A stretch of 64,000 nucleotides of DNA from positions 61,710 to 125,709 of the IMG/VR virus record IMGVR_UViG_3300015368_000213. One strand, given 5' to 3'. This document shows positions 1 to 64,000 of the stretch, one piece after another. How positions within the stretch are numbered: position 1 is the stretch's first letter; the number at the start of each line of letters is the position of its first letter. A program made the translations under genes and the position numbers. Origin of the DNA: a virus. The notes under the pieces are model-generated. The model had not been told where the DNA came from. It did not search any database and saw nothing but the letters and a program-made list of their open reading frames with translations.

Positions 1-112
1 ATGTGCTGCTCCTCATTGCATATGTGTTGGATTCAGAGAAATCCAAATCCAACACATTTTGCTCAGTCAGCGGGAAAAAGAATTCAAATTCTAGCTGATA
101 CATGATCGTATA
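1..112. other. Intergenic stretch at the left edge with a 12-bp inverted repeat
   Basis: This non-coding stretch follows the dsbA-like gene. It holds a perfect 12-bp inverted repeat (22-33 with 46-57, arms ATGTGTTGGATT and AATCCAACACAT, 12-base loop). Read on the + strand the hairpin is followed by only four T; on the minus strand no T-run follows, so a terminator role is weak. On the minus strand a GAGGAG sequence lies at the edge, six bases before 'AT' at positions 2-1. That could be the ribosome binding site of a next gene starting just outside the window (inference). Confidence 0.45.
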
Positions 113-364
113 TTATTCTTTAGGTACGATCTGGCTATAAATATCAGATAATTCCTCATTGGTAGCAACTTCTTCTTCAATGCTGCGCTTGTGGTAAACT
201 TTAGCAAGCTTTCTAGAAATCTTCTTTTCCATCTCAAATTCATCATGCATTCTTTGCAGAATATCCTTGATAAGATCCCGTTCCGCTGAAATTCGAGTCA
301 GTGATACTGAAATTTCCTCAAGACAATTCTTAACGCCCTTCTTTTGCACATCACTCAGTCTCAT
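113..364 (-). CDS. dsbA: DsbA-like dsDNA-binding protein of late transcription
   Basis: A small charged helical protein of 83 residues from the chosen ATG. It resembles T4 DsbA (89 residues) along its length: a central LIKDI...DE stretch, then a K..RKLAKVYHKR segment and an acidic tail of EE..ELSDIYSQI type, matching the T4 order LIKDI, LLALYHK, EEVVELYD. In T4, DsbA binds double-stranded DNA near late promoters and helps late transcription. An in-frame GTG lies six bases upstream at 370, but the GAGGTG ribosome binding site fits the ATG at 364. It follows the sliding clamp gene, which also serves late transcription in T4. The assignment rests on recalled similarity in a short protein, so it is good but not certain. 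Confidence 0.7.
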   Translation of the reverse strand: MRLSDVQKKGVKNCLEEISVSLTRISAERDLIKDILQRMHDEFEMEKKISRKLAKVYHKRSIEEEVATNEELSDIYSQIVPKE

Positions 365-384
365 AAACACCTCATATAATAAAA

Positions 385-1056
385 TTAAACAAACTTAGAA
401 TTACTCTCAATCGCAATAAAATAAGTTATGTTGATTGTTTTATGCTTGAATCTAGCAAGACCTTTCTTTGAGATAGAAACATCATATGAACCATCAAGTA
501 ACTTGAAATTATCCGACTTTATATTAACAACAAACTTATTACCATCACCATCACCCAACCGAATCTTCGTCGTATCTGCATCATCCTTACTTGGATCAGA
601 TGCGCTAAAATAAATACTCTCACCATCACTCTCAAATACGAATATGGGGAGTCTTGATATATTCGCACTCTTTCGCATCCAATCAATATCATCCTGACTG
701 ATTGATAATTCACAATCAGGACTAGGTATATTGATGGTTTTGTCTGGTGGAGATACTACCACCTTCGGTGCGGAATAGCGAATCGTATCCATCTTATTCC
801 TATTGTTATTGGATATACTAAGATTAGTATCATTGAAATCAATGTCGGCATCCTTGTATAAGGAAATCTTAGCCAAAAGTTTATTCAAGTCATATAGGGC
901 AAACTCTTTAGGGAAATTCTCATTCACAATTGCTTCGGCAAACACTGTGGAATTAGGTGAAATCGTCCTGATAACATTTCCCTGCTTAATCTTCAAGCCA
1001 GTATTGATCGTCGAAAAGTTTTTTAGAATCTGAATTGTATTATCTGATATTTTCAT
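385..1056 (-). CDS. 45: Sliding clamp (gp45), DNA polymerase processivity factor
   Basis: The trimeric clamp tethers the phage DNA polymerase, and in T4 it also activates late promoters through gp55 and gp33. The N-terminus (MKISDNTIQILKNFSTIN) closely matches that of T4 gp45 (MKLSKDTTALLKNFATIN). The later ALYDLNKLLAKISL segment, the VVSPPDKTI segment and the FVVNIKSDNFKLLDG strand also align with T4, and 223 residues is close to the T4 length of 228. An upstream in-frame start would add eight residues, but the GAGGTGG site directly precedes the ATG at 1056, and the T4 N-terminus agrees. The start overlaps the end of the gp1 gene, suggesting translational coupling. The downstream neighbour is the dsbA-like gene. 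Confidence 0.93.
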   Translation of the reverse strand: MKISDNTIQILKNFSTINTGLKIKQGNVIRTISPNSTVFAEAIVNENFPKEFALYDLNKLLAKISLYKDADIDFNDTNLSISNNNRNKMDTIRYSAPKVVVSPPDKTINIPSPDCELSISQDDIDWMRKSANISRLPIFVFESDGESIYFSASDPSKDDADTTKIRLGDGDGNKFVVNIKSDNFKLLDGSYDVSISKKGLARFKHKTINITYFIAIESNSKFV

Positions 1057-1696
1057 TATCCACCTCATAAGAATCAACATTATTATATAATGATTTCATC
1101 ACTTTATCAACTTTTTTGGGGATATCATCAATAGCAGAATTAACAACAACAACATCTATTGGTGCTCCAATCCATGCCCATTCACTGTAATGAGCATCGG
1201 TTTCTGGTTTCATCTGTGTCGCTTTAATATTGAAATCTAAAGCTTGATAATACCAAGAAGGATCATCACCACGTTTGATTCTGATAACCTTACCACCCAT
1301 ACGCTGAATGGCTTTTATCTCATTAGGGAATCGAACATCAGCTATGACATATTTTTTGTTCTCTTGCATTCTACGCTCAAGAGAATATATCCAGATGTCT
1401 GTGTGAAAAACATCCCTGCATGATTCTGTTCCCATCAATTGTAATGCCATTCTAGGTGAGAATTCCTTATCAAATTTCTTAGACCAAAATGCATCTGGTT
1501 GTTCTCTCCATGCCCTAGATTGGATGGTATCACCTTCTAGTAATTTGCGATCCCATCCAAACACGACAGCAGTTGCATCTTTAACTCCATTAGCAAAGCT
1601 TTCTTTGATATACCCATAATCATTAACCAAGATATCAGCAAATGTTCCTTTACCCGAATTAATGAATCCACATAAACCTATAATAGGTACGCTCAT
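1040..1696 (-). CDS. 1: Deoxynucleoside monophosphate kinase (gp1)
   Basis: A 218-residue dNMP kinase that phosphorylates deoxynucleoside monophosphates for phage DNA synthesis in the cytoplasm. The P-loop is visible near residues 10-18 (GFINSGKGT). The segment AVVFGWDRKLLEGDTIQSR is typical of the T4 gp1 family, as is the ADVRFPNE motif around residue 120, which belongs to the nucleotide-binding half of these kinases. Length is close to the T4 enzyme (241). The 3' end overlaps the start of the sliding clamp gene by 17 bases. The family is shared by T4-like and other large phages. Confidence 0.9.
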   Translation of the reverse strand: MSVPIIGLCGFINSGKGTFADILVNDYGYIKESFANGVKDATAVVFGWDRKLLEGDTIQSRAWREQPDAFWSKKFDKEFSPRMALQLMGTESCRDVFHTDIWIYSLERRMQENKKYVIADVRFPNEIKAIQRMGGKVIRIKRGDDPSWYYQALDFNIKATQMKPETDAHYSEWAWIGAPIDVVVVNSAIDDIPKKVDKVMKSLYNNVDSYEVDNENIR

Positions 1697-1710
1697 ATAT
1701 CACCAAAGAA

Positions 1711-2622
1711 TCAAAGTGTGCCAACATAATTTGCAATTGCTGGCATATCACCAGTAAATGCATATGTACCAACGTGCTGTGTCTTCATCCAAGGGCACAA
1801 CCAGATCTTACCACCAATGTTCCTCCACCACTGACAGAACATATAGTCTTCTGATAGGTATCTATCCGAATATACTTTACCTAAAGCAGATACATCAGAA
1901 TCAATGAATTTAACAAGATCCTCGTACTTACCATCAGGATTATTCTTCATGTATGCAAGGATTTCGTTTTTGATATTGGCATGTTTGCTATCAATCACTG
2001 TATCAAAGTACGCATGAATATAGCGTGTACCATCAAAATGCACCTGACCACCATGATCTGGCTTATATCGGAATTCAGGATATGCTTCCCTGAATTTAGA
2101 GAACACTTCACGCTTCACCATCATCAAACCTGTTCCAAGCTCAAGAACTTCGATTGGTTCGGCAACGGAGAACTTTTCCAATCCTGGTGCTGGGTTAAAC
2201 ACATAATCACCAACCATCTTTTCCAGTAGACTGGAATCAATATCAGGATGGCGTTGTACTGCTTGTTTTACATTATGCCATTTGATTGATTTCTTTGGGT
2301 ATGGAGCACCAACCACATCTTTATCCAGTGCAAGCATAGCGATAATATCTTTGGGGTCGAAGTGGATATCTGCATCAATGAACAGGAGGTGTGTAAACTC
2401 TTCTGCTCTGAGAAATTCGTCTGTTAAATAATTTCTGGCTCTTGTAATGAGAGATTCGTTGAAAATAAACGATGATCGACATTCGATCCCATACTTCATA
2501 CACAAGGTATTTAAGTCCATCATAGACTTCATGTACATCCCATTAGCCATACCACCATACATTGGGGTGGGCACGAATAGTCTGTTCTTCCTAACGGCTT
2601 CCAAGTTGATTTCTAAATTCAT
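1711..2622 (-). CDS. Glycosyltransferase-like protein (GT-A type, DXD motif)
   Basis: A 303-residue protein resembling the glycosyltransferases common in cyanomyoviruses and other large phages. After a VPTPMYGG opening comes a helix and then LLFIDADIHF, whose Asp83 and Asp85 fit a metal-binding DXD site of a GT-A fold. A later ELGTGLMMVKREVF segment and SEDYMFCQWWRNIGG near the C-terminus are the acceptor-side features usual in this group. The sugar donor and target (DNA, virion protein or host glycan) cannot be read from sequence. An upstream in-frame extension of 14 residues is rejected because a GGAG site sits six bases before the ATG at 2622. A strong terminator lies immediately upstream, so the gene probably depends on read-through or an unseen promoter. 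Confidence 0.75.
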   Translation of the reverse strand: MNLEINLEAVRKNRLFVPTPMYGGMANGMYMKSMMDLNTLCMKYGIECRSSFIFNESLITRARNYLTDEFLRAEEFTHLLFIDADIHFDPKDIIAMLALDKDVVGAPYPKKSIKWHNVKQAVQRHPDIDSSLLEKMVGDYVFNPAPGLEKFSVAEPIEVLELGTGLMMVKREVFSKFREAYPEFRYKPDHGGQVHFDGTRYIHAYFDTVIDSKHANIKNEILAYMKNNPDGKYEDLVKFIDSDVSALGKVYSDRYLSEDYMFCQWWRNIGGKIWLCPWMKTQHVGTYAFTGDMPAIANYVGTL

Positions 2623-2636
2623 ATTATTACTCCACA

Positions 2637-2670
2637 ATAAAAAAAATGAGACAGTGCAAACCACTGTCTC
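2637..2670 (-). terminator. Intrinsic terminator before the glycosyltransferase gene
   Basis: A perfect 9-bp stem (2648-2656 with 2662-2670, GAGACAGTG/CACTGTCTC) has a 5-base loop. In minus-strand reading it is followed by an A and then an uninterrupted T-run. It ends transcription coming from the HTH gene at 3049-2762 and may act as an attenuator for the glycosyltransferase, whose ribosome binding site starts only a few bases after the T-run. Confidence 0.8.
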
Positions 2671-2761
2671 TATATAGTCAATTCATACACACTTTTATTG
2701 TTATATTTTTATTATTATTTTTTGTAGTAAGCAGATTGCTCATGTGTATGGGAGTGCTTTA

Positions 2762-3049
2762 CTAAGCTGCTCGAATTGCGTCAATGTACAGTTCCTTTCG
2801 GGCTGTAGCAATGTTTCCCCTCTTCAAGTTACCAAGAAATTGCTTGGATGGCTTGGTCAGTTCATATGAGAAACTGATGGTTCCGTCCTTGCGCTTTGCA
2901 CGAGTTGTGCGAATTGCATGACCTTCATTGCGAAGGCGATAGACGAGATCCGATGGATTGTCAACCTTAAACATAGTTTGTACTTGCTTTGTGGTAATGC
3001 TCTTACCCTTAGACAAATACTTTAACAAAGATTCAACTGCTGTTGTCAT
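2762..3049 (-). CDS. Small helix-turn-helix protein, possible repressor
   Basis: A 95-residue basic protein. Residues 15-65 read as a winged helix-turn-helix: a KSITTKQVQTMFKV helix pair, then a PSDLVYRLRNEGHAIRTT recognition region and a wing strand with KDGTISFSYEL. This looks like the HTH_39 type found in many phages, where a short domain reads as 'T..A....V..P...I..LR..G..I.T'. The gene stands alone: it has its own sigma70-type promoter overlapping a palindrome (3108-3123), a long 5' leader, and a terminator downstream. This layout suggests autoregulation, which is inference. The C-terminal 30 residues have no recognised fold. Confidence 0.6.
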   Translation of the reverse strand: MTTAVESLLKYLSKGKSITTKQVQTMFKVDNPSDLVYRLRNEGHAIRTTRAKRKDGTISFSYELTKPSKQFLGNLKRGNIATARKELYIDAIRAA

Positions 3050-3107
3050 AGATATACCTCTTAAATTTCCCCAATCAATTCATATGAGCTTGGGGATTAC
3101 TCATTTC
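3050..3107 (-). promoter_or_regulatory. 5' leader of the HTH gene with a CCCCAA/TTGGGG stem
   Basis: The predicted leader of about 58 bases contains a 6-bp stem (CCCCAA and TTGGGG arms, 15-base loop holding the palindrome-like CTCATATGA) followed by the AAGAGG ribosome binding site. It could affect translation of the HTH gene. Only the sequence symmetry is seen; a role is inferred. Confidence 0.35.
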
Positions 3108-3142
3108 GGTGTAATTATACACCAAACACACCATTAACGCAA
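3108..3142 (-). promoter_or_regulatory. Sigma70-type promoter overlapped by a palindromic operator-like site
   Basis: Read on the minus strand, a TTGCGT -35 (3137-3142) is followed by 17 bases and a perfect TATAAT -10 (3114-3119). The -10 sits in the centre of a palindrome at 3108-3123 (GGTGTA TAAT TACACC), a natural place for a repressor. The downstream gene encodes an HTH protein, the obvious candidate to bind it. Confidence 0.6.
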
Positions 3143-3143
3143 A

Positions 3144-4289
3144 TCAGAACGGAGTAACCACCTCTTCCTTATCTGTTGCGGTATTATCAGTCTTGGTTTG
3201 ATTTTCCAGATTATCAATCTTAGTATAGAAATCCAAGAAAGCGATTTTCGTATCAGTATCGAACCTGTTCAAGCAATATTCCAATGCTTTCAATTTATCA
3301 CCAAAAATAACGTATGCCGTGATAATGTGCACCAATCTACGGGTTGATACAATTTCAGTAACACCACCTTCATCGAATGTGGTGCGAATGATATTCGACC
3401 AACGAACAAGATTCTTGATGAATGCTTTGTCGTTCTTTGTGTCAAGCTTCTTAAAATTGTTTTCCAGAATCTTCACTTCAATGTTTTCTGGTGGATATTC
3501 TTGTTCAACAGTGATGGCGAATCTTTCCAGAAATGCTTCATTCAGAACATTTGTTCCAATGAACCTACCATCATCACTACCCTTACCCTTTGTGTTTGCA
3601 GTAGCAATCACATTAAATCCTTTTGCTGGATGCACAACTTCACCAGTCTTCTTGTCGAAATATGGCTTCCCTTCTAGGATTGGTTGTAGGCAGAGAATAT
3701 CTTCTGTACCAAGATCAGTTTCATCCAGCAGCAATACTGCACCACGTCGCATAGCAGTAATTACGGGACCTTCACGGCGAACAGTGTCACCATCAATCAG
3801 TTCATAAGAGCCAATTAGATCAGTTTCATCTGTACGTTTTGTGATATTTACACGAATGATTTCCCTACCCAAATGGGCACATGCTTGGGTGATCATCATG
3901 GTTTTTCCGTTACCGGACATACCAGTAACATAGATAGGGTAAAATACCCCAGAAGAGATGATCTTGACCATGCTCTCATAGAACCCGAATCCAACATATG
4001 TGGGATCTGTTTCTGGAATGAAATTCTCATGGGAGACGATCTTTTTTGGCTGTAAAGCCACGACTTTATTATCAACAGAAGCGACTTGTTCTGATTCTGT
4101 ATGGAGTGAATACATACCCCTGCCACGCTTTCGTGATTCATCTCTGAAAATGAAGTATGGCATACTCAACTTGTTTGAGTTGATGTAATCAATGATTTCC
4201 TGATTACTCAGGATATCCTTTTTATAGAAGGAAGAGAGTTTAACTAGAATTTCGGTTTGCTGAACCGGAGTGTACGTGGGTTTACGCAT
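3144..4289 (-). CDS. cobS: CobS-like AAA+ ATPase (MoxR type)
   Basis: A 381-residue AAA+ ATPase of the MoxR/CobS group. The N-terminal 100 residues are variable. The ATPase core has Walker A at about 123-130 (GMSGNGKT), Walker B at about 184-191 (VLLLDETD), a sensor segment NVIATANTKG, and the arginine-finger-like region LNEAFLERF. In cobalamin synthesis CobS works with CobT in the cobalt chelatase. In T4-like cyanophages genes called cobS are common, but their true function is unknown, and the rest of the B12 pathway is absent here. The VWA protein encoded directly upstream in transcription is its natural partner, since MoxR ATPases act with VWA proteins to remodel targets. A good sigma70-type promoter lies upstream. 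Confidence 0.85.
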   Translation of the reverse strand: MRKPTYTPVQQTEILVKLSSFYKKDILSNQEIIDYINSNKLSMPYFIFRDESRKRGRGMYSLHTESEQVASVDNKVVALQPKKIVSHENFIPETDPTYVGFGFYESMVKIISSGVFYPIYVTGMSGNGKTMMITQACAHLGREIIRVNITKRTDETDLIGSYELIDGDTVRREGPVITAMRRGAVLLLDETDLGTEDILCLQPILEGKPYFDKKTGEVVHPAKGFNVIATANTKGKGSDDGRFIGTNVLNEAFLERFAITVEQEYPPENIEVKILENNFKKLDTKNDKAFIKNLVRWSNIIRTTFDEGGVTEIVSTRRLVHIITAYVIFGDKLKALEYCLNRFDTDTKIAFLDFYTKIDNLENQTKTDNTATDKEEVVTPF

Positions 4290-4331
4290 ATTTCACCTTA
4301 AATAATATAGATAATTCACAATCAAGTCAAT

Positions 4332-4360
4332 AGTATACACTTACATCAAGAAAAAATCAA
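4332..4360 (-). promoter_or_regulatory. Sigma70-type promoter of the CobS-like gene
   Basis: On the minus strand TTGATT (4355-4360), a 17-base spacer and TATACT (4332-4337) precede the gene starting at 4289, giving a leader of roughly 36 bases. A second TTGACT-17-TATTAT arrangement just downstream would leave almost no leader and is less likely. The sequence 4290-4388 holds nothing else recognised. Confidence 0.5.
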
Positions 4361-4388
4361 CATATAAAACATCAACAAAAACAACAAG

Positions 4389-6704
4389 TTACATACCAAC
4401 AGACAATTCATCTATGAATCTGGATACTAATGCCATATTCACCATCTTCTTTTCCTGATTCTTTTTGAAAGCAGTACATACCGAAGCAATTCTGCAATTG
4501 TCTTTCAATTTCGAATAATGATCCACTTCCTGTTTACTCTGCATGACATGGAAGAATCTATCATATCCACGATATTTCGCTCCGTCAACACTCTTTACCA
4601 ACACAAAACCATCACGGATTTTACTCTTCACATAGTCATTAACATCACCTTTACCAGTACTGATATATGTATCCGGAATGACTCTTGAATATGATGCTTG
4701 CGTATGCATCCTGAATGCAATATGTTTGCATCCAGTAATCTCAGATACAAATTCAGTTAATTGTTTATCTGGTTGAGAGGTGCTAAAAAGCTTCTTTTTC
4801 TGATTAGTAATTCTATCAATCAAAAAGAACTGATGATGGCAATTTTCATCGTGTTTGAATTGAGCATTGTTACCCTCACCATCCGTTAAATGCACAACAT
4901 TTATAATATCACAATTATTTGTCTTTTTGAATTTATCAATAAGATATCGTGATGCTAGGATGGCTTGTGTTAATGGTGTGTTACCTAAACTAAATCCAGC
5001 CGAACCCAATATATGATTCTCTATTTGAACTTGGGAGGATTTTTTAGGGTCAGTTGCCACCAATCGCTGTCTAGTCATATCTCTAGCAACAATGGATAGC
5101 ATACCGAATGCGTCATCGAATTGTTTTTTACCCATAGATGAACCAATCAAATGAATTAAATCAAAATCACGCCATGACAAGGTACTTCCGTCATATGCCG
5201 GAACATGGAATGCGTCTCTGTAGTTTCTTTCTGATGCATCAGCATGATACACACCGGAGGTAAACCCATACACATCGAACGGGATATTAACCTTCGAACA
5301 GAAAGATGATAATACTAACAGTTGATTCACAGTATCAGCAAAGATGTCTAACATAGAGCCAGACATATCCAAAAATACAATCATACCATGGCTCTTACCA
5401 CTATAAGTAACATCCATCTTCTTGAAGATATCCGATGAATATTTGTATTGGTGTAATTTATTCATATCCAATTCACCAACAGGTGATTGGTGTGTTCTTG
5501 CATATTCCTTTGCTCGCTTCTTCATATTAAATTGTTGTACATATTGTGATACGATCTTATCGTTTTTATTCTTGAAATGGGCAATAGCCTGTTTCACAAC
5601 CATTGGATATGTTACATTGCGACGTATAATAGAACTAGATACTACTTTAATAAAATTCTTGGTGAATTTTTCATTGGTTATCACAGCGTTTTTATATACC
5701 AGTTCAGGAAAGTATGCAATACCAACAGGTCTGGTATTGGAGCATAATTCCTTTTCCATTCTACGGAATGATTCATCTGTGATAGATGCGATGTTTCGAT
5801 AATCATCTGGCGTGTCAATATTACCAAAGTTATCAGCACCATCATCGTTTTCGTCATCGTTTTCATCATCGGAATCAGTAGATTCGTCATCTGACTTCCC
5901 ATCACCGGACGAAGAACCTGATCTATCATGATCACCAGAGTCATCTGATTTGGATGGTTCATCATCAGAATCACTTTCTTCATCTGTGATATCTATTACT
6001 CGTGGAGTGTCATCTTCGATGAAATTACCGCAGAAATCACCATCAAGAGATATGAAATCACTTAGATACGGCATATTTCTTCTTTTGGATTCCATTGCAT
6101 ACGTGTACAATTCAGTCGCAATGTTAACGGCATCTTCCCATGTTCGCATCTCCCGAATAGCAGCCAAAAAACGACGTTCGTTTCGCCTAAAGGGTATTTC
6201 GTGCGTAACTTCGGAAAATGTATGTGACATCTTGAAATAGACATTAATTCTATCAATTAATGGCAAATGTTTATTGATATCACCCACACCAAAGAAACCA
6301 CGTTCCCATAAGATATTGTATCCGGCACTGAATTGCCTAGCCATGCCGCTATATTTGTTTTTGATCAATTTTTCAATGCGAACATCTTCTATGATGTTCA
6401 GGTATGACTTGAACACTTTGTTATATTTTTTACCACGAACAACAATACTATTGTTATCCACAATAGATGTTAATGCGGAATGCCAGCCTTCGGGTGGCGT
6501 ATACAAAGCATGACCAACTTCATGTGCCATGAAGAGATCATATAGTTCATTTTCCATATCAGCCCACATTGGGCAAGACAGCACTCTGGTATTAACATCA
6601 AATGATGCCGTATCCATATTGGAATTGAAATGGACTGAGATATTCTCGGCAGAAAGCAGTTTTGCCAGAGTAGTTTTAGTTTTTACATTGAACTTAGTAG
6701 ACAT
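4389..6704 (-). CDS. CobT-like VWA protein with N-terminal HEXXH metallopeptidase-type motif
   Basis: A 771-residue protein in three parts. The N-terminal part carries HEVGH at residues 61-65, a zinc-binding HEXXH motif, preceded by a strand and followed by a helical domain. A low-complexity Asp/Ser linker spans about 234-295. The C-terminal part is a VWA domain with a MIDAS motif, DMSGSM, at about residue 446, and a later HLTDGEG that fits the MIDAS aspartate. This architecture matches proteins annotated CobT or peptidase in T4-like phages. MoxR ATPase plus VWA pairs act as chaperone-like remodelling machines; the phage target is unknown. It has its own promoter, and its partner ATPase gene follows 99 bases later. 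Confidence 0.75.
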   Translation of the reverse strand: MSTKFNVKTKTTLAKLLSAENISVHFNSNMDTASFDVNTRVLSCPMWADMENELYDLFMAHEVGHALYTPPEGWHSALTSIVDNNSIVVRGKKYNKVFKSYLNIIEDVRIEKLIKNKYSGMARQFSAGYNILWERGFFGVGDINKHLPLIDRINVYFKMSHTFSEVTHEIPFRRNERRFLAAIREMRTWEDAVNIATELYTYAMESKRRNMPYLSDFISLDGDFCGNFIEDDTPRVIDITDEESDSDDEPSKSDDSGDHDRSGSSSGDGKSDDESTDSDDENDDENDDGADNFGNIDTPDDYRNIASITDESFRRMEKELCSNTRPVGIAYFPELVYKNAVITNEKFTKNFIKVVSSSIIRRNVTYPMVVKQAIAHFKNKNDKIVSQYVQQFNMKKRAKEYARTHQSPVGELDMNKLHQYKYSSDIFKKMDVTYSGKSHGMIVFLDMSGSMLDIFADTVNQLLVLSSFCSKVNIPFDVYGFTSGVYHADASERNYRDAFHVPAYDGSTLSWRDFDLIHLIGSSMGKKQFDDAFGMLSIVARDMTRQRLVATDPKKSSQVQIENHILGSAGFSLGNTPLTQAILASRYLIDKFKKTNNCDIINVVHLTDGEGNNAQFKHDENCHHQFFLIDRITNQKKKLFSTSQPDKQLTEFVSEITGCKHIAFRMHTQASYSRVIPDTYISTGKGDVNDYVKSKIRDGFVLVKSVDGAKYRGYDRFFHVMQSKQEVDHYSKLKDNCRIASVCTAFKKNQEKKMVNMALVSRFIDELSVGM

Positions 6705-6728
6705 AACAATACCTCAGTTGATTGTGGT

Positions 6729-6757
6729 ATTCTACAGCCTAAATATCAAGTTGTAAA
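6729..6757 (-). promoter_or_regulatory. Sigma70-type promoter of the VWA gene
   Basis: On the minus strand TTTACA (6752-6757), 17 bases and TAGAAT (6729-6734) lie just before the start at 6704, giving a leader of about 18 bases. The surrounding gap 6705-6787 shows nothing else. Confidence 0.5.
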
Positions 6758-6787
6758 GCTTTTTATTTTCCCAATATAATCAATAAG

Positions 6788-7351
6788 TTACAATCTACCA
6801 GCTCGTTTTAGCTTCTTTAGATTGGTTTTTACTTTGCGTTTTGCTATATCCAATTTAATTGGGCTGATCTTATCAGTAAAAACAACCCCATCCAAGTGAT
6901 CAATTTCGTGTTGTAACACAACAGCAGTAAGTCCGTCAAATTCCTTTATCACTTCCTGACCACCAGCTGCTTGAAATCTTACCCTGATGTGCTCTGGTCT
7001 ATTGAGAGTTAAGTATAAACCGGGGAAGGTAAGACATCCTTCTCTAAATTTTGATGTTGTGGTGGATGATTCTATCACATATGGATTGAACAATACCCAC
7101 AACTCTTCCCCCATGTTTACTGCGCATGCACGATGCTCCAATCCAACTTGATTGGCGGATAAACCCAAACCACCAAGTTGATCCAGCGTTTTCGTCAATG
7201 AATACATTATATGATTGATGAAATCTGTTTTCGCTGTAGTGAAATCGATGTCTTTTGTTGGTGTCCTTAATATCGGATCATTTGGTTCAACCAATTTCAG
7301 GATTTCATATTCTATCAAATCGCCATTTTTATACATTACCTGTTTGTTCAT
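6788..7351 (-). CDS. def: Peptide deformylase
   Basis: A 187-residue metalloenzyme that removes the formyl group from the N-terminal methionine of new proteins. All three family motifs are present: GLGLSANQVG at 61-70, EGCLTFPG at 104-111 with the metal ligand Cys106, and QHEIDHLDG at 147-155 with ligands His148 and His152 and catalytic Glu149. Phage deformylases are well known in cyanophages, where they lack the C-terminal extension of the host enzyme. This one keeps about 30 residues after the last motif, rich in Lys/Arg. It follows gp46 with a one-base gap and probably shares its transcript. Confidence 0.93.
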   Translation of the reverse strand: MNKQVMYKNGDLIEYEILKLVEPNDPILRTPTKDIDFTTAKTDFINHIMYSLTKTLDQLGGLGLSANQVGLEHRACAVNMGEELWVLFNPYVIESSTTTSKFREGCLTFPGLYLTLNRPEHIRVRFQAAGGQEVIKEFDGLTAVVLQHEIDHLDGVVFTDKISPIKLDIAKRKVKTNLKKLKRAGRL

Positions 7352-7352
7352 A

Positions 7353-9062
7353 TTACTTCATCCTCTGTGAGAAATTCTTCACTTTAGCAAATTTAATCAC
7401 ATCATTAAACTTATCCACCATCTGATCTTTCTTATGGCTTATTACAAATAAATTGGTATCAGCACCCAATGATGAAAGTATAGATAATAGATCATCTGTT
7501 CCTGTTGCATCCAGACTACCATCAAACACTTCATCGAATATAAGCAGATTGGTATTAGCACTGTTCTTTAGTTTCGCAACACTTCTCCAAGCAAACAATA
7601 TAGCCAAGTTGAGTCTAGCTTTCTCGCCCTCAGAGAAATTTTCATAACTGAAATCATCTCTATGCCTAGACTTAATAGATTCCTTGAATTCTTCATCTAA
7701 TGTGAAATTCACAAAGAAATTCATGGAATTTAAATACTTATTAACTAATTTGTTTATTATGGGTATATATTGCTTGATTATTTTAGCTTTAATACCACCA
7801 TCTTTTAATAGCTGCGCGATGATATCATAATGTTGTTGATCTGATAAGATTTGTTTTTTCTGTTCTATCAGTGCATTTAATTCATCTTCGAATACGTTTA
7901 GTTGTGTCTCTTCCTGCATATTAGAAGCAAAAACCTCTTCGATATACGCAATAGAACTCACTAACGTTTCTATCTGTTTCTTTATGTGTGATGCTGCCGT
8001 ATTATTGGCTACCATCTTTTCTCTCAATGAGGAAAGGGATATCCCATGCAGTGCAATCTCATGTATTCTTTTATTGAGAGTGTCTATCTCTTTCCGCAAA
8101 TCACTCAACCCCGATTCCAGAGTAGCTAATTTCTCCGTACATGCAGTCAATAACTCTTCTTTGTTGTGTATTTCTTGTTTACAGGTAGGACATTCGGGTT
8201 TTGTGTTGTAGTACTCTATATCATCCTTTATTTTTTGTATATTGCTTTCTATCTTGGCTTCATATTTCGACATTGTTACTAACTTATTATTAGTTGGGGC
8301 TTCGTCTGAAATATGTTGTAGTAGAGCCTCACGCTCAGAAACCATTAATTTAAATTCTTCTTCCAGCACAGAAAGATTTGCTTTATTATCTTCTAATTCC
8401 TTCTTTCTCTTGGTTACGAGATCCAATCCATTCTTATTCATGCTATCCACATGCTTTTTATGCAAATCCATTTTCTCCTGCGCAGCTGATATTTGCACTG
8501 CTAAAGTACTCAGGGAATCTTTTGCTGCGCTTATTTTAGCCTTCACCACATTATTCATTGAACTGAATATTTGAATATCCAATAGGTTTTCAATAACAGT
8601 CCTTCTATCGGCGGCAGATAACTGCATAAATGGTATGAAGTTTGTTGATCCAAGTATAACTATCTGGCTGAATGCATGATAGTTCATCTTCAATACCAAC
8701 TTCTCGAAGTTCTCTTGGTAGTCCTTTGATTTGGATTCCTGATTAACAAGCATACCATTACAATATATTTCAAATATATTTGGCTTTATACCACGCACTA
8801 CCTTATAGGTTTTATTTGATATAGAAAATTCAATCTCAACCACACAATCTTTACCATTAACCGAATTGACTAATTGCGGCTTGTTGATGTTTCTGAATGG
8901 CTTACCGAATAGAGCAAATGTGATAGCATCCAAGAATGTGGATTTTCCAGCACCATTCTCCCCAACAATTAGTGTTGTTGGATGTTCATTCAATTTTATC
9001 TCAGTAAAAACATTACCTGTTGATAGGAAATTTTTATATCGTACAGTCTCAAATATCAGCAT
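7353..9062 (-). CDS. 46: Recombination endonuclease subunit gp46 (Rad50/SbcC-like)
   Basis: The ATPase subunit of the gp46-gp47 complex, which resects DNA ends for recombination-dependent replication. The Walker A motif GENGAGKS is at 34-41. Two coiled-coil arms flank a zinc hook CPTC at 291-294. The ABC signature FSEGEKARLN lies at about 475, and Walker B LLIFDEVFDGSLD at about 505. Length (569) is close to T4 gp46 (560). It follows gp47 by 18 bases, the usual order in T4-like phages, and is followed by the deformylase gene. Confidence 0.95.
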   Translation of the reverse strand: MLIFETVRYKNFLSTGNVFTEIKLNEHPTTLIVGENGAGKSTFLDAITFALFGKPFRNINKPQLVNSVNGKDCVVEIEFSISNKTYKVVRGIKPNIFEIYCNGMLVNQESKSKDYQENFEKLVLKMNYHAFSQIVILGSTNFIPFMQLSAADRRTVIENLLDIQIFSSMNNVVKAKISAAKDSLSTLAVQISAAQEKMDLHKKHVDSMNKNGLDLVTKRKKELEDNKANLSVLEEEFKLMVSEREALLQHISDEAPTNNKLVTMSKYEAKIESNIQKIKDDIEYYNTKPECPTCKQEIHNKEELLTACTEKLATLESGLSDLRKEIDTLNKRIHEIALHGISLSSLREKMVANNTAASHIKKQIETLVSSIAYIEEVFASNMQEETQLNVFEDELNALIEQKKQILSDQQHYDIIAQLLKDGGIKAKIIKQYIPIINKLVNKYLNSMNFFVNFTLDEEFKESIKSRHRDDFSYENFSEGEKARLNLAILFAWRSVAKLKNSANTNLLIFDEVFDGSLDATGTDDLLSILSSLGADTNLFVISHKKDQMVDKFNDVIKFAKVKNFSQRMK

Positions 9063-9080
9063 TATTTAACCACATCATTA

Positions 9081-10145
9081 TCATTCTGCTCCCATTACCA
9101 TAGCTTCATTGTAAATGCCACGAATAATACTCTTTATAGTTTCGGTTTTAACTGGAAGAGTCAACCCATCAACGTATTTGGACAATATGGTTAAGGTATC
9201 TTCTTCCTGATCAATATCATCGGTATTTATACCATTATCTGAGTAGTCTATAAAGTTTTCTACCACAGAAAGCTCCAACGGATTATGTTTAGATAGACAA
9301 TCGAGGAACGTATCAAACTTGAATGGATCGCTTCTGTTATCGACTATTATCTTGATGTGTTTATCTTCAATATTCGAATACTTTGCGTTCATGATATCAT
9401 TATACGATAGCTTCGTATCATCATACTTAATTTTATAGAACATCCTATATGGATTTTTTATAAATGTTAGTGAATAGTCATCCGTATCGAATATGTGGAA
9501 TCCTTTTTCGTCGTTATAATCTGCCCAAGTATGCTCTGATGGTGTACCAACATAAGTGATGTTGCCCTGTGAACTCTTGTGGTGGAAATGTCCACTCAAT
9601 ACCTTCTTATAGTTCTTGAGTATGTTATGATCCATTCCGGTATAACAAACATTCCCTCTATCCATTTCAAATCCGGATATCTCAAAATGACCAATACATA
9701 ACGGAGATGTGCTCTTTGATATTAAGTCCATTGTCGCTTGCTCATTATCAGCACATATCCAAGGAATAATATCTATTCCATATTTCCATGTTGTTGGTGT
9801 GTCGAATATAGTGATATTGTCGTATTCTTTTAGAAGTAAAGATGGGGAATTTACTTCTAATGTGTTCTTAAAATAAACATCATGATTTCCCAGCAATGTA
9901 TAGAATTGTATATTCTCTTTTTTCAGGACATCAAAGAAATATTTCCTACACAATGCCAATGAATTGAAATTGATATACTTGCGCCTATCAAACAAATCTC
10001 CAGTCTGAAATACTTCTGTTATGTTATGTTTTTTTAGATACGGAAAAAATATATTACTGTAGAATTCTTTGAAGTTGGCATGAAAAGCATAACTATCGGA
10101 TCTTACAGAAAAATGAGTATCACCTAATATTGCTATTTTCGTCAT
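9081..10145 (-). CDS. 47: Recombination endonuclease subunit gp47 (Mre11/SbcD-like)
   Basis: The nuclease subunit of the gp46-gp47 complex. The metallophosphoesterase motifs are in order: GDTHFS near the N-terminus, GDLFDRR, GNHD, then GHFH in the SGHFHHKS segment. The total of 354 residues compares with 339 in T4. An upstream in-frame ATG would add four residues, but the GGGGTGG sequence just before the ATG at 10145 favours MTKIAILGDTHF as the start. The first 26 bases overlap the 3' end of the DUF2493-like gene. Confidence 0.95.
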   Translation of the reverse strand: MTKIAILGDTHFSVRSDSYAFHANFKEFYSNIFFPYLKKHNITEVFQTGDLFDRRKYINFNSLALCRKYFFDVLKKENIQFYTLLGNHDVYFKNTLEVNSPSLLLKEYDNITIFDTPTTWKYGIDIIPWICADNEQATMDLISKSTSPLCIGHFEISGFEMDRGNVCYTGMDHNILKNYKKVLSGHFHHKSSQGNITYVGTPSEHTWADYNDEKGFHIFDTDDYSLTFIKNPYRMFYKIKYDDTKLSYNDIMNAKYSNIEDKHIKIIVDNRSDPFKFDTFLDCLSKHNPLELSVVENFIDYSDNGINTDDIDQEEDTLTILSKYVDGLTLPVKTETIKSIIRGIYNEAMVMGAE

Positions 10146-10509
10146 CAGCCACCCCATAGGTCAAATCATCATTAATCTCCACGACATACACACCAGCTGC
10201 TTTGCATATATCAACCATATTCTTAGTGCCCTTACCACCCTTAAATGCAATGAGAATATCTATACCATGATTTAGCATTTCTCTATTGCGTATATACCCA
10301 GCTGCTCTACCATATTGAGTCCAATCCGCTGGGAATTTTTCATATCGCACATTATTGGTTTTAGCCCAATCCAATGCCAACGTATCAGCTCCTGTTGCCG
10401 CACCTGATATGAGAATAAAATCTCTATTACGTGCAACAAAATCTAGGACTTCTCCTACCTTTTTCCTATTGAAATAATCCCTTCCACCACATACACATAG
10501 TCTTACCAT
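10120..10509 (-). CDS. DUF2493-type SLOG-family protein
   Basis: A 129-residue Rossmann-like protein of the DUF2493 (YspA) group in the SLOG superfamily. The opening VRLCVCGGRDY, the ISGAATGADTLA loop and the later GRAAGYIRNREML stretch are the characteristic nucleotide-binding elements of this family. SLOG proteins bind or process nucleotide-derived ligands; the phage substrate is unknown. The gene sits between gp55 and gp47: its start abuts the stop of gp55 and its end overlaps the start of gp47, so the three are probably co-translated. Phage genomes often carry such single-domain copies. Confidence 0.8.
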   Translation of the reverse strand: MVRLCVCGGRDYFNRKKVGEVLDFVARNRDFILISGAATGADTLALDWAKTNNVRYEKFPADWTQYGRAAGYIRNREMLNHGIDILIAFKGGKGTKNMVDICKAAGVYVVEINDDLTYGVADDENSNIR

Positions 10510-11039
10510 TAGAGATCATCCACCGTTTTATTCACAGAAGTTTTTGTCTTTTTTTCTGCTATTGTCTTTTCGAAATTTTCAACAAAGAGTGCTATATTAT
10601 CGTATACTTCAAATTGCTTATATGTACCATCATCACCCATAGCATCAGATGTCTCGTATTCTTCTAATATACCAATGGCAATTGTGGATTTGTATTTCAC
10701 ATATAATTGTTTCTTTTCTTTCTTTATCCTTCTGAGAAACGCATTATATACTGTTTGGGTGAAATATGCGAATGGATTGGATGATCTGATTGGGTCAAAA
10801 CTATCGGCATACATTACGCAATTTTCGACGGCATCCGCAATCATTTCATCCCTGAATGTATATGATAGGAAATTTGGTTTGTGTGATAACTTTTCTGCAA
10901 TCATCATGAAGCACTTACCAACGTATTCCGGTAATTTTGGTTTTGGTAAATTTTCTTCTTCTGCTTTTTTAACTGCCTGTTTGTATGCGATCAGCTCTTT
11001 CAGGAAATCTTTATTATTAATATAAAATGGTTTTGCCAT
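10509..11039 (-). CDS. 55: Late sigma factor gp55
   Basis: The phage sigma factor that directs host RNA polymerase to late promoters of TATAAATA type, many of which are visible in this window. The 176-residue protein matches T4 gp55 (185) in the opening YINNKDFLKELIAYK, the central SYTFRDEMIADAVENCV helix, the NPFAYFTQTVYNAFLRRIKKEKK segment, and a short acidic C-terminus that in T4 contacts the clamp. A TTG-initiated extension of four residues is possible, but a GAGGA site precedes the ATG at 11039. Its stop overlaps the start of the next gene. Confidence 0.93.
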   Translation of the reverse strand: MAKPFYINNKDFLKELIAYKQAVKKAEEENLPKPKLPEYVGKCFMMIAEKLSHKPNFLSYTFRDEMIADAVENCVMYADSFDPIRSSNPFAYFTQTVYNAFLRRIKKEKKQLYVKYKSTIAIGILEEYETSDAMGDDGTYKQFEVYDNIALFVENFEKTIAEKKTKTSVNKTVDDL

Positions 11040-11047
11040 ATCAATCC

Positions 11048-11479
11048 TCAATGTATTGGTTTATTTTTTCTATCATTCATGATATCTGGAAATGAGATGA
11101 TGTTTTCATCTTTATTATCATTAGCTCTTTTTGGTTTATTTTCTGTATCGTCTTCAAATTCATCGTGAAACTGTTCGTAGAAAAAGAATTCTTTGGCTTG
11201 AATATAATGGTCTAGGAAATCTTCCCTGACTGGCAGATGGAAAACAACTTCTTTTAGGGGGAAGGTTATTTTTGTCTCTGTTACAATTTGTTGTGGTAGC
11301 ACTTCCCTCATATATAATGCTTGTTTGCCTTGATCGTATAATGTCTCCAATTCAACTATCAGTGGAAATTCTATCGTCAGGATATCTTCGGTGATAGTCA
11401 CATATCCCGCCATATCTTCGAATTTATTAGTCAGTCTAATGAACTCTACTACCGAATCATCTTTTTTTGTGTCTGACAT
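11048..11479 (-). CDS. Unrecognised protein between uvsW and gp55
   Basis: A 143-residue acidic protein I do not recognise. Residues 1-100 have mixed strands and helices with several hydrophobic strands (AGYVTITEDILTIEFPLIVEL), then an acidic patch (FHDEFEDDTENK) and a polar tail. Its start overlaps the end of uvsW by one base and its end is close to the start of gp55, so it belongs to the same operon. The position beside the late sigma factor makes a role in late transcription conceivable, but I see no motif of gp33 or another known factor. Confidence 0.7.
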   Translation of the reverse strand: MSDTKKDDSVVEFIRLTNKFEDMAGYVTITEDILTIEFPLIVELETLYDQGKQALYMREVLPQQIVTETKITFPLKEVVFHLPVREDFLDHYIQAKEFFFYEQFHDEFEDDTENKPKRANDNKDENIISFPDIMNDRKNKPIH

Positions 11480-12942
11480 TATTCTATCCTTATAGTTGTA
11501 GTTGTGATTGGATGTTTCTCTTCGCTATAAATTTTAAGTCTTTCCACATAATGCTTTAGTGCAAAATTAAGCTTATCCCCAGAACGCAAATCATCTACAA
11601 TATCATATAATGTGGCAGTATCCTTCCCATCAGCTGTCCTTAAAATTCTACCAATTGATTGTAATGTTCTGATCTTACTTTTTGTGGGAGAAGAAAAAAT
11701 TAGATTGTGGAGATTTTTAATGTTCACTCCGGTAGAGAATGTACCAAATGATGCTATGATCAGTGCATCATTCTCCTTCTCAACTATGTTTCTTATCTCT
11801 TCCCTATCTTTCGCATCAACCCCACTATAAACAAAAAACACTTTCCTACCATTAGCCTTACTTTCAATAATTTCTTTAAGGATTATACCATGTTTTTCCA
11901 CAAAAGTAAATAAAATCAGAGTGTTGCCTTTTATATTTAGTGACAGATTTGCTATGAAATTGTTCCTTGCTTTGTTGCTTATAATAAAGTCTATCTCTTC
12001 AAAATAATCACTCCCCTGTATCGCATTACATGTTTCTTCTGAATACTTCAATATTATAAATTTGATTTTCAACTCAGCAAGATGTTCTTCATCAATCAAC
12101 TCTTTTGTCGATTTCAATCTTTGCACAACACCAAATAAACCTTCTATGATTAGTTTATGAACTTGGCTGTTATCTAATGATCCGGTTAACCCAATTCGAA
12201 CATCACAATTGACTAATTTGGTCATAATATCAACCAAGGAACTGCTCTGGAAATGGTGTGCTTCGTCACCAATGATAAAATCGAATTGAGAAAAATATTG
12301 CTTATCCATCTCATATATGGATTGCCATGTACTGCAAACGAGATCTTTATCGGGCACTTTCGAATATCCTGAGTAAATTTTTTGACAGTGCTTATCTACA
12401 TCCCATCCATTCTCAGATGAATAATCTTTGAAGTCGCTATACATCTGTTCAACAAGATTCACAGTTGGTACTATCAACAATCCACGAGACTTGGTTTGCA
12501 ACAAATGTCGTAGCATGATGTATATTATCAGAGATTTACCGGATCCAGTTGGTGACTGTATCACACAACGTTTATGAGATAGGGCATAGGATGATCCATA
12601 TACCTGATAATCTCTGGTTTCTATTTTATCCGGCAATAGAAGAGATTTTATGATATTTCTTGTGTCTATTGGGTATATTTTTTCATCATCCAAATATACA
12701 CAAGAGTAATTTCGCATTTTGCAAAATGCTTTTATGTGCTTGACCAATCCAACATATATTCTTTTGGTCTTTAGGTTATACAGCCTGATCCTTCCATCCC
12801 AAAACTTACTTACGTGTCTTTTTTTATATTGGCTATCGGGAGCATCAAAAGAAAAGAACTCAGATAATTCTTTATCTATATGTTCGTCGCATTTCACCTT
12901 TACATATACATTATTAAGCTTTTTTATTACAACATCAACCAT
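11479..12942 (-). CDS. uvsW: UvsW helicase (recombination and replication, DExH type)
   Basis: A superfamily 2 helicase that in T4 unwinds R-loops and branched DNA and helps switch from origin to recombination-dependent replication. The N-terminal ~110 residues correspond to the T4 UvsW DNA-binding domain. Motif I is SPTGSGKS near residue 131, motif II is DEAHH near 228, and motif VI lies in the LQSIGRILR segment near residue 430. The total of 487 residues compares with 503 in T4. The ATG at 12942 is preferred over an adjacent upstream TTG. It follows uvsY by 21 bases. Confidence 0.93.
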   Translation of the reverse strand: MVDVVIKKLNNVYVKVKCDEHIDKELSEFFSFDAPDSQYKKRHVSKFWDGRIRLYNLKTKRIYVGLVKHIKAFCKMRNYSCVYLDDEKIYPIDTRNIIKSLLLPDKIETRDYQVYGSSYALSHKRCVIQSPTGSGKSLIIYIMLRHLLQTKSRGLLIVPTVNLVEQMYSDFKDYSSENGWDVDKHCQKIYSGYSKVPDKDLVCSTWQSIYEMDKQYFSQFDFIIGDEAHHFQSSSLVDIMTKLVNCDVRIGLTGSLDNSQVHKLIIEGLFGVVQRLKSTKELIDEEHLAELKIKFIILKYSEETCNAIQGSDYFEEIDFIISNKARNNFIANLSLNIKGNTLILFTFVEKHGIILKEIIESKANGRKVFFVYSGVDAKDREEIRNIVEKENDALIIASFGTFSTGVNIKNLHNLIFSSPTKSKIRTLQSIGRILRTADGKDTATLYDIVDDLRSGDKLNFALKHYVERLKIYSEEKHPITTTTIRIE

Positions 12943-12963
12943 CAACTTTACCAGAAATAGGAA

Positions 12964-13413
12964 TCATCTTGCCCCCTGAATGAATCTTTCATGAGTCATA
13001 TGTTCACGTAATTGCCATGTGCGATTATTCAATTCCTTGAGAACATTCGTGCAGAAATTTGCAGCTTCCTCATGATATTGTCTTTTTGTGTTTATATTAT
13101 TTAGGTCAGCATCACCATCAATATACACACTAATATCAGACTTCAATACAAATTGAAATGGCTCCCATCCCAGTTCCGTCAGCTCATTAGCATCCAATTT
13201 ACCAGTATAATACATCCACTTAGTTTTCTTCATACGTAAGAATTCTGCATGATAATGCTTTGATGCTAGATTATGTAATGATAGATATCTATTGTATTTT
13301 GCATGTATGATTGGTATATTGAGAATCTCCTTCTCTGGTTCTGTTGGATTTATAACAGAATCCTTATCCCATTCATCAATCATCTCTTCAATCTTGGGTG
13401 TTTTTATTTTCAT
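12964..13413 (-). CDS. uvsY: UvsY recombination mediator
   Basis: A 149-residue mediator that loads the UvsX recombinase onto gp32-coated single strands. It matches T4 UvsY in layout: an N-terminal IEEMIDEWDKDSVI helix, the YNRYLSLHNLASK segment, then MKKTKWMYYTGKLD (T4: KKVALKARLDYYSGRGD), a VYIDGDADLN stretch and a C-terminal helix rich in R and H. The start at 13413 (MKIKTPKIEEM) agrees with the T4 N-terminus; the longer open frame upstream is not needed. It has a clear sigma70-type promoter about 30 bases upstream and directly precedes uvsW. Confidence 0.87.
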   Translation of the reverse strand: MKIKTPKIEEMIDEWDKDSVINPTEPEKEILNIPIIHAKYNRYLSLHNLASKHYHAEFLRMKKTKWMYYTGKLDANELTELGWEPFQFVLKSDISVYIDGDADLNNINTKRQYHEEAANFCTNVLKELNNRTWQLREHMTHERFIQGAR

Positions 13414-13445
13414 TTCAAATAACCATAAGTACCATATTATATGCA

Positions 13446-13474
13446 AATATAACACTATTATGGTGTATAGTCAA
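13446..13474 (-). promoter_or_regulatory. Sigma70-type promoter of uvsY
   Basis: On the minus strand TTGACT (13469-13474), exactly 17 bases and TATATT (13446-13451) precede uvsY, with a predicted transcription start near 13439. It stands back to back with the rightward promoter at 13485-13513, giving a divergent promoter pair. Confidence 0.7.
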
Positions 13475-13484
13475 TTCACTGGAT

Positions 13485-13513
13485 TTGACATGACATCAAA
13501 CCATCTGTATAAT
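13485..13513 (+). promoter_or_regulatory. Fully consensus sigma70 promoter pointing rightward, copy 1
   Basis: TTGACA (13485-13490), 17 bases and TATAAT (13508-13513) form a perfect bacterial consensus promoter on the strand opposite to all genes here. The -10 lies in the 56-bp repeat; the -35 lies outside it. Transcription would run antisense into the 3' end of the repeat-protein gene at 13553. Confidence 0.75.
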
Positions 13514-13556
13514 AGACTATGTTGCCGTTAATGAATAATATTAATTAATATATTAA
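13501..13556. repeat. 56-bp exact direct repeat, copy 1
   Basis: This 56-bp segment is identical to 51505-51560. It contains the TATAAT of a rightward promoter, an initially transcribed region that can be read as a nine-codon peptide from ATG 13519 (MLPLMNNIN), and a 14-base palindrome ATATTAATTAATAT (13538-13551). It also includes the stop codon of the leftward gene at 13553. Early promoters followed by stem-loops (PeSLs) are known mobile regulatory cassettes of T4-type phages; this is a likely relative. Confidence 0.9.
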
Positions 13557-16018
13557 GAAGAAGCATCTTTATTCTTACGTGCAATATCATATGCTGTTGT
13601 TAATAATGCCTGTTTCTTTATTGCCTCATTCGGATGATTAATGAATTTACTAACCATATGCATAGGCACTTGTCTATGGGATAGAGCATTAGTTACTACT
13701 ATTGGATGTTCATCACTTAATGCTTTCTCAAAGTGAGCATCGGTTAAATGTAACCTAGCCATAGGATTTCCAAATACAGAGCTTTTAACTCCCGGATCAG
13801 GATGATTTAATATAGCATTGATATGCTCCTTATTTATATTTCCATAAGAAGCAACATTACGTCTTATAGCAGGATTACTGTGATTTAGTAATTTTGATAA
13901 ATGATGGGCTTTTAATCTTGGATCGGTTATAGCTGATGGACTCATTACGAAATTAGATGCCCTATCATTCATATTCATGACATGATCAACAGCTGTATCC
14001 ATGTGTTTATCTTTAAAATGTTGTGAATGCATAGCACGATTTACTCTCATATGAGTAGGAACACTTAACATTTTATCAATGACATCACTATTAGCATTTT
14101 CATGTTTGGCTACAACATCGCTTAGATCATCGTGTTTATCATCCAATGCTGTCATCAAATTATCAACTGATGCATGGGAGCTGCTCAATGCACGGGTTTT
14201 GATTGTTGTTCCATTTTCTGGATTGCGGAGCATCATATCTACGTGTTTTGATGATAAATTAGGATTTAACGCAGCATTAAATCTAGTCTCATGATCTGGA
14301 TGTGTTACTGCTTTTTCCAAATCATCACCTTTTAATAATGGGCTTTTCCCAGCAAACACTCGTACTGGGAGTAATGGATTATCCAATCCTTTCAACATAT
14401 GCTCTTTGGTTGCATTTTTATGCATAATCGCATGTTCTCGTATCGATGGTTCAGAATCAGATAATAATTTATCTATATGATGTGGGGCAAGATTCTTGAC
14501 TGCATCAACAACTTGAAATCTGACTTTAGATGATGGGTCGCTTACCAATTTATCAACATCATTGTTTGTCAATTTCTCATGCTGTCTATAAACAGCAGCT
14601 GCCCTAACATCATCACTAGTATCATTGATTGCTTTCTGCGCATTTTCCACTGATGCACCTCTATGCACGGCAGCATCCTTTCTAACCTCAACACTATGAT
14701 CATTTAATGCTTTATCTATATTGGCTGGTGATGAATGTGGCGATCTTATTGCTTTTTGTCTCACCTCAACATTACGATCATCTAATGCGGTATCTATGTG
14801 GTGTGATGTGATATTAGGATTTCTCATAACAACCATTTTATCATCATAATCTGCTTCACTATGTTTATCTTTGTTAGATAGGATATTTGTTATGTGTTTA
14901 CTATCCAAATTAGTATGAAGTAATGCAACATTACGTAAATTACGATCTCCCCATTTATCATTCATGATATTATCCAGAACTTCTTTTGGCGTATTACTAT
15001 TATATAACGCCTGTTTTCTTACTGCTACGCTTCGGTCATTTTTCACCACATGGGATATTTGTTCTGGTGTGATTTTATCATGGGTGGCAGCAGTCAGTCT
15101 AAGCTGTTCATCTGGGTCATTGAGAGCAATACCCACATGTTCAGATGTTGCCTTTGGATGATTGAGTGCCGCCTTTTTGATTCTGTAATGCTTTGCTTCT
15201 TCTGATCCAGTACTGTTCTCTGGTAATTTTTGATTCAATATATTAGTTAAATCTTTCTCTCCGACAGCTGGATGTATTTTTTGTGTCGGTGCATTATCAT
15301 TGTATACGGATGGGTTTATGGTATAAAGTACGTTGCCCCCTTTATGTTTACCGGATAATTTATCTGCAACTTTACTCATTTCATCCATAAACCCCTGATG
15401 CCTTATTCCATAATGGGAATTTATGGCATGCATAGTATGTCCTTCTTCATTGTGATATGGATGGAAAGTGGTTCTGGCTATTTCTTTACCTGTATGATCT
15501 TTCAAATAACCAACTACAGTACCTTCCTCTACTTCGTTTTCCAGATAATCCCTGTTGCATCCGTTTTCGAAATTCTTACATGATTCGTTTTCCCATGATT
15601 GACCACCTGATGTTTGACCAGCCACACGATGTGGATGTCTGGATACATGCACAGTCATTCCTGTGTATTTTTTCCCTTGTCTAGTAGTATCATTAGCAAA
15701 GTCATTAATCAGATCTTGGTTTGCCTTTGTTTTGGTGAGCAACCCACCAATTCTAACAGATCTACCGTGCTTATCTTTGGTCATACCACCCTTATATTCT
15801 TCTGGTGATATTGTGGCACCAAGATGCTCTTCAACTCTTTTATGTACTTCGGATTTGTCTTGAGTTCCTTCTAATGGATATTCTATATCGTGATTACCCT
15901 CACCAAAGTAATGATCTGTATGGGATAATGTCTTTTTTGTAGGCATAGCCCAACTATCAACATCGTTCTTCTGTTCTGGTGTTAATTCTTCGGTTATAAA
16001 TTTTTTGAAAGTTTTCAT
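13553..16018 (-). CDS. Repeat protein A with capsid-targeting-like N-terminus (candidate packaged protein)
   Basis: An 821-residue protein, one of three tandem paralogs. Its first ten residues, MKTFKKFITE, closely match the T4 capsid targeting sequence of internal proteins (MKTYQEFIAE), which the gp21 protease cuts after the Glu of an (I/L)xE motif. Residues ~60-265 form a conserved globular region with the signature VSRHPHRVAGQTS, then QSW..ESCKNF, GTVVGYLKDHTGKEIA and NSHYGIRHQGFMDEM. From about 285 on run some twenty units of 24-27 residues of the type 'A..h..at..hid.aLnD....VR', resembling LRV or HEAT-like repeats. It follows paralog B by three bases and ends inside the 56-bp repeat. The function is unknown; packaging is inferred. 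Confidence 0.8.
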   Translation of the reverse strand: MKTFKKFITEELTPEQKNDVDSWAMPTKKTLSHTDHYFGEGNHDIEYPLEGTQDKSEVHKRVEEHLGATISPEEYKGGMTKDKHGRSVRIGGLLTKTKANQDLINDFANDTTRQGKKYTGMTVHVSRHPHRVAGQTSGGQSWENESCKNFENGCNRDYLENEVEEGTVVGYLKDHTGKEIARTTFHPYHNEEGHTMHAINSHYGIRHQGFMDEMSKVADKLSGKHKGGNVLYTINPSVYNDNAPTQKIHPAVGEKDLTNILNQKLPENSTGSEEAKHYRIKKAALNHPKATSEHVGIALNDPDEQLRLTAATHDKITPEQISHVVKNDRSVAVRKQALYNSNTPKEVLDNIMNDKWGDRNLRNVALLHTNLDSKHITNILSNKDKHSEADYDDKMVVMRNPNITSHHIDTALDDRNVEVRQKAIRSPHSSPANIDKALNDHSVEVRKDAAVHRGASVENAQKAINDTSDDVRAAAVYRQHEKLTNNDVDKLVSDPSSKVRFQVVDAVKNLAPHHIDKLLSDSEPSIREHAIMHKNATKEHMLKGLDNPLLPVRVFAGKSPLLKGDDLEKAVTHPDHETRFNAALNPNLSSKHVDMMLRNPENGTTIKTRALSSSHASVDNLMTALDDKHDDLSDVVAKHENANSDVIDKMLSVPTHMRVNRAMHSQHFKDKHMDTAVDHVMNMNDRASNFVMSPSAITDPRLKAHHLSKLLNHSNPAIRRNVASYGNINKEHINAILNHPDPGVKSSVFGNPMARLHLTDAHFEKALSDEHPIVVTNALSHRQVPMHMVSKFINHPNEAIKKQALLTTAYDIARKNKDASS

Positions 16019-16021
16019 TGG

Positions 16022-18481
16022 TTAATTTCCAAAATGATTAACATGGGTTTTTGCTGCAAAACTTATATCTTTATCTGGATGATTTATCAGTGGAGATACC
16101 AAATCTGCTGGTGTACGTGAATGAGTTAGTGCGCTTAATACCACAGCTTTAGATCTATCATGTAATGCAGTGTTAAAATTATCTCGTGAGATATTAGGTA
16201 CAGATGAATAATTACTGAATATACTTGCTCTTGTTAGAGCATTTTTTGATCCTAATATCTTGGTGATATGATCATTATTTAGGTTGTATCCATTTGCCCC
16301 AACTAAGGAATGTATAGCAGAATCTTTATGTGTTAACAATTTATCAATATGTTGTGGTTTGATTGCTGGTGATGCCAACATATTAACAACACCTTCATGC
16401 TCACTCGTAGGTACTGTGTCGTGCTTCATGAAATTATCTATTGCATGATCAATGTGTCTGCTGGTTAAAGAATGCACACTATGATAATTTGTTGATCTTA
16501 ATGCTTTATTACGTGCAGCCACATGTGGGGAATCTATCATATGGAAAATATGATCTGATCTAAATGATGGATGATTCATAACTTCTTGGCTCAAATCATC
16601 TTCCGGATCTCTCAGTGCTTTTGTTAAATTATCTGGTGTTGCATTATTATTTTCTACAGCAGCACGTTTAACTGATATATGATTATCATTTAATGCTTTG
16701 TGTATGTTTTCTTCTGTTGCATTGACATTTGATGCCGCTGCCATTCTGACATGATGGTGTTCATCATTCAGTGCATGGTGGATTACTTCTGGATCTTTTG
16801 TCCATTTTGCGGCTTTGGCTCTGGTAGATGTGTCACTACTATTCAATGCTGTCATGAAGTTGTCTTTGGTTGCATTTTTATGTTGTAATGCATATGTGCG
16901 AACAAAATCATTTTCATCTTTAAGTGCTTTATCTATATGTCTTGGGGTTAAATCCCCACGATACACCATGTTATATCTGACTGATGTATTATTGTCCGAT
17001 AATGCTTTATCTATTTGTTCTGACGTGAATTTACGAGCATTGGCATTTATCATACGGGATTTAACACCAAATGATTCATCATTAAGTGCTTTATCTATGT
17101 GGTGCGGTAATACATTTGGGTTTGAGGCTGCTTCTGCCCTAACTGACTCACTCTTGTCTGCCAATCCCTGATCAATTTGTTTAGATGTTGCAGATGGATG
17201 TGAAACAGCAGCACCTCTCACTTCATGAAGGTGAGGATCCTTCATAGCAATATCAATATGTTCAGATGTGATGCGTGGATTTTTGAGCACACTGACTTTA
17301 TCTTCATGATAAACAAATTTATCATTTAATACATCATTTATTTTTTGTGTTGATAAATTGGGATGACGCAATACCATATGGCGCACAGTACTATTAAAAA
17401 TAGATGGGTCATTACTATTCATTGTCTTGTCATACACTTTATCTAAAGTATTACTTGACATATTTTTATTTTTTATAGCAGCATGCACTACCATATCATT
17501 ATTATCTTTTTCTATCACATTATCCAATTGTTGCGCAGTAGCTTTTGGGTGTAATGCTGCTTCATGTCTGATATTAGGATCGCTGTCATTGAATGCTATA
17601 TCAAGATGTTTATCCGTTACCTTTGGATCATTAAGTGCGGTTATTTTATTTTTCTGTACTTTATGTATTGATGAGAACCCAACTCCAGTTGGTTTTGATG
17701 TAAGGATGTTGGTTATATCATCTGATGTTGCAGATGGGTGTATGGCTTGTGTTTTGTTGTTATCGTTATACACTTTCGGGTGTATTGTGTACATCAAATC
17801 ACCACTCTTATGCTCACCAGAAAGTTGATCAGCAACCTTTTCCATTTCATCCATAAATCCTTGGTGTTTTATTCCATAATGGGAATTTGTCCTATACATG
17901 ACACGCTTCTTATCATTAACATATGGCTGGAAAGTGGTTCTGGCGATTTCTTTACCTGTATGATCTTTTAGATATCCCACCACAGTTCCATTAGCAACTT
18001 CATCTTTTAGGTAATGTTTATTCATGCCAGTATCAAAATTCTTACATGACTCTTGCGCCCATGATTGATTTGATGTCTGACCAGCTACATCATGTGGATG
18101 TCTTGATATATGAACAGTTAATCCTGAGAATTTCTTACCCTGCCTAGTAGTATCATTAGCAAAATTATTGATCAACTCTGGGCTGGCTTTTGATTTTGCT
18201 AATAATCCACCAATTCTAGTTTTTCTTCCATATTTGTCTTCAGCCACTCCCTGTTTATAATCTTCTGGTGATATTTGTGAACCAAGATGTTGTTCAATTT
18301 TTTTATGTATTTCGGATTTATCTTCTGAACCTTCCAGAGGATAGGTTTTTACATGATTACCTTCACCAAAGTAATGATCTGTATGGGATAATGTCTTTTT
18401 TGTAGGCATAGTCCAAGAGTCAACTGCACTCTTTTGTGTGTCATTTAATTCTTCTGCTAGAAATGTTTTGAATGTCTTCAT
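16022..18481 (-). CDS. Repeat protein B with capsid-targeting-like N-terminus (candidate packaged protein)
   Basis: An 819-residue paralog of its two neighbours. The N-terminus MKTFKTFLAEELNDTQK has the internal-protein pattern with a candidate gp21 cut after LAE. The conserved domain (ISRHPHDVAGQTS, QSWAQESCKNF, GTVVGYLKDHTGKEIA, HYGIKHQGFMDEM) spans about 60-265. The rest is a long array of LRV/HEAT-like units ending in 'NDxxxxVR', unusually rich in His and Asn. The domain is much better conserved among the paralogs than the repeat arrays, which have diverged. It is placed 15 bases after paralog C and is probably co-transcribed with it and the gp19-like gene. Confidence 0.8.
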   Translation of the reverse strand: MKTFKTFLAEELNDTQKSAVDSWTMPTKKTLSHTDHYFGEGNHVKTYPLEGSEDKSEIHKKIEQHLGSQISPEDYKQGVAEDKYGRKTRIGGLLAKSKASPELINNFANDTTRQGKKFSGLTVHISRHPHDVAGQTSNQSWAQESCKNFDTGMNKHYLKDEVANGTVVGYLKDHTGKEIARTTFQPYVNDKKRVMYRTNSHYGIKHQGFMDEMEKVADQLSGEHKSGDLMYTIHPKVYNDNNKTQAIHPSATSDDITNILTSKPTGVGFSSIHKVQKNKITALNDPKVTDKHLDIAFNDSDPNIRHEAALHPKATAQQLDNVIEKDNNDMVVHAAIKNKNMSSNTLDKVYDKTMNSNDPSIFNSTVRHMVLRHPNLSTQKINDVLNDKFVYHEDKVSVLKNPRITSEHIDIAMKDPHLHEVRGAAVSHPSATSKQIDQGLADKSESVRAEAASNPNVLPHHIDKALNDESFGVKSRMINANARKFTSEQIDKALSDNNTSVRYNMVYRGDLTPRHIDKALKDENDFVRTYALQHKNATKDNFMTALNSSDTSTRAKAAKWTKDPEVIHHALNDEHHHVRMAAASNVNATEENIHKALNDNHISVKRAAVENNNATPDNLTKALRDPEDDLSQEVMNHPSFRSDHIFHMIDSPHVAARNKALRSTNYHSVHSLTSRHIDHAIDNFMKHDTVPTSEHEGVVNMLASPAIKPQHIDKLLTHKDSAIHSLVGANGYNLNNDHITKILGSKNALTRASIFSNYSSVPNISRDNFNTALHDRSKAVVLSALTHSRTPADLVSPLINHPDKDISFAAKTHVNHFGN

Positions 18482-18496
18482 GATTTTTTTGATACC

Positions 18497-20074
18497 TTAA
18501 TCTAAAAATCGTTGGGCATATGTTGATACGTCATCATGCGGAGATTTTGTTGCAAATTTGTATTGTTCTGGTGTTACTTTAGTGCCTAATAAAGCAGCAT
18601 ATTGCACACCCTTATCTGGATGGCGTAATGCCTTGTCTATATTTTCTTTACTTATATTATCACTATACATGGCATTTGTAGATAGTCGAATATTCCATGG
18701 AGTAGGAGGACCACTCAACACATGATTTATGTGTTCAGGTGTAATGTTTCTGTTATGTATTGCTGTTTCCGCAGTAGTATAATTATCACCATTTATTGCT
18801 TTGAATAAGTTATCGGATGAGGCATTGGAGTGACTAGCTGCAACCGTTCTTGCTCTGATATTATTACTACTTAATAGTTTATCTATGTGTTTGGGTGTTA
18901 GATTTCTATTTGTGGCTATTTCCTCAAGATCCTCTGGTTTGCGTGGATTATCTATTACACTATCAATTCTATCTTTTGGGAAATTATCATGATTCAATGC
19001 ATATTGGCGAACAAGATCATTATTGATGTGTTTATCATATAAATGAGATACTTGTTTTTCGGATAATGCATTTGGTGTAGATAATAATTCTGTCGTAACT
19101 TGTGGATGTTTACTGTTCATAGCCATTTCTATATGGCTTTGTGTTAGTTTATTATCTCTAGCTAGATTACGTATAACATGACTACTCAATACTCCATTCT
19201 TATCACTGGATAATATATCATTGATGTGCTTATTTGTTATCTTAGGATGATTCAATGCAGAAACTTTAATGTGATCTGATGCACCAGAATTCAATACATC
19301 GGTTAATTGTTTACTACTAATTGCTGGATGTAATATTGTGTGTGGTTTATTATCATTATATACTTCATCATGTATGCGATGAAGTATACTACCACCTTTA
19401 TGCTCACCGGATAATTGTGTAGCCACTTTACCCATTTCGTCCATAAATCCTTGATGCCTTATTCCATAATGTGAGTTTACTGCATATGCCACATCTCCCT
19501 CATTATTAATATGAGGTTGGAAAGTGGTTCTAGCTATCTCTTTGCCTGTATGATCCTTTAAGTACCCAACTACAGTTCCATTAGCAACTTCTGCTCGTAA
19601 ATAATCTTTATGTAATCCGCTATTGAAATTCTTGCATGACTCTTGCGCCCATGACTGATTGCCTGATGTCTGACCAGCTATATCATGTGGATGTCTTGAT
19701 ATATGAACCGTCAATCCACTATATGCTTTACCTTGTCTGGTAGTATCATTAGCAAAATTATTGATCAATTCTTGACTGGCTTTTGTTCTAGTAAGCAATC
19801 CACCTATTTTAGCCTTTCTTCCATATTTGTCTTCAGCTACACCCTGTTTATAATCATCTGGTGATATCGTAATACCAAGATGATGTTCTGTTGCTTTATG
19901 TGTTTCTGATTTATCTTGAGTGCCTTCCAATGGATAGGTTTTTACATGATTACCTTCACCAAAATAATGATCCGTATGAGCAAGAACATCACTATCCGGC
20001 TTTTCCCAAGAATCAACTTTTTGTTTTTCTGTCGGGGATAATTCTTCTTTAATGAATTGTAAAAATTTCTTCAT
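18497..20074 (-). CDS. Repeat protein C with capsid-targeting-like N-terminus (shorter paralog)
   Basis: A 525-residue paralog of the two following genes. The start MKKFLQFIKEELSPTEK again fits a capsid targeting sequence with a possible gp21 cut after IKE. The conserved domain at ~60-265 keeps every signature (ISRHPHDIAGQTS, QSWAQESCKNF, GTVVGYLKDHTGKEIA), but the repeat array is about 300 residues shorter. The start overlaps the stop of the gp19-like gene (ATGA), so it is translationally coupled to a virion gene driven by a late-type promoter. The biochemical role is unknown. Confidence 0.8.
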   Translation of the reverse strand: MKKFLQFIKEELSPTEKQKVDSWEKPDSDVLAHTDHYFGEGNHVKTYPLEGTQDKSETHKATEHHLGITISPDDYKQGVAEDKYGRKAKIGGLLTRTKASQELINNFANDTTRQGKAYSGLTVHISRHPHDIAGQTSGNQSWAQESCKNFNSGLHKDYLRAEVANGTVVGYLKDHTGKEIARTTFQPHINNEGDVAYAVNSHYGIRHQGFMDEMGKVATQLSGEHKGGSILHRIHDEVYNDNKPHTILHPAISSKQLTDVLNSGASDHIKVSALNHPKITNKHINDILSSDKNGVLSSHVIRNLARDNKLTQSHIEMAMNSKHPQVTTELLSTPNALSEKQVSHLYDKHINNDLVRQYALNHDNFPKDRIDSVIDNPRKPEDLEEIATNRNLTPKHIDKLLSSNNIRARTVAASHSNASSDNLFKAINGDNYTTAETAIHNRNITPEHINHVLSGPPTPWNIRLSTNAMYSDNISKENIDKALRHPDKGVQYAALLGTKVTPEQYKFATKSPHDDVSTYAQRFLD

Positions 20075-20616
20075 TTAATCCTCTCATAATCATAATATGA
20101 AAATCTAAACGATGCCTCTGCTGTTATTATATTTTCTGCTGTATCACCAGTATTAAATATTATTGTGGATAAATTTGTAGGAAAAATATCTATTAATTTT
20201 ATCCTGAAATTGGCATTATTCTTATTTGTGTATAAAGTCAATATCGCATCTGAATATTGTGCTTTTTGTTTGAATTCTTTACGGAATGCTGCTCCTGATG
20301 ATTGTTTGGTTAGATTCATATATTCTTTAAAATCTGTAGGGAAAGTCAATCCCCTCATCCAATCATGTATCTCAGTCCATGCAAGCAAGTCTTCATCAAC
20401 TAGAAATGTTATATTAAATGTATCATATACCAACTTATCACCAACCATATACAAATCTACAAATGGGGTTTGTCTTGGAACTTCGGTGAGAGATATACCT
20501 GGGAAGTTGGCAGACTGGCAAAAATATGTCATTGTCGGCAATCTCTCAAAAGTTAACCTAAACTTTGTAGATTGCAGCAAATCTGTGTTCTTCGGATTTC
20601 GGTTTACTGTTGTCAT
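20071..20616 (-). CDS. Second gp19-like tail-tube-fold protein
   Basis: A 181-residue protein resembling the gp19 tail-tube family, distinct from the main gp19 at 28250. Shared features are the early FRLTFERLP strand, CQSANFPGISLTEVP (gp19 here: CKSAQLPGSTLGTVP), the FNITFLVDEDLLAWTEIHDWMRG segment (gp19 here: WTVTVINDEDFLVRNLLEGWMGE) and a C-terminal FRFSYYDYERI strand. It may cap or initiate the tube, or be a baseplate tube protein; sequence alone does not decide. A late-promoter-like ACTAAATA lies 25 bases before the start. Its product heads the operon of the three repeat proteins. Confidence 0.7.
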   Translation of the reverse strand: MTTVNRNPKNTDLLQSTKFRLTFERLPTMTYFCQSANFPGISLTEVPRQTPFVDLYMVGDKLVYDTFNITFLVDEDLLAWTEIHDWMRGLTFPTDFKEYMNLTKQSSGAAFRKEFKQKAQYSDAILTLYTNKNNANFRIKLIDIFPTNLSTIIFNTGDTAENIITAEASFRFSYYDYERIK

Positions 20617-20640
20617 TAATGTTTTCCCAATTAATCTATA

Positions 20641-20648
20641 TATTTAGT
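20641..20648 (-). promoter_or_regulatory. Late-promoter-like ACTAAATA before the second gp19-like gene
   Basis: The minus strand reads ACTAAATA 25 bases before the ATG at 20616 and just after the gp23 terminator, the right place for a new late transcript. It differs from T4 TATAAATA in the first two bases, as do several other copies here. Confidence 0.6.
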
Positions 20649-20667
20649 AAACATGAAGTGATCAGAC

Positions 20668-20693
20668 AAAAAATGGGGGAGCGAACTCCCCCA
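20668..20693 (-). terminator. Intrinsic terminator after gp23
   Basis: An 8-bp GC-rich stem (20674-20681 with 20686-20693) closes a TTCG tetraloop on the minus strand and is followed by six T. It lies about 60 bases after the gp23 stop and would end the highly expressed head-gene transcript. UUCG-loop hairpins are a known T4 feature. The remaining gap 20617-20754 holds only the late promoter. Confidence 0.9.
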
Positions 20694-20754
20694 TCTAAAC
20701 TTATCACATATTATTGTTATTATCTTGTGATATCTGTTTACCAAGCAACCCTTA

Positions 20755-22086
20755 TTACTGTTGAATATTAAGGACTTGGAACTTGCGATAATACTTGTTG
20801 GTATTGTTTGAAACAACACCATCTTTATTATCTGTTGCAAATGGGTTTGCAACTAAGCCATAACGTGTCTTGAACCCAACCTTTGGCTGATAGGTTGTTG
20901 GGTCAATAGCGCGTACCATTTGTAGCGGTACGTATGGGCAATAGAACAGACCAGAGTCATATGGGTTTTGACCCTTATAACCAACGCAAACAAAGTCTGA
21001 TCCAGTCACTGAGTACGGATCAACAAACACTTTGATACGTCCGAATAGAACACCAGCAAATGTATTGCCAGTATCATCAACGGCTAAGTTTGTTTGACCA
21101 GTTAGTGCTGAATTGTAATCCAATAGACCAGTCATTGATAGAGCTGATGCTACGTCTGTAGAGACGATTAGCATGTTGCCCTTACCACGACGAGTATCTT
21201 TGGCGATCTTGTTAGCTGCACGTTCTACGGCAAATAGCAAGGTCTTATACTTTTCAACAGCCCAACGACCAGAAGTACCAGTGTCAGGAACATTGGTTGC
21301 ACTTAGGTTGAAGGATGCAGTAGCAGAGCTTACGATACCTAGATTTGCACTTACGATAACCTTACGAACAACTTCACGGTTGATTTCAGCAAGAATTTCT
21401 GTTGACAAGATATTTGTCAATTCAGTTTCTGCATCTAAACCATGGATTGCCTTTAGGTCTTGTGCCAATTCTAGTGTGTAAGAAGCTTGCAACCCACGAG
21501 TTGTTGCAGTAACAGGAACACGGTCGATTTGGAAGCCCATGTAGTTAAGAATTGAATCTTCACCAGCACTTGTTGCCATACCACCACCAGTATTGGCTGT
21601 ACCAAATACTGCTGTGTTAGCAACGTTTTGGCTCATATCAACATAAGCAGTACCGAAACCACTATTAGCACCAGAATAACCAGTGTTGGCTTCTGGGAAT
21701 AATGCTTCTGTTCCTCTAGTTGTTGCATCAGCATAGGTTGAGCGCATAGCGAAAATCAAACCAGTAGGACCAGTCATTGGCTGAACGCCGCAGATGTCAT
21801 AGGCCATTAGGTTTGGTAGGGAACGACGAACCAATCCGATTAGAATTGGATCAAAACCCTTGATACCACCTTCGCCGCCAACTACAGGAGACATACCACC
21901 AGCAACAGAGTTAGCTGGAGATTCCCATAGGTTTTGCATGCTACGTGATTCTTCTCTTAGGGCAACTTCTTGATTTTCGAGAACTAGAGCAGTTACTGCT
22001 CTCTTATAGTGATCTGTGATCTTTGGGAGTTCAGGATGATCAAGAACTGGTGCCCACTTTTTTGCATATTGTTCATTTAAATACAT
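20755..22086 (-). CDS. 23: Major capsid protein gp23
   Basis: The 443-residue precursor of the hexameric capsid subunit. The family is recognisable from KWAPVLDHPELPKI near the N-terminus, the LVRRSLPNLMAYDICGVQPMTGPTG segment, ALFPEANTGYSG, the TRGLQASYTLELAQDLKAIHG helix, and the C-terminal GLVANPFA. T4 gp23 (521) is longer; this size is typical of cyanophage-like T4 relatives. The N-terminal region to about residue 50 contains LRE/E sequences that fit gp21 cleavage, removing the propeptide during head maturation. It follows the scaffold gene gp22 by 24 bases and ends before a strong terminator. Confidence 0.96.
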   Translation of the reverse strand: MYLNEQYAKKWAPVLDHPELPKITDHYKRAVTALVLENQEVALREESRSMQNLWESPANSVAGGMSPVVGGEGGIKGFDPILIGLVRRSLPNLMAYDICGVQPMTGPTGLIFAMRSTYADATTRGTEALFPEANTGYSGANSGFGTAYVDMSQNVANTAVFGTANTGGGMATSAGEDSILNYMGFQIDRVPVTATTRGLQASYTLELAQDLKAIHGLDAETELTNILSTEILAEINREVVRKVIVSANLGIVSSATASFNLSATNVPDTGTSGRWAVEKYKTLLFAVERAANKIAKDTRRGKGNMLIVSTDVASALSMTGLLDYNSALTGQTNLAVDDTGNTFAGVLFGRIKVFVDPYSVTGSDFVCVGYKGQNPYDSGLFYCPYVPLQMVRAIDPTTYQPKVGFKTRYGLVANPFATDNKDGVVSNNTNKYYRKFQVLNIQQ

Positions 22087-22110
22087 TTTTGTTTCCTCAG
22101 TTCTTTCCGA

Positions 22111-23199
22111 TTAAAATTTCGGATTTGTTTTAGTAATTGCACTTACATAATGTGCCATAATGCCAGATATTTCTGCTTCTACTTCTGGCTGTTCAATTGT
22201 TGTTTCTTGAATAGCCTTTACCTCACTCTTCACAGTTGTCTTTGATGGGAAGTAGTTTTCACGAATTGTCGTGAGTTTATTAATATAATCACCCTCTGTG
22301 GTGAACTCCACGCCCTCTGCAAGCGATTTCATTTTGCCAACTTGTACTTCGGTTAAACCTTCACAAATTTTGCGAATACTTTCATTCTTCTTTGCTGTAT
22401 GCAATTCTTCTGTTACCTTGACCAATTCTTCTTCACGAGCAGCAATAGTGTCTTGCATTTCGATGACTTGACTTGCTAATTCTTCTGCAACGTCAACCTT
22501 AGAATCAGGGATTTCAATGTAATGTTCAGCAAATACGTTCTTCAAGCTAACTAGAAGATCTTCTGAAATTTCAGCGCGTAGACCCCTTTCGATGGCAACT
22601 TGATTTTCCTTCATCCATTCCTCAACAACATAATTCAAATATGAATCAACTTGTTCAGACAATTCGGATGTGATACCTTCAATTGCTTCATCGATGATCT
22701 TGTCATTATCAGACAATACATCTTCTACGATAGATTCAACTCTGCTTTGTACAGCAGCTTCGAATATAACAGTAGCTTTGGTTCTAAAATCTTCTGATAA
22801 AGACTCACCGTTGAATAATGCATTTACATCTTCAACCATTGAGCCTTTACGTGCATTGACCTTTTCTCTAATCCAATTCTTCTTTTCTTGTGTGACATCT
22901 TGCACAGATGTTTCTTCACCTTGAAGATTGGTTCCGATTGGAGCCACCACTGGCTGTGCCAATCCTTGAGTTGTTGGGTTTCCTTCCTTGTCACCTTCTG
23001 TTGAAGTCTGACCTGGTTTTGGTGCTTCGGCTACTCCAGCAGCAGCAGCGGAACCTACACCTTCCCCACCTGGGTTTTCGGTAGTTGCGCCACCTAAATC
23101 TTGGACACCCGCGTTTACTACTTGCTGTGGTTCTTCTTGTTTAGTTGCAATTGAAGCTTGAAGAATTTCAGCAGCTGATTCAGATAATGTTTTTGCCAT
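22111..23199 (-). CDS. 22: Prohead scaffold core protein gp22
   Basis: A 362-residue scaffold protein around which the head assembles. The N-terminal ~100 residues are low-complexity (Gly, Ala, Pro, Thr). The centre and C-terminus are acidic coiled-coil-prone helices (DNDKIIDEAIEGITSEL, VIEMQDTIAAREEEL, LTEVQVGKMKSLAEG), like T4 gp22. Many E-rich (I/L)xE sites would be cut by gp21. An exact TATAAATA late promoter lies 27 bases upstream. Gene order gp21, then a homing endonuclease, then gp22, gp23. Confidence 0.88.
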   Translation of the reverse strand: MAKTLSESAAEILQASIATKQEEPQQVVNAGVQDLGGATTENPGGEGVGSAAAAGVAEAPKPGQTSTEGDKEGNPTTQGLAQPVVAPIGTNLQGEETSVQDVTQEKKNWIREKVNARKGSMVEDVNALFNGESLSEDFRTKATVIFEAAVQSRVESIVEDVLSDNDKIIDEAIEGITSELSEQVDSYLNYVVEEWMKENQVAIERGLRAEISEDLLVSLKNVFAEHYIEIPDSKVDVAEELASQVIEMQDTIAAREEELVKVTEELHTAKKNESIRKICEGLTEVQVGKMKSLAEGVEFTTEGDYINKLTTIRENYFPSKTTVKSEVKAIQETTIEQPEVEAEISGIMAHYVSAITKTNPKF

Positions 23200-23225
23200 T
23201 TGTTAAACTCCTAAAGAGATATGTT

Positions 23226-23233
23226 TATTTATA
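23226..23233 (-). promoter_or_regulatory. Exact T4-type late promoter TATAAATA before gp22
   Basis: The minus strand carries TATAAATA, the site recognised by gp55 polymerase, 27 bases before the gp22 start and after the homing endonuclease gene. The endonuclease insertion left this promoter intact. Confidence 0.8.
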
Positions 23234-23267
23234 AAAATTAAAATTTTGACAACGTTTTGTTGTCATA

Positions 23268-24074
23268 TCAGCCGCTGTGACTGCTTCGTTTGATATTCGA
23301 TATCATTTTACATTTATTGAAATGATATCTAACCATTGCAGGTTTTCCTCCAGTTTTTAAACAATGTGGGCATGTTACTTGCTCCTTTGGTTGTTTAAAT
23401 AACATAGATATTTTTGGATCTTTCATTGGATTATTTATAATCATGCGTTCTCTGCTTAAACTGTCAATATATTCTCTGTTTAATTGAAAGTTGTGAGCTT
23501 TTGTTGCTAAAAGATCCTTTTGTTTCGCTGATGCTGATACCCTATTGGATATTTTATTCATGGGATTATCCTGTATAAACCTCAATTTACCAGCATTTTT
23601 TCTTTTTTCTATTGTTTCTTTATTTTGAAAATTATGAGAACCAAAAGAAAGTTGTTCCTTGCATTTATTTTTCCTCATTATTCGAATGGATTCTTTCTTT
23701 GATGGATTATTTTCGCTTAAATAGCGTTTACCATCAGCAGACTTCATCCAATTTTGATCGCTTCTTCTTTTTCTTTCATTTTCGGATTTTGCTGGATTTA
23801 AATCTCCTGTTGCGAACCCGACACTAGTATTATTGAAGTTCATATTAAACTCATTATCAATATTTTTAATTATTTCATTTTGTTCAGCTAAAATTAATTC
23901 GTCAAAAGAATTATAATATCCAATAATTTCTCTTGATAATTTAGATTTATCTTTTATGGATCTGATCCATTTACCAGAACCCAGATATCCATCTTGTTCA
24001 TTTTCTGTACTGTGTCTTCCTATATAATATTTACCAGATTCAGTATGCGTTGTTTTATATATAAAATGGATCAT
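23268..24074 (-). CDS. GIY-YIG homing endonuclease between gp21 and gp22
   Basis: A 268-residue free-standing homing endonuclease. The N-terminal GIY-YIG nuclease core reads FIYKTTHTESGKYYIGRHST, followed by GYLGSGKWI and a helix carrying the catalytic Glu region (LAEQNEI). The middle has NUMOD3-type DNA-binding repeats (GDLNPAKSENERKRRS, NNPSKKES, DNPMNK). The C-terminus has a zinc-finger-like CPHC...H...C. It sits between two essential morphogenesis genes, the usual place for Seg-type genes that spread into T4-like genomes. No strong ribosome binding site is visible, suggesting low expression. Confidence 0.88.
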   Translation of the reverse strand: MIHFIYKTTHTESGKYYIGRHSTENEQDGYLGSGKWIRSIKDKSKLSREIIGYYNSFDELILAEQNEIIKNIDNEFNMNFNNTSVGFATGDLNPAKSENERKRRSDQNWMKSADGKRYLSENNPSKKESIRIMRKNKCKEQLSFGSHNFQNKETIEKRKNAGKLRFIQDNPMNKISNRVSASAKQKDLLATKAHNFQLNREYIDSLSRERMIINNPMKDPKISMLFKQPKEQVTCPHCLKTGGKPAMVRYHFNKCKMISNIKRSSHSG

Positions 24075-24080
24075 TTTTTT

Positions 24081-24725
24081 TTACATTTTATTCAAAAAGT
24101 TTTCGAATATCTTTAATGATATTTCATCAAGTTGCTTTTGTTTAGCTTTTTTGATCTGTTCGTAATATACATTTACATCCATCTCCTTAATCAATCCATT
24201 TTCCCAGACCCACTCTTTATGTTCCATCAATCCATTAACAAAACACCCTGGTCCTGATGGGTCTGCAACAATGTCAGCAGCAGTAGCAAGATAGAAATCA
24301 TCTTGAACCATATTGACACCATTTACATTCTTTAATGAACCCATACCACGGGAAGATACACCCAATGTTGCTCCACCTTCCATCAAAGACTTAGCGATTT
24401 TACCCATTGGGGTATCCAATACTTTAGCTTTTCCCATGAAATTGTTTCCTTCCTTCTTTAGAGAAACAATTAGATGTGATACTCTATCTAAATTAATTGA
24501 TGGTGTATCTGGATGCCCCAATTCACCAAATGCTCTATTTTTATCGATGTATTCTTCTGTATATCGTTTGGCTTCTTTTTCAAGAATTCTTGATTCATAA
24601 AGACGACCATTCCTATTCTTTTGTTCAGCAACAAGGAATGGTCCAGTAATGTATAGGCTTTTTACACCATTCTTTTCTTCAACCAACACACTTGTGTCTA
24701 CAATATCTTCTCTGATTAGTTTCAT
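24081..24725 (-). CDS. 21: Prohead core protease gp21
   Basis: A 214-residue serine protease of the S77 family that matures the prohead by cutting gp22, gp23, gp67 and packaged proteins. The catalytic His is His71 in FGELGHP and the nucleophile lies in GVSSRGMGS (Ser124 or Ser125). The downstream AADIVADPSGPGCFV loop is typical of phage head proteases. Length matches T4 gp21 (212). Neighbours are the basic prohead protein and the GIY-YIG gene. Its cleavage specificity, after Glu in (I/L)xE, is the basis for the packaging prediction of the repeat proteins. Confidence 0.94.
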   Translation of the reverse strand: MKLIREDIVDTSVLVEEKNGVKSLYITGPFLVAEQKNRNGRLYESRILEKEAKRYTEEYIDKNRAFGELGHPDTPSINLDRVSHLIVSLKKEGNNFMGKAKVLDTPMGKIAKSLMEGGATLGVSSRGMGSLKNVNGVNMVQDDFYLATAADIVADPSGPGCFVNGLMEHKEWVWENGLIKEMDVNVYYEQIKKAKQKQLDEISLKIFENFLNKM

Positions 24726-24726
24726 T

Positions 24727-25011
24727 TTAGATTCCTAATGCCTTTCTTTTACGGAGTGAACGTCTTCTTTTTATCAAAGCTCTTGCCATTTTTGCTCTGC
24801 GTTTGATCTTGGCTTTCCGTGCGCCCCTTTTTCTGTCCATTCTTTCTTTGGCAGACATACGGATGACCTTACCACCACGCATTATATAACCCTTCAATGC
24901 AGAAACTTTCTTTCGACGTTGTATTTTCCCATTACGGACACGAACGCGAATAGTTTTAGTCTTACCAGACCTAAACGTATTGGCTTCTACAATGTCTATT
25001 TCTGTACCCAT
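24727..25011 (-). CDS. Small very basic protein in the prohead-core cassette (gp68 position)
   Basis: A 94-residue protein rich in Arg and Lys, mostly in the C-terminal half (KERMDRKRGARKAKIKRR, then KRRRSLRKRKALGI). The first 40 residues include strand-like TKTIRVRVRNGKIQRRKK. It lies directly before gp21, where T4 has the prohead core gene 68, but I cannot show sequence homology to gp68. Strong positive charge suits packing with DNA or with acidic scaffold. One base separates it from gp21, so they are surely co-translated. Confidence 0.7.
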   Translation of the reverse strand: MGTEIDIVEANTFRSGKTKTIRVRVRNGKIQRRKKVSALKGYIMRGGKVIRMSAKERMDRKRGARKAKIKRRAKMARALIKRRRSLRKRKALGI

Positions 25012-25014
25012 TAA

Positions 25015-26433
25015 TTATTTATTACTTTTTGGTGTTTGAAAGCCATGTTTAGCAAAATCAAAGGGTTGATTCCTTGGTAGATCAGCTGTTCCTGCTCTGC
25101 TATTGATAGCTTCTACTTCATCATCACCTAATAATCTATTGACTTTCATTGAACCAGATATCAACCAATTACCAGTCATGTTTGGATTTGTTTTATATCT
25201 ATAATGACCACCAAATGGTATTTGATCCGTCACGGCAGCAGTGCTTGCTATGATCTTTCCATTCTTATCTTTTCTCGCATTGGAATTAGCAACAGATTGC
25301 CAATCAACGTCAGCAGGAACTTCTACTTCTGCCCACACATGATGTGGTTCTCTTGTATCTGGTGGTAATGATCTATCACCATGAGATTTTCCGCCTATAT
25401 GATGTGCTATTGGCAGATCTCCACTGTGCCAACCGGGGCGATATGCCAAATCACCAATTTTAGATTTTACTTTATTAGGTGATTTGCCTCTCTCACCACT
25501 TGATGCATTTATCCATTTTCCCATTTCAACTGGGCTATTTGCATCAACGTATAATGGATATATTTTCCCTTGATGTTGTGCACCTTTCTTTACTTGAAAT
25601 AGTTTATACGCAGTTACTGTTTTTTGTGGGATATTTCCAGCATCTGATGGCTGAATATCTTCATTTATAAAGTGACCATCGAATTCTTCATTGTGTATCT
25701 CTGTTCCTACAACTGCACCAATACCTTCATGCGCAGTATATGGTACAGAAAATGCTAATCCGAGTTTATCATTAGTATACAATGCAACACGTCTCCCATC
25801 AGGAAACTGTCTTATTGCTGTTCTCTTTAACACCAACATTGCTGGTGGTTGGAAATTACCATTGACAGATTCGCTAATCTGTTCTTTATCTGTTATTATG
25901 AATGATTCTTGTTGATTTGCTCTCTGATCCGTTCTTGCTTTTTTAGCAGCTGCATCCGCAGTTTGTTTGGCTGTCTTTTCTATATTTGTTAATATTTGAT
26001 TTGTTTGTGATTGTTGTCTTCTCTGTAGAGCAGTGAGTGTTCTAGCAACATTGACTGCTTTGTCTACTGGAATATCAGCACCCAAAAGAGGATCAGGGAA
26101 TCCTGTTGAATTTATGTCTCTTATCTGTGTCTGTTGTCTCGGATTCAATCTTGACACGGCACTTGCATATCGTATTGATGGATTTTTTTGCAAAGTGTCT
26201 GTTAGCTTCTCATACGCACTAACAGCAGAAGATGGACTGAATGACATATCCCCAGACGCAGCTCTAGTAGCTTGAGTCAATGCACTCATTTTTTGTGAGA
26301 GCGTATTATGTGCTTCACGTTTTTTGGCTAAAGCAGCTTGGCTCTTTGATACTATAGTTTGTTTGGCATCCTGATCATCCTGATCATTTTGGCTATATTC
26401 CAATAGTCTTTGTCTAAGAGTCTTTAACTTCAT
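25015..26433 (-). CDS. Polyvalent-type domain protein inserted in the prohead-core cassette
   Basis: A 472-residue protein between gp67 and the basic core protein. The first ~180 residues are helical, Gln/Ala/Lys-rich and coiled-coil-like, opening with MKLKTLRQRLLEYSQ, where LLE could be a gp21 cut. The C-terminal ~200 residues form a domain I recall from large polyvalent phage and plasmid proteins: YKLFQVKKG, PLYVDANSPVEMGKWI, KIGDLAYRPGWHSGDLP, HHVWAEVEVPADVDWQ, IPFGGHYRYKTNPNMTGNW, LISGSMKVNRLL and a final GTADLPR. The biochemical activity of that domain is not known to me. The gene overlaps the gp67 gene by 20 bases. Its position suggests it is packaged into the head (inference). Confidence 0.7.
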   Translation of the reverse strand: MKLKTLRQRLLEYSQNDQDDQDAKQTIVSKSQAALAKKREAHNTLSQKMSALTQATRAASGDMSFSPSSAVSAYEKLTDTLQKNPSIRYASAVSRLNPRQQTQIRDINSTGFPDPLLGADIPVDKAVNVARTLTALQRRQQSQTNQILTNIEKTAKQTADAAAKKARTDQRANQQESFIITDKEQISESVNGNFQPPAMLVLKRTAIRQFPDGRRVALYTNDKLGLAFSVPYTAHEGIGAVVGTEIHNEEFDGHFINEDIQPSDAGNIPQKTVTAYKLFQVKKGAQHQGKIYPLYVDANSPVEMGKWINASSGERGKSPNKVKSKIGDLAYRPGWHSGDLPIAHHIGGKSHGDRSLPPDTREPHHVWAEVEVPADVDWQSVANSNARKDKNGKIIASTAAVTDQIPFGGHYRYKTNPNMTGNWLISGSMKVNRLLGDDEVEAINSRAGTADLPRNQPFDFAKHGFQTPKSNK

Positions 26434-26596
26434 GTGTTGGTTCTTCTGTTGATGGCATTAGTAATGTTGATGCAACTTCCACTTTCTTAGCTTCAAGCGC
26501 GTCACCTACTTTGCCAGCAATAGCAGATTCTATTCCAGATTGGAAAGTATCTCTATCTCCTGCTAAAGCTGCGCGTACTGTATCTATCATAGTCAT
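26414..26596 (-). CDS. 67: Prohead core protein gp67
   Basis: A 60-residue protein matching the helical N-terminal part of T4 gp67: IDTVRAALAGDRDTFQSGIESAIAGK, then LEAKKVEVASTLL (T4: IKEEKIAIARNFL). It lacks the long acidic tail of the T4 protein. I place the start at the ATG at 26596 because GGAG precedes it by six bases and the late-promoter-like site is then 24 bases upstream; an ATG at 26611 would add five residues and lie too close to that promoter. It follows gp20, as in T4. Confidence 0.78.
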   Translation of the reverse strand: MTMIDTVRAALAGDRDTFQSGIESAIAGKVGDALEAKKVEVASTLLMPSTEEPTHEVKDS

Positions 26597-26619
26597 ATTA
26601 TTCTCCGACATATATTAAA

Positions 26620-26627
26620 TATTTAGT
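26620..26627 (-). promoter_or_regulatory. Late-promoter-like ACTAAATA before gp67
   Basis: The minus strand reads ACTAAATA, overlapping the gp20 stop codon and lying 24 bases before the preferred gp67 start at 26596. Confidence 0.55.
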
Positions 26628-28180
26628 CATTGTTGATCTGGTGGGGTAATTCCCAATTTCTTCATCATCTTCAATTGTTCAGCTTGCTGTTCAATTGCGG
26701 CAATCTGATCCTCTTGAATTTGCTCATCCACCTTTTCTTGCTCATCTTCATCCATTCTTATTATGTTCTTTTTCACCCATTCATTAGAGTAATACATACC
26801 AACATATGGAGTGATCGTCTGTAACAGAGTTAATCTTTGTGTCAATAGTTCTGCTTCTTTTAATTCCGTGAAATTATTATCTTTCAGGAAGTTATAATGG
26901 ATGTTCTCTCTAAGTTCTTTCCATTCATCAATCGAACAGATTCCTTTTAGAGCAAGTTGCCTCTGCATTAATTCATCAAATAATGTAGAGAATTTAGCGC
27001 GTAATCTATCAACAAATTTTGTGAATTTTAATTCGTCTCTGGTGATTTCTGTAGTTCTACCTAACATGAATCCCTGACCCTGATCCAATCGTGTAACAGG
27101 AACATTTAATGACTTGTTTAGTTTCATTTCAAAATATTTAACGTCGGCCAATTCACCGAGATTTTCTCCAGCAGGTAGAGTAGTGATTTCTGTAGATTTA
27201 CCCTCACCTCTTCGTGGAATCCAGAAATCTTCCATCATAGATAAGAATTTCCTATCATCTTTCACTGTTCCTGTTGTCGGATCATATGTGACTTTATTTC
27301 TGAATTTTGTCATAATATCATTTAGATATTGCTCTGCCTTTACTTTTGGCATGTTAGCAACATCAATATAGAACACTCTTCGTTCTGGTGCTCTTGATAT
27401 TCGATATATCACTATAGCATCTTCAATCATTCTTAACTGATTGAGTGGTTTTATTGCTTTATGTAAGTATGATAGAACCATTGTACGCTTTGCGTCCATC
27501 AATCCAGAATTTACATTGACGATGGCATCAGTTGCAATTTTTATCCCTGCATCTGTTGGTGATGTAGTTATTGATTGTCCTTGTGTGGTGGCTTTATCAT
27601 TATAGATATAGAATTCTTGTGTGCCGCCAACGATATCAACACCAGTTCGTGGATCTTTTGTCTTTATGACAGATCGTATCTTTTTTACTTTTCTTGGGTC
27701 TAAGTATAGTAATTCCTGAATCCCTAATTTTGGCTGTGATTCGTCTATCAACACTTGATAGAATAATCTACCATCAATATACCATCTCTTGAAGATATCA
27801 TATCCATCATTTGAGAAGTTCAGAAGCTTTAGTATATTTGCAAATTCTATTCTGAATAATTCTTTAATATTATCTGGTTGCTCCAGATCATCCAATACAA
27901 TACTTACTGATTTACCTATATCATCATGTACAATTGATTCGTTTATAATATCATCTACTGCGGTTTCTATTTCTGGCTGCATAGCCATTTCGCGGTATCG
28001 TGTTATAAGATCATTTTCGTTTTTATATGACGCTTCTAGGTCAAGATATGTGCCGAAATAACCACCAGATGCTACATTAATAGCACCATCATCCGTTAAT
28101 GGTGCTGATAATTGGGGTTGTATTTGTTGTTCTTTGTCTTGCTGACGAACAATCTCGAAACCAAAGAGTGATATTGCCAT
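26627..28180 (-). CDS. 20: Portal vertex protein gp20
   Basis: A 517-residue portal that forms the DNA gate at one head vertex and binds the terminase and neck. It matches T4 gp20 in LITRYREMAMQPEIETAVDDIINE, the FKRWYIDGRLFYQVLIDE strand, the ELLYLDPRKVKKIR segment, the PERRVFYIDVANMPKVKAEQYL helix and the WIPRRGEGKSTEITTLPAG loop. T4 gp20 is 524 residues. A hairpin and GAGG ribosome binding site lie just upstream; gp19 precedes it and gp67 follows. Confidence 0.96.
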   Translation of the reverse strand: MAISLFGFEIVRQQDKEQQIQPQLSAPLTDDGAINVASGGYFGTYLDLEASYKNENDLITRYREMAMQPEIETAVDDIINESIVHDDIGKSVSIVLDDLEQPDNIKELFRIEFANILKLLNFSNDGYDIFKRWYIDGRLFYQVLIDESQPKLGIQELLYLDPRKVKKIRSVIKTKDPRTGVDIVGGTQEFYIYNDKATTQGQSITTSPTDAGIKIATDAIVNVNSGLMDAKRTMVLSYLHKAIKPLNQLRMIEDAIVIYRISRAPERRVFYIDVANMPKVKAEQYLNDIMTKFRNKVTYDPTTGTVKDDRKFLSMMEDFWIPRRGEGKSTEITTLPAGENLGELADVKYFEMKLNKSLNVPVTRLDQGQGFMLGRTTEITRDELKFTKFVDRLRAKFSTLFDELMQRQLALKGICSIDEWKELRENIHYNFLKDNNFTELKEAELLTQRLTLLQTITPYVGMYYSNEWVKKNIIRMDEDEQEKVDEQIQEDQIAAIEQQAEQLKMMKKLGITPPDQQ

Positions 28181-28209
28181 TATTTACCTCATAATTTAAT
28201 GTTGAATTG

Positions 28210-28238
28210 AATCAACATATAACGTATATATGTTGATT
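28210..28238. other. Perfect 12-bp hairpin between gp19 and gp20
   Basis: AATCAACATATA and TATATGTTGATT form a 12-bp stem around a 5-base loop. No T-run follows on the minus strand, so termination is doubtful. It may stabilise the gp19 mRNA end or reduce read-through into gp20; the role is inferred. The gap 28181-28249 holds nothing else. Confidence 0.6.
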
Positions 28239-28249
28239 ATAATCAACCT

Positions 28250-28762
28250 TTAACCAACGTCTGCTTGTTTCGTTGTCCAATACTGGTAAGCAAATGTAAC
28301 TTGATATTCTTCTACAGTATCATTTTGCCCCCAATCCAATTCTATTGGAGAAACGTCTGTTGGATACAATCCAACAAAGGTATACTGTTTCAATTTATCG
28401 CCCTGTTTACCATATTGAAGAACATCAGCATCAGTGAAATAATTTGCAGATAATGATGTTGCAATATTTGTTTGATGTGAATTTATTTCACCCATCCAGC
28501 CTTCTAATAGGTTGCGGACAAGGAAATCCTCATCATTTATTACTGTTACTGTCCATTCTGGGAATGTCCTGTTACCAGCAAGCTTGATTTCACGACCAAA
28601 GTAGTACACAGGAACAGTACCAAGAGTAGAACCAGGAAGTTGAGCAGATTTACAAGTAAAGCTGAATTTACTGGTAAGTCTTGATAAACTTACTTGGAAT
28701 AGATTAGGTCTTGCTCCGTCATACTGAAATTGACCTTGAAATTCTGATATATTAAATGGCAT
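28250..28762 (-). CDS. 19: Tail tube protein gp19
   Basis: The 170-residue subunit of the inner tail tube, which stacks as hexamers inside the gp18 sheath. T4 gp19 is 163 residues. The opening FNISEFQGQFQYDGARPNLF, the FSFTCKSAQLPGSTLG strand, VPVYYFGREIKLAGNRTFPEW, the DFLVRNLLEGWMGEINSH helix and VGLYPTDVSPIELDW are typical of the family in cyanophage-like T4 relatives. It follows gp18 by 40 bases with a late-promoter-like CATAAATA in the gap. Confidence 0.94.
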   Translation of the reverse strand: MPFNISEFQGQFQYDGARPNLFQVSLSRLTSKFSFTCKSAQLPGSTLGTVPVYYFGREIKLAGNRTFPEWTVTVINDEDFLVRNLLEGWMGEINSHQTNIATSLSANYFTDADVLQYGKQGDKLKQYTFVGLYPTDVSPIELDWGQNDTVEEYQVTFAYQYWTTKQADVG

Positions 28763-28786
28763 TTGTGTCTCCTAGAGATTCTGGTT

Positions 28787-28794
28787 TATTTATG
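28787..28794 (-). promoter_or_regulatory. Late-promoter-like CATAAATA before gp19
   Basis: The minus strand carries CATAAATA 25 bases before the gp19 start, differing from T4 TATAAATA by one base. Confidence 0.65.
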
Positions 28795-28802
28795 CTGTAG
28801 TA

Positions 28803-30560
28803 TTAAAACTTACCAACAACTTCATCGAAGCTTACACCAGTTCTAACAGCAACGAAATTCAATTGTATGAAATTGATACTTCTAGCTGGTTTGATATAAA
28901 TGTCACCAATAAACTCATTTCTATCAATGACTTCACCAGTGTTATTTGTTTCATCACATACAACCTTATAGTCATATATGCCACGACGACCCTTCACATC
29001 TCTCAAGAATGGTTCGACAATTGACACGAACTGTGCTCTTGTAAATTCATCATTGAATTCGAATAGGCTGGATCTTGCTGCTCTAGCAATAGCCTTTTCC
29101 AGCACAATGAACAATCTACGAACATTGATTCTGTCAAATGCCGATGGTCTTGCAAGTAATGTCTTGTCGCCATACAACATAACACCTTCTCCTGGGAAGG
29201 ATACAATTGGATTTATTCCGGTTTTGTATAGAGTGTCTCTATCTGTCTTATTTGGAACATAAGCAAGCTTAACGACATTCTTGATGTTACCACGAGTTAA
29301 ACCAGCAGGACTCCACCAAGGATCACGTTCAGCATCTGTACGAACACACAAGCCAGCAATATCACCATTTGATGGTATCCAACGATATACATCATTATAC
29401 TTGTCGTACTGGTATTTCCAAGAGCTGTCCATAACAGCATAACTTGAACTTCTTCCTAATCCATCACGATACGAAGCAACATCTGTTGCTGGTGTTGATG
29501 TTTGGCAATTTGCTAGTGGTGGTGAAATAAATGCAACACAATCCTTTCGTGTTTCTACGATATTATCTATAACGTAACGTTGAACATTAAGCATTCCTGT
29601 TTCTGTGGTATATCCCCCAGTAAGCACTAGTGATATATCAATTTCTTCTGCATTTACAAATTTGCTGTATGAATTTATAACATTTGCGGATATAGGATTA
29701 CCATCAGTACCTCTAACAAGATCAATACTTACGGCAGGATTAGCACCGTCAATGTTTATGAAAGATTTTCCAGCAGATGCCACAGTTCCCCATGCATTTG
29801 CACCAGCATTATTAACAGTATTTACTGTGTCTGGGTGTGCTGTAGAATATATATACTTTGATTTGTTATAAATTACATCTCTATAGTAGTTAGAATTACC
29901 AAATGAATCTTTAGCATTGATTGCCTTTGATACGAAACCAAATGTTTCTAATACAGTGTTCTGTGTTCCGGTGAATGCACCATCAGCGTCAACAACAACG
30001 ATGTGTAATTCGTCATTGGCTGCACCAACAGATGCGGCATAAGATGATGTTGCTGGTGCGCTTGAGAATAGCGTATTTCCTGTCCATGTAAGGAAATCGC
30101 CAGTATTTGCGCAAATATCTACTCTTAGTGAATTACCTTTAGCACCAGGATATCTAGCAGCCCAAGCACCAATTGTTGTATTGGTTCCTGTGTAGTAATT
30201 GTTAAAATATTCTTGATCATTTTTAATGGATGCATTAGCTGTCTGTGCTGGGTTTGAAACAGCAGTATTTGTAGAAGAACTACCTGCTCTCACAACTCGT
30301 AGGTCATTACCATACGACAAGAAATTTGCAGCTGTGAAAAATGATATCGCATTATTCGATGAATATGCGGTATTATCTGGTGAATTTGGTTTACCGAAAA
30401 ATTCAACTAGTTTATTTTCATTGGCAATCTGCACTGGGAAATCTATAGGCCCCCATGTGAATACGCCAGCGAATGCGCCAGTGGATGTCCCAACGGCAGG
30501 AACAACGGTTGTTAAGTCAATTTCAGATGTTACAACACCTGGAGATAGTTGAAAGCCCAT
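28803..30560 (-). CDS. 18: Contractile tail sheath protein gp18
   Basis: The 585-residue sheath subunit that contracts to drive the tube through the cell envelope. The start FQLSPGVVTSEIDLTTVVP, the GAFAGVFTWGP segment and the C-terminal core (INVRRLFIVLEKAIARAARS, FEFNDEFTRAQFVSIVEPFL, VKGRRGIYDYKVVCDETNNT) are the conserved sheath elements. T4 gp18 is 659 residues; the middle variable domain is shorter here. The gp17 C-half gene lies 65 bases upstream and gp19 follows. Confidence 0.96.
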   Translation of the reverse strand: MGFQLSPGVVTSEIDLTTVVPAVGTSTGAFAGVFTWGPIDFPVQIANENKLVEFFGKPNSPDNTAYSSNNAISFFTAANFLSYGNDLRVVRAGSSSTNTAVSNPAQTANASIKNDQEYFNNYYTGTNTTIGAWAARYPGAKGNSLRVDICANTGDFLTWTGNTLFSSAPATSSYAASVGAANDELHIVVVDADGAFTGTQNTVLETFGFVSKAINAKDSFGNSNYYRDVIYNKSKYIYSTAHPDTVNTVNNAGANAWGTVASAGKSFINIDGANPAVSIDLVRGTDGNPISANVINSYSKFVNAEEIDISLVLTGGYTTETGMLNVQRYVIDNIVETRKDCVAFISPPLANCQTSTPATDVASYRDGLGRSSSYAVMDSSWKYQYDKYNDVYRWIPSNGDIAGLCVRTDAERDPWWSPAGLTRGNIKNVVKLAYVPNKTDRDTLYKTGINPIVSFPGEGVMLYGDKTLLARPSAFDRINVRRLFIVLEKAIARAARSSLFEFNDEFTRAQFVSIVEPFLRDVKGRRGIYDYKVVCDETNNTGEVIDRNEFIGDIYIKPARSINFIQLNFVAVRTGVSFDEVVGKF

Positions 30561-30605
30561 GTTTTACGCTCCTATACAATGGAGATTAAGAATATCTACT
30601 TGTAT

Positions 30606-30613
30606 TATTTAGT
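30606..30613 (-). promoter_or_regulatory. Late-promoter-like ACTAAATA before gp18
   Basis: The minus strand carries ACTAAATA in the 65-base gap between the terminase C-half gene and gp18, 46 bases before the gp18 start. The spacing is longer than for the other copies. Confidence 0.5.
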
Positions 30614-30625
30614 TTTTTATGTTTT

Positions 30626-32041
30626 TTAAGAATTATCTACGACATTCCATATCACACCATCCTCAACATAGCCATCTAATCTTGGGTCTGATGATCCATC
30701 TATAAATATGGGAGAAGGTAATGATTCATCTTCAATTTGCTGCATTCTATCTCTATATAGCTTTTCTTTCATATTGACATTGGTTAATTCCGAGAAAAAT
30801 TGCTGGTTTGTGAGCCATGCAAATAAAACTAAACACATCACGGTATCATCATTGGAACCTTCCTCCGCCTCAAAACTATTATTTTTGGATATAAAGGTTG
30901 ATAGTTCTGCGATAGTATCAAAATCAGTTATCAATAATTTCTGATCTTCTATTAAGTTCTTTAGGATAGAGCATCCAAGGCGTTTAACGGATTTGGTTGT
31001 CCTGATCCCACGGAATGATTTATTACCATATCCCCACGTAACAGATATCTTTTTTTGTATTTCTACTGTGGATAATATGTTCTCATAATCATATTCATCA
31101 AATAATATATCAATCACTTGTTGCCCATTATCATTAATTTCACCCAGAACATATGCTTGATTATAATAATCACACATCTTCTTAATTACAGCAGGATATA
31201 CCATGGGACTCATTTCATTATCCCTGAAAGTAGCCACTAGTTTATATGGTATCTCTGTGCAGTCTATTAGACTTATTGCATGATAATCCAACCCCTTTCC
31301 TCTGGATGTATCCACAACAGCAACATAATTATGTCCTTTTACTGGATTTTCGTATATTTTTATTCCATTGTCTGATAAGTGTATTGGTTTGACGAATGCC
31401 AGAGACTTTAGTGCTCTTGCAGATATTAATGTGCCAACACTTCCCATGAATTCAACTTCAACTTCCTGTAGATATTGTTGTTCTCCCAATGCAGCTCTTT
31501 GTTCATCCGCCCATTTTTGGGTTCTGCCGGGCACATCACTCCAATGCACGGAAATAGGCGTAAACCCATTAATACCCTCAACTGCTTCTGTCCACCTCTT
31601 GTAGAAATGGTTCATACCACACGGGGTTGATGTGATAATAATCTTTGTCGTTTCACCAGATGATATTGTCGGATATACGGATGTAAAGAATTCATCTGCT
31701 AAATTAGTAGGCACGAATGCAAATTCATCAAGATATAGGCAGTTATGTGATACTATACCGTTAGAAACATATGAGTGTGTATCTTCGACATTTAGGAAAT
31801 CGTATACTGGCTCTGGATCGATTTCTGTTATTGATTTTATCTGTTTACCACCATATACATATTCGTCGGATTCCAAAAATCCTGCTTCAATATATTCTCC
31901 ATATGCATCCATTATAAGATGTTCTGGAGTACAACAAATACACTCTCCGCAGTAAAAATCTATTCTTATTAGTGTCTGTGGGATTCCTCTGGAGAGAATA
32001 CCATCAAATGATTTGAACCCTTGCTCTGTTAATATTTTCAT
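30626..32041 (-). CDS. 17: Split-intein C-half fused to the C-terminal part of terminase gp17
   Basis: A 471-residue protein. Residues 1-100 are the C-half of an atypically split intein: ILTEQGFKSFDGI, a block-B-like CCTPEHLIM, then YDFLNVEDTHSYVSNGIVSHN with the final Asn100. Cys101 is the first C-extein residue. From there it is terminase gp17: Walker B LYLDEFAFVP, the coupling segment IITSTPCG, then the nuclease domain with VAVVDTSRGKG, LGEINDNGQQV and a late acidic NDDTVMCLVLFAW. The start ATG overlaps the stop of the preceding half gene (ATGA). Protein trans-splicing with the other half would restore the packaging motor. The intein half resembles AceL-TerL, a known split terminase intein. 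Confidence 0.9.
   Translation of the reverse strand: MKILTEQGFKSFDGILSRGIPQTLIRIDFYCGECICCTPEHLIMDAYGEYIEAGFLESDEYVYGGKQIKSITEIDPEPVYDFLNVEDTHSYVSNGIVSHNCLYLDEFAFVPTNLADEFFTSVYPTISSGETTKIIITSTPCGMNHFYKRWTEAVEGINGFTPISVHWSDVPGRTQKWADEQRAALGEQQYLQEVEVEFMGSVGTLISARALKSLAFVKPIHLSDNGIKIYENPVKGHNYVAVVDTSRGKGLDYHAISLIDCTEIPYKLVATFRDNEMSPMVYPAVIKKMCDYYNQAYVLGEINDNGQQVIDILFDEYDYENILSTVEIQKKISVTWGYGNKSFRGIRTTKSVKRLGCSILKNLIEDQKLLITDFDTIAELSTFISKNNSFEAEEGSNDDTVMCLVLFAWLTNQQFFSELTNVNMKEKLYRDRMQQIEDESLPSPIFIDGSSDPRLDGYVEDGVIWNVVDNS
31742..32041 (-). other. Split intein C-fragment (100 residues)
   Basis: This is the coding region of IntC, ending with HN before Cys+1. It holds block B, F and G elements, so only block A is missing, which the partner fragment at 33048 supplies. 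A C-fragment of about 100 residues with a very short N-fragment is the atypical split known from AceL-TerL (25 plus 104). Confidence 0.85.
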
Positions 32042-32928
32042 TTTGGAGCAAACCCTCTAACCCAACCATCCGGAACATCTTCAGGTTTACACATCATTTT
32101 TTCTTTCGTTTCTGCGTTATAACAATATACAAATCCTTTATTGGATGCCTGTCTACCTTTTGCTGCTGCGCTCATTTTGTTTCTGGATTCCTCTGATCGA
32201 CGCATTCCTCTATGTTTTTCCGCAGTTTTTTCTATTTTTGTTGGGTTTTTGTTTATCTTATCTATATGTTCTTTAGTTTTCTTTTTACCTGATAATGATG
32301 TGGAAATCTTTTTCTTATGGTCTTCTGACTTCGGCACACCCAAAAATCTTTGTTTTGAAATTATTTTTTGGTTACGTCTTTGATCCAATATATTAGAAAA
32401 TTTTTCTTCTGCCATTTTTTGTTTCATTTCATTACAGAAATACACATCTTTGTCTGGATTTCCTGCTAGACTTATTATCTGATTCTTTGTTAATCCGGTT
32501 GCGCGTATAGCATCCACCATACTCAAATATGATTTTCCTTCTAACATGATACCATCACCAATATGCTGCCTTGTTGATTGCACCTCTGAAATCATTTTTT
32601 TGGTTGTGTCTGTGTGCTGCTTTCCATAGAATGGATTGTTTTCACCATACATAATTCTGACGTTTCCACCAATTGCAATATTATATGTATCTTCGCGGAG
32701 AGTGAATTCTTTGGTGACAATACTTGCCTCATATTTTTCCGCTTCTTCTTTACAATCAAACACACCTAATATTTTTTTATCGAATGCGCTTATACCGTAT
32801 TTTTCAATGGCAAGTTTGATTAATTTACCAGATCCCATATATCCATCATTTATATTATTTGTCTTATGGAAACCAACATATATTTTACCATTCTTGGTAT
32901 TTGTTATTTGGTAGACTGTGTATTTCAT
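32038..32928 (-). other. GIY-YIG homing endonuclease domain fused in frame to the intein N-fragment
   Basis: Residues 637-932 of the first gp17 half gene. The nuclease core reads VYQITNTKNGKIYVGFHKT, then GYMGSGKLI, a FDKKILGVF strand and the Glu-bearing helix (EEAEKYEASIV). NUMOD3-type DNA-binding repeats follow (GENNPFYGKQHTDTT), then an HTH-like IRATGLTKNQIISLAG and further basic repeats. Met637 (ATG at 32928) has a weak AGGGA ten bases upstream, so independent initiation is possible. A stop codon between intein fragment and endonuclease is absent. Confidence 0.85.
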
Positions 32929-34836
32929 ATCAGATTGTTCCCTAGAGCATACTTCGGTGAGTTTGCTTTTATTTAGGATATTTGATATCTCTGTGTAATA
33001 ATATGCATCACTATACTCAATACATACTTTAGTGTCGTCCGTAACGCAGTTTATACTGAATCCTCTGATCGCACTCGATGTTGTTGATGTTGCGATTATC
33101 TGGCATTTATTTTCTAATTCAATATTACCTTTATTCCAAACCACTACACCCTGCTGCATCCACATTGGTAGTGATTCGTATGATCTTTTGATTCTATCCA
33201 GAATTTCTCTTGCAGTTGCTGCTTTATGTGCTAATAGAGCAACAGTTTTTTCTTCATTAAATAATACATACCACAAGAAATACCCAACTAATGTGGAAGT
33301 ATTATGGGATAATATTCCATCCGTATATAATCTATGATCATTAGAAGCAACAGTCAGGTCATACATATTTGAGCTGTTTGTGGTTTCTATTACATCAACC
33401 ACCAAATCAACCCCATCCTCTGTTAATATTTTACTGTGATTTGGTATTAAATTTTTAGTGAATACTTGATTGTAATTGGAATCAAAAACAATATGATCAT
33501 CTGCGCATATTAATGATTTACCGCTTTTAGTTTTAATTATCCATTCTTTATACTTAATGGTTTTGTGTATATGTGTGATTGGCACCCAACCAGTATCAGA
33601 TAATACTTCCCAATTTTTAACTCCAAATGAATTGATAAATTTTCTTTCTACGTTGTTAGAAAGATCAGGCATTCGTCCAGTGCTTGTTTTCTGTTTGCTT
33701 TGAAATTTATCTCTCTTATTCTCAAGACTTGATAACCATCCACCATCAAGGAATGATCTCTGGCATGTTCTTTCATTTGATTCGACGGACGCATGTGGTG
33801 CCAATATTCTCCATCGAATTCTATTATTTTTTTCTTGTTTATATCTATGAAATCTGGAAGTATAGTTTTCCCATTCGAAAGCGTCAGACGATATTCTTTG
33901 TTCTGATAATTGATCATATCTTCCCTCTCCCATGTGGCAAAATATACCATCTCTGAATGATAATGTTCCATTATATCCTTGAATAATATTTGGGATATTT
34001 TGGAATAATTTTGCTTTTTGAAATTCTTCGACCATCTTTTCTGTCGATCCGACCAGATCTCTTTCCCAATCTCTTCCCCATATTTCTCTATGCATATTTC
34101 CAGCGAAAACGTAGTCTGTCTGTCTGATAGAAGCTGTTTTGCAAGAGTCTCGTCCCCATTCGCTTTCTTCATCCAATATTCCAGAGTGGTTGTTGAGTTT
34201 CCATTTTTCCTTCTGGTATTTGCTACTTTTTTGTGTATTTCCGTATCTATTGTACCCACAAATTTTTTGGAGAATGGTGAATACTTCCCTCCATGTTGAT
34301 ATGCTGGATTCTTTTCTCCCTTGAATCTTTCCGAATATTGGTTCATCAAATATTCGGACACTAGTTGGCTGTTTGGATGTTGTGTTTTGTATTCTTCTGT
34401 TGTTATCTTGTGTGTATTCCTTAAATGGGAATTCAATTGTTTCATCTTCTTTCCGCACATCAGACATTCTACTAAGGTGTTCATAAAAATCTCCTATTGT
34501 GATTTCATATATTTTATTGGTGATATTATTCTTCACCTTTACCTTAGTATTTATAAAAAAACATTTTCCAACTTGTCTTCCCGCCTTTATTATTATCCTG
34601 CGTTCTTTTTCTATAGTATCAATTGCATCTTTCTGGAAAGGATATAACTCAATATTGACATATCCTCTATCCAGAGTGATCATTTTTACATATTTTTCAA
34701 TAAAATAATGAGGGTCTTGTGAGCATCTGGCATATTCCAAAACCTGATCTTCAGTCATTGGTATATTTACACCATCCCTCTTTAGGCGTGGATTACCAAG
34801 ATAATGTTTAATTGCTGTTTTTATTTCTGGTATCAT
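32038..34836 (-). CDS. 17: Terminase gp17 N-terminal part with cis-intein, split-intein N-half and fused GIY-YIG endonuclease
   Basis: A 932-residue composite. Residues 1-91 are the start of the packaging ATPase up to the P-loop (AGRQVGK). Residues 92-512 are intein 1 (Cys92 to HN at 511-512). Residues 513-596 resume the terminase (TSTLVGYFLWYVLF to SAIRGFSIN). Residues 597-636 are the N-half of a split intein (CVTDDTKV...). From Met637 a GIY-YIG endonuclease runs to the stop. Joined by splicing, 91 + 84 + 371 residues give a 546-residue gp17 (T4: 610). Both catalytic ATP motifs are broken by inteins. The start overlaps the gp16 stop (ATGA). Confidence 0.9.
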   Translation of the reverse strand: MIPEIKTAIKHYLGNPRLKRDGVNIPMTEDQVLEYARCSQDPHYFIEKYVKMITLDRGYVNIELYPFQKDAIDTIEKERRIIIKAGRQVGKCFFINTKVKVKNNITNKIYEITIGDFYEHLSRMSDVRKEDETIEFPFKEYTQDNNRRIQNTTSKQPTSVRIFDEPIFGKIQGRKESSISTWREVFTILQKICGYNRYGNTQKSSKYQKEKWKLNNHSGILDEESEWGRDSCKTASIRQTDYVFAGNMHREIWGRDWERDLVGSTEKMVEEFQKAKLFQNIPNIIQGYNGTLSFRDGIFCHMGEGRYDQLSEQRISSDAFEWENYTSRFHRYKQEKNNRIRWRILAPHASVESNERTCQRSFLDGGWLSSLENKRDKFQSKQKTSTGRMPDLSNNVERKFINSFGVKNWEVLSDTGWVPITHIHKTIKYKEWIIKTKSGKSLICADDHIVFDSNYNQVFTKNLIPNHSKILTEDGVDLVVDVIETTNSSNMYDLTVASNDHRLYTDGILSHNTSTLVGYFLWYVLFNEEKTVALLAHKAATAREILDRIKRSYESLPMWMQQGVVVWNKGNIELENKCQIIATSTTSSAIRGFSINCVTDDTKVCIEYSDAYYYTEISNILNKSKLTEVCSREQSDMKYTVYQITNTKNGKIYVGFHKTNNINDGYMGSGKLIKLAIEKYGISAFDKKILGVFDCKEEAEKYEASIVTKEFTLREDTYNIAIGGNVRIMYGENNPFYGKQHTDTTKKMISEVQSTRQHIGDGIMLEGKSYLSMVDAIRATGLTKNQIISLAGNPDKDVYFCNEMKQKMAEEKFSNILDQRRNQKIISKQRFLGVPKSEDHKKKISTSLSGKKKTKEHIDKINKNPTKIEKTAEKHRGMRRSEESRNKMSAAAKGRQASNKGFVYCYNAETKEKMMCKPEDVPDGWVRGFAPK
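32929..33048 (-). other. Split intein N-fragment (about 40 residues or fewer)
   Basis: Cys597 of the first half gene starts block A (CVTDDTKVCIEYSD); the fragment likely ends after YYYTEISNILN. It follows SAIRGFSIN and is completed by the C-fragment at 31742-32041, so the insertion lies directly before Walker B. Confidence 0.82.
33648..34484 (-). CDS. Vsr-like (EDxHD-type) homing endonuclease gene overlapping intein 1 out of frame
   Basis: A 278-residue protein encoded inside intein 1 in a different minus-strand frame. It opens with a zinc finger (CLMCGKKMKQLNSHLRNTH, C2H2 type), then a DNA-binding middle (FKGEKNPAYQHGGKYSPFSKKF), and ends with a Vsr-like nuclease domain: ILPDFIDINKKKIIEFDGEYWHH, then GYQVLRIREIN. 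This family was described between split-intein halves in viral metagenomes. Expression signals are strong: AGGAG lies six bases before the ATG and a TATAAATA late-promoter match lies at 34548-34555. Both frames remain open over the full 837 bases. Confidence 0.87.
   Translation of the reverse strand: MNTLVECLMCGKKMKQLNSHLRNTHKITTEEYKTQHPNSQLVSEYLMNQYSERFKGEKNPAYQHGGKYSPFSKKFVGTIDTEIHKKVANTRRKNGNSTTTLEYWMKKANGDETLAKQLLSDRQTTFSLEICIEKYGEEIGKEIWSDRQKRWSKNFKKQNYSKISQILFKDIMEHYHSEMVYFATWEREDMINYQNKEYRLTLSNGKTILPDFIDINKKKIIEFDGEYWHHMRPSNQMKEHARDHSLMVDGYQVLRIREINFKANRKQALDECLIFLTT
34548..34555 (-). promoter_or_regulatory. Exact TATAAATA inside intein 1, upstream of the overlapping endonuclease gene
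   Basis: The minus strand carries TATAAATA within the first intein codons (encoding part of FINT), 64 bases before the endonuclease start. With the good ribosome binding site it would give independent late expression. It could be a coincidence of coding sequence. Confidence 0.5.
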
Positions 34837-35282
34837 GTTTTGTTACGAATGGCTTTAAGCAAATCTGCTGTAGTGCCCACAAATACGGCTTTGTCTACGT
34901 TTATGTTTGTATTTGTGTTACCATTTTCGTTCGTGTCCTTTGTTTTTGATAATAGATCACTTTTATCTTTTTGTATTTTGAGTAGTTTATCTACATTTTC
35001 TGCTTGAGTTTTTAATAGTGTCGCTATAACCTCATATGCTCTTGGATGCTGTGTATCCCTAGCAATCATAGATAGTTCCGTTATTGCAGCATTGCCGTGA
35101 TTGATGATGTTGTATATTTCTGATCTTGCGCTATCAGCATCGGTTTCTACATTATTAACATCATTTGTAGCAACGACTGTTTCTGTGGTGGCTATTTTTG
35201 TGTTTGAAGTAATTTCTGTGTATTCAGCCGTTATTGGAGCTGTGCCCAGTATACTAGATAAGTTTTTATCAAAGTCACTCAT
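34833..35282 (-). CDS. 16: Small terminase subunit gp16
   Basis: A 149-residue protein that recognises DNA and stimulates the gp17 motor. The central helix pair (IARDTQHPRAYEVIATLLKTQAEN, followed by a long KLLKIQKDK helix) matches T4 gp16 ([21 protein letters not shown]), and the later AVFVGTTADLLKAI fits T4 ATVFMGSPTELMDEI. The N-terminal 45 residues are polar and variable. Its stop overlaps the gp17 start and it follows gp15 in transcription by a few bases, the standard order. Confidence 0.9.
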   Translation of the reverse strand: MSDFDKNLSSILGTAPITAEYTEITSNTKIATTETVVATNDVNNVETDADSARSEIYNIINHGNAAITELSMIARDTQHPRAYEVIATLLKTQAENVDKLLKIQKDKSDLLSKTKDTNENGNTNTNINVDKAVFVGTTADLLKAIRNKT

Positions 35283-35290
35283 TTTAATAC

Positions 35291-36283
35291 CTAAATTGTT
35301 TCTATTATTGTCGTTGTGAATCCATAGTCATCATCCACATTTGCTGTTGGTGGATTTGGGGTTACTGTTATATTATCTAGCTGATGATTATCATTAACTA
35401 TTCGTGTGATATTCCATGTTGCGCCACTTACTGCACCATGTAATGATTTATTGTTATATAAAACACCATTCGTATCCACTATGGTTAGTGTATTTGATGT
35501 ATTATCCCATGACTCAACATATGCCGTAGCATTTGATCTCCCTATGGATGATCCCTCATATACTAATTCACCTATCTTATATCCAACACTACCACCATCA
35601 AGATTTAATATTTTTGTTCCTGTGGCATCTGTGTTATAGTAAAATGTATTAGCAGTTGCTTTATGTATTATTTTTGCTTCGTTTGTTGGTCCGTACAAAT
35701 ATCCTTGCATGGTAAATTGTAGAGTCCAAGTTAATACTCGAAGACTATCAGCTGATCCTTCATCCTGAACATCTTGGCTGACGGAATTTAATATCAATGG
35801 AAGATCATCCTCAACATCAGGTAATCCTAAAAGACTTGCCTTCAGTGTATAATCTGGGGAAAAATACGGAAGAATCTGCTCAACTATTTGTGTACCATCT
35901 TCCACATTCCTCACATATATGTTTAACGTAAAATTAAATGTGTATGGTGTTCTTTTTACTGTAACAACAGAACCAGTATCATTGTTATATGAGAATTCTG
36001 TGTTATATATCGATCTCTTTCTTACTGGATCATATATTATGGAATCCAATTCAAATCCCATTCTGGGTAAATTTACCTCAGTCTGTTTGAATAATTCTGG
36101 ATCTTGTGTGATTCTTTTATAGAATTTTTCTTTGTTTATATATGATAATGGAACAGTTATGCGTTCTATTTCAAATGTTCCGGTTTTGTCATGGCGCACA
36201 AGTCTAATATTATTAAACATTGTTCCGAATGCAACAACCATTTTCCTGATTGTTCTATGATAGAAATGTTGATTAGATAACAT
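35291..36283 (-). CDS. 15: Tail completion / sheath terminator protein gp15
   Basis: A 330-residue protein that caps the tail and joins it to the neck. The start MLSNQHFYHRTIRKMVVAFG, FNNIRLVRHD, the ITVPLSYINKEKFYKRI strand and LPRMGFELDSIIYD match T4 gp15 (LMGDLFSNIQIKR, IRVPITYASKEHF, LPRINLHLVDFSY). The C-terminal ~100 residues include an inserted strand-rich domain similar in wording to the C-terminal part of gp14 here (YEGSSIGRSNATAYVESWD versus YQGDSLDTATARGVVASWN). The ATG at 36283 overlaps the stop of the GIY-YIG gene (TGATG); a longer open frame upstream is not used. Confidence 0.88.
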   Translation of the reverse strand: MLSNQHFYHRTIRKMVVAFGTMFNNIRLVRHDKTGTFEIERITVPLSYINKEKFYKRITQDPELFKQTEVNLPRMGFELDSIIYDPVRKRSIYNTEFSYNNDTGSVVTVKRTPYTFNFTLNIYVRNVEDGTQIVEQILPYFSPDYTLKASLLGLPDVEDDLPLILNSVSQDVQDEGSADSLRVLTWTLQFTMQGYLYGPTNEAKIIHKATANTFYYNTDATGTKILNLDGGSVGYKIGELVYEGSSIGRSNATAYVESWDNTSNTLTIVDTNGVLYNNKSLHGAVSGATWNITRIVNDNHQLDNITVTPNPPTANVDDDYGFTTTIIETI

Positions 36284-36954
36284 CAGATTTGTTCTCTGAA
36301 AAATATTCTTCGTCCAGTTTCTGGGCAAATTCTCCAACGTCTACCAATTGTAGCATCACTCATCCTTTGCTTTTGTTCCATAGTTCTTTTATGTGATCTA
36401 TCTCTATTGGTCTTTGCTCGTCTTTTAACTTCTTCTGTTGTGGGAAAGTGTCTTTTTTCGATGGGAATAACTCGCCCCCTAGCTTTCTCCCCAATTTTTT
36501 TTCTTGTATCATCGGAGATGGTTTTGCCTTTATGTGCTATAGAAATTTTATTTTTAGCTTCTTCGGTATGATGCTTTCCCCACATTGGATTCAAACTGCC
36601 TCTTTGTTTTTCAGACATTAAATGTAAAGTTTCCGGTGTGTGTTTTTTCCCATGCATTGGTGGTACAGACTTCCCATAATTTAGATTCAACCAATCATCT
36701 TTTTCCACAACTCTAAGTTTATATAAAACCCTAGATTCCCAGTCTCTGGCATCTTTGGTCGTATCAAAAACTCTTCTGACCTCATAAAAAAAAGAATTCA
36801 CCCCATATTCGGCTATCAATCTCTTAACCTCTTTGGAGGATGAAAAATATTTATTCCAGAGATCATCCGGATGACAATCCAATTTGTATCTAACTCCATA
36901 ATATTTTTTGCCGGTGGGTTTGTGATAAAGATAATATGTAAATGGTATGGTCAT
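36283..36954 (-). CDS. GIY-YIG homing endonuclease between gp14 and gp15
   Basis: A 223-residue free-standing homing endonuclease. The core reads YYLYHKPTGKKYYGVRYK, then LWNKYFSSSKEVKRLI and FDTTKDARDWESRVL with a catalytic Glu. NUMOD3-type repeats follow (HGKKHTPETLHLMSEKQ, NPMWGKHHTEEAKNKIS) and a basic tail. The ATG at 36954 is chosen because TTGGAG precedes it by six bases; the longer frame begins with a TTG inside that site. A late-promoter-like ACTAAATA lies 25 bases upstream. The stop overlaps the gp15 start. Confidence 0.88.
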   Translation of the reverse strand: MTIPFTYYLYHKPTGKKYYGVRYKLDCHPDDLWNKYFSSSKEVKRLIAEYGVNSFFYEVRRVFDTTKDARDWESRVLYKLRVVEKDDWLNLNYGKSVPPMHGKKHTPETLHLMSEKQRGSLNPMWGKHHTEEAKNKISIAHKGKTISDDTRKKIGEKARGRVIPIEKRHFPTTEEVKRRAKTNRDRSHKRTMEQKQRMSDATIGRRWRICPETGRRIFFREQI

Positions 36955-36978
36955 TATATTCTCCAAGTTCGATATTAC

Positions 36979-36986
36979 TATTTAGT
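36979..36986 (-). promoter_or_regulatory. Late-promoter-like ACTAAATA before the GIY-YIG gene
   Basis: The minus strand carries ACTAAATA 25 bases before the endonuclease ATG at 36954, inside a short palindrome (ATTACT/AGTAAT arms). Confidence 0.5.
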
Positions 36987-37018
36987 AATTTTCGATTTTA
37001 GAGAATAGCATCACTTAA

Positions 37019-37924
37019 TCAATTTACCTCCCCGAACGGGTTATGCTCTGTGAAATCTAGGAAATTACCTGCTTCTATTTCTAATCTAGTGTTATCGTCG
37101 AGATTTTCCGTATTTGCATTCGTTATTGTTATTGATTCTGGTAATGTCCAGACTGCCCCACTTGAGTAGCCTTTTATATCAACACCAACAGCAAAATCAC
37201 CTTTGATATTTCTCAGTTTCAATTTTCTATCCGGTCTATTCCAAGAAGCAACAACACCTCGTGCCGTTGCTGTATCTAAAGAGTCACCCTGATACACCCA
37301 TTCATATTTTTGATATGTCCCAATCCCACCAGTATTTAGGATATGCTCCAAACTAAATCCTTGAACATCACCAATTCTATCAATTATCTCCACACCAGTA
37401 GTGAATAATTCTCCATTATATTTAAATGCTTCAAGTGAGAGAGAGTACATATATGGATTAGTTGAATCTCTTCCTAACTGGAAAAAGTTCTTTTCCTGTT
37501 CGACAAATTTAATTTCCATTAATTTATATTGTACTGGTAAATAAACCAAATCTCCTTCTTTTGGAACATGTCTCTCTGGTATGTTTTTATCTAGTTGTGC
37601 TGTGGTATTTTTCCACACAACCTTTTCAAAAGTTCGTCTAGCCATAACAACTGTGGCAGAATCTTGTATCTCTAATCCAAACTTGGAAAAAAATTCATGG
37701 TTGCCTGTGTATTCCTTGGTGGATTCAAGATACATATCTATCTTGAATGCTTTAGAAAAACATTTAACGGGATCATCACCAAACAACTCATCTGTGGAAG
37801 ATTGGGAATCCCTTGGAATATAATATACACTGATGCCATGATTCTTTATGGATTCAAGAATCATATCTTCAAGTAAAAACTGTTCACTTGTTGCATTTTG
37901 GTTATTAAAATATACGCTTGTCAT
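37019..37924 (-). CDS. 14: Neck protein gp14
   Basis: A 301-residue head completion/neck protein needed to join heads and tails. Recognisable family stretches are NNQNATSEQFLLEDMILESIKNHGI, VYYIPRD near the N-terminus, FKIDMYLESTKEYTG, FFSKFGLEIQDSATVVMARRTFE, and GDLVYLPVQYKLMEIKFVE. T4 gp14 is 256 residues; the extra ~60 residues near the C-terminus form a strand-rich domain like that in gp15 here. It starts five bases after gp13. Confidence 0.92.
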   Translation of the reverse strand: MTSVYFNNQNATSEQFLLEDMILESIKNHGISVYYIPRDSQSSTDELFGDDPVKCFSKAFKIDMYLESTKEYTGNHEFFSKFGLEIQDSATVVMARRTFEKVVWKNTTAQLDKNIPERHVPKEGDLVYLPVQYKLMEIKFVEQEKNFFQLGRDSTNPYMYSLSLEAFKYNGELFTTGVEIIDRIGDVQGFSLEHILNTGGIGTYQKYEWVYQGDSLDTATARGVVASWNRPDRKLKLRNIKGDFAVGVDIKGYSSGAVWTLPESITITNANTENLDDNTRLEIEAGNFLDFTEHNPFGEVN

Positions 37925-37929
37925 TTATA

Positions 37930-38688
37930 TTATCCAATCAAGAATGGTACTGGCTCTTCGTAAGTGTCGCGTAATTTCTGTTCTAATCTGGCAATTTCGG
38001 CATCTGCATCCGCATATATCTTCTCACCATTTATAATCATCCCACCCGGAAGAACATAACCACCATATTTGGTTAGATTTGATCCCCATTGTTTCTTTAT
38101 TAGTTGTGTGGTGTATTCCTTTAACCATATATCATTATATACACTATAATAATAATCCGGATCAATAATTCTTCTCGCCTCAACCACGATATAATCACCC
38201 ACATTCACTTTTGCTTGCCAATTCATTGCAATATATAATATGTTGGTGGTTTTATTGTATGTGAATGGTACTCTACCAGTTACGATCATATCCAACATTG
38301 CTAGATGTTCACGGGCAATAACGTAATACGTATATGAGCTGGATGTTAGATTGTAGAAGTCATTAAGTCTCAGTTGGTAATTGATATCAAACATATTAAA
38401 ACCACCAGCAGTAGTGGATGTCTGCTGTCCGGTCATTGGTAGTATGTTGTTAACTGATATAATATTATCAGACAATTCTATTTGCTGATTATCAATATGA
38501 TATTGTGTAACTTGTAAACCCAGCCAAGTCATTTCTGTACCATCATAATGATACTGCTGGAATAACTGCATGGCATCATCAATGCGATCTTCTACCTGAT
38601 CATCATCGACATTTATGTCAATAACAGGAAATCCCAGCTTTCGTAGGCAATAATCCTTTAATTCTTGTCTTGATGTTGGTTGTGCCAT
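37930..38688 (-). CDS. 13: Neck protein gp13
   Basis: A 252-residue neck protein that acts with gp14 to close the filled head. Family features are SRQELKDYCLRKLGFPVIDINVDDDQVEDRIDDA in pieces at the N-terminus, LFQQYHYDG, and the C-terminal LKEYTTQLIKKQWGSNLTKY with LPGGMIINGEKIYADA. T4 gp13 is 309 residues. A late-promoter-like site lies 26 bases upstream and gp14 follows closely. Confidence 0.93.
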   Translation of the reverse strand: MAQPTSRQELKDYCLRKLGFPVIDINVDDDQVEDRIDDAMQLFQQYHYDGTEMTWLGLQVTQYHIDNQQIELSDNIISVNNILPMTGQQTSTTAGGFNMFDINYQLRLNDFYNLTSSSYTYYVIAREHLAMLDMIVTGRVPFTYNKTTNILYIAMNWQAKVNVGDYIVVEARRIIDPDYYYSVYNDIWLKEYTTQLIKKQWGSNLTKYGGYVLPGGMIINGEKIYADADAEIARLEQKLRDTYEEPVPFLIG

Positions 38689-38713
38689 TAGATAAATTCC
38701 TCGTAATAATACA

Positions 38714-38721
38714 TATTTATC
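38714..38721 (-). promoter_or_regulatory. Late-promoter-like GATAAATA before gp13
   Basis: The minus strand carries GATAAATA, one base from TATAAATA, 26 bases before gp13. It separates the tail-fibre region from the neck genes. Confidence 0.6.
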
Positions 38722-38983
38722 ATTGCGGAATGATTACCCTTTTGCGTCCTGCATAGATAACAATGGTTCCAGCTGATCCAGTTATCCCACCAGAAGTAAC
38801 AGTAAATGAAAATTGGGATACACCGGAAGCAACATTATATGTTCCATCCGGATTTATAGTAACATCAGATGTCGTTCCACCAGTCACCGCAGTAACATCA
38901 ATGATATCCCCAGAAGCAATATCTGGGGATGCTGTTATTCTGACTGCTGTATTCCAATATGGGGTTGTTATTGTAGTACTCAT
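38720..38983 (-). CDS. Small Ig-like or fibre-type structural protein
   Basis: An 87-residue strand-rich protein not recognised as a known gene. Its core (AVRITASPDIASGDIIDVTAVTGG, then DGTYNVASGVSQFSFTV) closely resembles a domain in the next upstream-encoded spike (SSRITSTPDLASGDIVEVVSV, DGTFDASSSVTQFTCRV). It looks like one copy of a decorating beta domain shared between tail proteins. A start at 38983 follows the spike gene by about a dozen bases. Confidence 0.6.
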   Translation of the reverse strand: MSTTITTPYWNTAVRITASPDIASGDIIDVTAVTGGTTSDVTINPDGTYNVASGVSQFSFTVTSGGITGSAGTIVIYAGRKRVIIPQ

Positions 38984-38994
38984 ATTCTACCTAT

Positions 38995-41145
38995 TTACGG
39001 TGCAACATATTCTTGCATTAAATATGCGCCCAAAGAGATTGCAGTTTGCTCATATGTCGTTTTTGTTGAATTTGGGCAAGAGAACATTGGATAATATGGC
39101 TGGATTCTACCAGATGTCACTGTTAATTCGCTTAATCTGTTATTAATTGTGGTCTGGTCTAACGCATCACCTTCTAATAGAGTTCCATTTAGGTCATTGT
39201 ATGATTGTGATGTATTTCCTACGATAATTTTAGTAGGATGCGCGTTTCTGATATCTGTCACAATGGTCTGTAATGCAGCCTGTAATCCAGATTGGTTGGT
39301 TGATCCTGCACTAGTCCAGCCAGCAGTAGAATGTACTCCTAGTGCTGTTGTGCAGTTATCAATAAACAACCCATCATACGAATAATATGATGAAGAAAAT
39401 AATGCATCCACTCCAGCTTTATATGCGGTTTGGAATACACTTTTTCTATAATCCCAAAGTCTACACACTCCTGGTGTAGAGCTTCCACCTGGATTTCCAG
39501 CCGTGACTCCGCTTTTAGTAAATCCAACTGGAGCAGACGAATATGAGGCAGCAACCCCATTACCTAAAGATGTTTCTATCCAAGGGAAATTAGCACCAGT
39601 ACCAGACATTATATCTCTCATTATTTGAGCATTTGGTCCTGAAGTTGAATTTATTTGTTCTTCGCTTATTAGGAAATATACCAATATTTTTACATTTGGA
39701 TTCTTTGCCTTGATAGCATCAGCAAATGCTCGTCCTTGATCTGAATTATTGGAATTAAATGGATATAATACAACAACATCATTAGTGGCTAATTGTGTGG
39801 TGTATATATCTGAACTTTGTGTGGTATAGTTAATAGAATCAACATACCATAACTGCCAACGCTTGGCAGTTGCTTCTGAGTATTTCCTGCCGCTTATAAT
39901 TGGTCTTTGCATAACAGTGTTTATTGCATTTTTCGTTACTCCAACCCCAGATAATATCTGTGCGGCAGCACTTCCCCAAGTAAAATCAGTTGCTGACCAC
40001 ACTCTACAAGTAAATTGAGTCACACTAGAAGACGCATCAAATGTTCCATCGTTATTTAACAATACATCAGTTATAGCTCCCCCAGTAACAGAAACAACTT
40101 CTACAATATCTCCAGATGCTAGATCCGGTGTGCTAGTGATACGAGAGCTTGATGTTGTATTTGGTGTTCCTATGGTAACCCAACTTCTGGCGTCTGGTGG
40201 AGTTATGGTAATAGCTTTTGTGTCTGTTGTTGATGCAGCAGTAACACGAAGCGTAGCTGATCCATAATATAAATCATATGAGCTTGGTGCATCAAATACA
40301 ACATTAAATGTTATAGTTGAATCTGTTGTAGCTGTAACAGTCTGTGGTATTGTTCTACCTCCCTGTATAATATCAACAGTACCACCAGTCAGTAGACCAC
40401 CAGTAATAACTACTCCGGTTTGGGTGGATGTTATGATATTATCAGTATCTACATTAGTGATTGTAGCAACTGCTTGTCCAGAAAAAAATGCTCCAAATAC
40501 ATGAGTTCTCTGGTATCCTTGCCCTGGTAGAAATATTATCTCAGTTTGAGAAGTTGATGATATGGCTTTAGATTCATAACTTAATCCAGAATTATATCCT
40601 GAGAATAATCCGGATGCGAATAATGTTGCTCCACCACCAGCAGTTGGTGAAATCAGTGTCCCACCATTAACCATTGCTGCCCAACCACACAATATACCAG
40701 ATGTATTGCTTGGTGTTATATACCCAGAAGACATTGATCCACCATCAATGTATGGGGGCGGTGATGCTGTATTATGGCTAGTCACATATCCAGTAGTAAT
40801 TGCACCAGAGATTTCTGCTGCTGCCAACATAATATCTTCATTTGTTTTTCCATAGGTGGCTTGCAGAGTAAGAGATCCTGTTCCAGTAATTGGAACTATG
40901 AATCTGTAAATTTCGGCGTAATTTGCAGTATCATCTATATAATCGATTTGTACTGGAGTTCCGATTGTTGCTGTACCTGATAATTTGGATATAACACAGG
41001 TATGAGGTAGCGCAGCATGTGCCATGAAAAGAACGTCCAATACATTCCCAGAAGTCACATTCAGGGAAACAGGAACTGTTCCAGCTGCTGCTGTGCCTCC
41101 ATACGCTGGACTAAATGCATCTATAATTTGAACTACTGTTGACAT
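38995..41145 (-). CDS. Tail spike with a C-terminal glycoside-hydrolase-like domain
   Basis: A 716-residue virion-type protein. Residues 1-230 are strand-rich Ig-like regions, 230-400 hold two further beta domains, one shared with the 87-residue neighbour. Residues ~415-716 look like a TIM-barrel glycosidase: RWQLWYVDSINY, DVVVLYPFNSN, NPNVKILVYFLISEEQI, YYSYDGLFIDNC and HPTKIIVGN. The 'YDGLFIDN' strand end with an acidic residue recalls the putative glycosidase families near GH114/GHL15; the exact family is unsure. It probably digests host surface glycan. No transmembrane or signal segment. Confidence 0.65.
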   Translation of the reverse strand: MSTVVQIIDAFSPAYGGTAAAGTVPVSLNVTSGNVLDVLFMAHAALPHTCVISKLSGTATIGTPVQIDYIDDTANYAEIYRFIVPITGTGSLTLQATYGKTNEDIMLAAAEISGAITTGYVTSHNTASPPPYIDGGSMSSGYITPSNTSGILCGWAAMVNGGTLISPTAGGGATLFASGLFSGYNSGLSYESKAISSTSQTEIIFLPGQGYQRTHVFGAFFSGQAVATITNVDTDNIITSTQTGVVITGGLLTGGTVDIIQGGRTIPQTVTATTDSTITFNVVFDAPSSYDLYYGSATLRVTAASTTDTKAITITPPDARSWVTIGTPNTTSSSRITSTPDLASGDIVEVVSVTGGAITDVLLNNDGTFDASSSVTQFTCRVWSATDFTWGSAAAQILSGVGVTKNAINTVMQRPIISGRKYSEATAKRWQLWYVDSINYTTQSSDIYTTQLATNDVVVLYPFNSNNSDQGRAFADAIKAKNPNVKILVYFLISEEQINSTSGPNAQIMRDIMSGTGANFPWIETSLGNGVAASYSSAPVGFTKSGVTAGNPGGSSTPGVCRLWDYRKSVFQTAYKAGVDALFSSSYYSYDGLFIDNCTTALGVHSTAGWTSAGSTNQSGLQAALQTIVTDIRNAHPTKIIVGNTSQSYNDLNGTLLEGDALDQTTINNRLSELTVTSGRIQPYYPMFSCPNSTKTTYEQTAISLGAYLMQEYVAP

Positions 41146-41168
41146 TAGTAATTATTCTCCAAAAGTTA

Positions 41169-44100
41169 TCATGCGTGGTTATATAACCAGTTATATGCAG
41201 TAACACCATATCCATCCGCAGGAGTACCTTCTTTATCTTTCGTTAGAACGTTTTCGCCTTCTTTACTATGTTCAAAATCATACCATCCAGCAGCATTGAT
41301 TTGCCAGAAAATTACCCCTGCCCCATAAGTATCTGCCCATGTTGTTATGTCGGTGATCCATTGAGATCCACTAGCACCAGGATAAGTAACTTCGCCTGTC
41401 TCTGTACATACAAGTGGATAAGTCTGCATAATAGTTTGTACGGTAGGCCAATTTGCTGGCATTGACCATTGTGATCCTTGATTATCCCACCCGATTCCGG
41501 TTCCTGATGGAACGCTGATTTGTAAACCTGTGCCACCTCCAGTGGAAGATTCTTGTACTAAGTTTCCGGTTGGTAGATGGTTTTGTAAGAACAATCCACG
41601 AGATTCATCATCAGCAAATGAAATTCCAGTGACTACCCCACCAGATGAAATTGAATCGATTGTAGCAGTTGCTTTTTTAAGGCAAGCGTTACTTGGTCTT
41701 GCGAATTTGACTGTATTACCTACTGCATAACCGTTTCCGCCAGCTGTAATGGTTGCTGCTTTAATTTTCTGTGTTGGTGGATATGGGTGCCACGCCACAG
41801 CAAGATTACTGGCTGAATCTGTGGGTATATTAGCCAATACGCCAGATAGATCATCATTCCATCCATTGCCACTCACCATGCATACATTGGTTGCTCCGGC
41901 TGCTCGTACCGCGTTCAACATTTCCTGCATACCAGCAATGCGCCATGTAGCATTTGCGTTGCTGATTGTGGCTGTGATGTTGAGGCTTAGACTTGAGTAA
42001 AATGTTGCGTAAGCACTGCGTAATTGGGATATCCCCGGATCGCTAGGATGTATAGGATCTATAGAACCTTGTGTAATATTTCCTAATGCATATCTATTTA
42101 CGCCATTCATAATCCATGGATTGGATGTAATGACTGCTGCTAATGCGGTGTTATAATTGACAGTATTACTACCATGTTGTAAATCAGCGGCATAGGGAAT
42201 AGTATCCCAAAGTACTGTACGACCAAGAGCTTTTACTTTGTTTGATAATGTTAGAATGTTTGCACTCCATGCAGTTAATGCTCCTTGAGTACCATCGCCT
42301 GAATCATTGGTGCCCATTGCGAATTCAACAAACCGAGTAGGGAATAGTGTTAGTACTTCATCAATAAGTCCTAACCAATTACTGCAACTCCACCCTGGAA
42401 TGCCACCATTGACCATCAATGGATAGTCGCCAGCCGCCCATCCACCAGCGGCATTTGCAAGGTCTGGAAATGCGCTAGTAGCATTTCCTTGATTTTTGTA
42501 TAATAAAGAATTGGCACTTATCGAGTCACCTATAATCAGCACTGAGTTTGGTAGACCATAGGTTGAATCATATAGGTCGCACTTGATTTCAATATCAGAA
42601 TTTCCTGCACTACCTTCACTGGCGGTGAAATATATCTCCACCCACTTCCAGTCTCCGGTCATACTTACTGTGTGCATACGTTTGGTATATTTGTTTCCTG
42701 TGATAGTTTCTATGGTATACCAACCACTTGTTGGACGTGCACCGGCTCCAGCTGTATTCACACGAATTTGATATGATCCAGGGCAGTTGTAGTATGTACC
42801 ACCGCCCGTTAGGTCTGGTCTAAACCCATAAGTAGCATCCTGCATCCAGAATAGCGTTACGTTGCGCAATCCAGCACTTACTTTATCGCCAATATAAAAC
42901 GAACAATATTGTCCGTTTACTGTTCCACTGCTGCGCCATCTATTATTATAGTTATTGCTTACCAAGTCAGCAGCAGTACCGCTTGAAACACTAGGTGCCT
43001 GAGATAGACTACGTGAAATTAGCGTTGCGCCTTTGCGTCCTGCGGTACGATTTAAACTGCCAGTGGAGAATGATCCAGACCAATCTTTAAAATATACTTT
43101 ACTGTTAGTTGGATCATAACCGATGACTGTAGCTGTAGTTCCGCCTTGTGTGATTGTATCGCCTGGCCACAAATTAACACCTGTGTAAGCCGATAAATCT
43201 ACCATGTTAATTTGTCTATATGTGCTATTATTACTATTTCCAATTGCTTGATCTACATAGCCGCCTTCCATGAGAGTGACAAATGGTGCGGTGATTTGAT
43301 AACCATTGCCGGATACTGTACCACTGTTTCCAGTAGTGGTAAGCGTAGTTGGCGTGTTACTGATGATTGTTGATTGATCACCAGTTGTTGTGTTCTTGAG
43401 CGTCCCTCCTGCAAACTGATTAATTTTCCAGCTCTTGGTGTTATCGACCAATGTAGTACCACTACCACCTGTTGCAGTTCCAGTACGAGCTGGTTGTAAC
43501 GTACCATTCTGCTGACCAAGGGTAGGTTCATTGAACAACTCAAACATCACTGACGTGTCGCCCTTAAAAGTATTTGCAACTGATGTCCAAAAAGGTATAC
43601 TATTATCATAATTAGCCATACAATCTTGTTGCATAGGTGCGATATTGGATGGACTAGTCCAATGTAAATCTAAAATTACAAAAGCACCATTTGATTTTGC
43701 TGCTGCGACTTGTGATATGATTGATGTGCGATAGTTCTGACCAGGATCACTGACGTGTAATTTACCATCAGTATCATATGTCCATGTGTTATTCCACGCA
43801 GCTTCGTTTAATGGGATACGAACGCAATTGACCTTCCAGTCTGAATATACATGCGCAGGAGGACTATTTCCTCCAGATGGATCAGTTGGTGACCATCCCT
43901 GAATTGGTGCATATTCATTACCTGCAATATTCCACCCACGCAATTGAATAGTTTGTCCAGAACTACTTACTAATTGATTTCCACTAACACTTATTGCAGC
44001 AGTAGTAACAACTGGAGCATTTGTTGTTGCGCTTATGATATTAGAATCCGTGCTTCCATATGCGTTAGTGGTATGTATTCTAATATTATACGCAGTTGAT

Positions 44101-44642
44101 GATGTTAATCCTGATAAAGTATATAATGTAGCACCTACTGTTATTGAAGATCCATATGTAGTCCAACTAGAATCGCTTGCTAATTTATACTGAACAGCCC
44201 AAGAAGTAGCATTTGATCCACCAGATATCGTAAATGGTAAGGATGTTGAATTTGGACTTCCCGCTGTTAATGTAGGCGCAACTGGTGCCGATGTGTCTAT
44301 TTGTGTTGCTGGTGATAATGTAGAACTATACACTGTATAGTATGTATTAGTGCATTTTATTCGTATGTCATACGTTGTGTTTTGTGATAAACTTGTTATT
44401 GTATAAGACTGATCACCAACAGTTAATGTTGTTCCACCAGTACCCCAAGAACCTATAGAGGTTTTATATTGTAGTACCCAACCAGTTGCATTTGATCCAC
44501 CAGAAATCGAAAATGTGATTGAATTGATGGTGCTAGATGTAAATGTTAATGTTGGGGCAGTTATAGCATTCGTTGGGTTCGAATGTTTTCTACCACCAGA
44601 AGTAGATAAGCTCCAAGATTTAGAATTTACATTTTTTGGCAT
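41169..44642 (-). CDS. GH5 cellulase-like tail protein with an SGNH hydrolase inserted in the barrel
   Basis: A 1157-residue protein. Residues ~27-115 and ~117-208 are two fibronectin-III-like domains. At ~214 a GH5 domain begins (LVSSSGQTIQLRGWN, VNCVRIPLNEAAW, FVILDLHW) with the acid/base Glu372 in FELFNEP. A block of about 500 residues then intervenes, containing a beta domain and an SGNH/GDSL hydrolase (Ser707 in GDS, Asn779 in GTND, Asp862 and His865 in DPIHP). GH5 resumes with MLNAVRAAGATNVCMVSG and the likely nucleophile Glu1081 in CTETGEV, then VIFWQINAAGW. It probably cuts and deacetylates a host polysaccharide. Confidence 0.82.
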   Translation of the reverse strand: MPKNVNSKSWSLSTSGGRKHSNPTNAITAPTLTFTSSTINSITFSISGGSNATGWVLQYKTSIGSWGTGGTTLTVGDQSYTITSLSQNTTYDIRIKCTNTYYTVYSSTLSPATQIDTSAPVAPTLTAGSPNSTSLPFTISGGSNATSWAVQYKLASDSSWTTYGSSITVGATLYTLSGLTSSTAYNIRIHTTNAYGSTDSNIISATTNAPVVTTAAISVSGNQLVSSSGQTIQLRGWNIAGNEYAPIQGWSPTDPSGGNSPPAHVYSDWKVNCVRIPLNEAAWNNTWTYDTDGKLHVSDPGQNYRTSIISQVAAAKSNGAFVILDLHWTSPSNIAPMQQDCMANYDNSIPFWTSVANTFKGDTSVMFELFNEPTLGQQNGTLQPARTGTATGGSGTTLVDNTKSWKINQFAGGTLKNTTTGDQSTIISNTPTTLTTTGNSGTVSGNGYQITAPFVTLMEGGYVDQAIGNSNNSTYRQINMVDLSAYTGVNLWPGDTITQGGTTATVIGYDPTNSKVYFKDWSGSFSTGSLNRTAGRKGATLISRSLSQAPSVSSGTAADLVSNNYNNRWRSSGTVNGQYCSFYIGDKVSAGLRNVTLFWMQDATYGFRPDLTGGGTYYNCPGSYQIRVNTAGAGARPTSGWYTIETITGNKYTKRMHTVSMTGDWKWVEIYFTASEGSAGNSDIEIKCDLYDSTYGLPNSVLIIGDSISANSLLYKNQGNATSAFPDLANAAGGWAAGDYPLMVNGGIPGWSCSNWLGLIDEVLTLFPTRFVEFAMGTNDSGDGTQGALTAWSANILTLSNKVKALGRTVLWDTIPYAADLQHGSNTVNYNTALAAVITSNPWIMNGVNRYALGNITQGSIDPIHPSDPGISQLRSAYATFYSSLSLNITATISNANATWRIAGMQEMLNAVRAAGATNVCMVSGNGWNDDLSGVLANIPTDSASNLAVAWHPYPPTQKIKAATITAGGNGYAVGNTVKFARPSNACLKKATATIDSISSGGVVTGISFADDESRGLFLQNHLPTGNLVQESSTGGGTGLQISVPSGTGIGWDNQGSQWSMPANWPTVQTIMQTYPLVCTETGEVTYPGASGSQWITDITTWADTYGAGVIFWQINAAGWYDFEHSKEGENVLTKDKEGTPADGYGVTAYNWLYNHA

Positions 44643-44652
44643 AATATTAACC

Positions 44653-45087
44653 TTAGAATATTAGAGACAATGCTAATTCAGTCACTGTTCCGGATACAGC
44701 AGACACAGAAACCCACACGAAACTATTTGCGGGTATTACATTGTTTGTAAATGATGTTGTAGTTGTTCCTGTGGTACTGGATGTCACGGTTATTCCTCCA
44801 GTGACAACTTCTGTTCCTGATGTTGATCTATCTGAGGCATATTTAATTGTAAATGTCACGCTTGGTGATGATGTTCCCACCAAAACAGAATGTATTTCTG
44901 TTAAATACAGATCATATGATGTATGAAACATTGTAAATGTATCAGATGGGGTTGGTGTTGGGATTGTTATGGACTTTGTATTCTGGTTCTTTAATAACCA
45001 TTTAGTACCATTCCAATACCATGTGTGCATCCCATAAGAAAATGATTGATTTGTATTAGGTGATGATGGAAATGTTATTGATGTCAT
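44653..45087 (-). CDS. Small tail-associated protein with shared N-terminal module
   Basis: A 144-residue protein. The first ~30 residues (TFPSSPNTNQSFSYGMHTWYWNGTKW) are a divergent copy of the N-terminal module of the larger spikes. The rest is a compact Thr/Ser-rich beta domain (SVTFTIKYASDRSTSG, then VWVSVSAVSGTVTEL). It probably attaches to the same baseplate or fibre site. An exact TATAAATA lies 22 bases upstream. Confidence 0.7.
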   Translation of the reverse strand: MTSITFPSSPNTNQSFSYGMHTWYWNGTKWLLKNQNTKSITIPTPTPSDTFTMFHTSYDLYLTEIHSVLVGTSSPSVTFTIKYASDRSTSGTEVVTGGITVTSSTTGTTTTSFTNNVIPANSFVWVSVSAVSGTVTELALSLIF

Positions 45088-45107
45088 TTAATTACTCCGT
45101 GATTACA

Positions 45108-46871
45108 TTATTTATATAAAGATATGGCGTATAGGTAATTCCATTTAAATATATCACTGGTAGTCATCCCCATATGGTTACTATCATTCCATACTCCAGC
45201 AATCCTTCCTCTGGAATTCAATCCTACTGGGTTTTCTGGTGGTTTATCGGAATCGAATAGCACCATTAGCTGCATTGGTATATTATTTTGATTTATCGAT
45301 GTACTTAATGAATAATAACTAGTGGATCCACTAGCAAGTGCGGTTAAATTGCTATTAATGACAGATACTCCTCTGCATCTCCCCGTCCATATTGCCGAAT
45401 ATGTCAACGGATTACTCTGTTGTGGTGAATATTCATTCAATCCAGCATAACCATATGGGTAAGATGCTATTCGCATATCACTCACATTTATAGTAGAATC
45501 GGTATGGGCAAATGGTTCGAAAATAAATCTGTTACTTTGCTCCGTCCATCCACCATGAACAATTACTTGCGCATCTTGAACGATATCGACATCGGAGTTT
45601 GGTCCAAAATTTGTGTCGTATGATCTGGCTCCACCCCTCATCATGCGTATACCTTGTGCACCTAAACCAAATCCACAATTTCTTATTTCTATATTAACTG
45701 CATTCCAGTTATCTATTTCTATTCCAGCTGCGCCTTTATGTGGATCACCTAATCCATAATCACCAAGTGATGATAATGCTGTCCAAGTTCCACCAGAAGT
45801 TCCTCCTGCTGTACAATACCACCCAACCGGAGATCCATATCCACCAGCAGCAGTCCAATTTAAAATATGTTGTCCGGTGTGCCATGTTCCGGTTGTTGGT
45901 GCGGATGTAATACCATTTGGCGGACCATCAATCCATATAGAATAATTATTATAATCATTAACTGATTGTCTACCCGCACCAGTATCATCATAAAAATTCC
46001 AATTATTTGTGTTGTTGGTGAATGGGTATGAATTGATATCTTCATTGGTTATAACAGTTGCAACAGTAAATTTAGCTTTGTTGGCATAGCTTGCTGCATA
46101 ATTGGTATCAGCTAATGATTGATTTATTGCTGCTTGTATTGCATGTATTGTAAGTGTTTCTCCAACGGCATAACTTCTACCATTACTGGTGATTGTTGCT
46201 GATGTCACTATACCACCAGACACGATAAGTTTTGCTCTGGCGAAGCTACCAGCTGCTGTGATAGAATCCAATACAACATCATTGTATGTCCCATTAGGAA
46301 GTCCGACTCCAGCAGTATTGATTGTGACTGTTTTTAATCCCCTACGATGATCACCTGAATAAGGTGTGCATAGATAAAATCTATGCTCACTATTGTTGAT
46401 GCTACCAGTTAATCGTATTCCAGCTCCACCATCAGCTGCCCAATTCACATAAACCTTTTCATAATTCCAAGCCGCATTAGAATGATTGTTTTCTCCACTA
46501 ACCCAAGATACGTGTGTATTGATTCCATACTTGCATGATTGACGTAGATTTATAGTAATACCGAAATTAGGATCGCCCCAGTGTGATGCATTGTAACACC
46601 CAACAAATTTAAATAATGGTTGATCTGTTGGTAGTCCAGTGTAATTTAATTCTGGTCCTTGCCCTTGATCTACTTTATTTGGTTCAGAACTTCTTATGCT
46701 AAATTGTCCTAATCCAGTAAACACTTGTGGAGTTTGTATATTGAATTTACCATTGATAACTGCCGTTTTTCCATAGGCAGCAGCTTGCTGTAATAGATAT
46801 GCAAATGCTGCGCCGTTATCAGCAACCGATTCGCTCATTCCAACCGATGTTGCTAAAATTATATCACTCAT
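45108..46871 (-). CDS. Beta-helix tail spike (pectate-lyase-like fold)
   Basis: A 587-residue protein with a spike-type opening (NGAAFAYLLQQAAAYGKTAVINGKF) leading into parallel beta-helix-like rungs (IEIDNWNAVNIEIRNCGFGLG, INVSDMRIASY, GVSVINSNLTA). A small inserted domain (SGGIVTSATITSNGRSYAVG) resembles one in the GH5 protein. No clear catalytic motif is seen. Its start overlaps the stop of the next spike upstream (ATGA). Confidence 0.65.
   Translation of the reverse strand: MSDIILATSVGMSESVADNGAAFAYLLQQAAAYGKTAVINGKFNIQTPQVFTGLGQFSIRSSEPNKVDQGQGPELNYTGLPTDQPLFKFVGCYNASHWGDPNFGITINLRQSCKYGINTHVSWVSGENNHSNAAWNYEKVYVNWAADGGAGIRLTGSINNSEHRFYLCTPYSGDHRRGLKTVTINTAGVGLPNGTYNDVVLDSITAAGSFARAKLIVSGGIVTSATITSNGRSYAVGETLTIHAIQAAINQSLADTNYAASYANKAKFTVATVITNEDINSYPFTNNTNNWNFYDDTGAGRQSVNDYNNYSIWIDGPPNGITSAPTTGTWHTGQHILNWTAAGGYGSPVGWYCTAGGTSGGTWTALSSLGDYGLGDPHKGAAGIEIDNWNAVNIEIRNCGFGLGAQGIRMMRGGARSYDTNFGPNSDVDIVQDAQVIVHGGWTEQSNRFIFEPFAHTDSTINVSDMRIASYPYGYAGLNEYSPQQSNPLTYSAIWTGRCRGVSVINSNLTALASGSTSYYSLSTSINQNNIPMQLMVLFDSDKPPENPVGLNSRGRIAGVWNDSNHMGMTTSDIFKWNYLYAISLYK
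45109..45116 (-). promoter_or_regulatory. Exact TATAAATA late promoter before the 144-residue protein
   Basis: The minus strand carries TATAAATA overlapping the stop of the preceding spike gene and 22 bases before the ATG at 45087. Confidence 0.7.
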
Positions 46872-48868
46872 ATTACCGTTCCCCCATTTACGAAATTGGT
46901 AGAACCAAGTTCGGAAAAGTTTCTTATTGCCCCAATACCAGACACTCTAATTGCTCTTGGTGCAGTACAAACCGAATTGCCATATGACATTGCTACCAAT
47001 GGTGCGTTTACATGGCTTGATACCACTTTACAGAATGCATCTGTTGTGTTTTGTGGTGATGTATAATCAGACTCCTCATCTATACCATCAATCACAATAC
47101 TATCCGAGCAATCCTTTAATAATACTGCGTAAGGAGAATAACTTGTTCTTATGTATGTATCTCTTATACGAATTATACCAGTGACATTATTAAAATCTAA
47201 GTATCCTTGATCAGAAACTTGCATAGTCTGACTTGTGTATGTGCCGCCAATAGAAACCTGCCAGCTATTGACAGAACCACTTACGATAGAACCCAAACTA
47301 ACAATACCACCATATCCACCATTTACATATATGGTCATCCCCACAGTTAAATATGGACTACCAGTAGTTGTTAGTGTCGTACCGGAGCATGATGCTGTTA
47401 CTGTATAGGTTATATTTGGTATATACATTCTAAGTGGTGTTCCCGATGATCCATATGTTCCACCAATACTTACTTGATAAGAACTTCCTGACCCACTTAC
47501 AATTCTTCCTAATGCATTACCAGACGCATCTAAAAGCATTTCACCTAATTTCATATTACCTGATCCAGCAGTAATAGTCACCGTTGTGCCGGAGCAATAT
47601 CCGAGAACAGGAACCCATGTATTGATTGCTCCCTCTGCCCATAGAACAGGAGAACTATGATCCCATGTGGCTAGATCACAATTAGTAAATCTTGTCCAGC
47701 TCATATCATGGAAATTATAATTCCAATTACTAATCCCGTATGATGTTCCATATGATGCTGTTGGTGTGCCACCTAACCCACGAACACAGCCAGTAAGTAT
47801 TTGTGGTGTTAATGTAAATGATTGCGCTGAATTCTTAGTCACCAAATCAATTACTGATGTTGGAGCATTCAATGCTATGTAATTTGATGTTGTTAATTTT
47901 AATGTATTACTATCAATTACTACCACATAATAAATAGTTCCATTAGTAAGTTCGCTAATTGCAGTTCCTGTGTATTTAACAGCGTATCCAGTCTGCAATC
48001 CATGACTATTCCATACAATAGAATTTGTCGTTAAATTAACGTTGGTATCTGATGCTAATATAGACGGGCTACTTGCTGCTTTCCCAGTATAAGATATGCG
48101 TTCAACTGTATACGCATTAGCGGCACCGCTTATCATATCAAATACACCAGAAGTAGTAGTGAAAACTGAAGCATTTGCTACTGGGAATGTAGTTTGGCTT
48201 GATGTTATTCCACTTGATCCAGTAGCAGTAGTGGTTGCAACATATTGTAATCCGTAGCTTGGTGTCGCAAATTTACTTTGCATGGAAGCATTCCAGCTAT
48301 TCTTCGATGTCAAATAAACATTGAGACCACTATCCGTGGACATTCCACATCTATCAAAAATCCAACCTTCACCACCAAAATTATATATTCCTGCATATTG
48401 GAATTTGCCTGTTATTATAACGCCAACAAATCTATTATCCCATCCTGCATAATCTCCACCCCAAGGCTGGATAGTTCTTTGGTGGAATATTGCGCATCTT
48501 GGTATTGACCCAGCTGTGGAATTTCCACTGATGGTGATACCATTAAAAATAATATTGCTACTACCAGAAAGATCAATTCCTTGGGATGTTGATCCCGAAA
48601 CAAAAAGGTTAGAAATTCCGGATTGGTATGCATTTTTCCTATTCATTGAGAAAAATTGCAATCCATCACCGGATGCTGCGCCTGTAATATTTGTTATGTT
48701 CAGGTCAGTGATTCTATGATTACCCAAATAGATATTTCGTATACCCGACGCTAATGCTGTATCTATGCATGTTTGTATAGCAGCAGTATCATCAGTGCCG
48801 AGGTTACTTACCCCATTACAATCTCCAACTGCGCCAAACTCAAATGGTGTTAAATATGGTGTTATCAT
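46868..48868 (-). CDS. Beta-helix tail spike with pectate-lyase-type N-terminus
   Basis: A 666-residue spike. The first 40 residues (FEFGAVGDCNGVSNLGTDDT, AAIQTCIDTAL) are the typical entry to the pectate-lyase superfamily beta helix, followed by rungs such as GIDLSGSSNIIFNGITISG. Three small inserted beta domains recur (CSGTTVTITAGSGNMKLGE, CSGTTLTTTGSPYLTVG and an earlier one), and similar units occur in the 2775-residue spike. It ends overlapping the next gene. Confidence 0.72.
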   Translation of the reverse strand: MITPYLTPFEFGAVGDCNGVSNLGTDDTAAIQTCIDTALASGIRNIYLGNHRITDLNITNITGAASGDGLQFFSMNRKNAYQSGISNLFVSGSTSQGIDLSGSSNIIFNGITISGNSTAGSIPRCAIFHQRTIQPWGGDYAGWDNRFVGVIITGKFQYAGIYNFGGEGWIFDRCGMSTDSGLNVYLTSKNSWNASMQSKFATPSYGLQYVATTTATGSSGITSSQTTFPVANASVFTTTSGVFDMISGAANAYTVERISYTGKAASSPSILASDTNVNLTTNSIVWNSHGLQTGYAVKYTGTAISELTNGTIYYVVVIDSNTLKLTTSNYIALNAPTSVIDLVTKNSAQSFTLTPQILTGCVRGLGGTPTASYGTSYGISNWNYNFHDMSWTRFTNCDLATWDHSSPVLWAEGAINTWVPVLGYCSGTTVTITAGSGNMKLGEMLLDASGNALGRIVSGSGSSYQVSIGGTYGSSGTPLRMYIPNITYTVTASCSGTTLTTTGSPYLTVGMTIYVNGGYGGIVSLGSIVSGSVNSWQVSIGGTYTSQTMQVSDQGYLDFNNVTGIIRIRDTYIRTSYSPYAVLLKDCSDSIVIDGIDEESDYTSPQNTTDAFCKVVSSHVNAPLVAMSYGNSVCTAPRAIRVSGIGAIRNFSELGSTNFVNGGTVI

Positions 48869-48879
48869 TTATTTTATCC

Positions 48880-51444
48880 TTAGTACCACGAAGTTCCCGG
48901 TGGAGATGCTGCTATACATCCCTTGTTGTCTCTTACTAACCAGTATGGATTTCCCGTGCCATTATATAGGGACACAACGTCAATATAAGAATTACTTGGT
49001 ATAGCGTACCCCTTTATCATTGTATTGATATTGTTCGTAGTAGGATCATATGTTGATCGCGCATATGGTTCAACAAAATAAATTGTTGATGGAGTAGAAG
49101 ACCACAAATATAATGTAAATGCACTTGCGTTATATATTCTATATGCTAATCCATTATTTGTGGATGTTGATAGTGCAGGGAGACTCCAGTTACCATCTGC
49201 GGTTCCTGTATATATCAGATTTCCTATTTGACTGGTTGTTAATGATACTGTTGCAGTAGTGTCGGCGGAAACGGGTTCACTGCTAGACGAAGAACCACCG
49301 CCAGCACCAAGATCACCTTCACTCACCCAAGTCGAACCACCGCCAGTTGATGCTGTGCATATCCATCCTTTTGGTTGTCCATTTGCTGGTGTATCATTTA
49401 ATACTCTACTACCAACTTTCCATCCACCATTGGATGGTGGTGAGCTGGCATACAATATAGTCTTACCATCCAATGATATGGATTTAATTGATGTCTGATT
49501 TGGTGTACCGATATTACCCGCAACAAATGAGCAATCACCGATTTTAAATGATGGTACCAATGAACATAATACACCAACTTTCATTGTTCCTGTCTGTGAA
49601 GGAATTACTGTCTGTGTTACAAAATGTATTCCCGTTGATGCATATACTCTCTGATATACTATTGGTTGTGTAACACCAGCACCGGATAATAATGGGGCAA
49701 CATAGGCAGAAGAAGAACCAGTTAAGACATCAAGATAACATGAGAAGGTAAACGGCTTACCTACCATTGATGATGTTATTGTGAAGTTCTGATATATTTC
49801 ATTATATGAGTTATTCGACCAAACAATAGTAGCAGCTTTGCCAAATGAGAAATAAGATGGATCAAACGATGAAGATGAAATTGTACCAGTAACATTCCAT
49901 CCATATAATCCAGCTTCAAATGATGGATTGATTAAAGAATTACTGCTGACTAACTGTGGTGTTGATGATCTTCTATTAGTTGTATCAATGTAGTCGGTTG
50001 CTCGCATGAACACTTGTTCAATAATTATATTCCCTGCTGAATTGGTTGGGATAACATTTGCCCCAATTGACGAAATGAGTTTTTTGATTCTCACTGAAGA
50101 CAGTGCATCAACATTTAAATGTGAAGAGAATGAATAACTACTAGACCAATCTTGTGTCATAAACACATCAAATATGACTTCACCACAACGATATATGTAT
50201 GTGTTTTGTGTTATACCGGAATTCTCAAGATATCCTTTGAATTGTGCATGATTAACGGATTGTAATACAATGGCATTACCATTATATACTCCACCATTAT
50301 TTGCATCCGGCATTTCTAACCAAATATTTTCTATAACAACTTCTTCACACACGTTGCATTTTATGGCAGGTTTAATTGAATTACATGCGCCTTCTATCAG
50401 AATGTTGTATAGTATGTTTCCATTAGAAGCTGCACCCATAGACCCCATAGGACCTAAAGCAAATGCGTCTATTAGTATAATTGCGTTCGTAGTTGTCCCA
50501 GCTGTACCACCATCATCTTTATCGATATTTGATATGTAATTTCTATTTCCGGATAGATGTAGCATTTGCTCAACTGATCCATTCCTTACTAATACGTGAT
50601 CTATTATGCATGATTGAGTATATGTCGCAAGGGATAATCCATATTTACTATCCAAGTAAATGTCTCTTATCTCGCTTTCCCCAAGATATCCACATGTAGT
50701 TTTGATTGCCCATGCATCAGACAACAATTCGTAAGGGGGATTTTTCGCCGTCTGTAATCCTATGTTTTTAATAGATACTGAACTAACACCGGGGAACATC
50801 CTAGTAACAGTACCTGTACCAAAAGTAGTAACATCTAAATTAGGTGCAAGCGTAAAGGTATCACCTACTTGAGGTGTACCGCCATTCCAAGATCCAGTAT
50901 TGACGCTGACACTATTTCCATTCCAACCAGTGATTGTGGCTAGGGTGTTCCATTGTTGAGTTGTTGTGCTTCCCAATGATGTAATTATAAAATTTGGTGA
51001 TGCACCTTGAGCCGATGTGGGAATAGCATTAACTGTATATGATACAGTATGATCAATGGCTGGACATAATTTGATAAGTTGCTTGATATTTACATTATTG
51101 GTGAATATTAAGCTACTAAGACCTTCGCCATATAGATTCTGACCACTACTAACCCAAAGAGATGAACTTATTAAATATTTCCCTCTAGGAAAGAATATAT
51201 TGACACTTACATCAGTCCATACCCCACTACTATAATATGTCCTAAAGTCATCAAGACATGCATTTATAGCAGCTGTGTCATCCGTAACACCATCACCTCT
51301 AGCCCCATAATCCTTTACTGATATGAAAATTGGATTGGTTCCAATATTTGCACTTACCCAAGATGCACCATTCCATTTCCACGAATTACTTCCTGATGTA
51401 TAAGTTTGCCCTAATGATGGGCTTGCTGGAAAGTTTATTGACAT
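48880..51444 (-). CDS. Tail spike with shared N-terminal module and beta helix
   Basis: An 854-residue spike. The N-terminal module SINFPASPSLGQTYTSGS, NSWKWNGASWV is followed by a pectate-lyase-type entry (VKDYGARGDGVTDDTAAINA) and beta-helix rungs. The region from about residue 510 contains a carbohydrate-binding-like jelly-roll (LINPSFEAGLYGWNVTGTIS, then FSCYLDVLTGSSSAYV), and the last ~130 residues form a C-terminal domain with SSSSSEP linker. Late promoter TATAAATA lies 26 bases upstream. Confidence 0.78.
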   Translation of the reverse strand: MSINFPASPSLGQTYTSGSNSWKWNGASWVSANIGTNPIFISVKDYGARGDGVTDDTAAINACLDDFRTYYSSGVWTDVSVNIFFPRGKYLISSSLWVSSGQNLYGEGLSSLIFTNNVNIKQLIKLCPAIDHTVSYTVNAIPTSAQGASPNFIITSLGSTTTQQWNTLATITGWNGNSVSVNTGSWNGGTPQVGDTFTLAPNLDVTTFGTGTVTRMFPGVSSVSIKNIGLQTAKNPPYELLSDAWAIKTTCGYLGESEIRDIYLDSKYGLSLATYTQSCIIDHVLVRNGSVEQMLHLSGNRNYISNIDKDDGGTAGTTTNAIILIDAFALGPMGSMGAASNGNILYNILIEGACNSIKPAIKCNVCEEVVIENIWLEMPDANNGGVYNGNAIVLQSVNHAQFKGYLENSGITQNTYIYRCGEVIFDVFMTQDWSSSYSFSSHLNVDALSSVRIKKLISSIGANVIPTNSAGNIIIEQVFMRATDYIDTTNRRSSTPQLVSSNSLINPSFEAGLYGWNVTGTISSSSFDPSYFSFGKAATIVWSNNSYNEIYQNFTITSSMVGKPFTFSCYLDVLTGSSSAYVAPLLSGAGVTQPIVYQRVYASTGIHFVTQTVIPSQTGTMKVGVLCSLVPSFKIGDCSFVAGNIGTPNQTSIKSISLDGKTILYASSPPSNGGWKVGSRVLNDTPANGQPKGWICTASTGGGSTWVSEGDLGAGGGSSSSSEPVSADTTATVSLTTSQIGNLIYTGTADGNWSLPALSTSTNNGLAYRIYNASAFTLYLWSSTPSTIYFVEPYARSTYDPTTNNINTMIKGYAIPSNSYIDVVSLYNGTGNPYWLVRDNKGCIAASPPGTSWY

Positions 51445-51469
51445 GCTAACATCTCTTTATATTTTATAA

Positions 51470-51477
51470 TATTTATA
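51470..51477 (-). promoter_or_regulatory. Exact TATAAATA late promoter before the 854-residue spike
   Basis: The minus strand carries TATAAATA 26 bases before the ATG at 51444, close to the rightward promoter and second copy of the 56-bp repeat. Confidence 0.75.
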
Positions 51478-51488
51478 TAAGAAAAAAC

Positions 51489-51517
51489 TTGACAACAAAT
51501 ATATCCATCTGTATAAT
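51489..51517 (+). promoter_or_regulatory. Fully consensus sigma70 promoter pointing rightward, copy 2
   Basis: TTGACA (51489-51494), 17 bases and TATAAT (51512-51517) on the strand opposite to all genes. The -10 and downstream sequence lie in the 56-bp repeat; the -35 and most of the spacer differ in sequence from copy 1 yet keep the consensus. It points into the 3' end of the spike gene at 51557. Confidence 0.75.
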
Positions 51518-51560
51518 AGACTATGTTGCCGTTAATGAATAATATTAATTAATATATTAA
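51505..51560. repeat. 56-bp exact direct repeat, copy 2
   Basis: Identical to 13501-13556. As in copy 1, it includes the stop codon of the leftward gene (here at 51557), a -10 TATAAT, and the ATATTAATTAATAT palindrome. It fills most of the gap between two spike genes. Confidence 0.9.
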
Positions 51561-53296
51561 TAGATAGCATATAAATTTGCATGGAAGTACATTGGGGTTG
51601 AACTTGGGGTGTATGAACTCTTCACCTCAACCTGCAACTTATCCCCATTACGGGCATCTACGTAGTAATTAACATCCCCAGTCAATTTAACTGATGCTGG
51701 TGTGCCAATATTCCATGTAAATGTGGTTAATGTTGTCCCTGCACCATTTTTGATCGTAACAATGGCATCAGCTGAACTATATGCTTGTCCAGTATAAGCA
51801 ATTGGGTATAATTCGAATTCAGATATTCTTACTGGAGGAACTTTAACCTCATAGGTTGTTCCGGCAGCTGTATTTATGGCTAAAGTATTTGCTTCTATGG
51901 CAAAACATAGAGCATGTTTTTGTTGTGTGATATGGCGATGTATTCCAAGATGACCATATGTGGAAGAACCAAAATTCATCCACTGAGAGTCATATGCTCT
52001 ATATGTACCATCTAATCCAATACCACAATTAGTGAACATAAACATAGGAGACGCACCAACATTATATGGTGCGCCAGTAACATTAAATGTGCTGGATGTG
52101 CTAGTTACAAATTCAGGCTCAATATCACAAGCATTTGCTATTATTAATAATTCTCTTTCCGTCGCACCATTAACATTATGTGATATTCTGTAGTTTTCCA
52201 TGGCAACACAGCTTCTAAGCTCAATGCATCCTGCGCCATACCAAGTAAACATTTTATATGATTCTGGTGATACGATAGAAAATCCACCCATTGAGCATGA
52301 ATCGTATATTAATTTGATATATGCTGGTTCGTTTATTTTTTCCACCATCAACGATTGTGGACGCATTTCGAATCTTGTCTGGTGGAATGTCACACATGGG
52401 AAATTACCACCACCAAATGTGTTCTGATCAGCACCAGATGGAACTTTGATCACTCTGGCATTTGGTGAATTGTCTAATGGAATAACACTACCCTGCGAAT
52501 ACAGGATACTTGATCCCTTTTGGAATTCAAATATTGTTCCAGTGAAATTTTCCGTATCAGATGCATAGAATCTCCAATTCACGGATTGGTTATTGATTAA
52601 TCTGAACGCACAGTCATTAAAATTCTCAAATTTGCAATTAAAGAATGTATTTTCTGATGCATTTGCCGCACCACTAGTCGCAGTTGGCATATAAAACAAT
52701 TGAGTAAAGTTTGTGAATTTACAATTGGTGAATCTCATTCCTTGAGCAGTTCCAGTACTGTTATAGTACATGAAGTTTCTATTGGTTGCTGTTTTCCATG
52801 CAGTACTATCACTGTCATTGACGTTTGTGGTGAATTGTATATCAGAGAAATCAGTGAATCCAAATATGTCATTATTGTATATGAGATAATTACCAGATCC
52901 GGTTCCTGTGAAGATTATCTGGGTGACACCTTCTTTGCCTTCTCCGGTAATTTTAAATGCACCAGCATATAATCCTTGAAATAGTGTGTTTGGTGCAGAA
53001 ACTTTATATCTTCCTCTTGGGAAGTGCACATGCGCGGTATGTAATCTCCAGCCTAAACCAGTATTAAGATCGGTAGCGGGTGCTAGTGCATATGCAGCAG
53101 CAAGAGCAGATTGTATGGCTGCACTATCATCCGTAACACCATCACCTTTGGCACCATATACTTTCACATTTATGGTGGTATCTAGGGTGTATTGATTACC
53201 ATTACTCACCCAAGAGGCACCATCCCACTTCCATGAATTATTTCCTGATGTGTAGGTTTGTCCTAATGATGGTCCTGCTGGGAAATTTATTGCCAT
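51557..53296 (-). CDS. Tail spike with shared N-terminal module and beta helix
   Basis: A 579-residue spike. The N-terminal AINFPAGPSLGQTYTSGN, NSWKWDGASWV module is nearly the same as in two neighbours, followed by VKVYGAKGDGVTDDSAAIQS (pectate-lyase-type entry), beta-helix rungs (MRFTNCKFTNFTQLFYM, ENTFFNCKFENFNDCAF) and a C-terminal strand-rich domain (VSEFELYPIAYTG-like). No catalytic residues recognised. Its stop codon lies in the 56-bp repeat. Confidence 0.78.
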   Translation of the reverse strand: MAINFPAGPSLGQTYTSGNNSWKWDGASWVSNGNQYTLDTTINVKVYGAKGDGVTDDSAAIQSALAAAYALAPATDLNTGLGWRLHTAHVHFPRGRYKVSAPNTLFQGLYAGAFKITGEGKEGVTQIIFTGTGSGNYLIYNNDIFGFTDFSDIQFTTNVNDSDSTAWKTATNRNFMYYNSTGTAQGMRFTNCKFTNFTQLFYMPTATSGAANASENTFFNCKFENFNDCAFRLINNQSVNWRFYASDTENFTGTIFEFQKGSSILYSQGSVIPLDNSPNARVIKVPSGADQNTFGGGNFPCVTFHQTRFEMRPQSLMVEKINEPAYIKLIYDSCSMGGFSIVSPESYKMFTWYGAGCIELRSCVAMENYRISHNVNGATERELLIIANACDIEPEFVTSTSSTFNVTGAPYNVGASPMFMFTNCGIGLDGTYRAYDSQWMNFGSSTYGHLGIHRHITQQKHALCFAIEANTLAINTAAGTTYEVKVPPVRISEFELYPIAYTGQAYSSADAIVTIKNGAGTTLTTFTWNIGTPASVKLTGDVNYYVDARNGDKLQVEVKSSYTPSSTPMYFHANLYAIY

Positions 53297-53305
53297 ATTA
53301 CACCT

Positions 53306-56300
53306 TTATACCTGAATCCACTGAGAGCTAGTAACAGACCTACAGAAACGAAGTATCTGTCCTGCTGCCATATTTATGTTAGATGAACCCGTTAATCTGA
53401 ATGTATCTGCTCCGGAAGCAGAATGTACTATGGTTAAATTATCATTACCCGCTTCAATTAATAAGTCACCATTTCTAGATAAATCAGCAGAAGTAAAGGT
53501 CGCTTTATTTACAGTTGTACCTGATGATGCTGGAGTGACTGTGACTTTAGTATATCCAGTAACATCTATAGTCTGATTTGTTCCAGAAGGAGTAAATGCT
53601 GATGGAGTTCCATATTTCATTGTTCCAGTAACAAATTTACCTGCTTGTATTGATCCAACAGAAAACGCAGATACCCCAGAATCATATGTTGTTCCTATGC
53701 GTGGTATTGTATATGTTCCACCACCAGAATAATATGTGGATATTCCAGCAGCGTAAAATGCTCCGGTGGTATCGACAAATGATCCATTAACGCTAGAATA
53801 TAAGTATGGGGTGTATGCGGATAATGTACCATCTCCATTAGGAACACCGCTACCATTAAATATTGTAGCCACGTTTAATTTTATCGGATTATATACTCCA
53901 TATGTACCATTAGTTGCGCTTAATCCGGTGTAATTAGATTGTCCTCTAGCTGTAATATATGATTCGAAGGAACTTGACATTCCTGCTCTATCTATTTTTC
54001 CACCATTAAATTCGACAATTTTATACGCAGTCTGTAATCTAACTCCACATTTAGTGAAATGTTCAATGTTGCAGTTTGTCAATAATACTTCGCAATAGCT
54101 AGTAGTTATATACGAAGTCATGCTTTGGGATACATATGTTCCACCAACAGTAACAGTATACACTAATGGGTTTCCACCAACATTAGTCGCAGTAATTTTA
54201 CCTAAACTTGTACCATCAGACGATCTCACCCATTCATCCACGCTTAATGATCCAGAAGATAATGTTAATGTTGTTCCTGTGCAAGAAGCAGTAAATCTTT
54301 TGTTTATGAAATCTGCTTGGAAACCATCAGTTGAGGTTGGATCTTGATTAAATACTCCCCAATAATCGCCTTGGTTTAGCCCATTACATCCAATCAAGTT
54401 AGTAACACCATCGAGACGATATCCGGCTTTTCCTGTACCACACACTGCGGCATAGCAGTTCAACCAGACACAAGTGTTACTGCAACTTACTCTAAATGAG
54501 TGTCCATTTGTAGAACTGGCAACAATACTGTCGAATTTATTAGAGAACCCACCATTAATATAGAACGCATCGCCTTTTGATCTGATGGCTAATCTCTCAA
54601 ACCTAGAGTTATAAACATCAACTAATCCAAGATCTACTCCAATACCAGTATTTCCCCCACTCCATATACCAGTATTATTATCATACACAGTATCACCATC
54701 ATATATCGCAAAATCTCTCCAGTGGCTATTGAATGATGCAGTACTTTCTGGGACAGCTTTAAATATCGAATAACCTGCGTATCCAGTAAATTTAGCCACA
54801 AATTGGGTGTTTTGAACCCCATCACCATATATATTGCATGTGTAATTCGGGAAAATTATTGGTTTTGTAAGTAAATATGTCCCAGCCGGAGCATATGCAG
54901 CAGAAACTCTTGCTCCAGTTGTAGCAGATGAACTGGTCGAATGGTAATTCACCCATGCTTGAACAGCATCAGTATCATTGTTTATTCCATCTGCAAATGC
55001 ACCGAAATCTTGTGGGGTTACTGCTCCATGCTCTGGCGCAAAGGTAACATGTCCACCCCAAGTGTTGCAGTAAATAAATCTGTTATTTTTTCTTACGACA
55101 TTTTCAACTCTATCGAGAGTACACATTCCACCAATATTATTGGTTATTGTGATGTTTTGTGGGTAAGAAGTATCAGCATAACCCCAAACAAGCACCCCAT
55201 TTCCACCATGACTTATATTCCCATCAATAAGAACATTACATGGAATTATATCTCCCATGGTTAATCCTTTATCTGGTGCTTGTTGTAATCCAACAACGCT
55301 TATCGCTGTGGGGAATCCACGCCCAAGATTACTCTTCATTGTATTATGAGCCACAACAGAATCTGTTCCTATACCATAAAGATCAATAATACCATCGATT
55401 ACTGTATTGTTGATTATTTTGTTTCTTCTAACATCAGTTTCGATTGTAACAAGATCACCAGCAGTAACTTTTCTAAATTGTGTATTATACCACCATTGCT
55501 GACCACCACTGAAATCATCACCTAACGTAACTGTATTACTAGTTGATGCTGTGATTTTAAATGACTGTCCCTTTAAGCTACCAGATAAGAATTTTAATAC
55601 TCGTCCTTTGACTATATCAGTTGCGCCTATCGTATTAGATAAAGTGACAACATTTGCGCTTACTGGATTGATACTGGACGCTACAGTAGTACTACTCATA
55701 TAAGCCGCACCACCACCATCAAAGCTTATCCCTTCTTCTGAGCTGAACGAACATATATTATCCGAAATAATATTGTCGGTCATAGGAATATCATAATATG
55801 TGTGGGTTATAGGTGCTGGCATAAAGATAATATTAACATGCCCACCAGTTATCCTATTATTCTTGATTACATTCCTTGATCCACCCAAAAATGCAACTGC
55901 CCACATGCGAGGATGATTCGTTAATGTTATATTGGACGTTGATAGGAATGCTTCTTGCGCCTCACCATAATTAGCATTGTATGATCCTTGTGCCACTGCG
56001 GTAATTACCATACCAACTTTGTATGTGATGCCAGATGTACCCACTATTGTATTCCAATTTGCTTGTGCACCACTATCTGATCCTATATCAGTAATTCTAT
56101 ATGTTTTACCGACCACAAATTGGTTTATTGATGAATCAGTGCCTGGTTTTATTATTGCTTTATAAATCCCCTGATCATCTTTCCCATACCTAAGTTTGTA
56201 TTTGTATGGGGCTGATATTGGACATACGCCATCATATGTCAATGTGACGTTGCCATTTGTCGCTGATCCAGATAAATGTGTTGGGGCTGTTGTGCTAAGT

Positions 56301-59300
56301 TTAGCATCACCAGTAACTGCGGTAACCCTATAATAATGTCTTGTTCCGCTAATAACAGCATCACTAATGATACTATCCCCATACTTCATTGCTGATCCTG
56401 TGCACCAATTCCATGGATATGACCAAATAATACCTACCCACTCACCTTTATCGGTATATAAATTGGTGTTGTATGGTCTTAATAGGGAATTTGTGGTTAC
56501 AGTCAATCCGGCAAATTCATCAGATGTATTTGTTGTGATTGTACCATTGGTATTTGTTATTGTGGCTGAAATCTGGCTAGTTATATCCCAATCATTACCA
56601 GACACCTCAGAATCATCGGTTGCTGCAATATATGCCAATGCTTTAGGATAGTCTGGGTTGATTGATCCGCGCTTATTGTTCTTTATTTTTATTCTTTGTG
56701 GATATGTCTCATGGAAACCAACACCAGTACTAATATCATATGTAGGTTCGTGGTTGAGAACATTTACTGCCACATCTTGCCAGTTGTAGTTTAGATTCGT
56801 GACTGGATCATTTTGTCTATTCCAATCAAACGTGTTGTTAATGACATGCCAGTCATTCTTATTATAATAAGAATTCAGAGTCACATCAATCAACGTTAAT
56901 CCATTGACAATGGTGCCATTACCAAGATGTAGGTATATTGAACTTGTGGCTGTGATTGTACCACCACCAGTAATTTCTATGTTGTCTGGAAGTGTCACAT
57001 CAGATGTTAATTTGATAGTTAATGTTGGTTTGATTATTAATTTATTGATGCCAGATGTACGGACAAAATCAAGTGCTTGTTGGAAGAATGGAGTGTCATC
57101 ACTGACACCATCACCCTTAACACCAAATTGTTCTATAGAAACATGTGGTTTATTGACGAATCCACCAAAAGTCGAACCCAATAATAATGAATTTAAATCC
57201 ATCCATTCATTTGATTCTTCTGTCACATTTGTAACATTACCCAAATAACATGAACCACCACGATTTCCTGTGATAGTTACATTTTTCATTTTATATGCAG
57301 ATGCACCAAAAGTATCTACTTTGATACTATTCAAACCAGTATATTTGTTATTGGTAATGATTACATTATATGGATTTATCGCACCAACAGCACTACCCAG
57401 CACAGTACTTGTCCTTGATGCTGTTGCTGTTGGCAATCCAACTACAGCTATACCATATACACCACCACCATTTAAACTTGGCACATTGCTTAACATTATT
57501 GTGTTGCCATCAATGATAGTATCCGCACCACTACCCCAACATGATATACCTGCTGTGCCAGCATTGAGCGTATTGATAATGCTATTGTTTATTATTCTGT
57601 TTCTGCGCATATCAATTTCAAGAGTAATCACATCCCCAATAGCAACATCATATCCATATGATAATCCGGGGAAGTCATCGCCTAATTGAATCGAATTTGC
57701 GGCAGCGGAATATATAATGCTGAACGATTTACCTTTAAGTCTACCACTCATGAATGTGGCAACTAAGCCAATAACCTCACCCGCATCTGATCCACGATTA
57801 TCTGCCATAGTTAACACTACAGGATATCCACCACCAGAATTGGAATTGGTTACAGTTGTTGTCATGTAAACTGCACCATATGATGCATTACCACGACAAT
57901 CTATACCGATACTTTCTTCATTGATTTCTTTTATAGTATTATTGGAAATGATATTATCTGTAATAGGTGTACGGGATACATTAGTATTAGGCATCAATAT
58001 AACACCAGTAATACCACCAATGAATGTATTGTTTGTTATTATGTTTCTTGACCCACCACCCAAATAGACACCAGAACTGTAATTGGTACGAGCAAATATG
58101 GTAACATTTGTTCTATTTGTTATTGTGTTTGGATTACTATCTGCCACAACTGTCCATGTATTATCGCCTGTTTTTGCAGTAATAATACCAATATGAGTTC
58201 CATCGGATAGATATAGTCTTAAATTATTGTTTGGATTTAATGATGGCGCACCAACAGTGGTTAATGTGCCAGTTGATGTTGGAGATCCAGCAGTCAAGTT
58301 ACAATTATATAAGGATATCGCACCATTATCCCAATAGTTATTAGATACATCAGAATCATACATGGTATCAGCATATATGAACATTATTGGTGTACCCGTG
58401 ATCTTTTTATTTCCACTTATTGTTAATCTTTTTGGTCCAGTCCCAAATCCAGCATTTATATTGATTGCTCTATCTATAGTCAAATATGCCTGATTGTATT
58501 CAAATGTGTTATCTGTAATTGATATGTCATTTTGATCATATGGTATATCCAATGCCATATCTTTTAGATACATGTTGGATACTTTAGAACCAGTGTTTAA
58601 GTGTATCCAGCGTGTTCCACCGGATTGAAGTGACGTTATTCTTCCACCATAAATCTCAACTCCACTTGGAATTGTAATATGAGAGCTTACTGCGCAATCT
58701 CCATCAATTCTAATACGCTTGTTATTAGAGTTGGCTGCTGCGGATAGAGCAGTATTAATTGCCACAGTATCATCAGATATACCATCACCAATAGCACCAA
58801 AATCTTTTGTCGATATGCTTCTATCAGCTGTTATTTTCATATGCACAGTTGATAATGTTGATCCGCTGCTTGGGTTATTTGCAGTTGAGTATCGTGCGAA
58901 GTTGTTTCCATATTGCAAGAAATCAGTTAATGGTCCAAGCAGACAATAACTTCCTTTGTTATTGACGAGTGTGATATTTCGCATTTGTGCACTCGCTTCA
59001 GACGTACCGAAATCATTAATGGAATAGAATGCTATTGACCCACTGACGATATTATCAGAAACGATTAAATTAGATGGAGCAAGATAACAATAGTGTCCAC
59101 CAAGAAGTGTGCTGTTTTTTACAGCATAAGTAAACATAGATGTAATATCAATTCCGGATCCTGTATATGGATATGATCCATATTTGCTTCCAATAAGGGT
59201 ATTGTGTGATATTTGGCTATCAGATCCAATTCCCCATAATGTTATGGTTCCTTCTATAATGGTATTGTTAATTACTTTATTTCTTCTTATATCCGATTCA

Positions 59301-61633
59301 ATCGAAACGATATCGCCAGCAGTCGCTACAGATTGGTCAACGTGGAATTGATTACCCCAATCATCTCCGAGAGTTACTACTGCTCCATTTACTGCGGTTA
59401 TAGTAAATGATTTTCCCGCCAATGCCCCACTATGGAATTTTAATATTCTTCCCACTGGAGAACATAATATTCCAGTGTTATTAATCACTGGGCTGGCATC
59501 GTCTGTTAATGTTATTTGCGAATTCCATCCACCTTGAGTTAATAGAATTACATTGGCACCAACAGAATGCGAATTGGCGAAAGTTGCGCTAAGAGATAAT
59601 TTAGCGTCGTTGATTTTATAATAATTTACTACATCAGTTCCTATTTGAATAGTTCCTGAGTATGGAAACGCCCCAATATTCGTTACTGATATCGTTTCTA
59701 AGTATCCATTTATTGGAGTTTGTAACGTACCAACTACAGGTGCACCTATTGTTGTTGTTAAGAAAGGCGCACCATTTTCACTTGCAATAGCGTCAAATGA
59801 TAATGTTTCTTGGTTACTATATGCAAATGTGTTATTCTCAATAACATTATCTGTTATTGGAAAGTAATAAGGTGCGGTAACTGCTAGATGTGGATGGAAT
59901 GCCATACTAACTCTACCACCATGATATATGTTATTCTTTATTCTAAGATGTTTACCGCTATGTACAGCTATACCACCAACATCTGGTTTTACTTTTAATT
60001 TTGTTGCTGTATTGTATAAGTATACAGGACATATTGTTGCGCTAGGATCAAAGTTATTATTATTAGTTGCTAGGAATACACTACCTACAGAATATTTTTT
60101 TCCTGTTGTTCCACCAGCAATATTCCAATTTGCCTGATTCGCTGCGATATTAGCAAAACTACCAAGAGAAATTATTCTATAATATCGACCAATTTGTATA
60201 TCTGGAATGTTTATTGGTATACCAACCCCTAAACCAACAAGACCGAATCCACCAGCTGGTCCACCACTTCCTGCTGCTATATCACAAAGTTTATAATTAT
60301 ATGGAGCTGATGTTGCATAATCTCCATCATATGTTAATAATAATTCACCGTTAATTTGTGTTCCGCTAGTATGGGTTGGTTCAAATGTTCCGAGACTACC
60401 TGTACCACCATTTGAAAGTTGTACGAGATATACATTCGCTCCACTGCTATGTGTTGCTGCTGTGGTGAAGTTCATTCCTCTAATTGCTAGATTTATTGTA
60501 CTTCCTGATGATGAACTGTATGCTATTTGTTCATTATCAATTAGTATATAACCACCAGTAGACACCAAGTGAGTTGAGTCTGATACAGTAATAGTTCCTA
60601 AACTACTTGTAGAAGATATTGCAGAACCTAAAGTACCAAGAGATGTGACTTTTCCTGTGACACGATAGCATTTATTAGTTGAATTGATTATGACCATTCC
60701 AGTCCAAGAATACCCAGCAGTAGCCATTGCTTGTGCCCAAGTAGTATTCCATACAACACCAACGCCACGTTGATCCATATCATAAATTGATGTGTCATGT
60801 GTGTTTATGATTGAGCTACTGTTTAATGTGAGACCTGCGAACTGTATTTCAGGATCTCCATTAGTGGTAGTACCATCACTGTTTTTTATGGTTGCGTCGG
60901 TTAATTGTTGTATAGAATAAAACTTATTATCTGTAATATCTGCATTTGTTCCAGCTTGAACGTCTATTAAGGCTATTGGGAAAGAAGAATAACCATCAGC
61001 ACCAGATTTATTATTAACAACTCTAAATCCTGTTGGGCATGTTGGTTGTTTTGTGGCAGTTGAATAATCTGTTCCTGAGCTAAAATTGGTTACGCGAATA
61101 GCTTCATATGAACCGCTCCACTGACTGGTACCAAGAGGTTCGTTAAGTAGAGGATTTACGTTTAGTACTGCTCCGAATGTGTTGTTTGATATTTCCCAAT
61201 TATTCTTATTATAATAAGATAGTATTGTAATATTCTTAATAGTCAGACCAGTTATTTTTGATGAATCACCAATGAACAAATATCTATGAATAGTATTTGT
61301 TGATGTTCCTGCTTGTATTGTACCACCACCAAATACAGTAAGATTATCTGGTATAGTAACATCAGATGTTATTACTATAGTTAAATCTGATGGGATATAT
61401 AATGCCTTTGATCCACCAGTTAATAGTGTAAGAGCATTGGTAAATGCATTGGTATCATCGGCTATACCATTTCCTATAATACCACCTAATGATTTTATGT
61501 TTAGATATGATGTTGAATCATATGTTGGGTTTGTTGAATTACCGACCCAAGAGGCACCATTCCATTTCCAAGAATTATTTCCTACGGTATATGTTTGCCC
61601 TAATGATGGACTTGCTGGAAAATTTATTGCCAT
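53306..61633 (-). CDS. Giant 2775-residue tail spike with four beta-helix-type modules
   Basis: The largest gene in the window. The N-terminal module (AINFPASPSLGQTYTVGN, NSWKWNGASWV) is shared with other spikes. Four pectate-lyase-type entries follow, at about residues 44 (GGIIGNGIADDTNAF), 941 (FGAIGDGISDDTVAI), 1499 (FGVKGDGVSDDTPFF) and 2206 (FGAFADGINNDTDAV), each leading to beta-helix rungs. Modules 1-3 share recurring stretches such as RRNKVINNTIIEG and RRNKIINNTVIDG, so they arose by internal duplication. Small inserted domains recur. The C-terminal ~100 residues form a strand-rich cap. It may combine several glycan specificities; no active site is evident. Confidence 0.82.
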   Translation of the reverse strand: MAINFPASPSLGQTYTVGNNSWKWNGASWVGNSTNPTYDSTSYLNIKSLGGIIGNGIADDTNAFTNALTLLTGGSKALYIPSDLTIVITSDVTIPDNLTVFGGGTIQAGTSTNTIHRYLFIGDSSKITGLTIKNITILSYYNKNNWEISNNTFGAVLNVNPLLNEPLGTSQWSGSYEAIRVTNFSSGTDYSTATKQPTCPTGFRVVNNKSGADGYSSFPIALIDVQAGTNADITDNKFYSIQQLTDATIKNSDGTTTNGDPEIQFAGLTLNSSSIINTHDTSIYDMDQRGVGVVWNTTWAQAMATAGYSWTGMVIINSTNKCYRVTGKVTSLGTLGSAISSTSSLGTITVSDSTHLVSTGGYILIDNEQIAYSSSSGSTINLAIRGMNFTTAATHSSGANVYLVQLSNGGTGSLGTFEPTHTSGTQINGELLLTYDGDYATSAPYNYKLCDIAAGSGGPAGGFGLVGLGVGIPINIPDIQIGRYYRIISLGSFANIAANQANWNIAGGTTGKKYSVGSVFLATNNNNFDPSATICPVYLYNTATKLKVKPDVGGIAVHSGKHLRIKNNIYHGGRVSMAFHPHLAVTAPYYFPITDNVIENNTFAYSNQETLSFDAIASENGAPFLTTTIGAPVVGTLQTPINGYLETISVTNIGAFPYSGTIQIGTDVVNYYKINDAKLSLSATFANSHSVGANVILLTQGGWNSQITLTDDASPVINNTGILCSPVGRILKFHSGALAGKSFTITAVNGAVVTLGDDWGNQFHVDQSVATAGDIVSIESDIRRNKVINNTIIEGTITLWGIGSDSQISHNTLIGSKYGSYPYTGSGIDITSMFTYAVKNSTLLGGHYCYLAPSNLIVSDNIVSGSIAFYSINDFGTSEASAQMRNITLVNNKGSYCLLGPLTDFLQYGNNFARYSTANNPSSGSTLSTVHMKITADRSISTKDFGAIGDGISDDTVAINTALSAAANSNNKRIRIDGDCAVSSHITIPSGVEIYGGRITSLQSGGTRWIHLNTGSKVSNMYLKDMALDIPYDQNDISITDNTFEYNQAYLTIDRAININAGFGTGPKRLTISGNKKITGTPIMFIYADTMYDSDVSNNYWDNGAISLYNCNLTAGSPTSTGTLTTVGAPSLNPNNNLRLYLSDGTHIGIITAKTGDNTWTVVADSNPNTITNRTNVTIFARTNYSSGVYLGGGSRNIITNNTFIGGITGVILMPNTNVSRTPITDNIISNNTIKEINEESIGIDCRGNASYGAVYMTTTVTNSNSGGGYPVVLTMADNRGSDAGEVIGLVATFMSGRLKGKSFSIIYSAAANSIQLGDDFPGLSYGYDVAIGDVITLEIDMRRNRIINNSIINTLNAGTAGISCWGSGADTIIDGNTIMLSNVPSLNGGGVYGIAVVGLPTATASRTSTVLGSAVGAINPYNVIITNNKYTGLNSIKVDTFGASAYKMKNVTITGNRGGSCYLGNVTNVTEESNEWMDLNSLLLGSTFGGFVNKPHVSIEQFGVKGDGVSDDTPFFQQALDFVRTSGINKLIIKPTLTIKLTSDVTLPDNIEITGGGTITATSSIYLHLGNGTIVNGLTLIDVTLNSYYNKNDWHVINNTFDWNRQNDPVTNLNYNWQDVAVNVLNHEPTYDISTGVGFHETYPQRIKIKNNKRGSINPDYPKALAYIAATDDSEVSGNDWDITSQISATITNTNGTITTNTSDEFAGLTVTTNSLLRPYNTNLYTDKGEWVGIIWSYPWNWCTGSAMKYGDSIISDAVISGTRHYYRVTAVTGDAKLSTTAPTHLSGSATNGNVTLTYDGVCPISAPYKYKLRYGKDDQGIYKAIIKPGTDSSINQFVVGKTYRITDIGSDSGAQANWNTIVGTSGITYKVGMVITAVAQGSYNANYGEAQEAFLSTSNITLTNHPRMWAVAFLGGSRNVIKNNRITGGHVNIIFMPAPITHTYYDIPMTDNIISDNICSFSSEEGISFDGGGAAYMSSTTVASSINPVSANVVTLSNTIGATDIVKGRVLKFLSGSLKGQSFKITASTSNTVTLGDDFSGGQQWWYNTQFRKVTAGDLVTIETDVRRNKIINNTVIDGIIDLYGIGTDSVVAHNTMKSNLGRGFPTAISVVGLQQAPDKGLTMGDIIPCNVLIDGNISHGGNGVLVWGYADTSYPQNITITNNIGGMCTLDRVENVVRKNNRFIYCNTWGGHVTFAPEHGAVTPQDFGAFADGINNDTDAVQAWVNYHSTSSSATTGARVSAAYAPAGTYLLTKPIIFPNYTCNIYGDGVQNTQFVAKFTGYAGYSIFKAVPESTASFNSHWRDFAIYDGDTVYDNNTGIWSGGNTGIGVDLGLVDVYNSRFERLAIRSKGDAFYINGGFSNKFDSIVASSTNGHSFRVSCSNTCVWLNCYAAVCGTGKAGYRLDGVTNLIGCNGLNQGDYWGVFNQDPTSTDGFQADFINKRFTASCTGTTLTLSSGSLSVDEWVRSSDGTSLGKITATNVGGNPLVYTVTVGGTYVSQSMTSYITTSYCEVLLTNCNIEHFTKCGVRLQTAYKIVEFNGGKIDRAGMSSSFESYITARGQSNYTGLSATNGTYGVYNPIKLNVATIFNGSGVPNGDGTLSAYTPYLYSSVNGSFVDTTGAFYAAGISTYYSGGGTYTIPRIGTTYDSGVSAFSVGSIQAGKFVTGTMKYGTPSAFTPSGTNQTIDVTGYTKVTVTPASSGTTVNKATFTSADLSRNGDLLIEAGNDNLTIVHSASGADTFRLTGSSNINMAAGQILRFCRSVTSSQWIQV

Positions 61634-61647
61634 TTATTGTCTACCTT

Positions 61648-62634
61648 TTACCAAGCTGTTGCTATTACTATTCCATCACCACCACGACCACCATTACCAC
61701 CAACTGATCCGGAACCAGTCAGACATCCACCACCACCACCACCTCCGCAACCGTATGCACCATTACCACCATTACCACCAGATGAACCAGCACCAGCAGA
61801 GCCACCAGATGACGCACCACCAGCACCACCATAGAAAAATCTCAATTGTTTAAGTGGTTGAAAACCATTACTTCCTGATACGCCACTTGTACCAGCAGCA
61901 GCACCACCAGTACCACCAGATGATGTAGGAAACGCACCAACACCAGTTATATTTCCTCCGGCGGATGTAGTAGCCGCAGCAGCACCCAATCCACCACCAG
62001 CAGCACCGCCAGTTACGATTAATCCGCTTGCAGGAAGAGCTATGTTACCACCACCAACAGTAGTGCCACCAATTATGCCAGCTTGACCTGCAATTGTTAT
62101 GTTACCGATTGTTACCGCAGTATAGAACGTGCCCATTCCAGCCAATGGTGCATTAGCTACAGTATTCGCTGTCCCTGCCGCACCCGCACCACCAGCAGTG
62201 GCACCAGATGCGTTTGTACCAGCAGCACCCGGAGAAACAGATAGCAACAAATTATTGGCAGTAAGACTGTTAGCATCAATTGATATAAATGTATTGATTC
62301 CTGATGAACCAGCAGTAGATACTGTGGTTGATCCTGTACCACCAGCACCACCATACCCAACTGATATAAAAAGTATGTCTGGTATAGCCCAAGCGGGAAA
62401 TATAATATTTCCTTGTGCACTGGATCCACCGCCACCACCGCCAGCAGCAGTTGAGTTGGCACCACATACCCCACCGCCACCGCCAGCACCACCAGCTAAT
62501 CCAAAGAAGTGTACAAAATTTACACCACGAGGTTTACGCCATGTATGCCAACCAACACCAGCAGCTGCTGAGTTGGCATTGAATATTTGCACATCACCTT
62601 TAAATGAAGATGGTATATCAAAAAAATCTAACAT
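61648..62634 (-). CDS. Glycine-rich tail adhesin-like protein
   Basis: A 328-residue protein from the ATG at 62634, which overlaps the previous stop (TAATG). The N-terminal ~30 residues (FKGDVQIFNANSAAAGVGWH, TWRKPRGVNFVHFF) precede long glycine-rich stretches (LAGGAGGGGGVCG, GGAAGGGLGAAAATTSAGG, GGNGGNGAYGCGGGGGGG). Such sequences are typical of phage fibre-tip domains, and glycine-rich motifs form a polyglycine sandwich in gp38-type adhesins of T-even relatives. Whether it is a tip adhesin here is inference from composition and position in the tail-protein cluster. Confidence 0.65.
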   Translation of the reverse strand: MLDFFDIPSSFKGDVQIFNANSAAAGVGWHTWRKPRGVNFVHFFGLAGGAGGGGGVCGANSTAAGGGGGGSSAQGNIIFPAWAIPDILFISVGYGGAGGTGSTTVSTAGSSGINTFISIDANSLTANNLLLSVSPGAAGTNASGATAGGAGAAGTANTVANAPLAGMGTFYTAVTIGNITIAGQAGIIGGTTVGGGNIALPASGLIVTGGAAGGGLGAAAATTSAGGNITGVGAFPTSSGGTGGAAAGTSGVSGSNGFQPLKQLRFFYGGAGGASSGGSAGAGSSGGNGGNGAYGCGGGGGGGCLTGSGSVGGNGGRGGDGIVIATAW

Positions 62635-63065
62635 TAGTATGCACCAGCTATTGTAGTAACAGACCATCCACTAGCTAACGCAGAACCTGCGCTTATACCA
62701 ACAACAATACGATAACCAGGAGGCAATGCGAAATTCAATGGATAATCTATATCAACAGTTGATGCTGTTGTTGATGCTGTTACTGATGGAAGAGAAATTT
62801 CTCCATAAAAAGAATTATTACTTGCTGTTGTATTAGATGATCCGTTATTGATGTATATTCTAGCGACAGAAACGGCATTAGTACCTAAAGATTTAAATCT
62901 TAATCTTTGAACGAATCCACCATTAGTAGCGTCAGCTGTAAATATGATCGCATTATTTGTTCCTGTTCCATTATAGTCCGAAACAATAGTAGTTCCTATG
63001 GTAGCTGAACCATTAAGACCTATTGCTGCAACTCTCGAGTAAATCGGTGTACTATTACCTGCCAT
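62634..63065 (-). CDS. Small virion-type beta protein upstream of the glycine-rich adhesin
   Basis: A 143-residue strand-rich protein (TPIYSRVAAIGLNGSATIGTT, AIIFTADATNGGFVQRLRF, PPGYRIVVGISAGSALASGW) of a type often found next to phage fibre genes. I do not recognise a named family. It may attach the glycine-rich protein to the tail. A late-promoter-like CCTAAATA lies 27 bases upstream. Confidence 0.62.
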   Translation of the reverse strand: MAGNSTPIYSRVAAIGLNGSATIGTTIVSDYNGTGTNNAIIFTADATNGGFVQRLRFKSLGTNAVSVARIYINNGSSNTTASNNSFYGEISLPSVTASTTASTVDIDYPLNFALPPGYRIVVGISAGSALASGWSVTTIAGAY

Positions 63066-63091
63066 TGTGCGATCCTCTTTAAATTATTAAT

Positions 63092-63099
63092 TATTTAGG
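63092..63099 (-). promoter_or_regulatory. Late-promoter-like CCTAAATA before the 143-residue protein
   Basis: The minus strand carries CCTAAATA, overlapping the stop of the collagen-like gene, 27 bases before the ATG at 63065. It differs from TATAAATA in its first two bases. Confidence 0.45.
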
Positions 63100-64000
63100 G
63101 TAGATTGTATCCCATATAAGACGAATGAATTATTCCATAACTTGTTGAGATTCCTTGCACCCCTTGGATTCCTTGAGAAGCCTGTGGACCTTGGAGACCC
63201 TGAAGACCTTGTAATCCTTGCAGACCTTGTAGCCCTTGCGTTCCTTGTGGACCTTGTATATTAGCAGAAACCCAACCAAGAGTACCATTTCCATCAGTAG
63301 TTGATAGAATTTGTCCAGTAGTGCCTTGAGTTGGAGGTAATGTTAGATAATAATATTGACTCATCCCAGCTGGAGGTGCAATTGAGACGTATTGATAATT
63401 GGTATCGTAGTCTGGTGATAAAATGAATAAAGGAGTTAGTGAAACTCCACCTGGAAATCCTACTTGATATGGTATTCCAGTATCTGTATCTAATGTGTAC
63501 ATATTCAATTGAGAATATCCACCAACTGAAGTCATACTTATGTAGCCAGTACCAATTGTGTTAGTAACAGGAGAAATTACAATTTCACTGGTGGCTGTTA
63601 TTGTACTTCCCCATATTGTATTAGGGGTGACGTCACCTATTACTGGAGGCGAGGAAAGATTTATACTTGCTCCGCTTCCCTGTATTCCTTGAATTCCCTG
63701 AGAAGCCTGTGGACCTTGGAGACCCTGAGTTCCTAGTGTGCCTTGAGTACCTATAGTTCCTTGTGATCCGATGGTACCCTGTGATCCGATGGTTCCCTGC
63801 GTACCTAATGTTCCCTGTGTACCAACAGTTCCCTGAGTACCAACAGTCCCTTGAGTACCTAGTGTACCTTGTGATCCGATGGTTCCCTGAGTCCCTACAA
63901 TGCCCTGTATTCCTGAAGTACCTTGTGATCCTATAGTTCCCTGAGTCCCTACAATGCCCTGTATTCCTGAAGTACCTTGTGATCCTATAGTTCCCTGAGT
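63095..64000 (-). CDS. Collagen-like tail protein, 5' end beyond the window
   Basis: The frame is open from the right window edge down to the stop at 63095, so this is the C-terminal ~301 residues of a longer protein; the Met at 63535 is internal. The visible part starts with a Gly-X-Y array (TQGTIGSQGTSGIQGIVG and related units) to about 63690, then a non-repetitive beta region (VIGDVTPNTIWGS, LFILSPDYDTNYQYVSIAPP), a second Gly-X-Y array (QGLQGLQGLQGLQG) and a short tail. Gly-X-Y repeats form trimeric triple helices and are common in phage fibres. Confidence 0.8.
   Translation of the reverse strand, partial: TQGTIGSQGTSGIQGIVGTQGTIGSQGTSGIQGIVGTQGTIGSQGTLGTQGTVGTQGTVGTQGTLGTQGTIGSQGTIGSQGTIGTQGTLGTQGLQGPQASQGIQGIQGSGASINLSSPPVIGDVTPNTIWGSTITATSEIVISPVTNTIGTGYISMTSVGGYSQLNMYTLDTDTGIPYQVGFPGGVSLTPLFILSPDYDTNYQYVSIAPPAGMSQYYYLTLPPTQGTTGQILSTTDGNGTLGWVSANIQGPQGTQGLQGLQGLQGLQGLQGPQASQGIQGVQGISTSYGIIHSSYMGYNLP
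63891..63998. repeat. Two identical 54-bp tandem units in the collagen-like array
   Basis: 63891-63944 and 63945-63998 are identical and encode 18 residues (six Gly-X-Y triplets) each. Perfect identity at the DNA level points to a recent duplication; the array continues past the window edge. Confidence 0.9.

Follow-up and report, generated by a model that had tools for sequence, protein, structure and literature searches.

Three tandem repeat proteins of a T4-like virus with probable packaging in the head and delivery to the host

The prohead protease of T4 has (L/I)xE as its cleavage site. The capsid-targeting sequences (CTSs) of this phage, with a length of 10–20 residues, bring proteins into the prohead and are cleaved off by gp21, which cuts after Glu (PMC5694885), and a CTS is also able to package foreign proteins (PMC3012670). 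Among the CTS-bearing proteins are the internal proteins IPI–IPIII, injected anti-restriction factors of which IP1, IP2 and IP3 each block a different GmrSD restriction enzyme (PMC12373910). Alt, a head-packaged ADP-ribosyltransferase of T4, provides the precedent of a large enzyme that is packaged and injected. The host's first contact with phage molecules is with head-packaged proteins, of which few are known outside the T4 group. A similar idea, that of multidomain effectors co-injected with DNA, some of them with GNAT domains, has been put forward for the polyvalent proteins of phages and plasmids (Iyer et al., 2017; PMC5512222).

This work deals with three adjacent genes of a T4-like virus, here called paralogs A, B and C, whose products, judging from their sequences, are probably packaged into the virion head and passed on to the infected cell. 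The window, that is, the whole stretch of 64,000 nucleotides analysed, is part of a 125.7-kb record (125,709 bases). With the T4 internal proteins these products share a 10-residue leader of the MKTxxxFIxE type, a gp21-like LxE/IxE end and the presence of several copies per phage. They differ in that the T4 proteins are short (76 residues in mature IPI*), with unrelated sequences, whereas those described here are putatively packaged two-module proteins of 57–91 kDa. Unlike Alt, they have GNAT-like fold neighbours, and no ADP-ribosyltransferase family is found among their Pfam and PHROG matches. No domain shared with the polyvalent proteins was found, and delivery would here be accomplished by a CTS in T4-type heads.

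The explanation that we favour, and hold as a whole to be reasonably likely, is that the three genes encode late paralogous internal head proteins that are targeted by their leaders, cut and injected. The proteins would be made late, and the N-terminal leader of about 10 residues would recruit each of them into the prohead core, where the phage gp21 protease would cut after Glu10 (ITE, LAE and IKE, respectively). Once mature, the protein would exit the head along with the DNA and exert its function in the newly infected host. The N-domain, conserved and with a predicted GNAT-like core and an invariant Cys, would provide a shared activity, and different targets would be picked by the diverged arrays.

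Gene neighbourhood and expected expression

The head genes of this virus form a module of the T4 type on the minus strand, which also carries all the features given below. The module includes a portal-like ORF, assigned by reading (26627-28180), a gp21-like prohead protease that is the presumed cutter (24081..24725; PF03420, E = 9.2e-33; phrog_207, E = 1.8e-80), a gp22-like scaffold (22111..23199; PF25623, E = 4.7e-64) and a gp23-like major capsid protein (20755..22086). The same genome thus encodes a gp21-type protease together with gp22 and gp23, the last assigned by reading of its translation and by matching gp23-type genes in relatives. In the gp23-like protein, reading also points to a candidate LxE site, NLWE|SPAN, ahead of the mature part.

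A hairpin resembling an intrinsic terminator, 3' of gp23 (20671..20696), stands between this gene and the operon of the three paralogs, which is placed between gp23 and a downstream UvsY-like gene (12964..13455). The first gene of the operon encodes a tail-tube-like paralog (20071..20616; phrog_45, E = 2e-34) and is followed by the three repeat-protein ORFs. Paralog C overlaps the tail-tube-like gene by ATGA and the next gaps are of 15 nt and then 3 nt, which is why the four genes are read as one operon; co-expression with the tail-tube-like gene and placement next to head genes had been pointed out in the preliminary description. The sequence TAAATA (20641..20646) precedes the first gene of the operon by 30 nt. 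In this genome it is found 30–39 nt upstream of seven ORFs, among them gp22, gp19 and this operon, against 0.28 expected. Given this positional enrichment and the inclusion of gp22 and gp19, the element looks like a T4-type late-promoter core. The exact TATAAATA is not enriched within the window; what carries information is the TAAATA core at a distance of 30–39 nt. The operon begins at this T4-late-promoter-like element, and late expression of the three genes is predicted.

The coupling by ATGA to a phrog_45 gene could also be expected of repeat proteins associated with the tail or baseplate and translated together with the tail-tube-like paralog, and a family gene adjoins a tail-tube-like gene and uvsY in two further loci (L020 and L054) as well. 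However, many relatives are located elsewhere, the Pfam and PHROG matches of the three proteins include no tail family, and gp21 acts on head proteins; a role in the tail is considered very improbable.

Anatomy of the three paralogs

Each of the three proteins consists of a leader, a conserved N-domain and a C-terminal repeat array. Paralog A (13553..16018; 821 aa) starts with MKTFKKFITE (residues 1-10; 15989..16018), with a cut predicted after E10 (ITE|E), and continues with the N-domain (residues 11-255; 15254..15988) and an LRV/HEAT-like array with a period of about 26 residues (residues 256-821; 13556..15253). In paralog B (16022..18481; 819 aa) the leader is MKTFKTFLAE (18452..18481; predicted cut LAE|E), the N-domain comprises residues 11-253 (17723..18451) and the array residues 254-819 (16025..17722). 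Paralog C (18497..20074; 525 aa) has the leader MKKFLQFIKE (20045..20074; predicted cut IKE|E), an N-domain of residues 11-253 (19316..20044) and a short, weakly conserved array (18500..19315). A has two cysteines, while B and C have one each; the shared residue, invariant in the whole family, is Cys147 in A (codon at 15578-15580), C146 in B (18044-18046) and C147 in C (19634-19636).

The N-domains, of about 245 residues, are 67–72% identical among A, B and C, while the C-terminal arrays, with repeats of about 26 residues, are only 26–35% identical. The domain shows the motifs SRHPHRVAGQTS, SRHPHDVAGQTS and SRHPHDIAGQTS, followed by QSW..ESCKNF and after that by GYLKDHTGKEIA. According to Pfam, A and B are HEAT repeat proteins above the curated cutoff of 23.5 bits (A, E = 2e-14 and 52.7 bits; B, E = 4.7e-9 and 36.1 bits) and A is in addition an LRV protein (22.1 bits, cutoff 21.6); C had no match in the Pfam search, HEAT and LRV included. 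The three N-termini, the strongly conserved domain and the LRV/HEAT-like arrays had all been noticed in the preliminary description. The N-termini were found exactly as given, in three tandem ORFs, and the other two features also stood, with the small deviation that A has HPHR where HPHD had been quoted.

The leader and the prohead protease

As a sequence pattern, a leader of 10–20 residues with a prohead-protease-type site is present in A, B and C. The motif [FY]..[FYLI][LIV].E occurs within the first 14 residues in 4 of the 137 ORFs of the 125.7-kb record (annotated starts); shuffled N-termini give a mean of 0.38 such ORFs and none of 2000 shuffles reaches four, although the three tandem paralogs share ancestry and are thus not three independent matches. 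In the AlphaFold model of C the leader is disordered, with pLDDT values below 50 for residues 1-8 (model average 88), and the first helix starts at residue 14.

If the leader is a CTS cut by gp21, its terminal Glu is expected in phages with a gp21-type protease. For the metagenomic relatives, start codons were chosen by rule as the nearest ATG before the domain, and S77 (gp21) and gp23 were looked for in the records. Of 106 distinct members, 81 have Glu directly before the domain, 23 have Ser and 2 have Ala, one of the two Ala members (L013) having an uncertain alignment. Two places before the Glu a hydrophobic residue (I/L/F/Y/M/V) is found in 79 of the 81, which results in an LxE/IxE pattern, and the residue after it is mostly A or E. 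Records with gp21 (S77) and/or gp23 have Glu in all of their 26 members, a number that includes the window's own three and one record, with three members, counted on gp23 alone. In large S77-negative records, six members have Glu and 17 do not. Ser or Ala replaces Glu in the jumbo phages of Erwinia and Dickeya and in Lu11 and HRDY3, and no gp21 was found in those of this group that were scanned; the copies of Lu11 and HRDY3, which were outside the S77 scan, have Ala before the domain.

The association of Glu with S77 has a Fisher p of 1.6e-8, a statistic that ignores kinship and is not taken as proof because the relatives are not independent. When the leader columns are left out of the tree, the Glu state changes five times, with at least three forced changes, and Glu accompanies S77 in each of the informative independent pairs (1.6 on average versus 0), the pairs being too few for a sign test to reach 0.05. 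At S77-positive loci a simple leader motif starts 9 of 19 family ORFs and 11 of 137 other ORFs, while at loci without the Glu it starts 0 of 21 and 4 of 129, respectively.

A different explanation for these patterns would be that the proteins are late but cytoplasmic and never packaged, the Glu capping the first helix for structural reasons and LxE arising as a by-product of an amphipathic N-terminus. In accordance with this, the domain begins right after the Glu, which is also kept in some large records without detectable S77, and the phages lacking it retain the domain otherwise intact, so that the domain works without packaging by the leader route. Searches of the large S77-negative records for the portal (PF07230) and phrog_207 did not account for the Glu of some of them, which may reflect a diverged protease, a fragmentary or incomplete record, or a Glu kept for another reason; the first two are possible given that S77 is present in a relative (L131). 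On the contrary, positions -1 and -3 change jointly in the clades without Glu (xLxE to VSLS, ISTS or VAA) while the following ALxPSQYR is kept, the Glu is retained in all T4-type records, and the model has a disordered leader and places the start of the first helix at residue 14. A purely cytoplasmic function is, in our opinion, unlikely.

Packaging and processing by gp21, as proposed in the preliminary description, are well supported by the conservation of the LxE/IxE leader and by its distribution relative to gp21, with Glu in every member from T4-type records and absent from the sampled non-T4 jumbo phages; the disordered leader of the model, the late-promoter-like element and the location between gp23 and uvsY add to this. 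On such sequence patterns, packaging and cleavage after Glu10 are quite probable, and injection with the DNA, for which the T4 proteins are the closest analogy, would be somewhat less so but plausible. The role in host takeover or anti-defence put forward in the preliminary description might follow from such delivery.

The N-domain family and its possible activity

The N-domain defines a large, unnamed and phage-only family, of which 106 distinct members were gathered. It is found in named jumbo phages, such as Agrobacterium Atu_ph07, Dickeya JA11/13/29/33, many Erwinia phages and Pseudomonas Lu11 and HRDY3, and in well over 100 IMG/VR stretches, while no member was confirmed in a single scan of 84,980 prokaryote genomes. 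Sequence searches of Pfam, NCBIfam and the PDB gave no name for the domain. The same domain occurs in phrog_17056 (function unknown), which the Atu_ph07 protein matches over its full length; the proteins of the window fall short of this profile, and the C-terminal array of the Atu_ph07 protein is DUF4116-like, unlike theirs. Other C-terminal modules in the family are WG repeats, in another member, and LRV/HEAT arrays, in the closest relatives. The amplification of the family, also noted beforehand, turned out to be a general feature, since tandem duplication is habitual: Lu11 and the locus L023 have three copies, HRDY3 and Dickeya JA13 two, and others are also duplicated. Against the favoured explanation stands the position of the Atu_ph07 member (AUZ95153.1; gp371 when counted from the capsid protein gp215, AUZ94997.1), whose gene falls outside the three main clusters of virion genes in this phage; the main text of the corresponding paper does not name the family protein in the virion data (PMC6102473).

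The layout and distribution of the family bear on whether the proteins, even if packaged and cut, might be structural or assembly components of the head or core instead of injected effectors. The genes adjoin gp23 and the tail-tube-like gene, and core proteins of T4 are gp21 substrates as well (PMC5694885). Nevertheless, a patchy distribution, changes in tandem copy number, swapped C-terminal modules and rapidly diverging arrays are unlike what is seen in core structural genes. T4, moreover, assembles without such a protein. A structural role is thus regarded as quite unlikely, and delivery into the host is preferred. Other jumbo phages have the N-domain but no leader, so the capsid route is dispensable for its basic role, and the same domain with and without a leader represents a natural experiment on what capsid delivery adds. 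As the family is present in more than a hundred sequences of large phages and its leader is recognisable at the sequence level, it offers a list of candidate injected proteins of uncultured T4-type phages.

The domain of C and that of a distant member (L050) were modelled with AlphaFold (pLDDT 88 and 91, respectively; members about 28% identical). When both models were compared with the PDB by Foldseek, the neighbours were almost all of the GNAT fold, with best E values of 0.056–0.058, each individually not significant, and none below 0.001. As two models returned almost only GNAT-fold neighbours, the core is likely GNAT-like at the fold level. The usual Q/R-x-x-G-x-G/A CoA loop after strand 4 is not conserved and is replaced, depending on the member, by YG....GF or YP...MPF; for this reason, an acetyltransferase is not claimed. 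The search for an enzymatic fold advised in the preliminary description has thus yielded a tentative GNAT-like core from the models, but not the CoA loop expected of such an enzyme. The best conserved residues of the domain are an S.HP motif, one Trp, the Cys, one Tyr and one Arg, and the invariant Cys/His/Trp set has, as far as we are aware, no equivalent among GNAT proteins. Tentatively, the domain might be an enzyme that uses the invariant Cys, with the arrays selecting host targets. The combination of a constant domain with variable arrays is suggestive of a design for target switching, which would be accessible to binding assays. It is conceivable, though doubtful at present, that the family represents a widespread and unnamed class of modular phage effectors, in which a GNAT-like single-cysteine catalytic domain is combined with exchangeable arrays (LRV/HEAT, DUF4116, WG and others), tandem copies serve for different host proteins and the capsid route is gained or lost through the leader.

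A structural search of viral proteins returned nine matches with E < 1e-11, the named ones being proteins of Dickeya phages, Atu_ph07 and other phages, followed by weaker matches to PcfJ-like and GNAT phage proteins. A link with the PcfJ family (PF14284) was tested and is not supported: the spacing of the conserved Cys and the following strands is similar and the register seems right by eye, but the profile comparison was not significant (hhalign P of 0.078 and 0.14) and the genome has no PF14284 match. A PcfJ-like phage protein is among the structural matches with an E of 1.7e-3.

Further leader-like N-termini

A 472-aa ORF (window 25015-26433, minus strand), flanked by the portal-like gene and by the small gene that precedes gp21, is a further candidate packaged protein: its N-terminus, MKLKTLRQRLLEYSQ, holds an LLE site, and its C-terminal region is a domain of unknown function, phrog_30118. 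Outside the window, in the same virus record (G000:C1), the leader motif, a capsid-targeting N-terminus predicted to be cut by gp21, was read in two more ORFs lacking family matches: G000:C1:28256-28894 (MKNFREFLNE) and 37384-37857 (MLKFKDYITE, with the start re-chosen). A Ferritin/Dps-like protein (G000:C1:40793-41329; PF00210, 5e-18) has a possible internal start giving MKDNIKKFIKE|AES, and this reading suggests that it may be head-packaged. Two neighbouring ORFs with LRV-like repeats (G000:C1:37829-40786, outside the window) adjoin leader-bearing genes, and differ from paralogs A, B and C, the candidate head-packaged proteins, in their N-terminal part.

Tail-related genes

The genome encodes two tail-tube homologs (phrog_45 for each; window 20071-20616 and 28250-28762, minus strand), one heading the effector operon of paralogs A, B and C and the other adjoining the portal-like gene. 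Several tail-fibre-like ORFs (window 41169-61633, minus strand), including one of 2775 aa, share an N-terminal module (M..NFPASPSLGQTYT.G.NSWKWNGASW).

An inserted gene and a possible intein

A homing endonuclease gene (window 23268-24074, minus strand; phrog_314, GIY-YIG-like by reading) is inserted between gp21 and gp22. Two long ORFs (window 30626-34836, minus strand) are matched piecewise by relatives, and their junction reads like an intein insertion.

What the first reader, a model, noticed from the sequence alone, without database searches (positions are those of the whole stretch)
33301..34563. A homing endonuclease gene overlaps an intein in another reading frame, and both frames stay open
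Seen: intein 1 (Cys92-Asn512 of the gp17 half gene) has its N-part up to about GDFYEHL and its C-part from about residue 398. The 278-codon Vsr-like endonuclease gene (33648-34484) fills the space between these parts but in a different frame. The intein frame has no stop over those 837 AT-rich bases. The endonuclease has its own AGGAG site, whose bases also encode GDFYE of the intein. Known: EDxHD/Vsr-like endonucleases lie as separate genes between split-intein halves ('fractured genes'). Inference: this may be an intermediate between contiguous and fractured inteins, with about 277 codons of intein-frame 'linker' maintained only to keep splicing in cis.
Basis: partly seen in the sequence, partly recalled or inferred. 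Interest (0 to 1): 0.92.

Follow-up and report, generated by a model that had tools for sequence, protein, structure and literature searches.

The report
Endonuclease gene hidden inside an intein
In this phage and at least nine related lineages, a DNA-cutting "homing" gene is written in a second reading frame inside a self-splicing protein insert (an intein) of the DNA-packaging motor gene, and selection has removed every stop codon from the insert's own frame so that one stretch of DNA serves both.

Summary
The gp17/TerL intein (33301-34563, minus strand) contains a 278-codon Vsr/EDxHD-like endonuclease gene in the +1 frame. The intein frame has 0 stops across it, against a mean of 14 (minimum 7 in 5,000) in codon-permuted copies and about 30 under the window's codon usage.

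It is not a one-off. Ten intein lineages from viral metagenomes share the arrangement. At the 912 codon junctions of nine of them where a T would make a stop, T occurs 0 times, against 36% at other junctions and 38% in fractured relatives.

Between close relatives the endonuclease frame (w about 0.13) and the splicing domains (w 0-0.3) are conserved, while the linker frame is free (naive w about 3): only openness is selected. AlphaFold gives a confident splicing domain from residues 1-34 and 305-421, with a disordered linker.

One cassette is 1266/1266 nt identical in TerL genes that are 64-68% identical, which indicates recent homing. Three natural derivatives lost most of the nuclease and kept the intein frame.

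Best reading: a contiguous, probably cis-splicing intein that carries its homing endonuclease in another frame. Splicing and cleavage are inferred.

The parts
34564..34836 (-). TerL (gp17) N-extein, ending ...AGRQVGK (Walker A) just before the intein
   Evidence: PHROG terminase large subunit on the same ORF
34462..34563 (-). Intein 1, N-terminal splicing part (IntN, residues 1-34, CFFINTKV...GDFYEHL)
   Evidence: AF2 pLDDT 88-89 for residues 1-30; conserved in relatives
34491..34495 (-). AGGAG Shine-Dalgarno of the endonuclease gene, lying within the IGDFYE codons of IntN
   Evidence: the same SD-like sequence is present in most other overlapping lineages
33648..34484 (-). Homing endonuclease gene (278 aa) in the +1 frame: N-terminal Ros/MucR-like zinc finger, C-terminal DUF559/Vsr-like nuclease domain
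   Evidence: Pfam PF05443, PF04480; NCBIfam vsr, weak; Foldseek I-Bth0305I prob 0.98-0.99 but E about 0.04; purifying selection in relatives
33652..34461 (-). Intein-frame linker (about 270 codons) lying over the endonuclease gene: stop-free, predicted disordered, sequence unconstrained
33670..33672 (-). ATG at the position where fractured relatives start their C-half gene; retained here, lost in several other overlapping lineages
33301..33651 (-). Intein 1, C-terminal splicing part (IntC, residues 305-421, ...CADDHIVF...DHRLYTDGILSHN)
   Evidence: AF2 pLDDT mostly 80-94; NCBIfam intein_Cterm above cut-off; Foldseek VidaL, gp41-1, Cat
33049..33300 (-). TerL middle extein (T-STLVGYFLW...IRGFSIN)
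32038..33048 (-). Second intein: N-half with an in-frame GIY-YIG nuclease, ending at a TGA that overlaps the next ATG
31742..32041 (-). Second intein, C-half (ATG MKILTEQGF...IVSHN), start of the separate downstream gene
   Evidence: PF14890
30626..31741 (-). TerL C-extein (C-LYLDEFAF..., nuclease domain)
   Evidence: Pfam Terminase_6C, PHROG phrog_2

Best explanation
This is a mobile intein at the Walker-A site of the phage large terminase (RQVGK|C) whose homing endonuclease is encoded in the +1 reading frame inside the intein, between splicing blocks A and B. Ribosomes that start at gp17 read straight through and make one chain: N-extein, a 34-residue IntN, a disordered linker of about 270 residues that is the shadow of the nuclease gene, a 117-residue IntC, then further extein. 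IntN and IntC fold into a Hint domain that probably excises itself and the linker in cis. Other ribosomes start at the internal AGGAG/ATG and make the Vsr/EDxHD-type endonuclease, which cuts intein-less TerL genes so that the whole cassette is copied in. Selection keeps the nuclease protein and the two splicing parts. On the linker it acts only by removing stop codons. Shown by computation: both frames open, stop avoidance, selection pattern, recurrence, the homing footprint and in-frame HEG deletions. Inferred: translation of the precursor, cis-splicing and DNA cleavage.
For: (1) 0 stops against at least 7 in every permutation. (2) Ten overlapping lineages with HEG identity to the window of about 40-60%, all in the same frame and stop-free; most other fetched HEG relatives have tens of stops there. 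T before AA/AG/GA codons is 0 of 912 in nine lineages, against 36% at other junctions and 37.7% in fractured relatives. (3) Close pairs: HEG w 0.12-0.15, IntN about 0.06, IntC 0-0.3, linker-frame naive w about 3, no substitution creating a stop; fourfold sites of the HEG are saturated. (4) AF2 orders residues 1-34 and 305-421 only; Foldseek top hit is the VidaL intein, with gp41-1 and Cat also found. (5) L087 and L088 cassettes identical over 1266 nt in TerLs 64-68% identical; identity ends 3 nt before and 14 nt after the intein. (6) L161 is the L087 cassette with a 714-nt in-frame deletion of the HEG and 1 mismatch in the remaining 552 nt; L163 and L203 are two more HEG-deleted contiguous inteins. 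(7) Separate C-half ATG in 35 of 37 sequences classed as fractured; absent in L164 and L002 and weakened in others. (8) TerL is otherwise one complete ORF in L002, L013 and L027.
Against: No protein, RNA or activity data. The window itself keeps an ATG at the old C-half start, so some trans-splicing from a separate C-half cannot be excluded here. All overlapping loci are uncultivated metagenome contigs. Pfam's intein model scores below its cut-off, although NCBIfam intein_Cterm passes. How some 25-30 stops were lost before read-through could pay is unexplained.
Confidence: 0.87

Rival explanations
1. It is still functionally a fractured (trans-splicing) intein: N-half, endonuclease and C-half are made from three starts, and the open frame adds nothing.
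For: Fractured relatives have exactly this layout, with both halves in the same frame relative to the HEG; the window keeps an ATG at the C-half position.
Against: It does not explain 0 T at 912 junctions. L164 has no start codon at the slot and L002 has TTT there. HEG-deleted derivatives keep the joined frame.
Confidence: 0.06
2. The insert is tolerated without splicing, as proposed for the ShiLan methylase insertion with a hidden HNH gene.
For: The same general idea (out-of-frame nuclease in an open host frame) is published (PMC11855218).
Against: Intein residues are intact (Cys1...HN|T/S) and under purifying selection, the Hint fold is predicted confidently, and the insert interrupts the Walker A motif, whose disruption would be expected to kill the ATPase.
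Confidence: 0.02
3. Chance open frame or assembly artefact.
For: Metagenome assembly; AT-rich DNA.
Against: At least 7 stops expected in every permutation; the same state in ten divergent lineages from many datasets.
Confidence: 0.01
4. The linker is itself a selected protein domain, or the HEG is made by ribosomal frameshifting out of and back into the intein frame rather than by its own start.
For: The shadow of the nuclease active site gives a recurring linker motif (ENNRIRW..LA).
Against: Linker-frame naive w about 3 and pLDDT around 25-30; the motif is explained by the HEG's KKIIEFDG core; the HEG has its own AGGAG and ATG.
Confidence: 0.04

Closest known systems
Fractured genes / split inteins with an intervening EDxHD (Vsr-like) endonuclease (Dassa et al. 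2009; known to me by title and memory, text not held)
   Same: The same nuclease family and splicing parts; fractured relatives with the nuclease between N-half and C-half at the same TerL site were found here.
   Different: Here there is no stop after IntN and no obligatory separate C-half gene: the intein frame runs through the nuclease gene.
Atypical TerL split inteins AceL-TerL, GOS-TerL and engineered Cat-TerL (review PMC11766414); VidaL (PDB 6vgv)
   Same: Very short IntN (25-37 aa) and long IntC, terminase host, same fold.
   Different: Those are naturally split and trans-splice; here IntN and IntC are joined in one ORF by a linker that is a second gene's shadow.
ShiLan domain and Pacc40 insertion: out-of-frame HNH endonuclease in a phage methylase (PMC11855218)
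   Same: A homing nuclease hidden in an alternative frame of a stop-free host gene insertion.
   Different: ShiLan has no intein or intron splicing parts and no recognisable RBS, uses an HNH nuclease, and is thought to stay in the protein; here there is a Hint splicing domain, an AGGAG and a Vsr/EDxHD-like nuclease.
Canonical large inteins with an in-frame LAGLIDADG/HNH domain
   Same: One ORF, Hint domain plus mobility nuclease.
   Different: Nuclease in another frame, inserted between blocks A and B rather than between B and F, and made as a separate protein.
HEG-less TerL mini-inteins of Ackermannviridae (Salmonella phage Maynard 159 aa, Vibrio phage VAP7 179 aa)
   Same: Same insertion site (RQSGK|C) and related IntC.
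   Different: No endonuclease; linker of only a few tens of residues or fewer.

Membership tests
Intein | Cys/Ser at position 1, ...HN at the end followed by Cys/Ser/Thr | tested here: met
   K|C...SHN|T in the window, K|C...SHN|(T/S) in all overlapping relatives
Intein | Hint fold | tested here: met
   AF2 ordered parts; Foldseek VidaL E 3.5e-8, gp41-1 2.1e-7
Intein | Conserved C-terminal splicing motif | tested here: met
   NCBIfam TIGR01443 19.1 bits against cut-off 15.6; Pfam PF14890 below its cut-off
Intein | Splices itself out | not testable with these tools
Fractured (split) intein with intervening HEG | N- and C-halves on separate genes with a free-standing HEG between | tested here: not met
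   one ORF spans both halves in the window and in the other overlapping lineages; relatives that do meet it were found
EDxHD / Vsr-like homing endonuclease | Vsr/DUF559-like nuclease core | tested here: met
   PF04480 27.5 bits against 20.6; conserved K-I-E-G-Y-H core in the four-sequence alignment, KKIIE..G.YWH in the overlapping set; I-Bth0305I prob 0.98-0.99 at E about 0.04, a weak match
EDxHD / Vsr-like homing endonuclease | Drives homing of its host element | tested here: inconclusive
   identical cassette in divergent TerLs with junctions at the intein ends; cleavage itself not tested
Out-of-frame HEG insertion (ShiLan type) | No splicing element in the insertion | tested here: not met
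   intein splicing parts are present
Group I intron with HEG | Rfam intron model in the locus | tested here: not met
   no Rfam match in 30000-38000; the frame stays open instead of being interrupted

The most novel reading that the evidence does not exclude
A previously undescribed class of mobile intein: a contiguous intein whose homing endonuclease is entirely encoded in a second reading frame over a disposable linker, selected only to lack stop codons, stable across ten lineages, mobile as a unit, and able to shed the nuclease to become an ordinary mini-intein.
Probability: 0.75. Interest if true: 0.9.

Novelty: new variant of a known kind. Interest (0 to 1): 0.87.

Why it matters
It would fill a gap between two known intein architectures (in-frame HEG domain; split intein with separate HEG) with a third, dual-coded one, and would give an unusually clean natural case in which selection on one of two overlapping frames is only "no stop codon". 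It shows that a Hint domain may tolerate a disordered insertion of about 270 residues near its N-terminus. It makes the origin of naturally split inteins testable, because fractured, overlapping and nuclease-free forms occur at the same site. It may also hide nucleases from annotation elsewhere, since gene callers tend to suppress large overlapping ORFs. For engineers, it is a natural example of entangling a mobility gene with an essential gene.

Tried and rejected
Chance openness: rejected by two null models, by relatives and by the junction count. Group I intron: no Rfam match. Linker as a conserved domain: rejected by the two-frame substitution analysis, saturated HEG fourfold sites and disorder. 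Single clean origin of the overlap: the whole-HEG tree rejects one clade (AU p 0.018), the N-terminal half does not (p 0.34), the C-terminal half does (p 0.0016), so L027 looks mosaic; adding L164 gives three changes; the IntC tree is unresolved (one clade p 0.135). I therefore claim neither one nor several origins. Cellular genomes: only two HEG relatives, neither an overlapping case. Cultured phages: only three records hold an HEG relative. Caulobacter phage Cr30 has a free-standing HEG relative next to an intein-less TerL; the Ackermannviridae examined have HEG-less mini-inteins; no cultured overlapping case was seen. GC-rich ancestry as the route to an open frame: simulation gives P(0 stops) 0.008 at GC3 0.9 and 0.116 at 0.95, so possible but untested. 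One search failed through a frame slip of mine. Dassa 2009 was not held.

Full report
WHAT IS THERE. On the minus strand the window encodes a T4-type large terminase (gp17) in two ORFs: 34836-32038 (932 aa) and 32041-30626 (471 aa). The first ORF carries a full intein, Cys92-Asn512 (34563-33301), after the Walker A stretch AGRQVGK. Inside it, 34484-33648 is a 278-codon ORF in the +1 frame, with AGGAG at 34495-34491 and ATG at 34484. The AGGAG-to-start stretch also encodes IGDFYE of the intein. Its product has a Ros/MucR-like zinc finger and a DUF559/Vsr-like nuclease domain, with a weak NCBIfam vsr match. Its low-to-moderate-confidence model resembles the homing endonuclease I-Bth0305I (probability 0.98-0.99, E about 0.04) and Vsr.

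IS IT CHANCE? No. The intein frame has 0 stops in 278 codons; the third frame has 29. Shuffling the nuclease's own synonymous codons gives 14.2 stops on average with a minimum of 7 in 5,000 trials. Drawing codons from window usage gives 29.7 (minimum 16). No other large ORF of the window has an out-of-frame run above 112 codons. In this frame a stop arises only when a codon ending in T precedes AA, AG or GA; T is absent at all 99 such junctions but present at 59 of 178 others.

RELATIVES. Searching IMG/VR with the nuclease gave several hundred relatives, of which the best were fetched. Stops in the intein-equivalent frame split into two classes: 0, or from 9 upward and mostly in the tens, in loci with a full nuclease match. 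Zero-stop loci are the window (= L001/L006), L087-L092, L150/L151/L155, L013, L118 (partial), L002, L007/L008, L010, L027 and L164, counted here as ten lineages (the partial L118 being the tenth). In each complete case one ORF runs from TerL through IntN, over the nuclease gene, through IntC and on into TerL; in L002, L013 and L027 the TerL ORF is complete. Over the nine complete lineages T occurs at 0 of 912 at-risk junctions and at 629 of 1726 (36%) others. In fractured relatives it is 1858 of 4926 (37.7%) at the same kind of junction.

The other relatives are mostly classic fractured cassettes: the N-half gene ends near the HEG start, the HEG is separate, and the C-half has its own ATG. In the closer ones both halves lie in the same frame relative to the HEG, so fusion needs only the loss of stops. 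The C-half ATG is present in 35 of 37 sequences classed as fractured by upstream openness (the partial overlapping locus L118, with GTG, falls in that class only because its contig is cut). Among the overlapping lineages it is kept in the window group and L150, is GTG in L007, L013 and L027, TTG in L010, TTT in L002 (with a TTG two codons upstream) and GGT in L164. This is what relaxed need for a separate C-half would produce.

SELECTION IN TWO FRAMES. Among L088, L091 and L092 (17 to 46 substitutions in the overlap per pair), the nuclease frame has a naive w of 0.12-0.15, IntN about 0.06 and IntC 0-0.3. The linker frame has a naive w of about 3, because changes that are silent in the nuclease are freely accepted in the linker, and no change creates a stop. 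Between distant pairs the nuclease's fourfold sites are saturated. So the linker sequence is free and only its openness is kept. AlphaFold2 on the six-sequence intein alignment orders residues 1-34 and 305-421 and leaves 35-304 below pLDDT 50. Foldseek places the ordered part with the VidaL intein (E 3.5e-8), gp41-1 and the engineered Cat intein. NCBIfam intein_Cterm is above its cut-off. In the alignment the recurring linker motif ENNRIRW lies over the nuclease core KKIIEFDG, its out-of-frame reading.

MOBILITY. L087 and L088 carry cassettes identical over 1266 of 1266 nt inside TerL genes only 64% (N-extein) and 68% (C-extein) identical. Identity ends 3 nt before and 14 nt after the intein. 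Each state is seen in two IMG/VR records (L087/L089, L088/L090). This is the footprint expected from recent homing of the overlapping cassette as a unit; a chimeric assembly is not fully excluded.

NATURAL DELETIONS. L161 is the L087 cassette in nearly the same TerL, with 714 nt of the nuclease removed in frame and one mismatch in the remaining 552 nt. L163, whose 5' part of the nuclease matches L150 and whose splicing parts match L088, and L203 are two more nuclease-less contiguous inteins with the intein frame kept. Cultured Ackermannviridae (Salmonella phage Maynard, Vibrio phages VAP7 and Kuja, Dickeya phage LIMEstone1) have contiguous HEG-less mini-inteins of 159-179 aa at the same site.

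MECHANISM. The best-supported reading is one precursor chain, splicing of IntN with IntC across a disordered linker, and separate translation of the nuclease from its own ribosome-binding site, the nuclease driving homing into intein-less TerL. The dual coding, the conservation pattern, the recurrence and the homing footprint are computed results. Translation of the precursor, cis-splicing and cleavage are inferences from known behaviour of inteins and homing endonucleases.

EVOLUTION. In the nuclease tree overlapping forms need two changes or, with L164, three, among fractured relatives; a single clade is rejected for the whole protein (p 0.018). The N-terminal half alone does not reject one clade and the C-terminal half does, so nuclease halves have probably been exchanged. 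The IntC tree is unresolved. Fractured to overlapping is favoured but not proved. How the frame first opened is open: about 25 stops are expected at the present GC3 of 0.4, and an open frame becomes likely only near GC3 0.95.

PRIOR ART. The closest published case is the ShiLan domain, an out-of-frame HNH gene in a phage methylase with no splicing element and no recognisable RBS (PMC11855218). AceL-TerL and GOS-TerL are naturally split relatives with IntN of 25-37 aa (PMC11766414). I found no paper describing an intein with its nuclease in another frame, but the library holds open-access papers only and Dassa 2009 could not be read.

VERDICT. The mechanism is very likely and unproven at the bench. 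The architecture appears new but is built from known parts, so I rate it a new variant of a known kind, with high interest.

Noticed in passing
32038-33048 and 30626-32041: A second TerL intein is split: its N-half is fused in frame to a GIY-YIG nuclease and stops at a TGA overlapping the ATG (ATGA) of the gene that holds the C-half, yet another HEG/intein layout in the same gene.
   Followed up: partly
36283-36966: Free-standing GIY-YIG/NUMOD3 homing endonuclease-like ORF (phrog_314) just upstream of and overlapping the next structural gene; the same family as the nuclease in intein 2.
   Followed up: no
L058-L085, L128, L134 (e.g. L063, L059, L077): Fractured relatives of the cassette sit after the Walker A lysine (GK|C) of quite different P-loop ATPases that look like SbcC/gp46-, DnaB- and Clp-type proteins, suggesting the nuclease-intein unit targets P-loop coding sequences.
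   Followed up: partly
L088/L090/L163 TerL (QEMEC|VGED site); L007, L092, L118: A further TerL intein site is occupied by a contiguous mini-intein without HEG in L088/L090/L163, and L007 and L092 end in an intein N-half at the equivalent site; L118 ends in an N-half at another site.
   Followed up: no
L141 (Caulobacter phage Cr30, NC_025422): A free-standing relative of the endonuclease lies next to an intein-less TerL whose Walker A reads RQSAK rather than RQxGK, possibly a site resistant to homing.
   Followed up: partly
KM209271, KM209320, KM209228, KJ716335 (Dickeya phages): The intein part of TerL is annotated as 'pretoxin HINT domain protein', a misleading label for a terminase mini-intein.
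   Followed up: no
L222 (Dickeya phage LIMEstone1) 1171-2055: A homing endonuclease annotated F-LimIX sits directly upstream of a TerL with an HEG-less mini-intein at the same site; whether it mobilises that intein is unknown.
   Followed up: no
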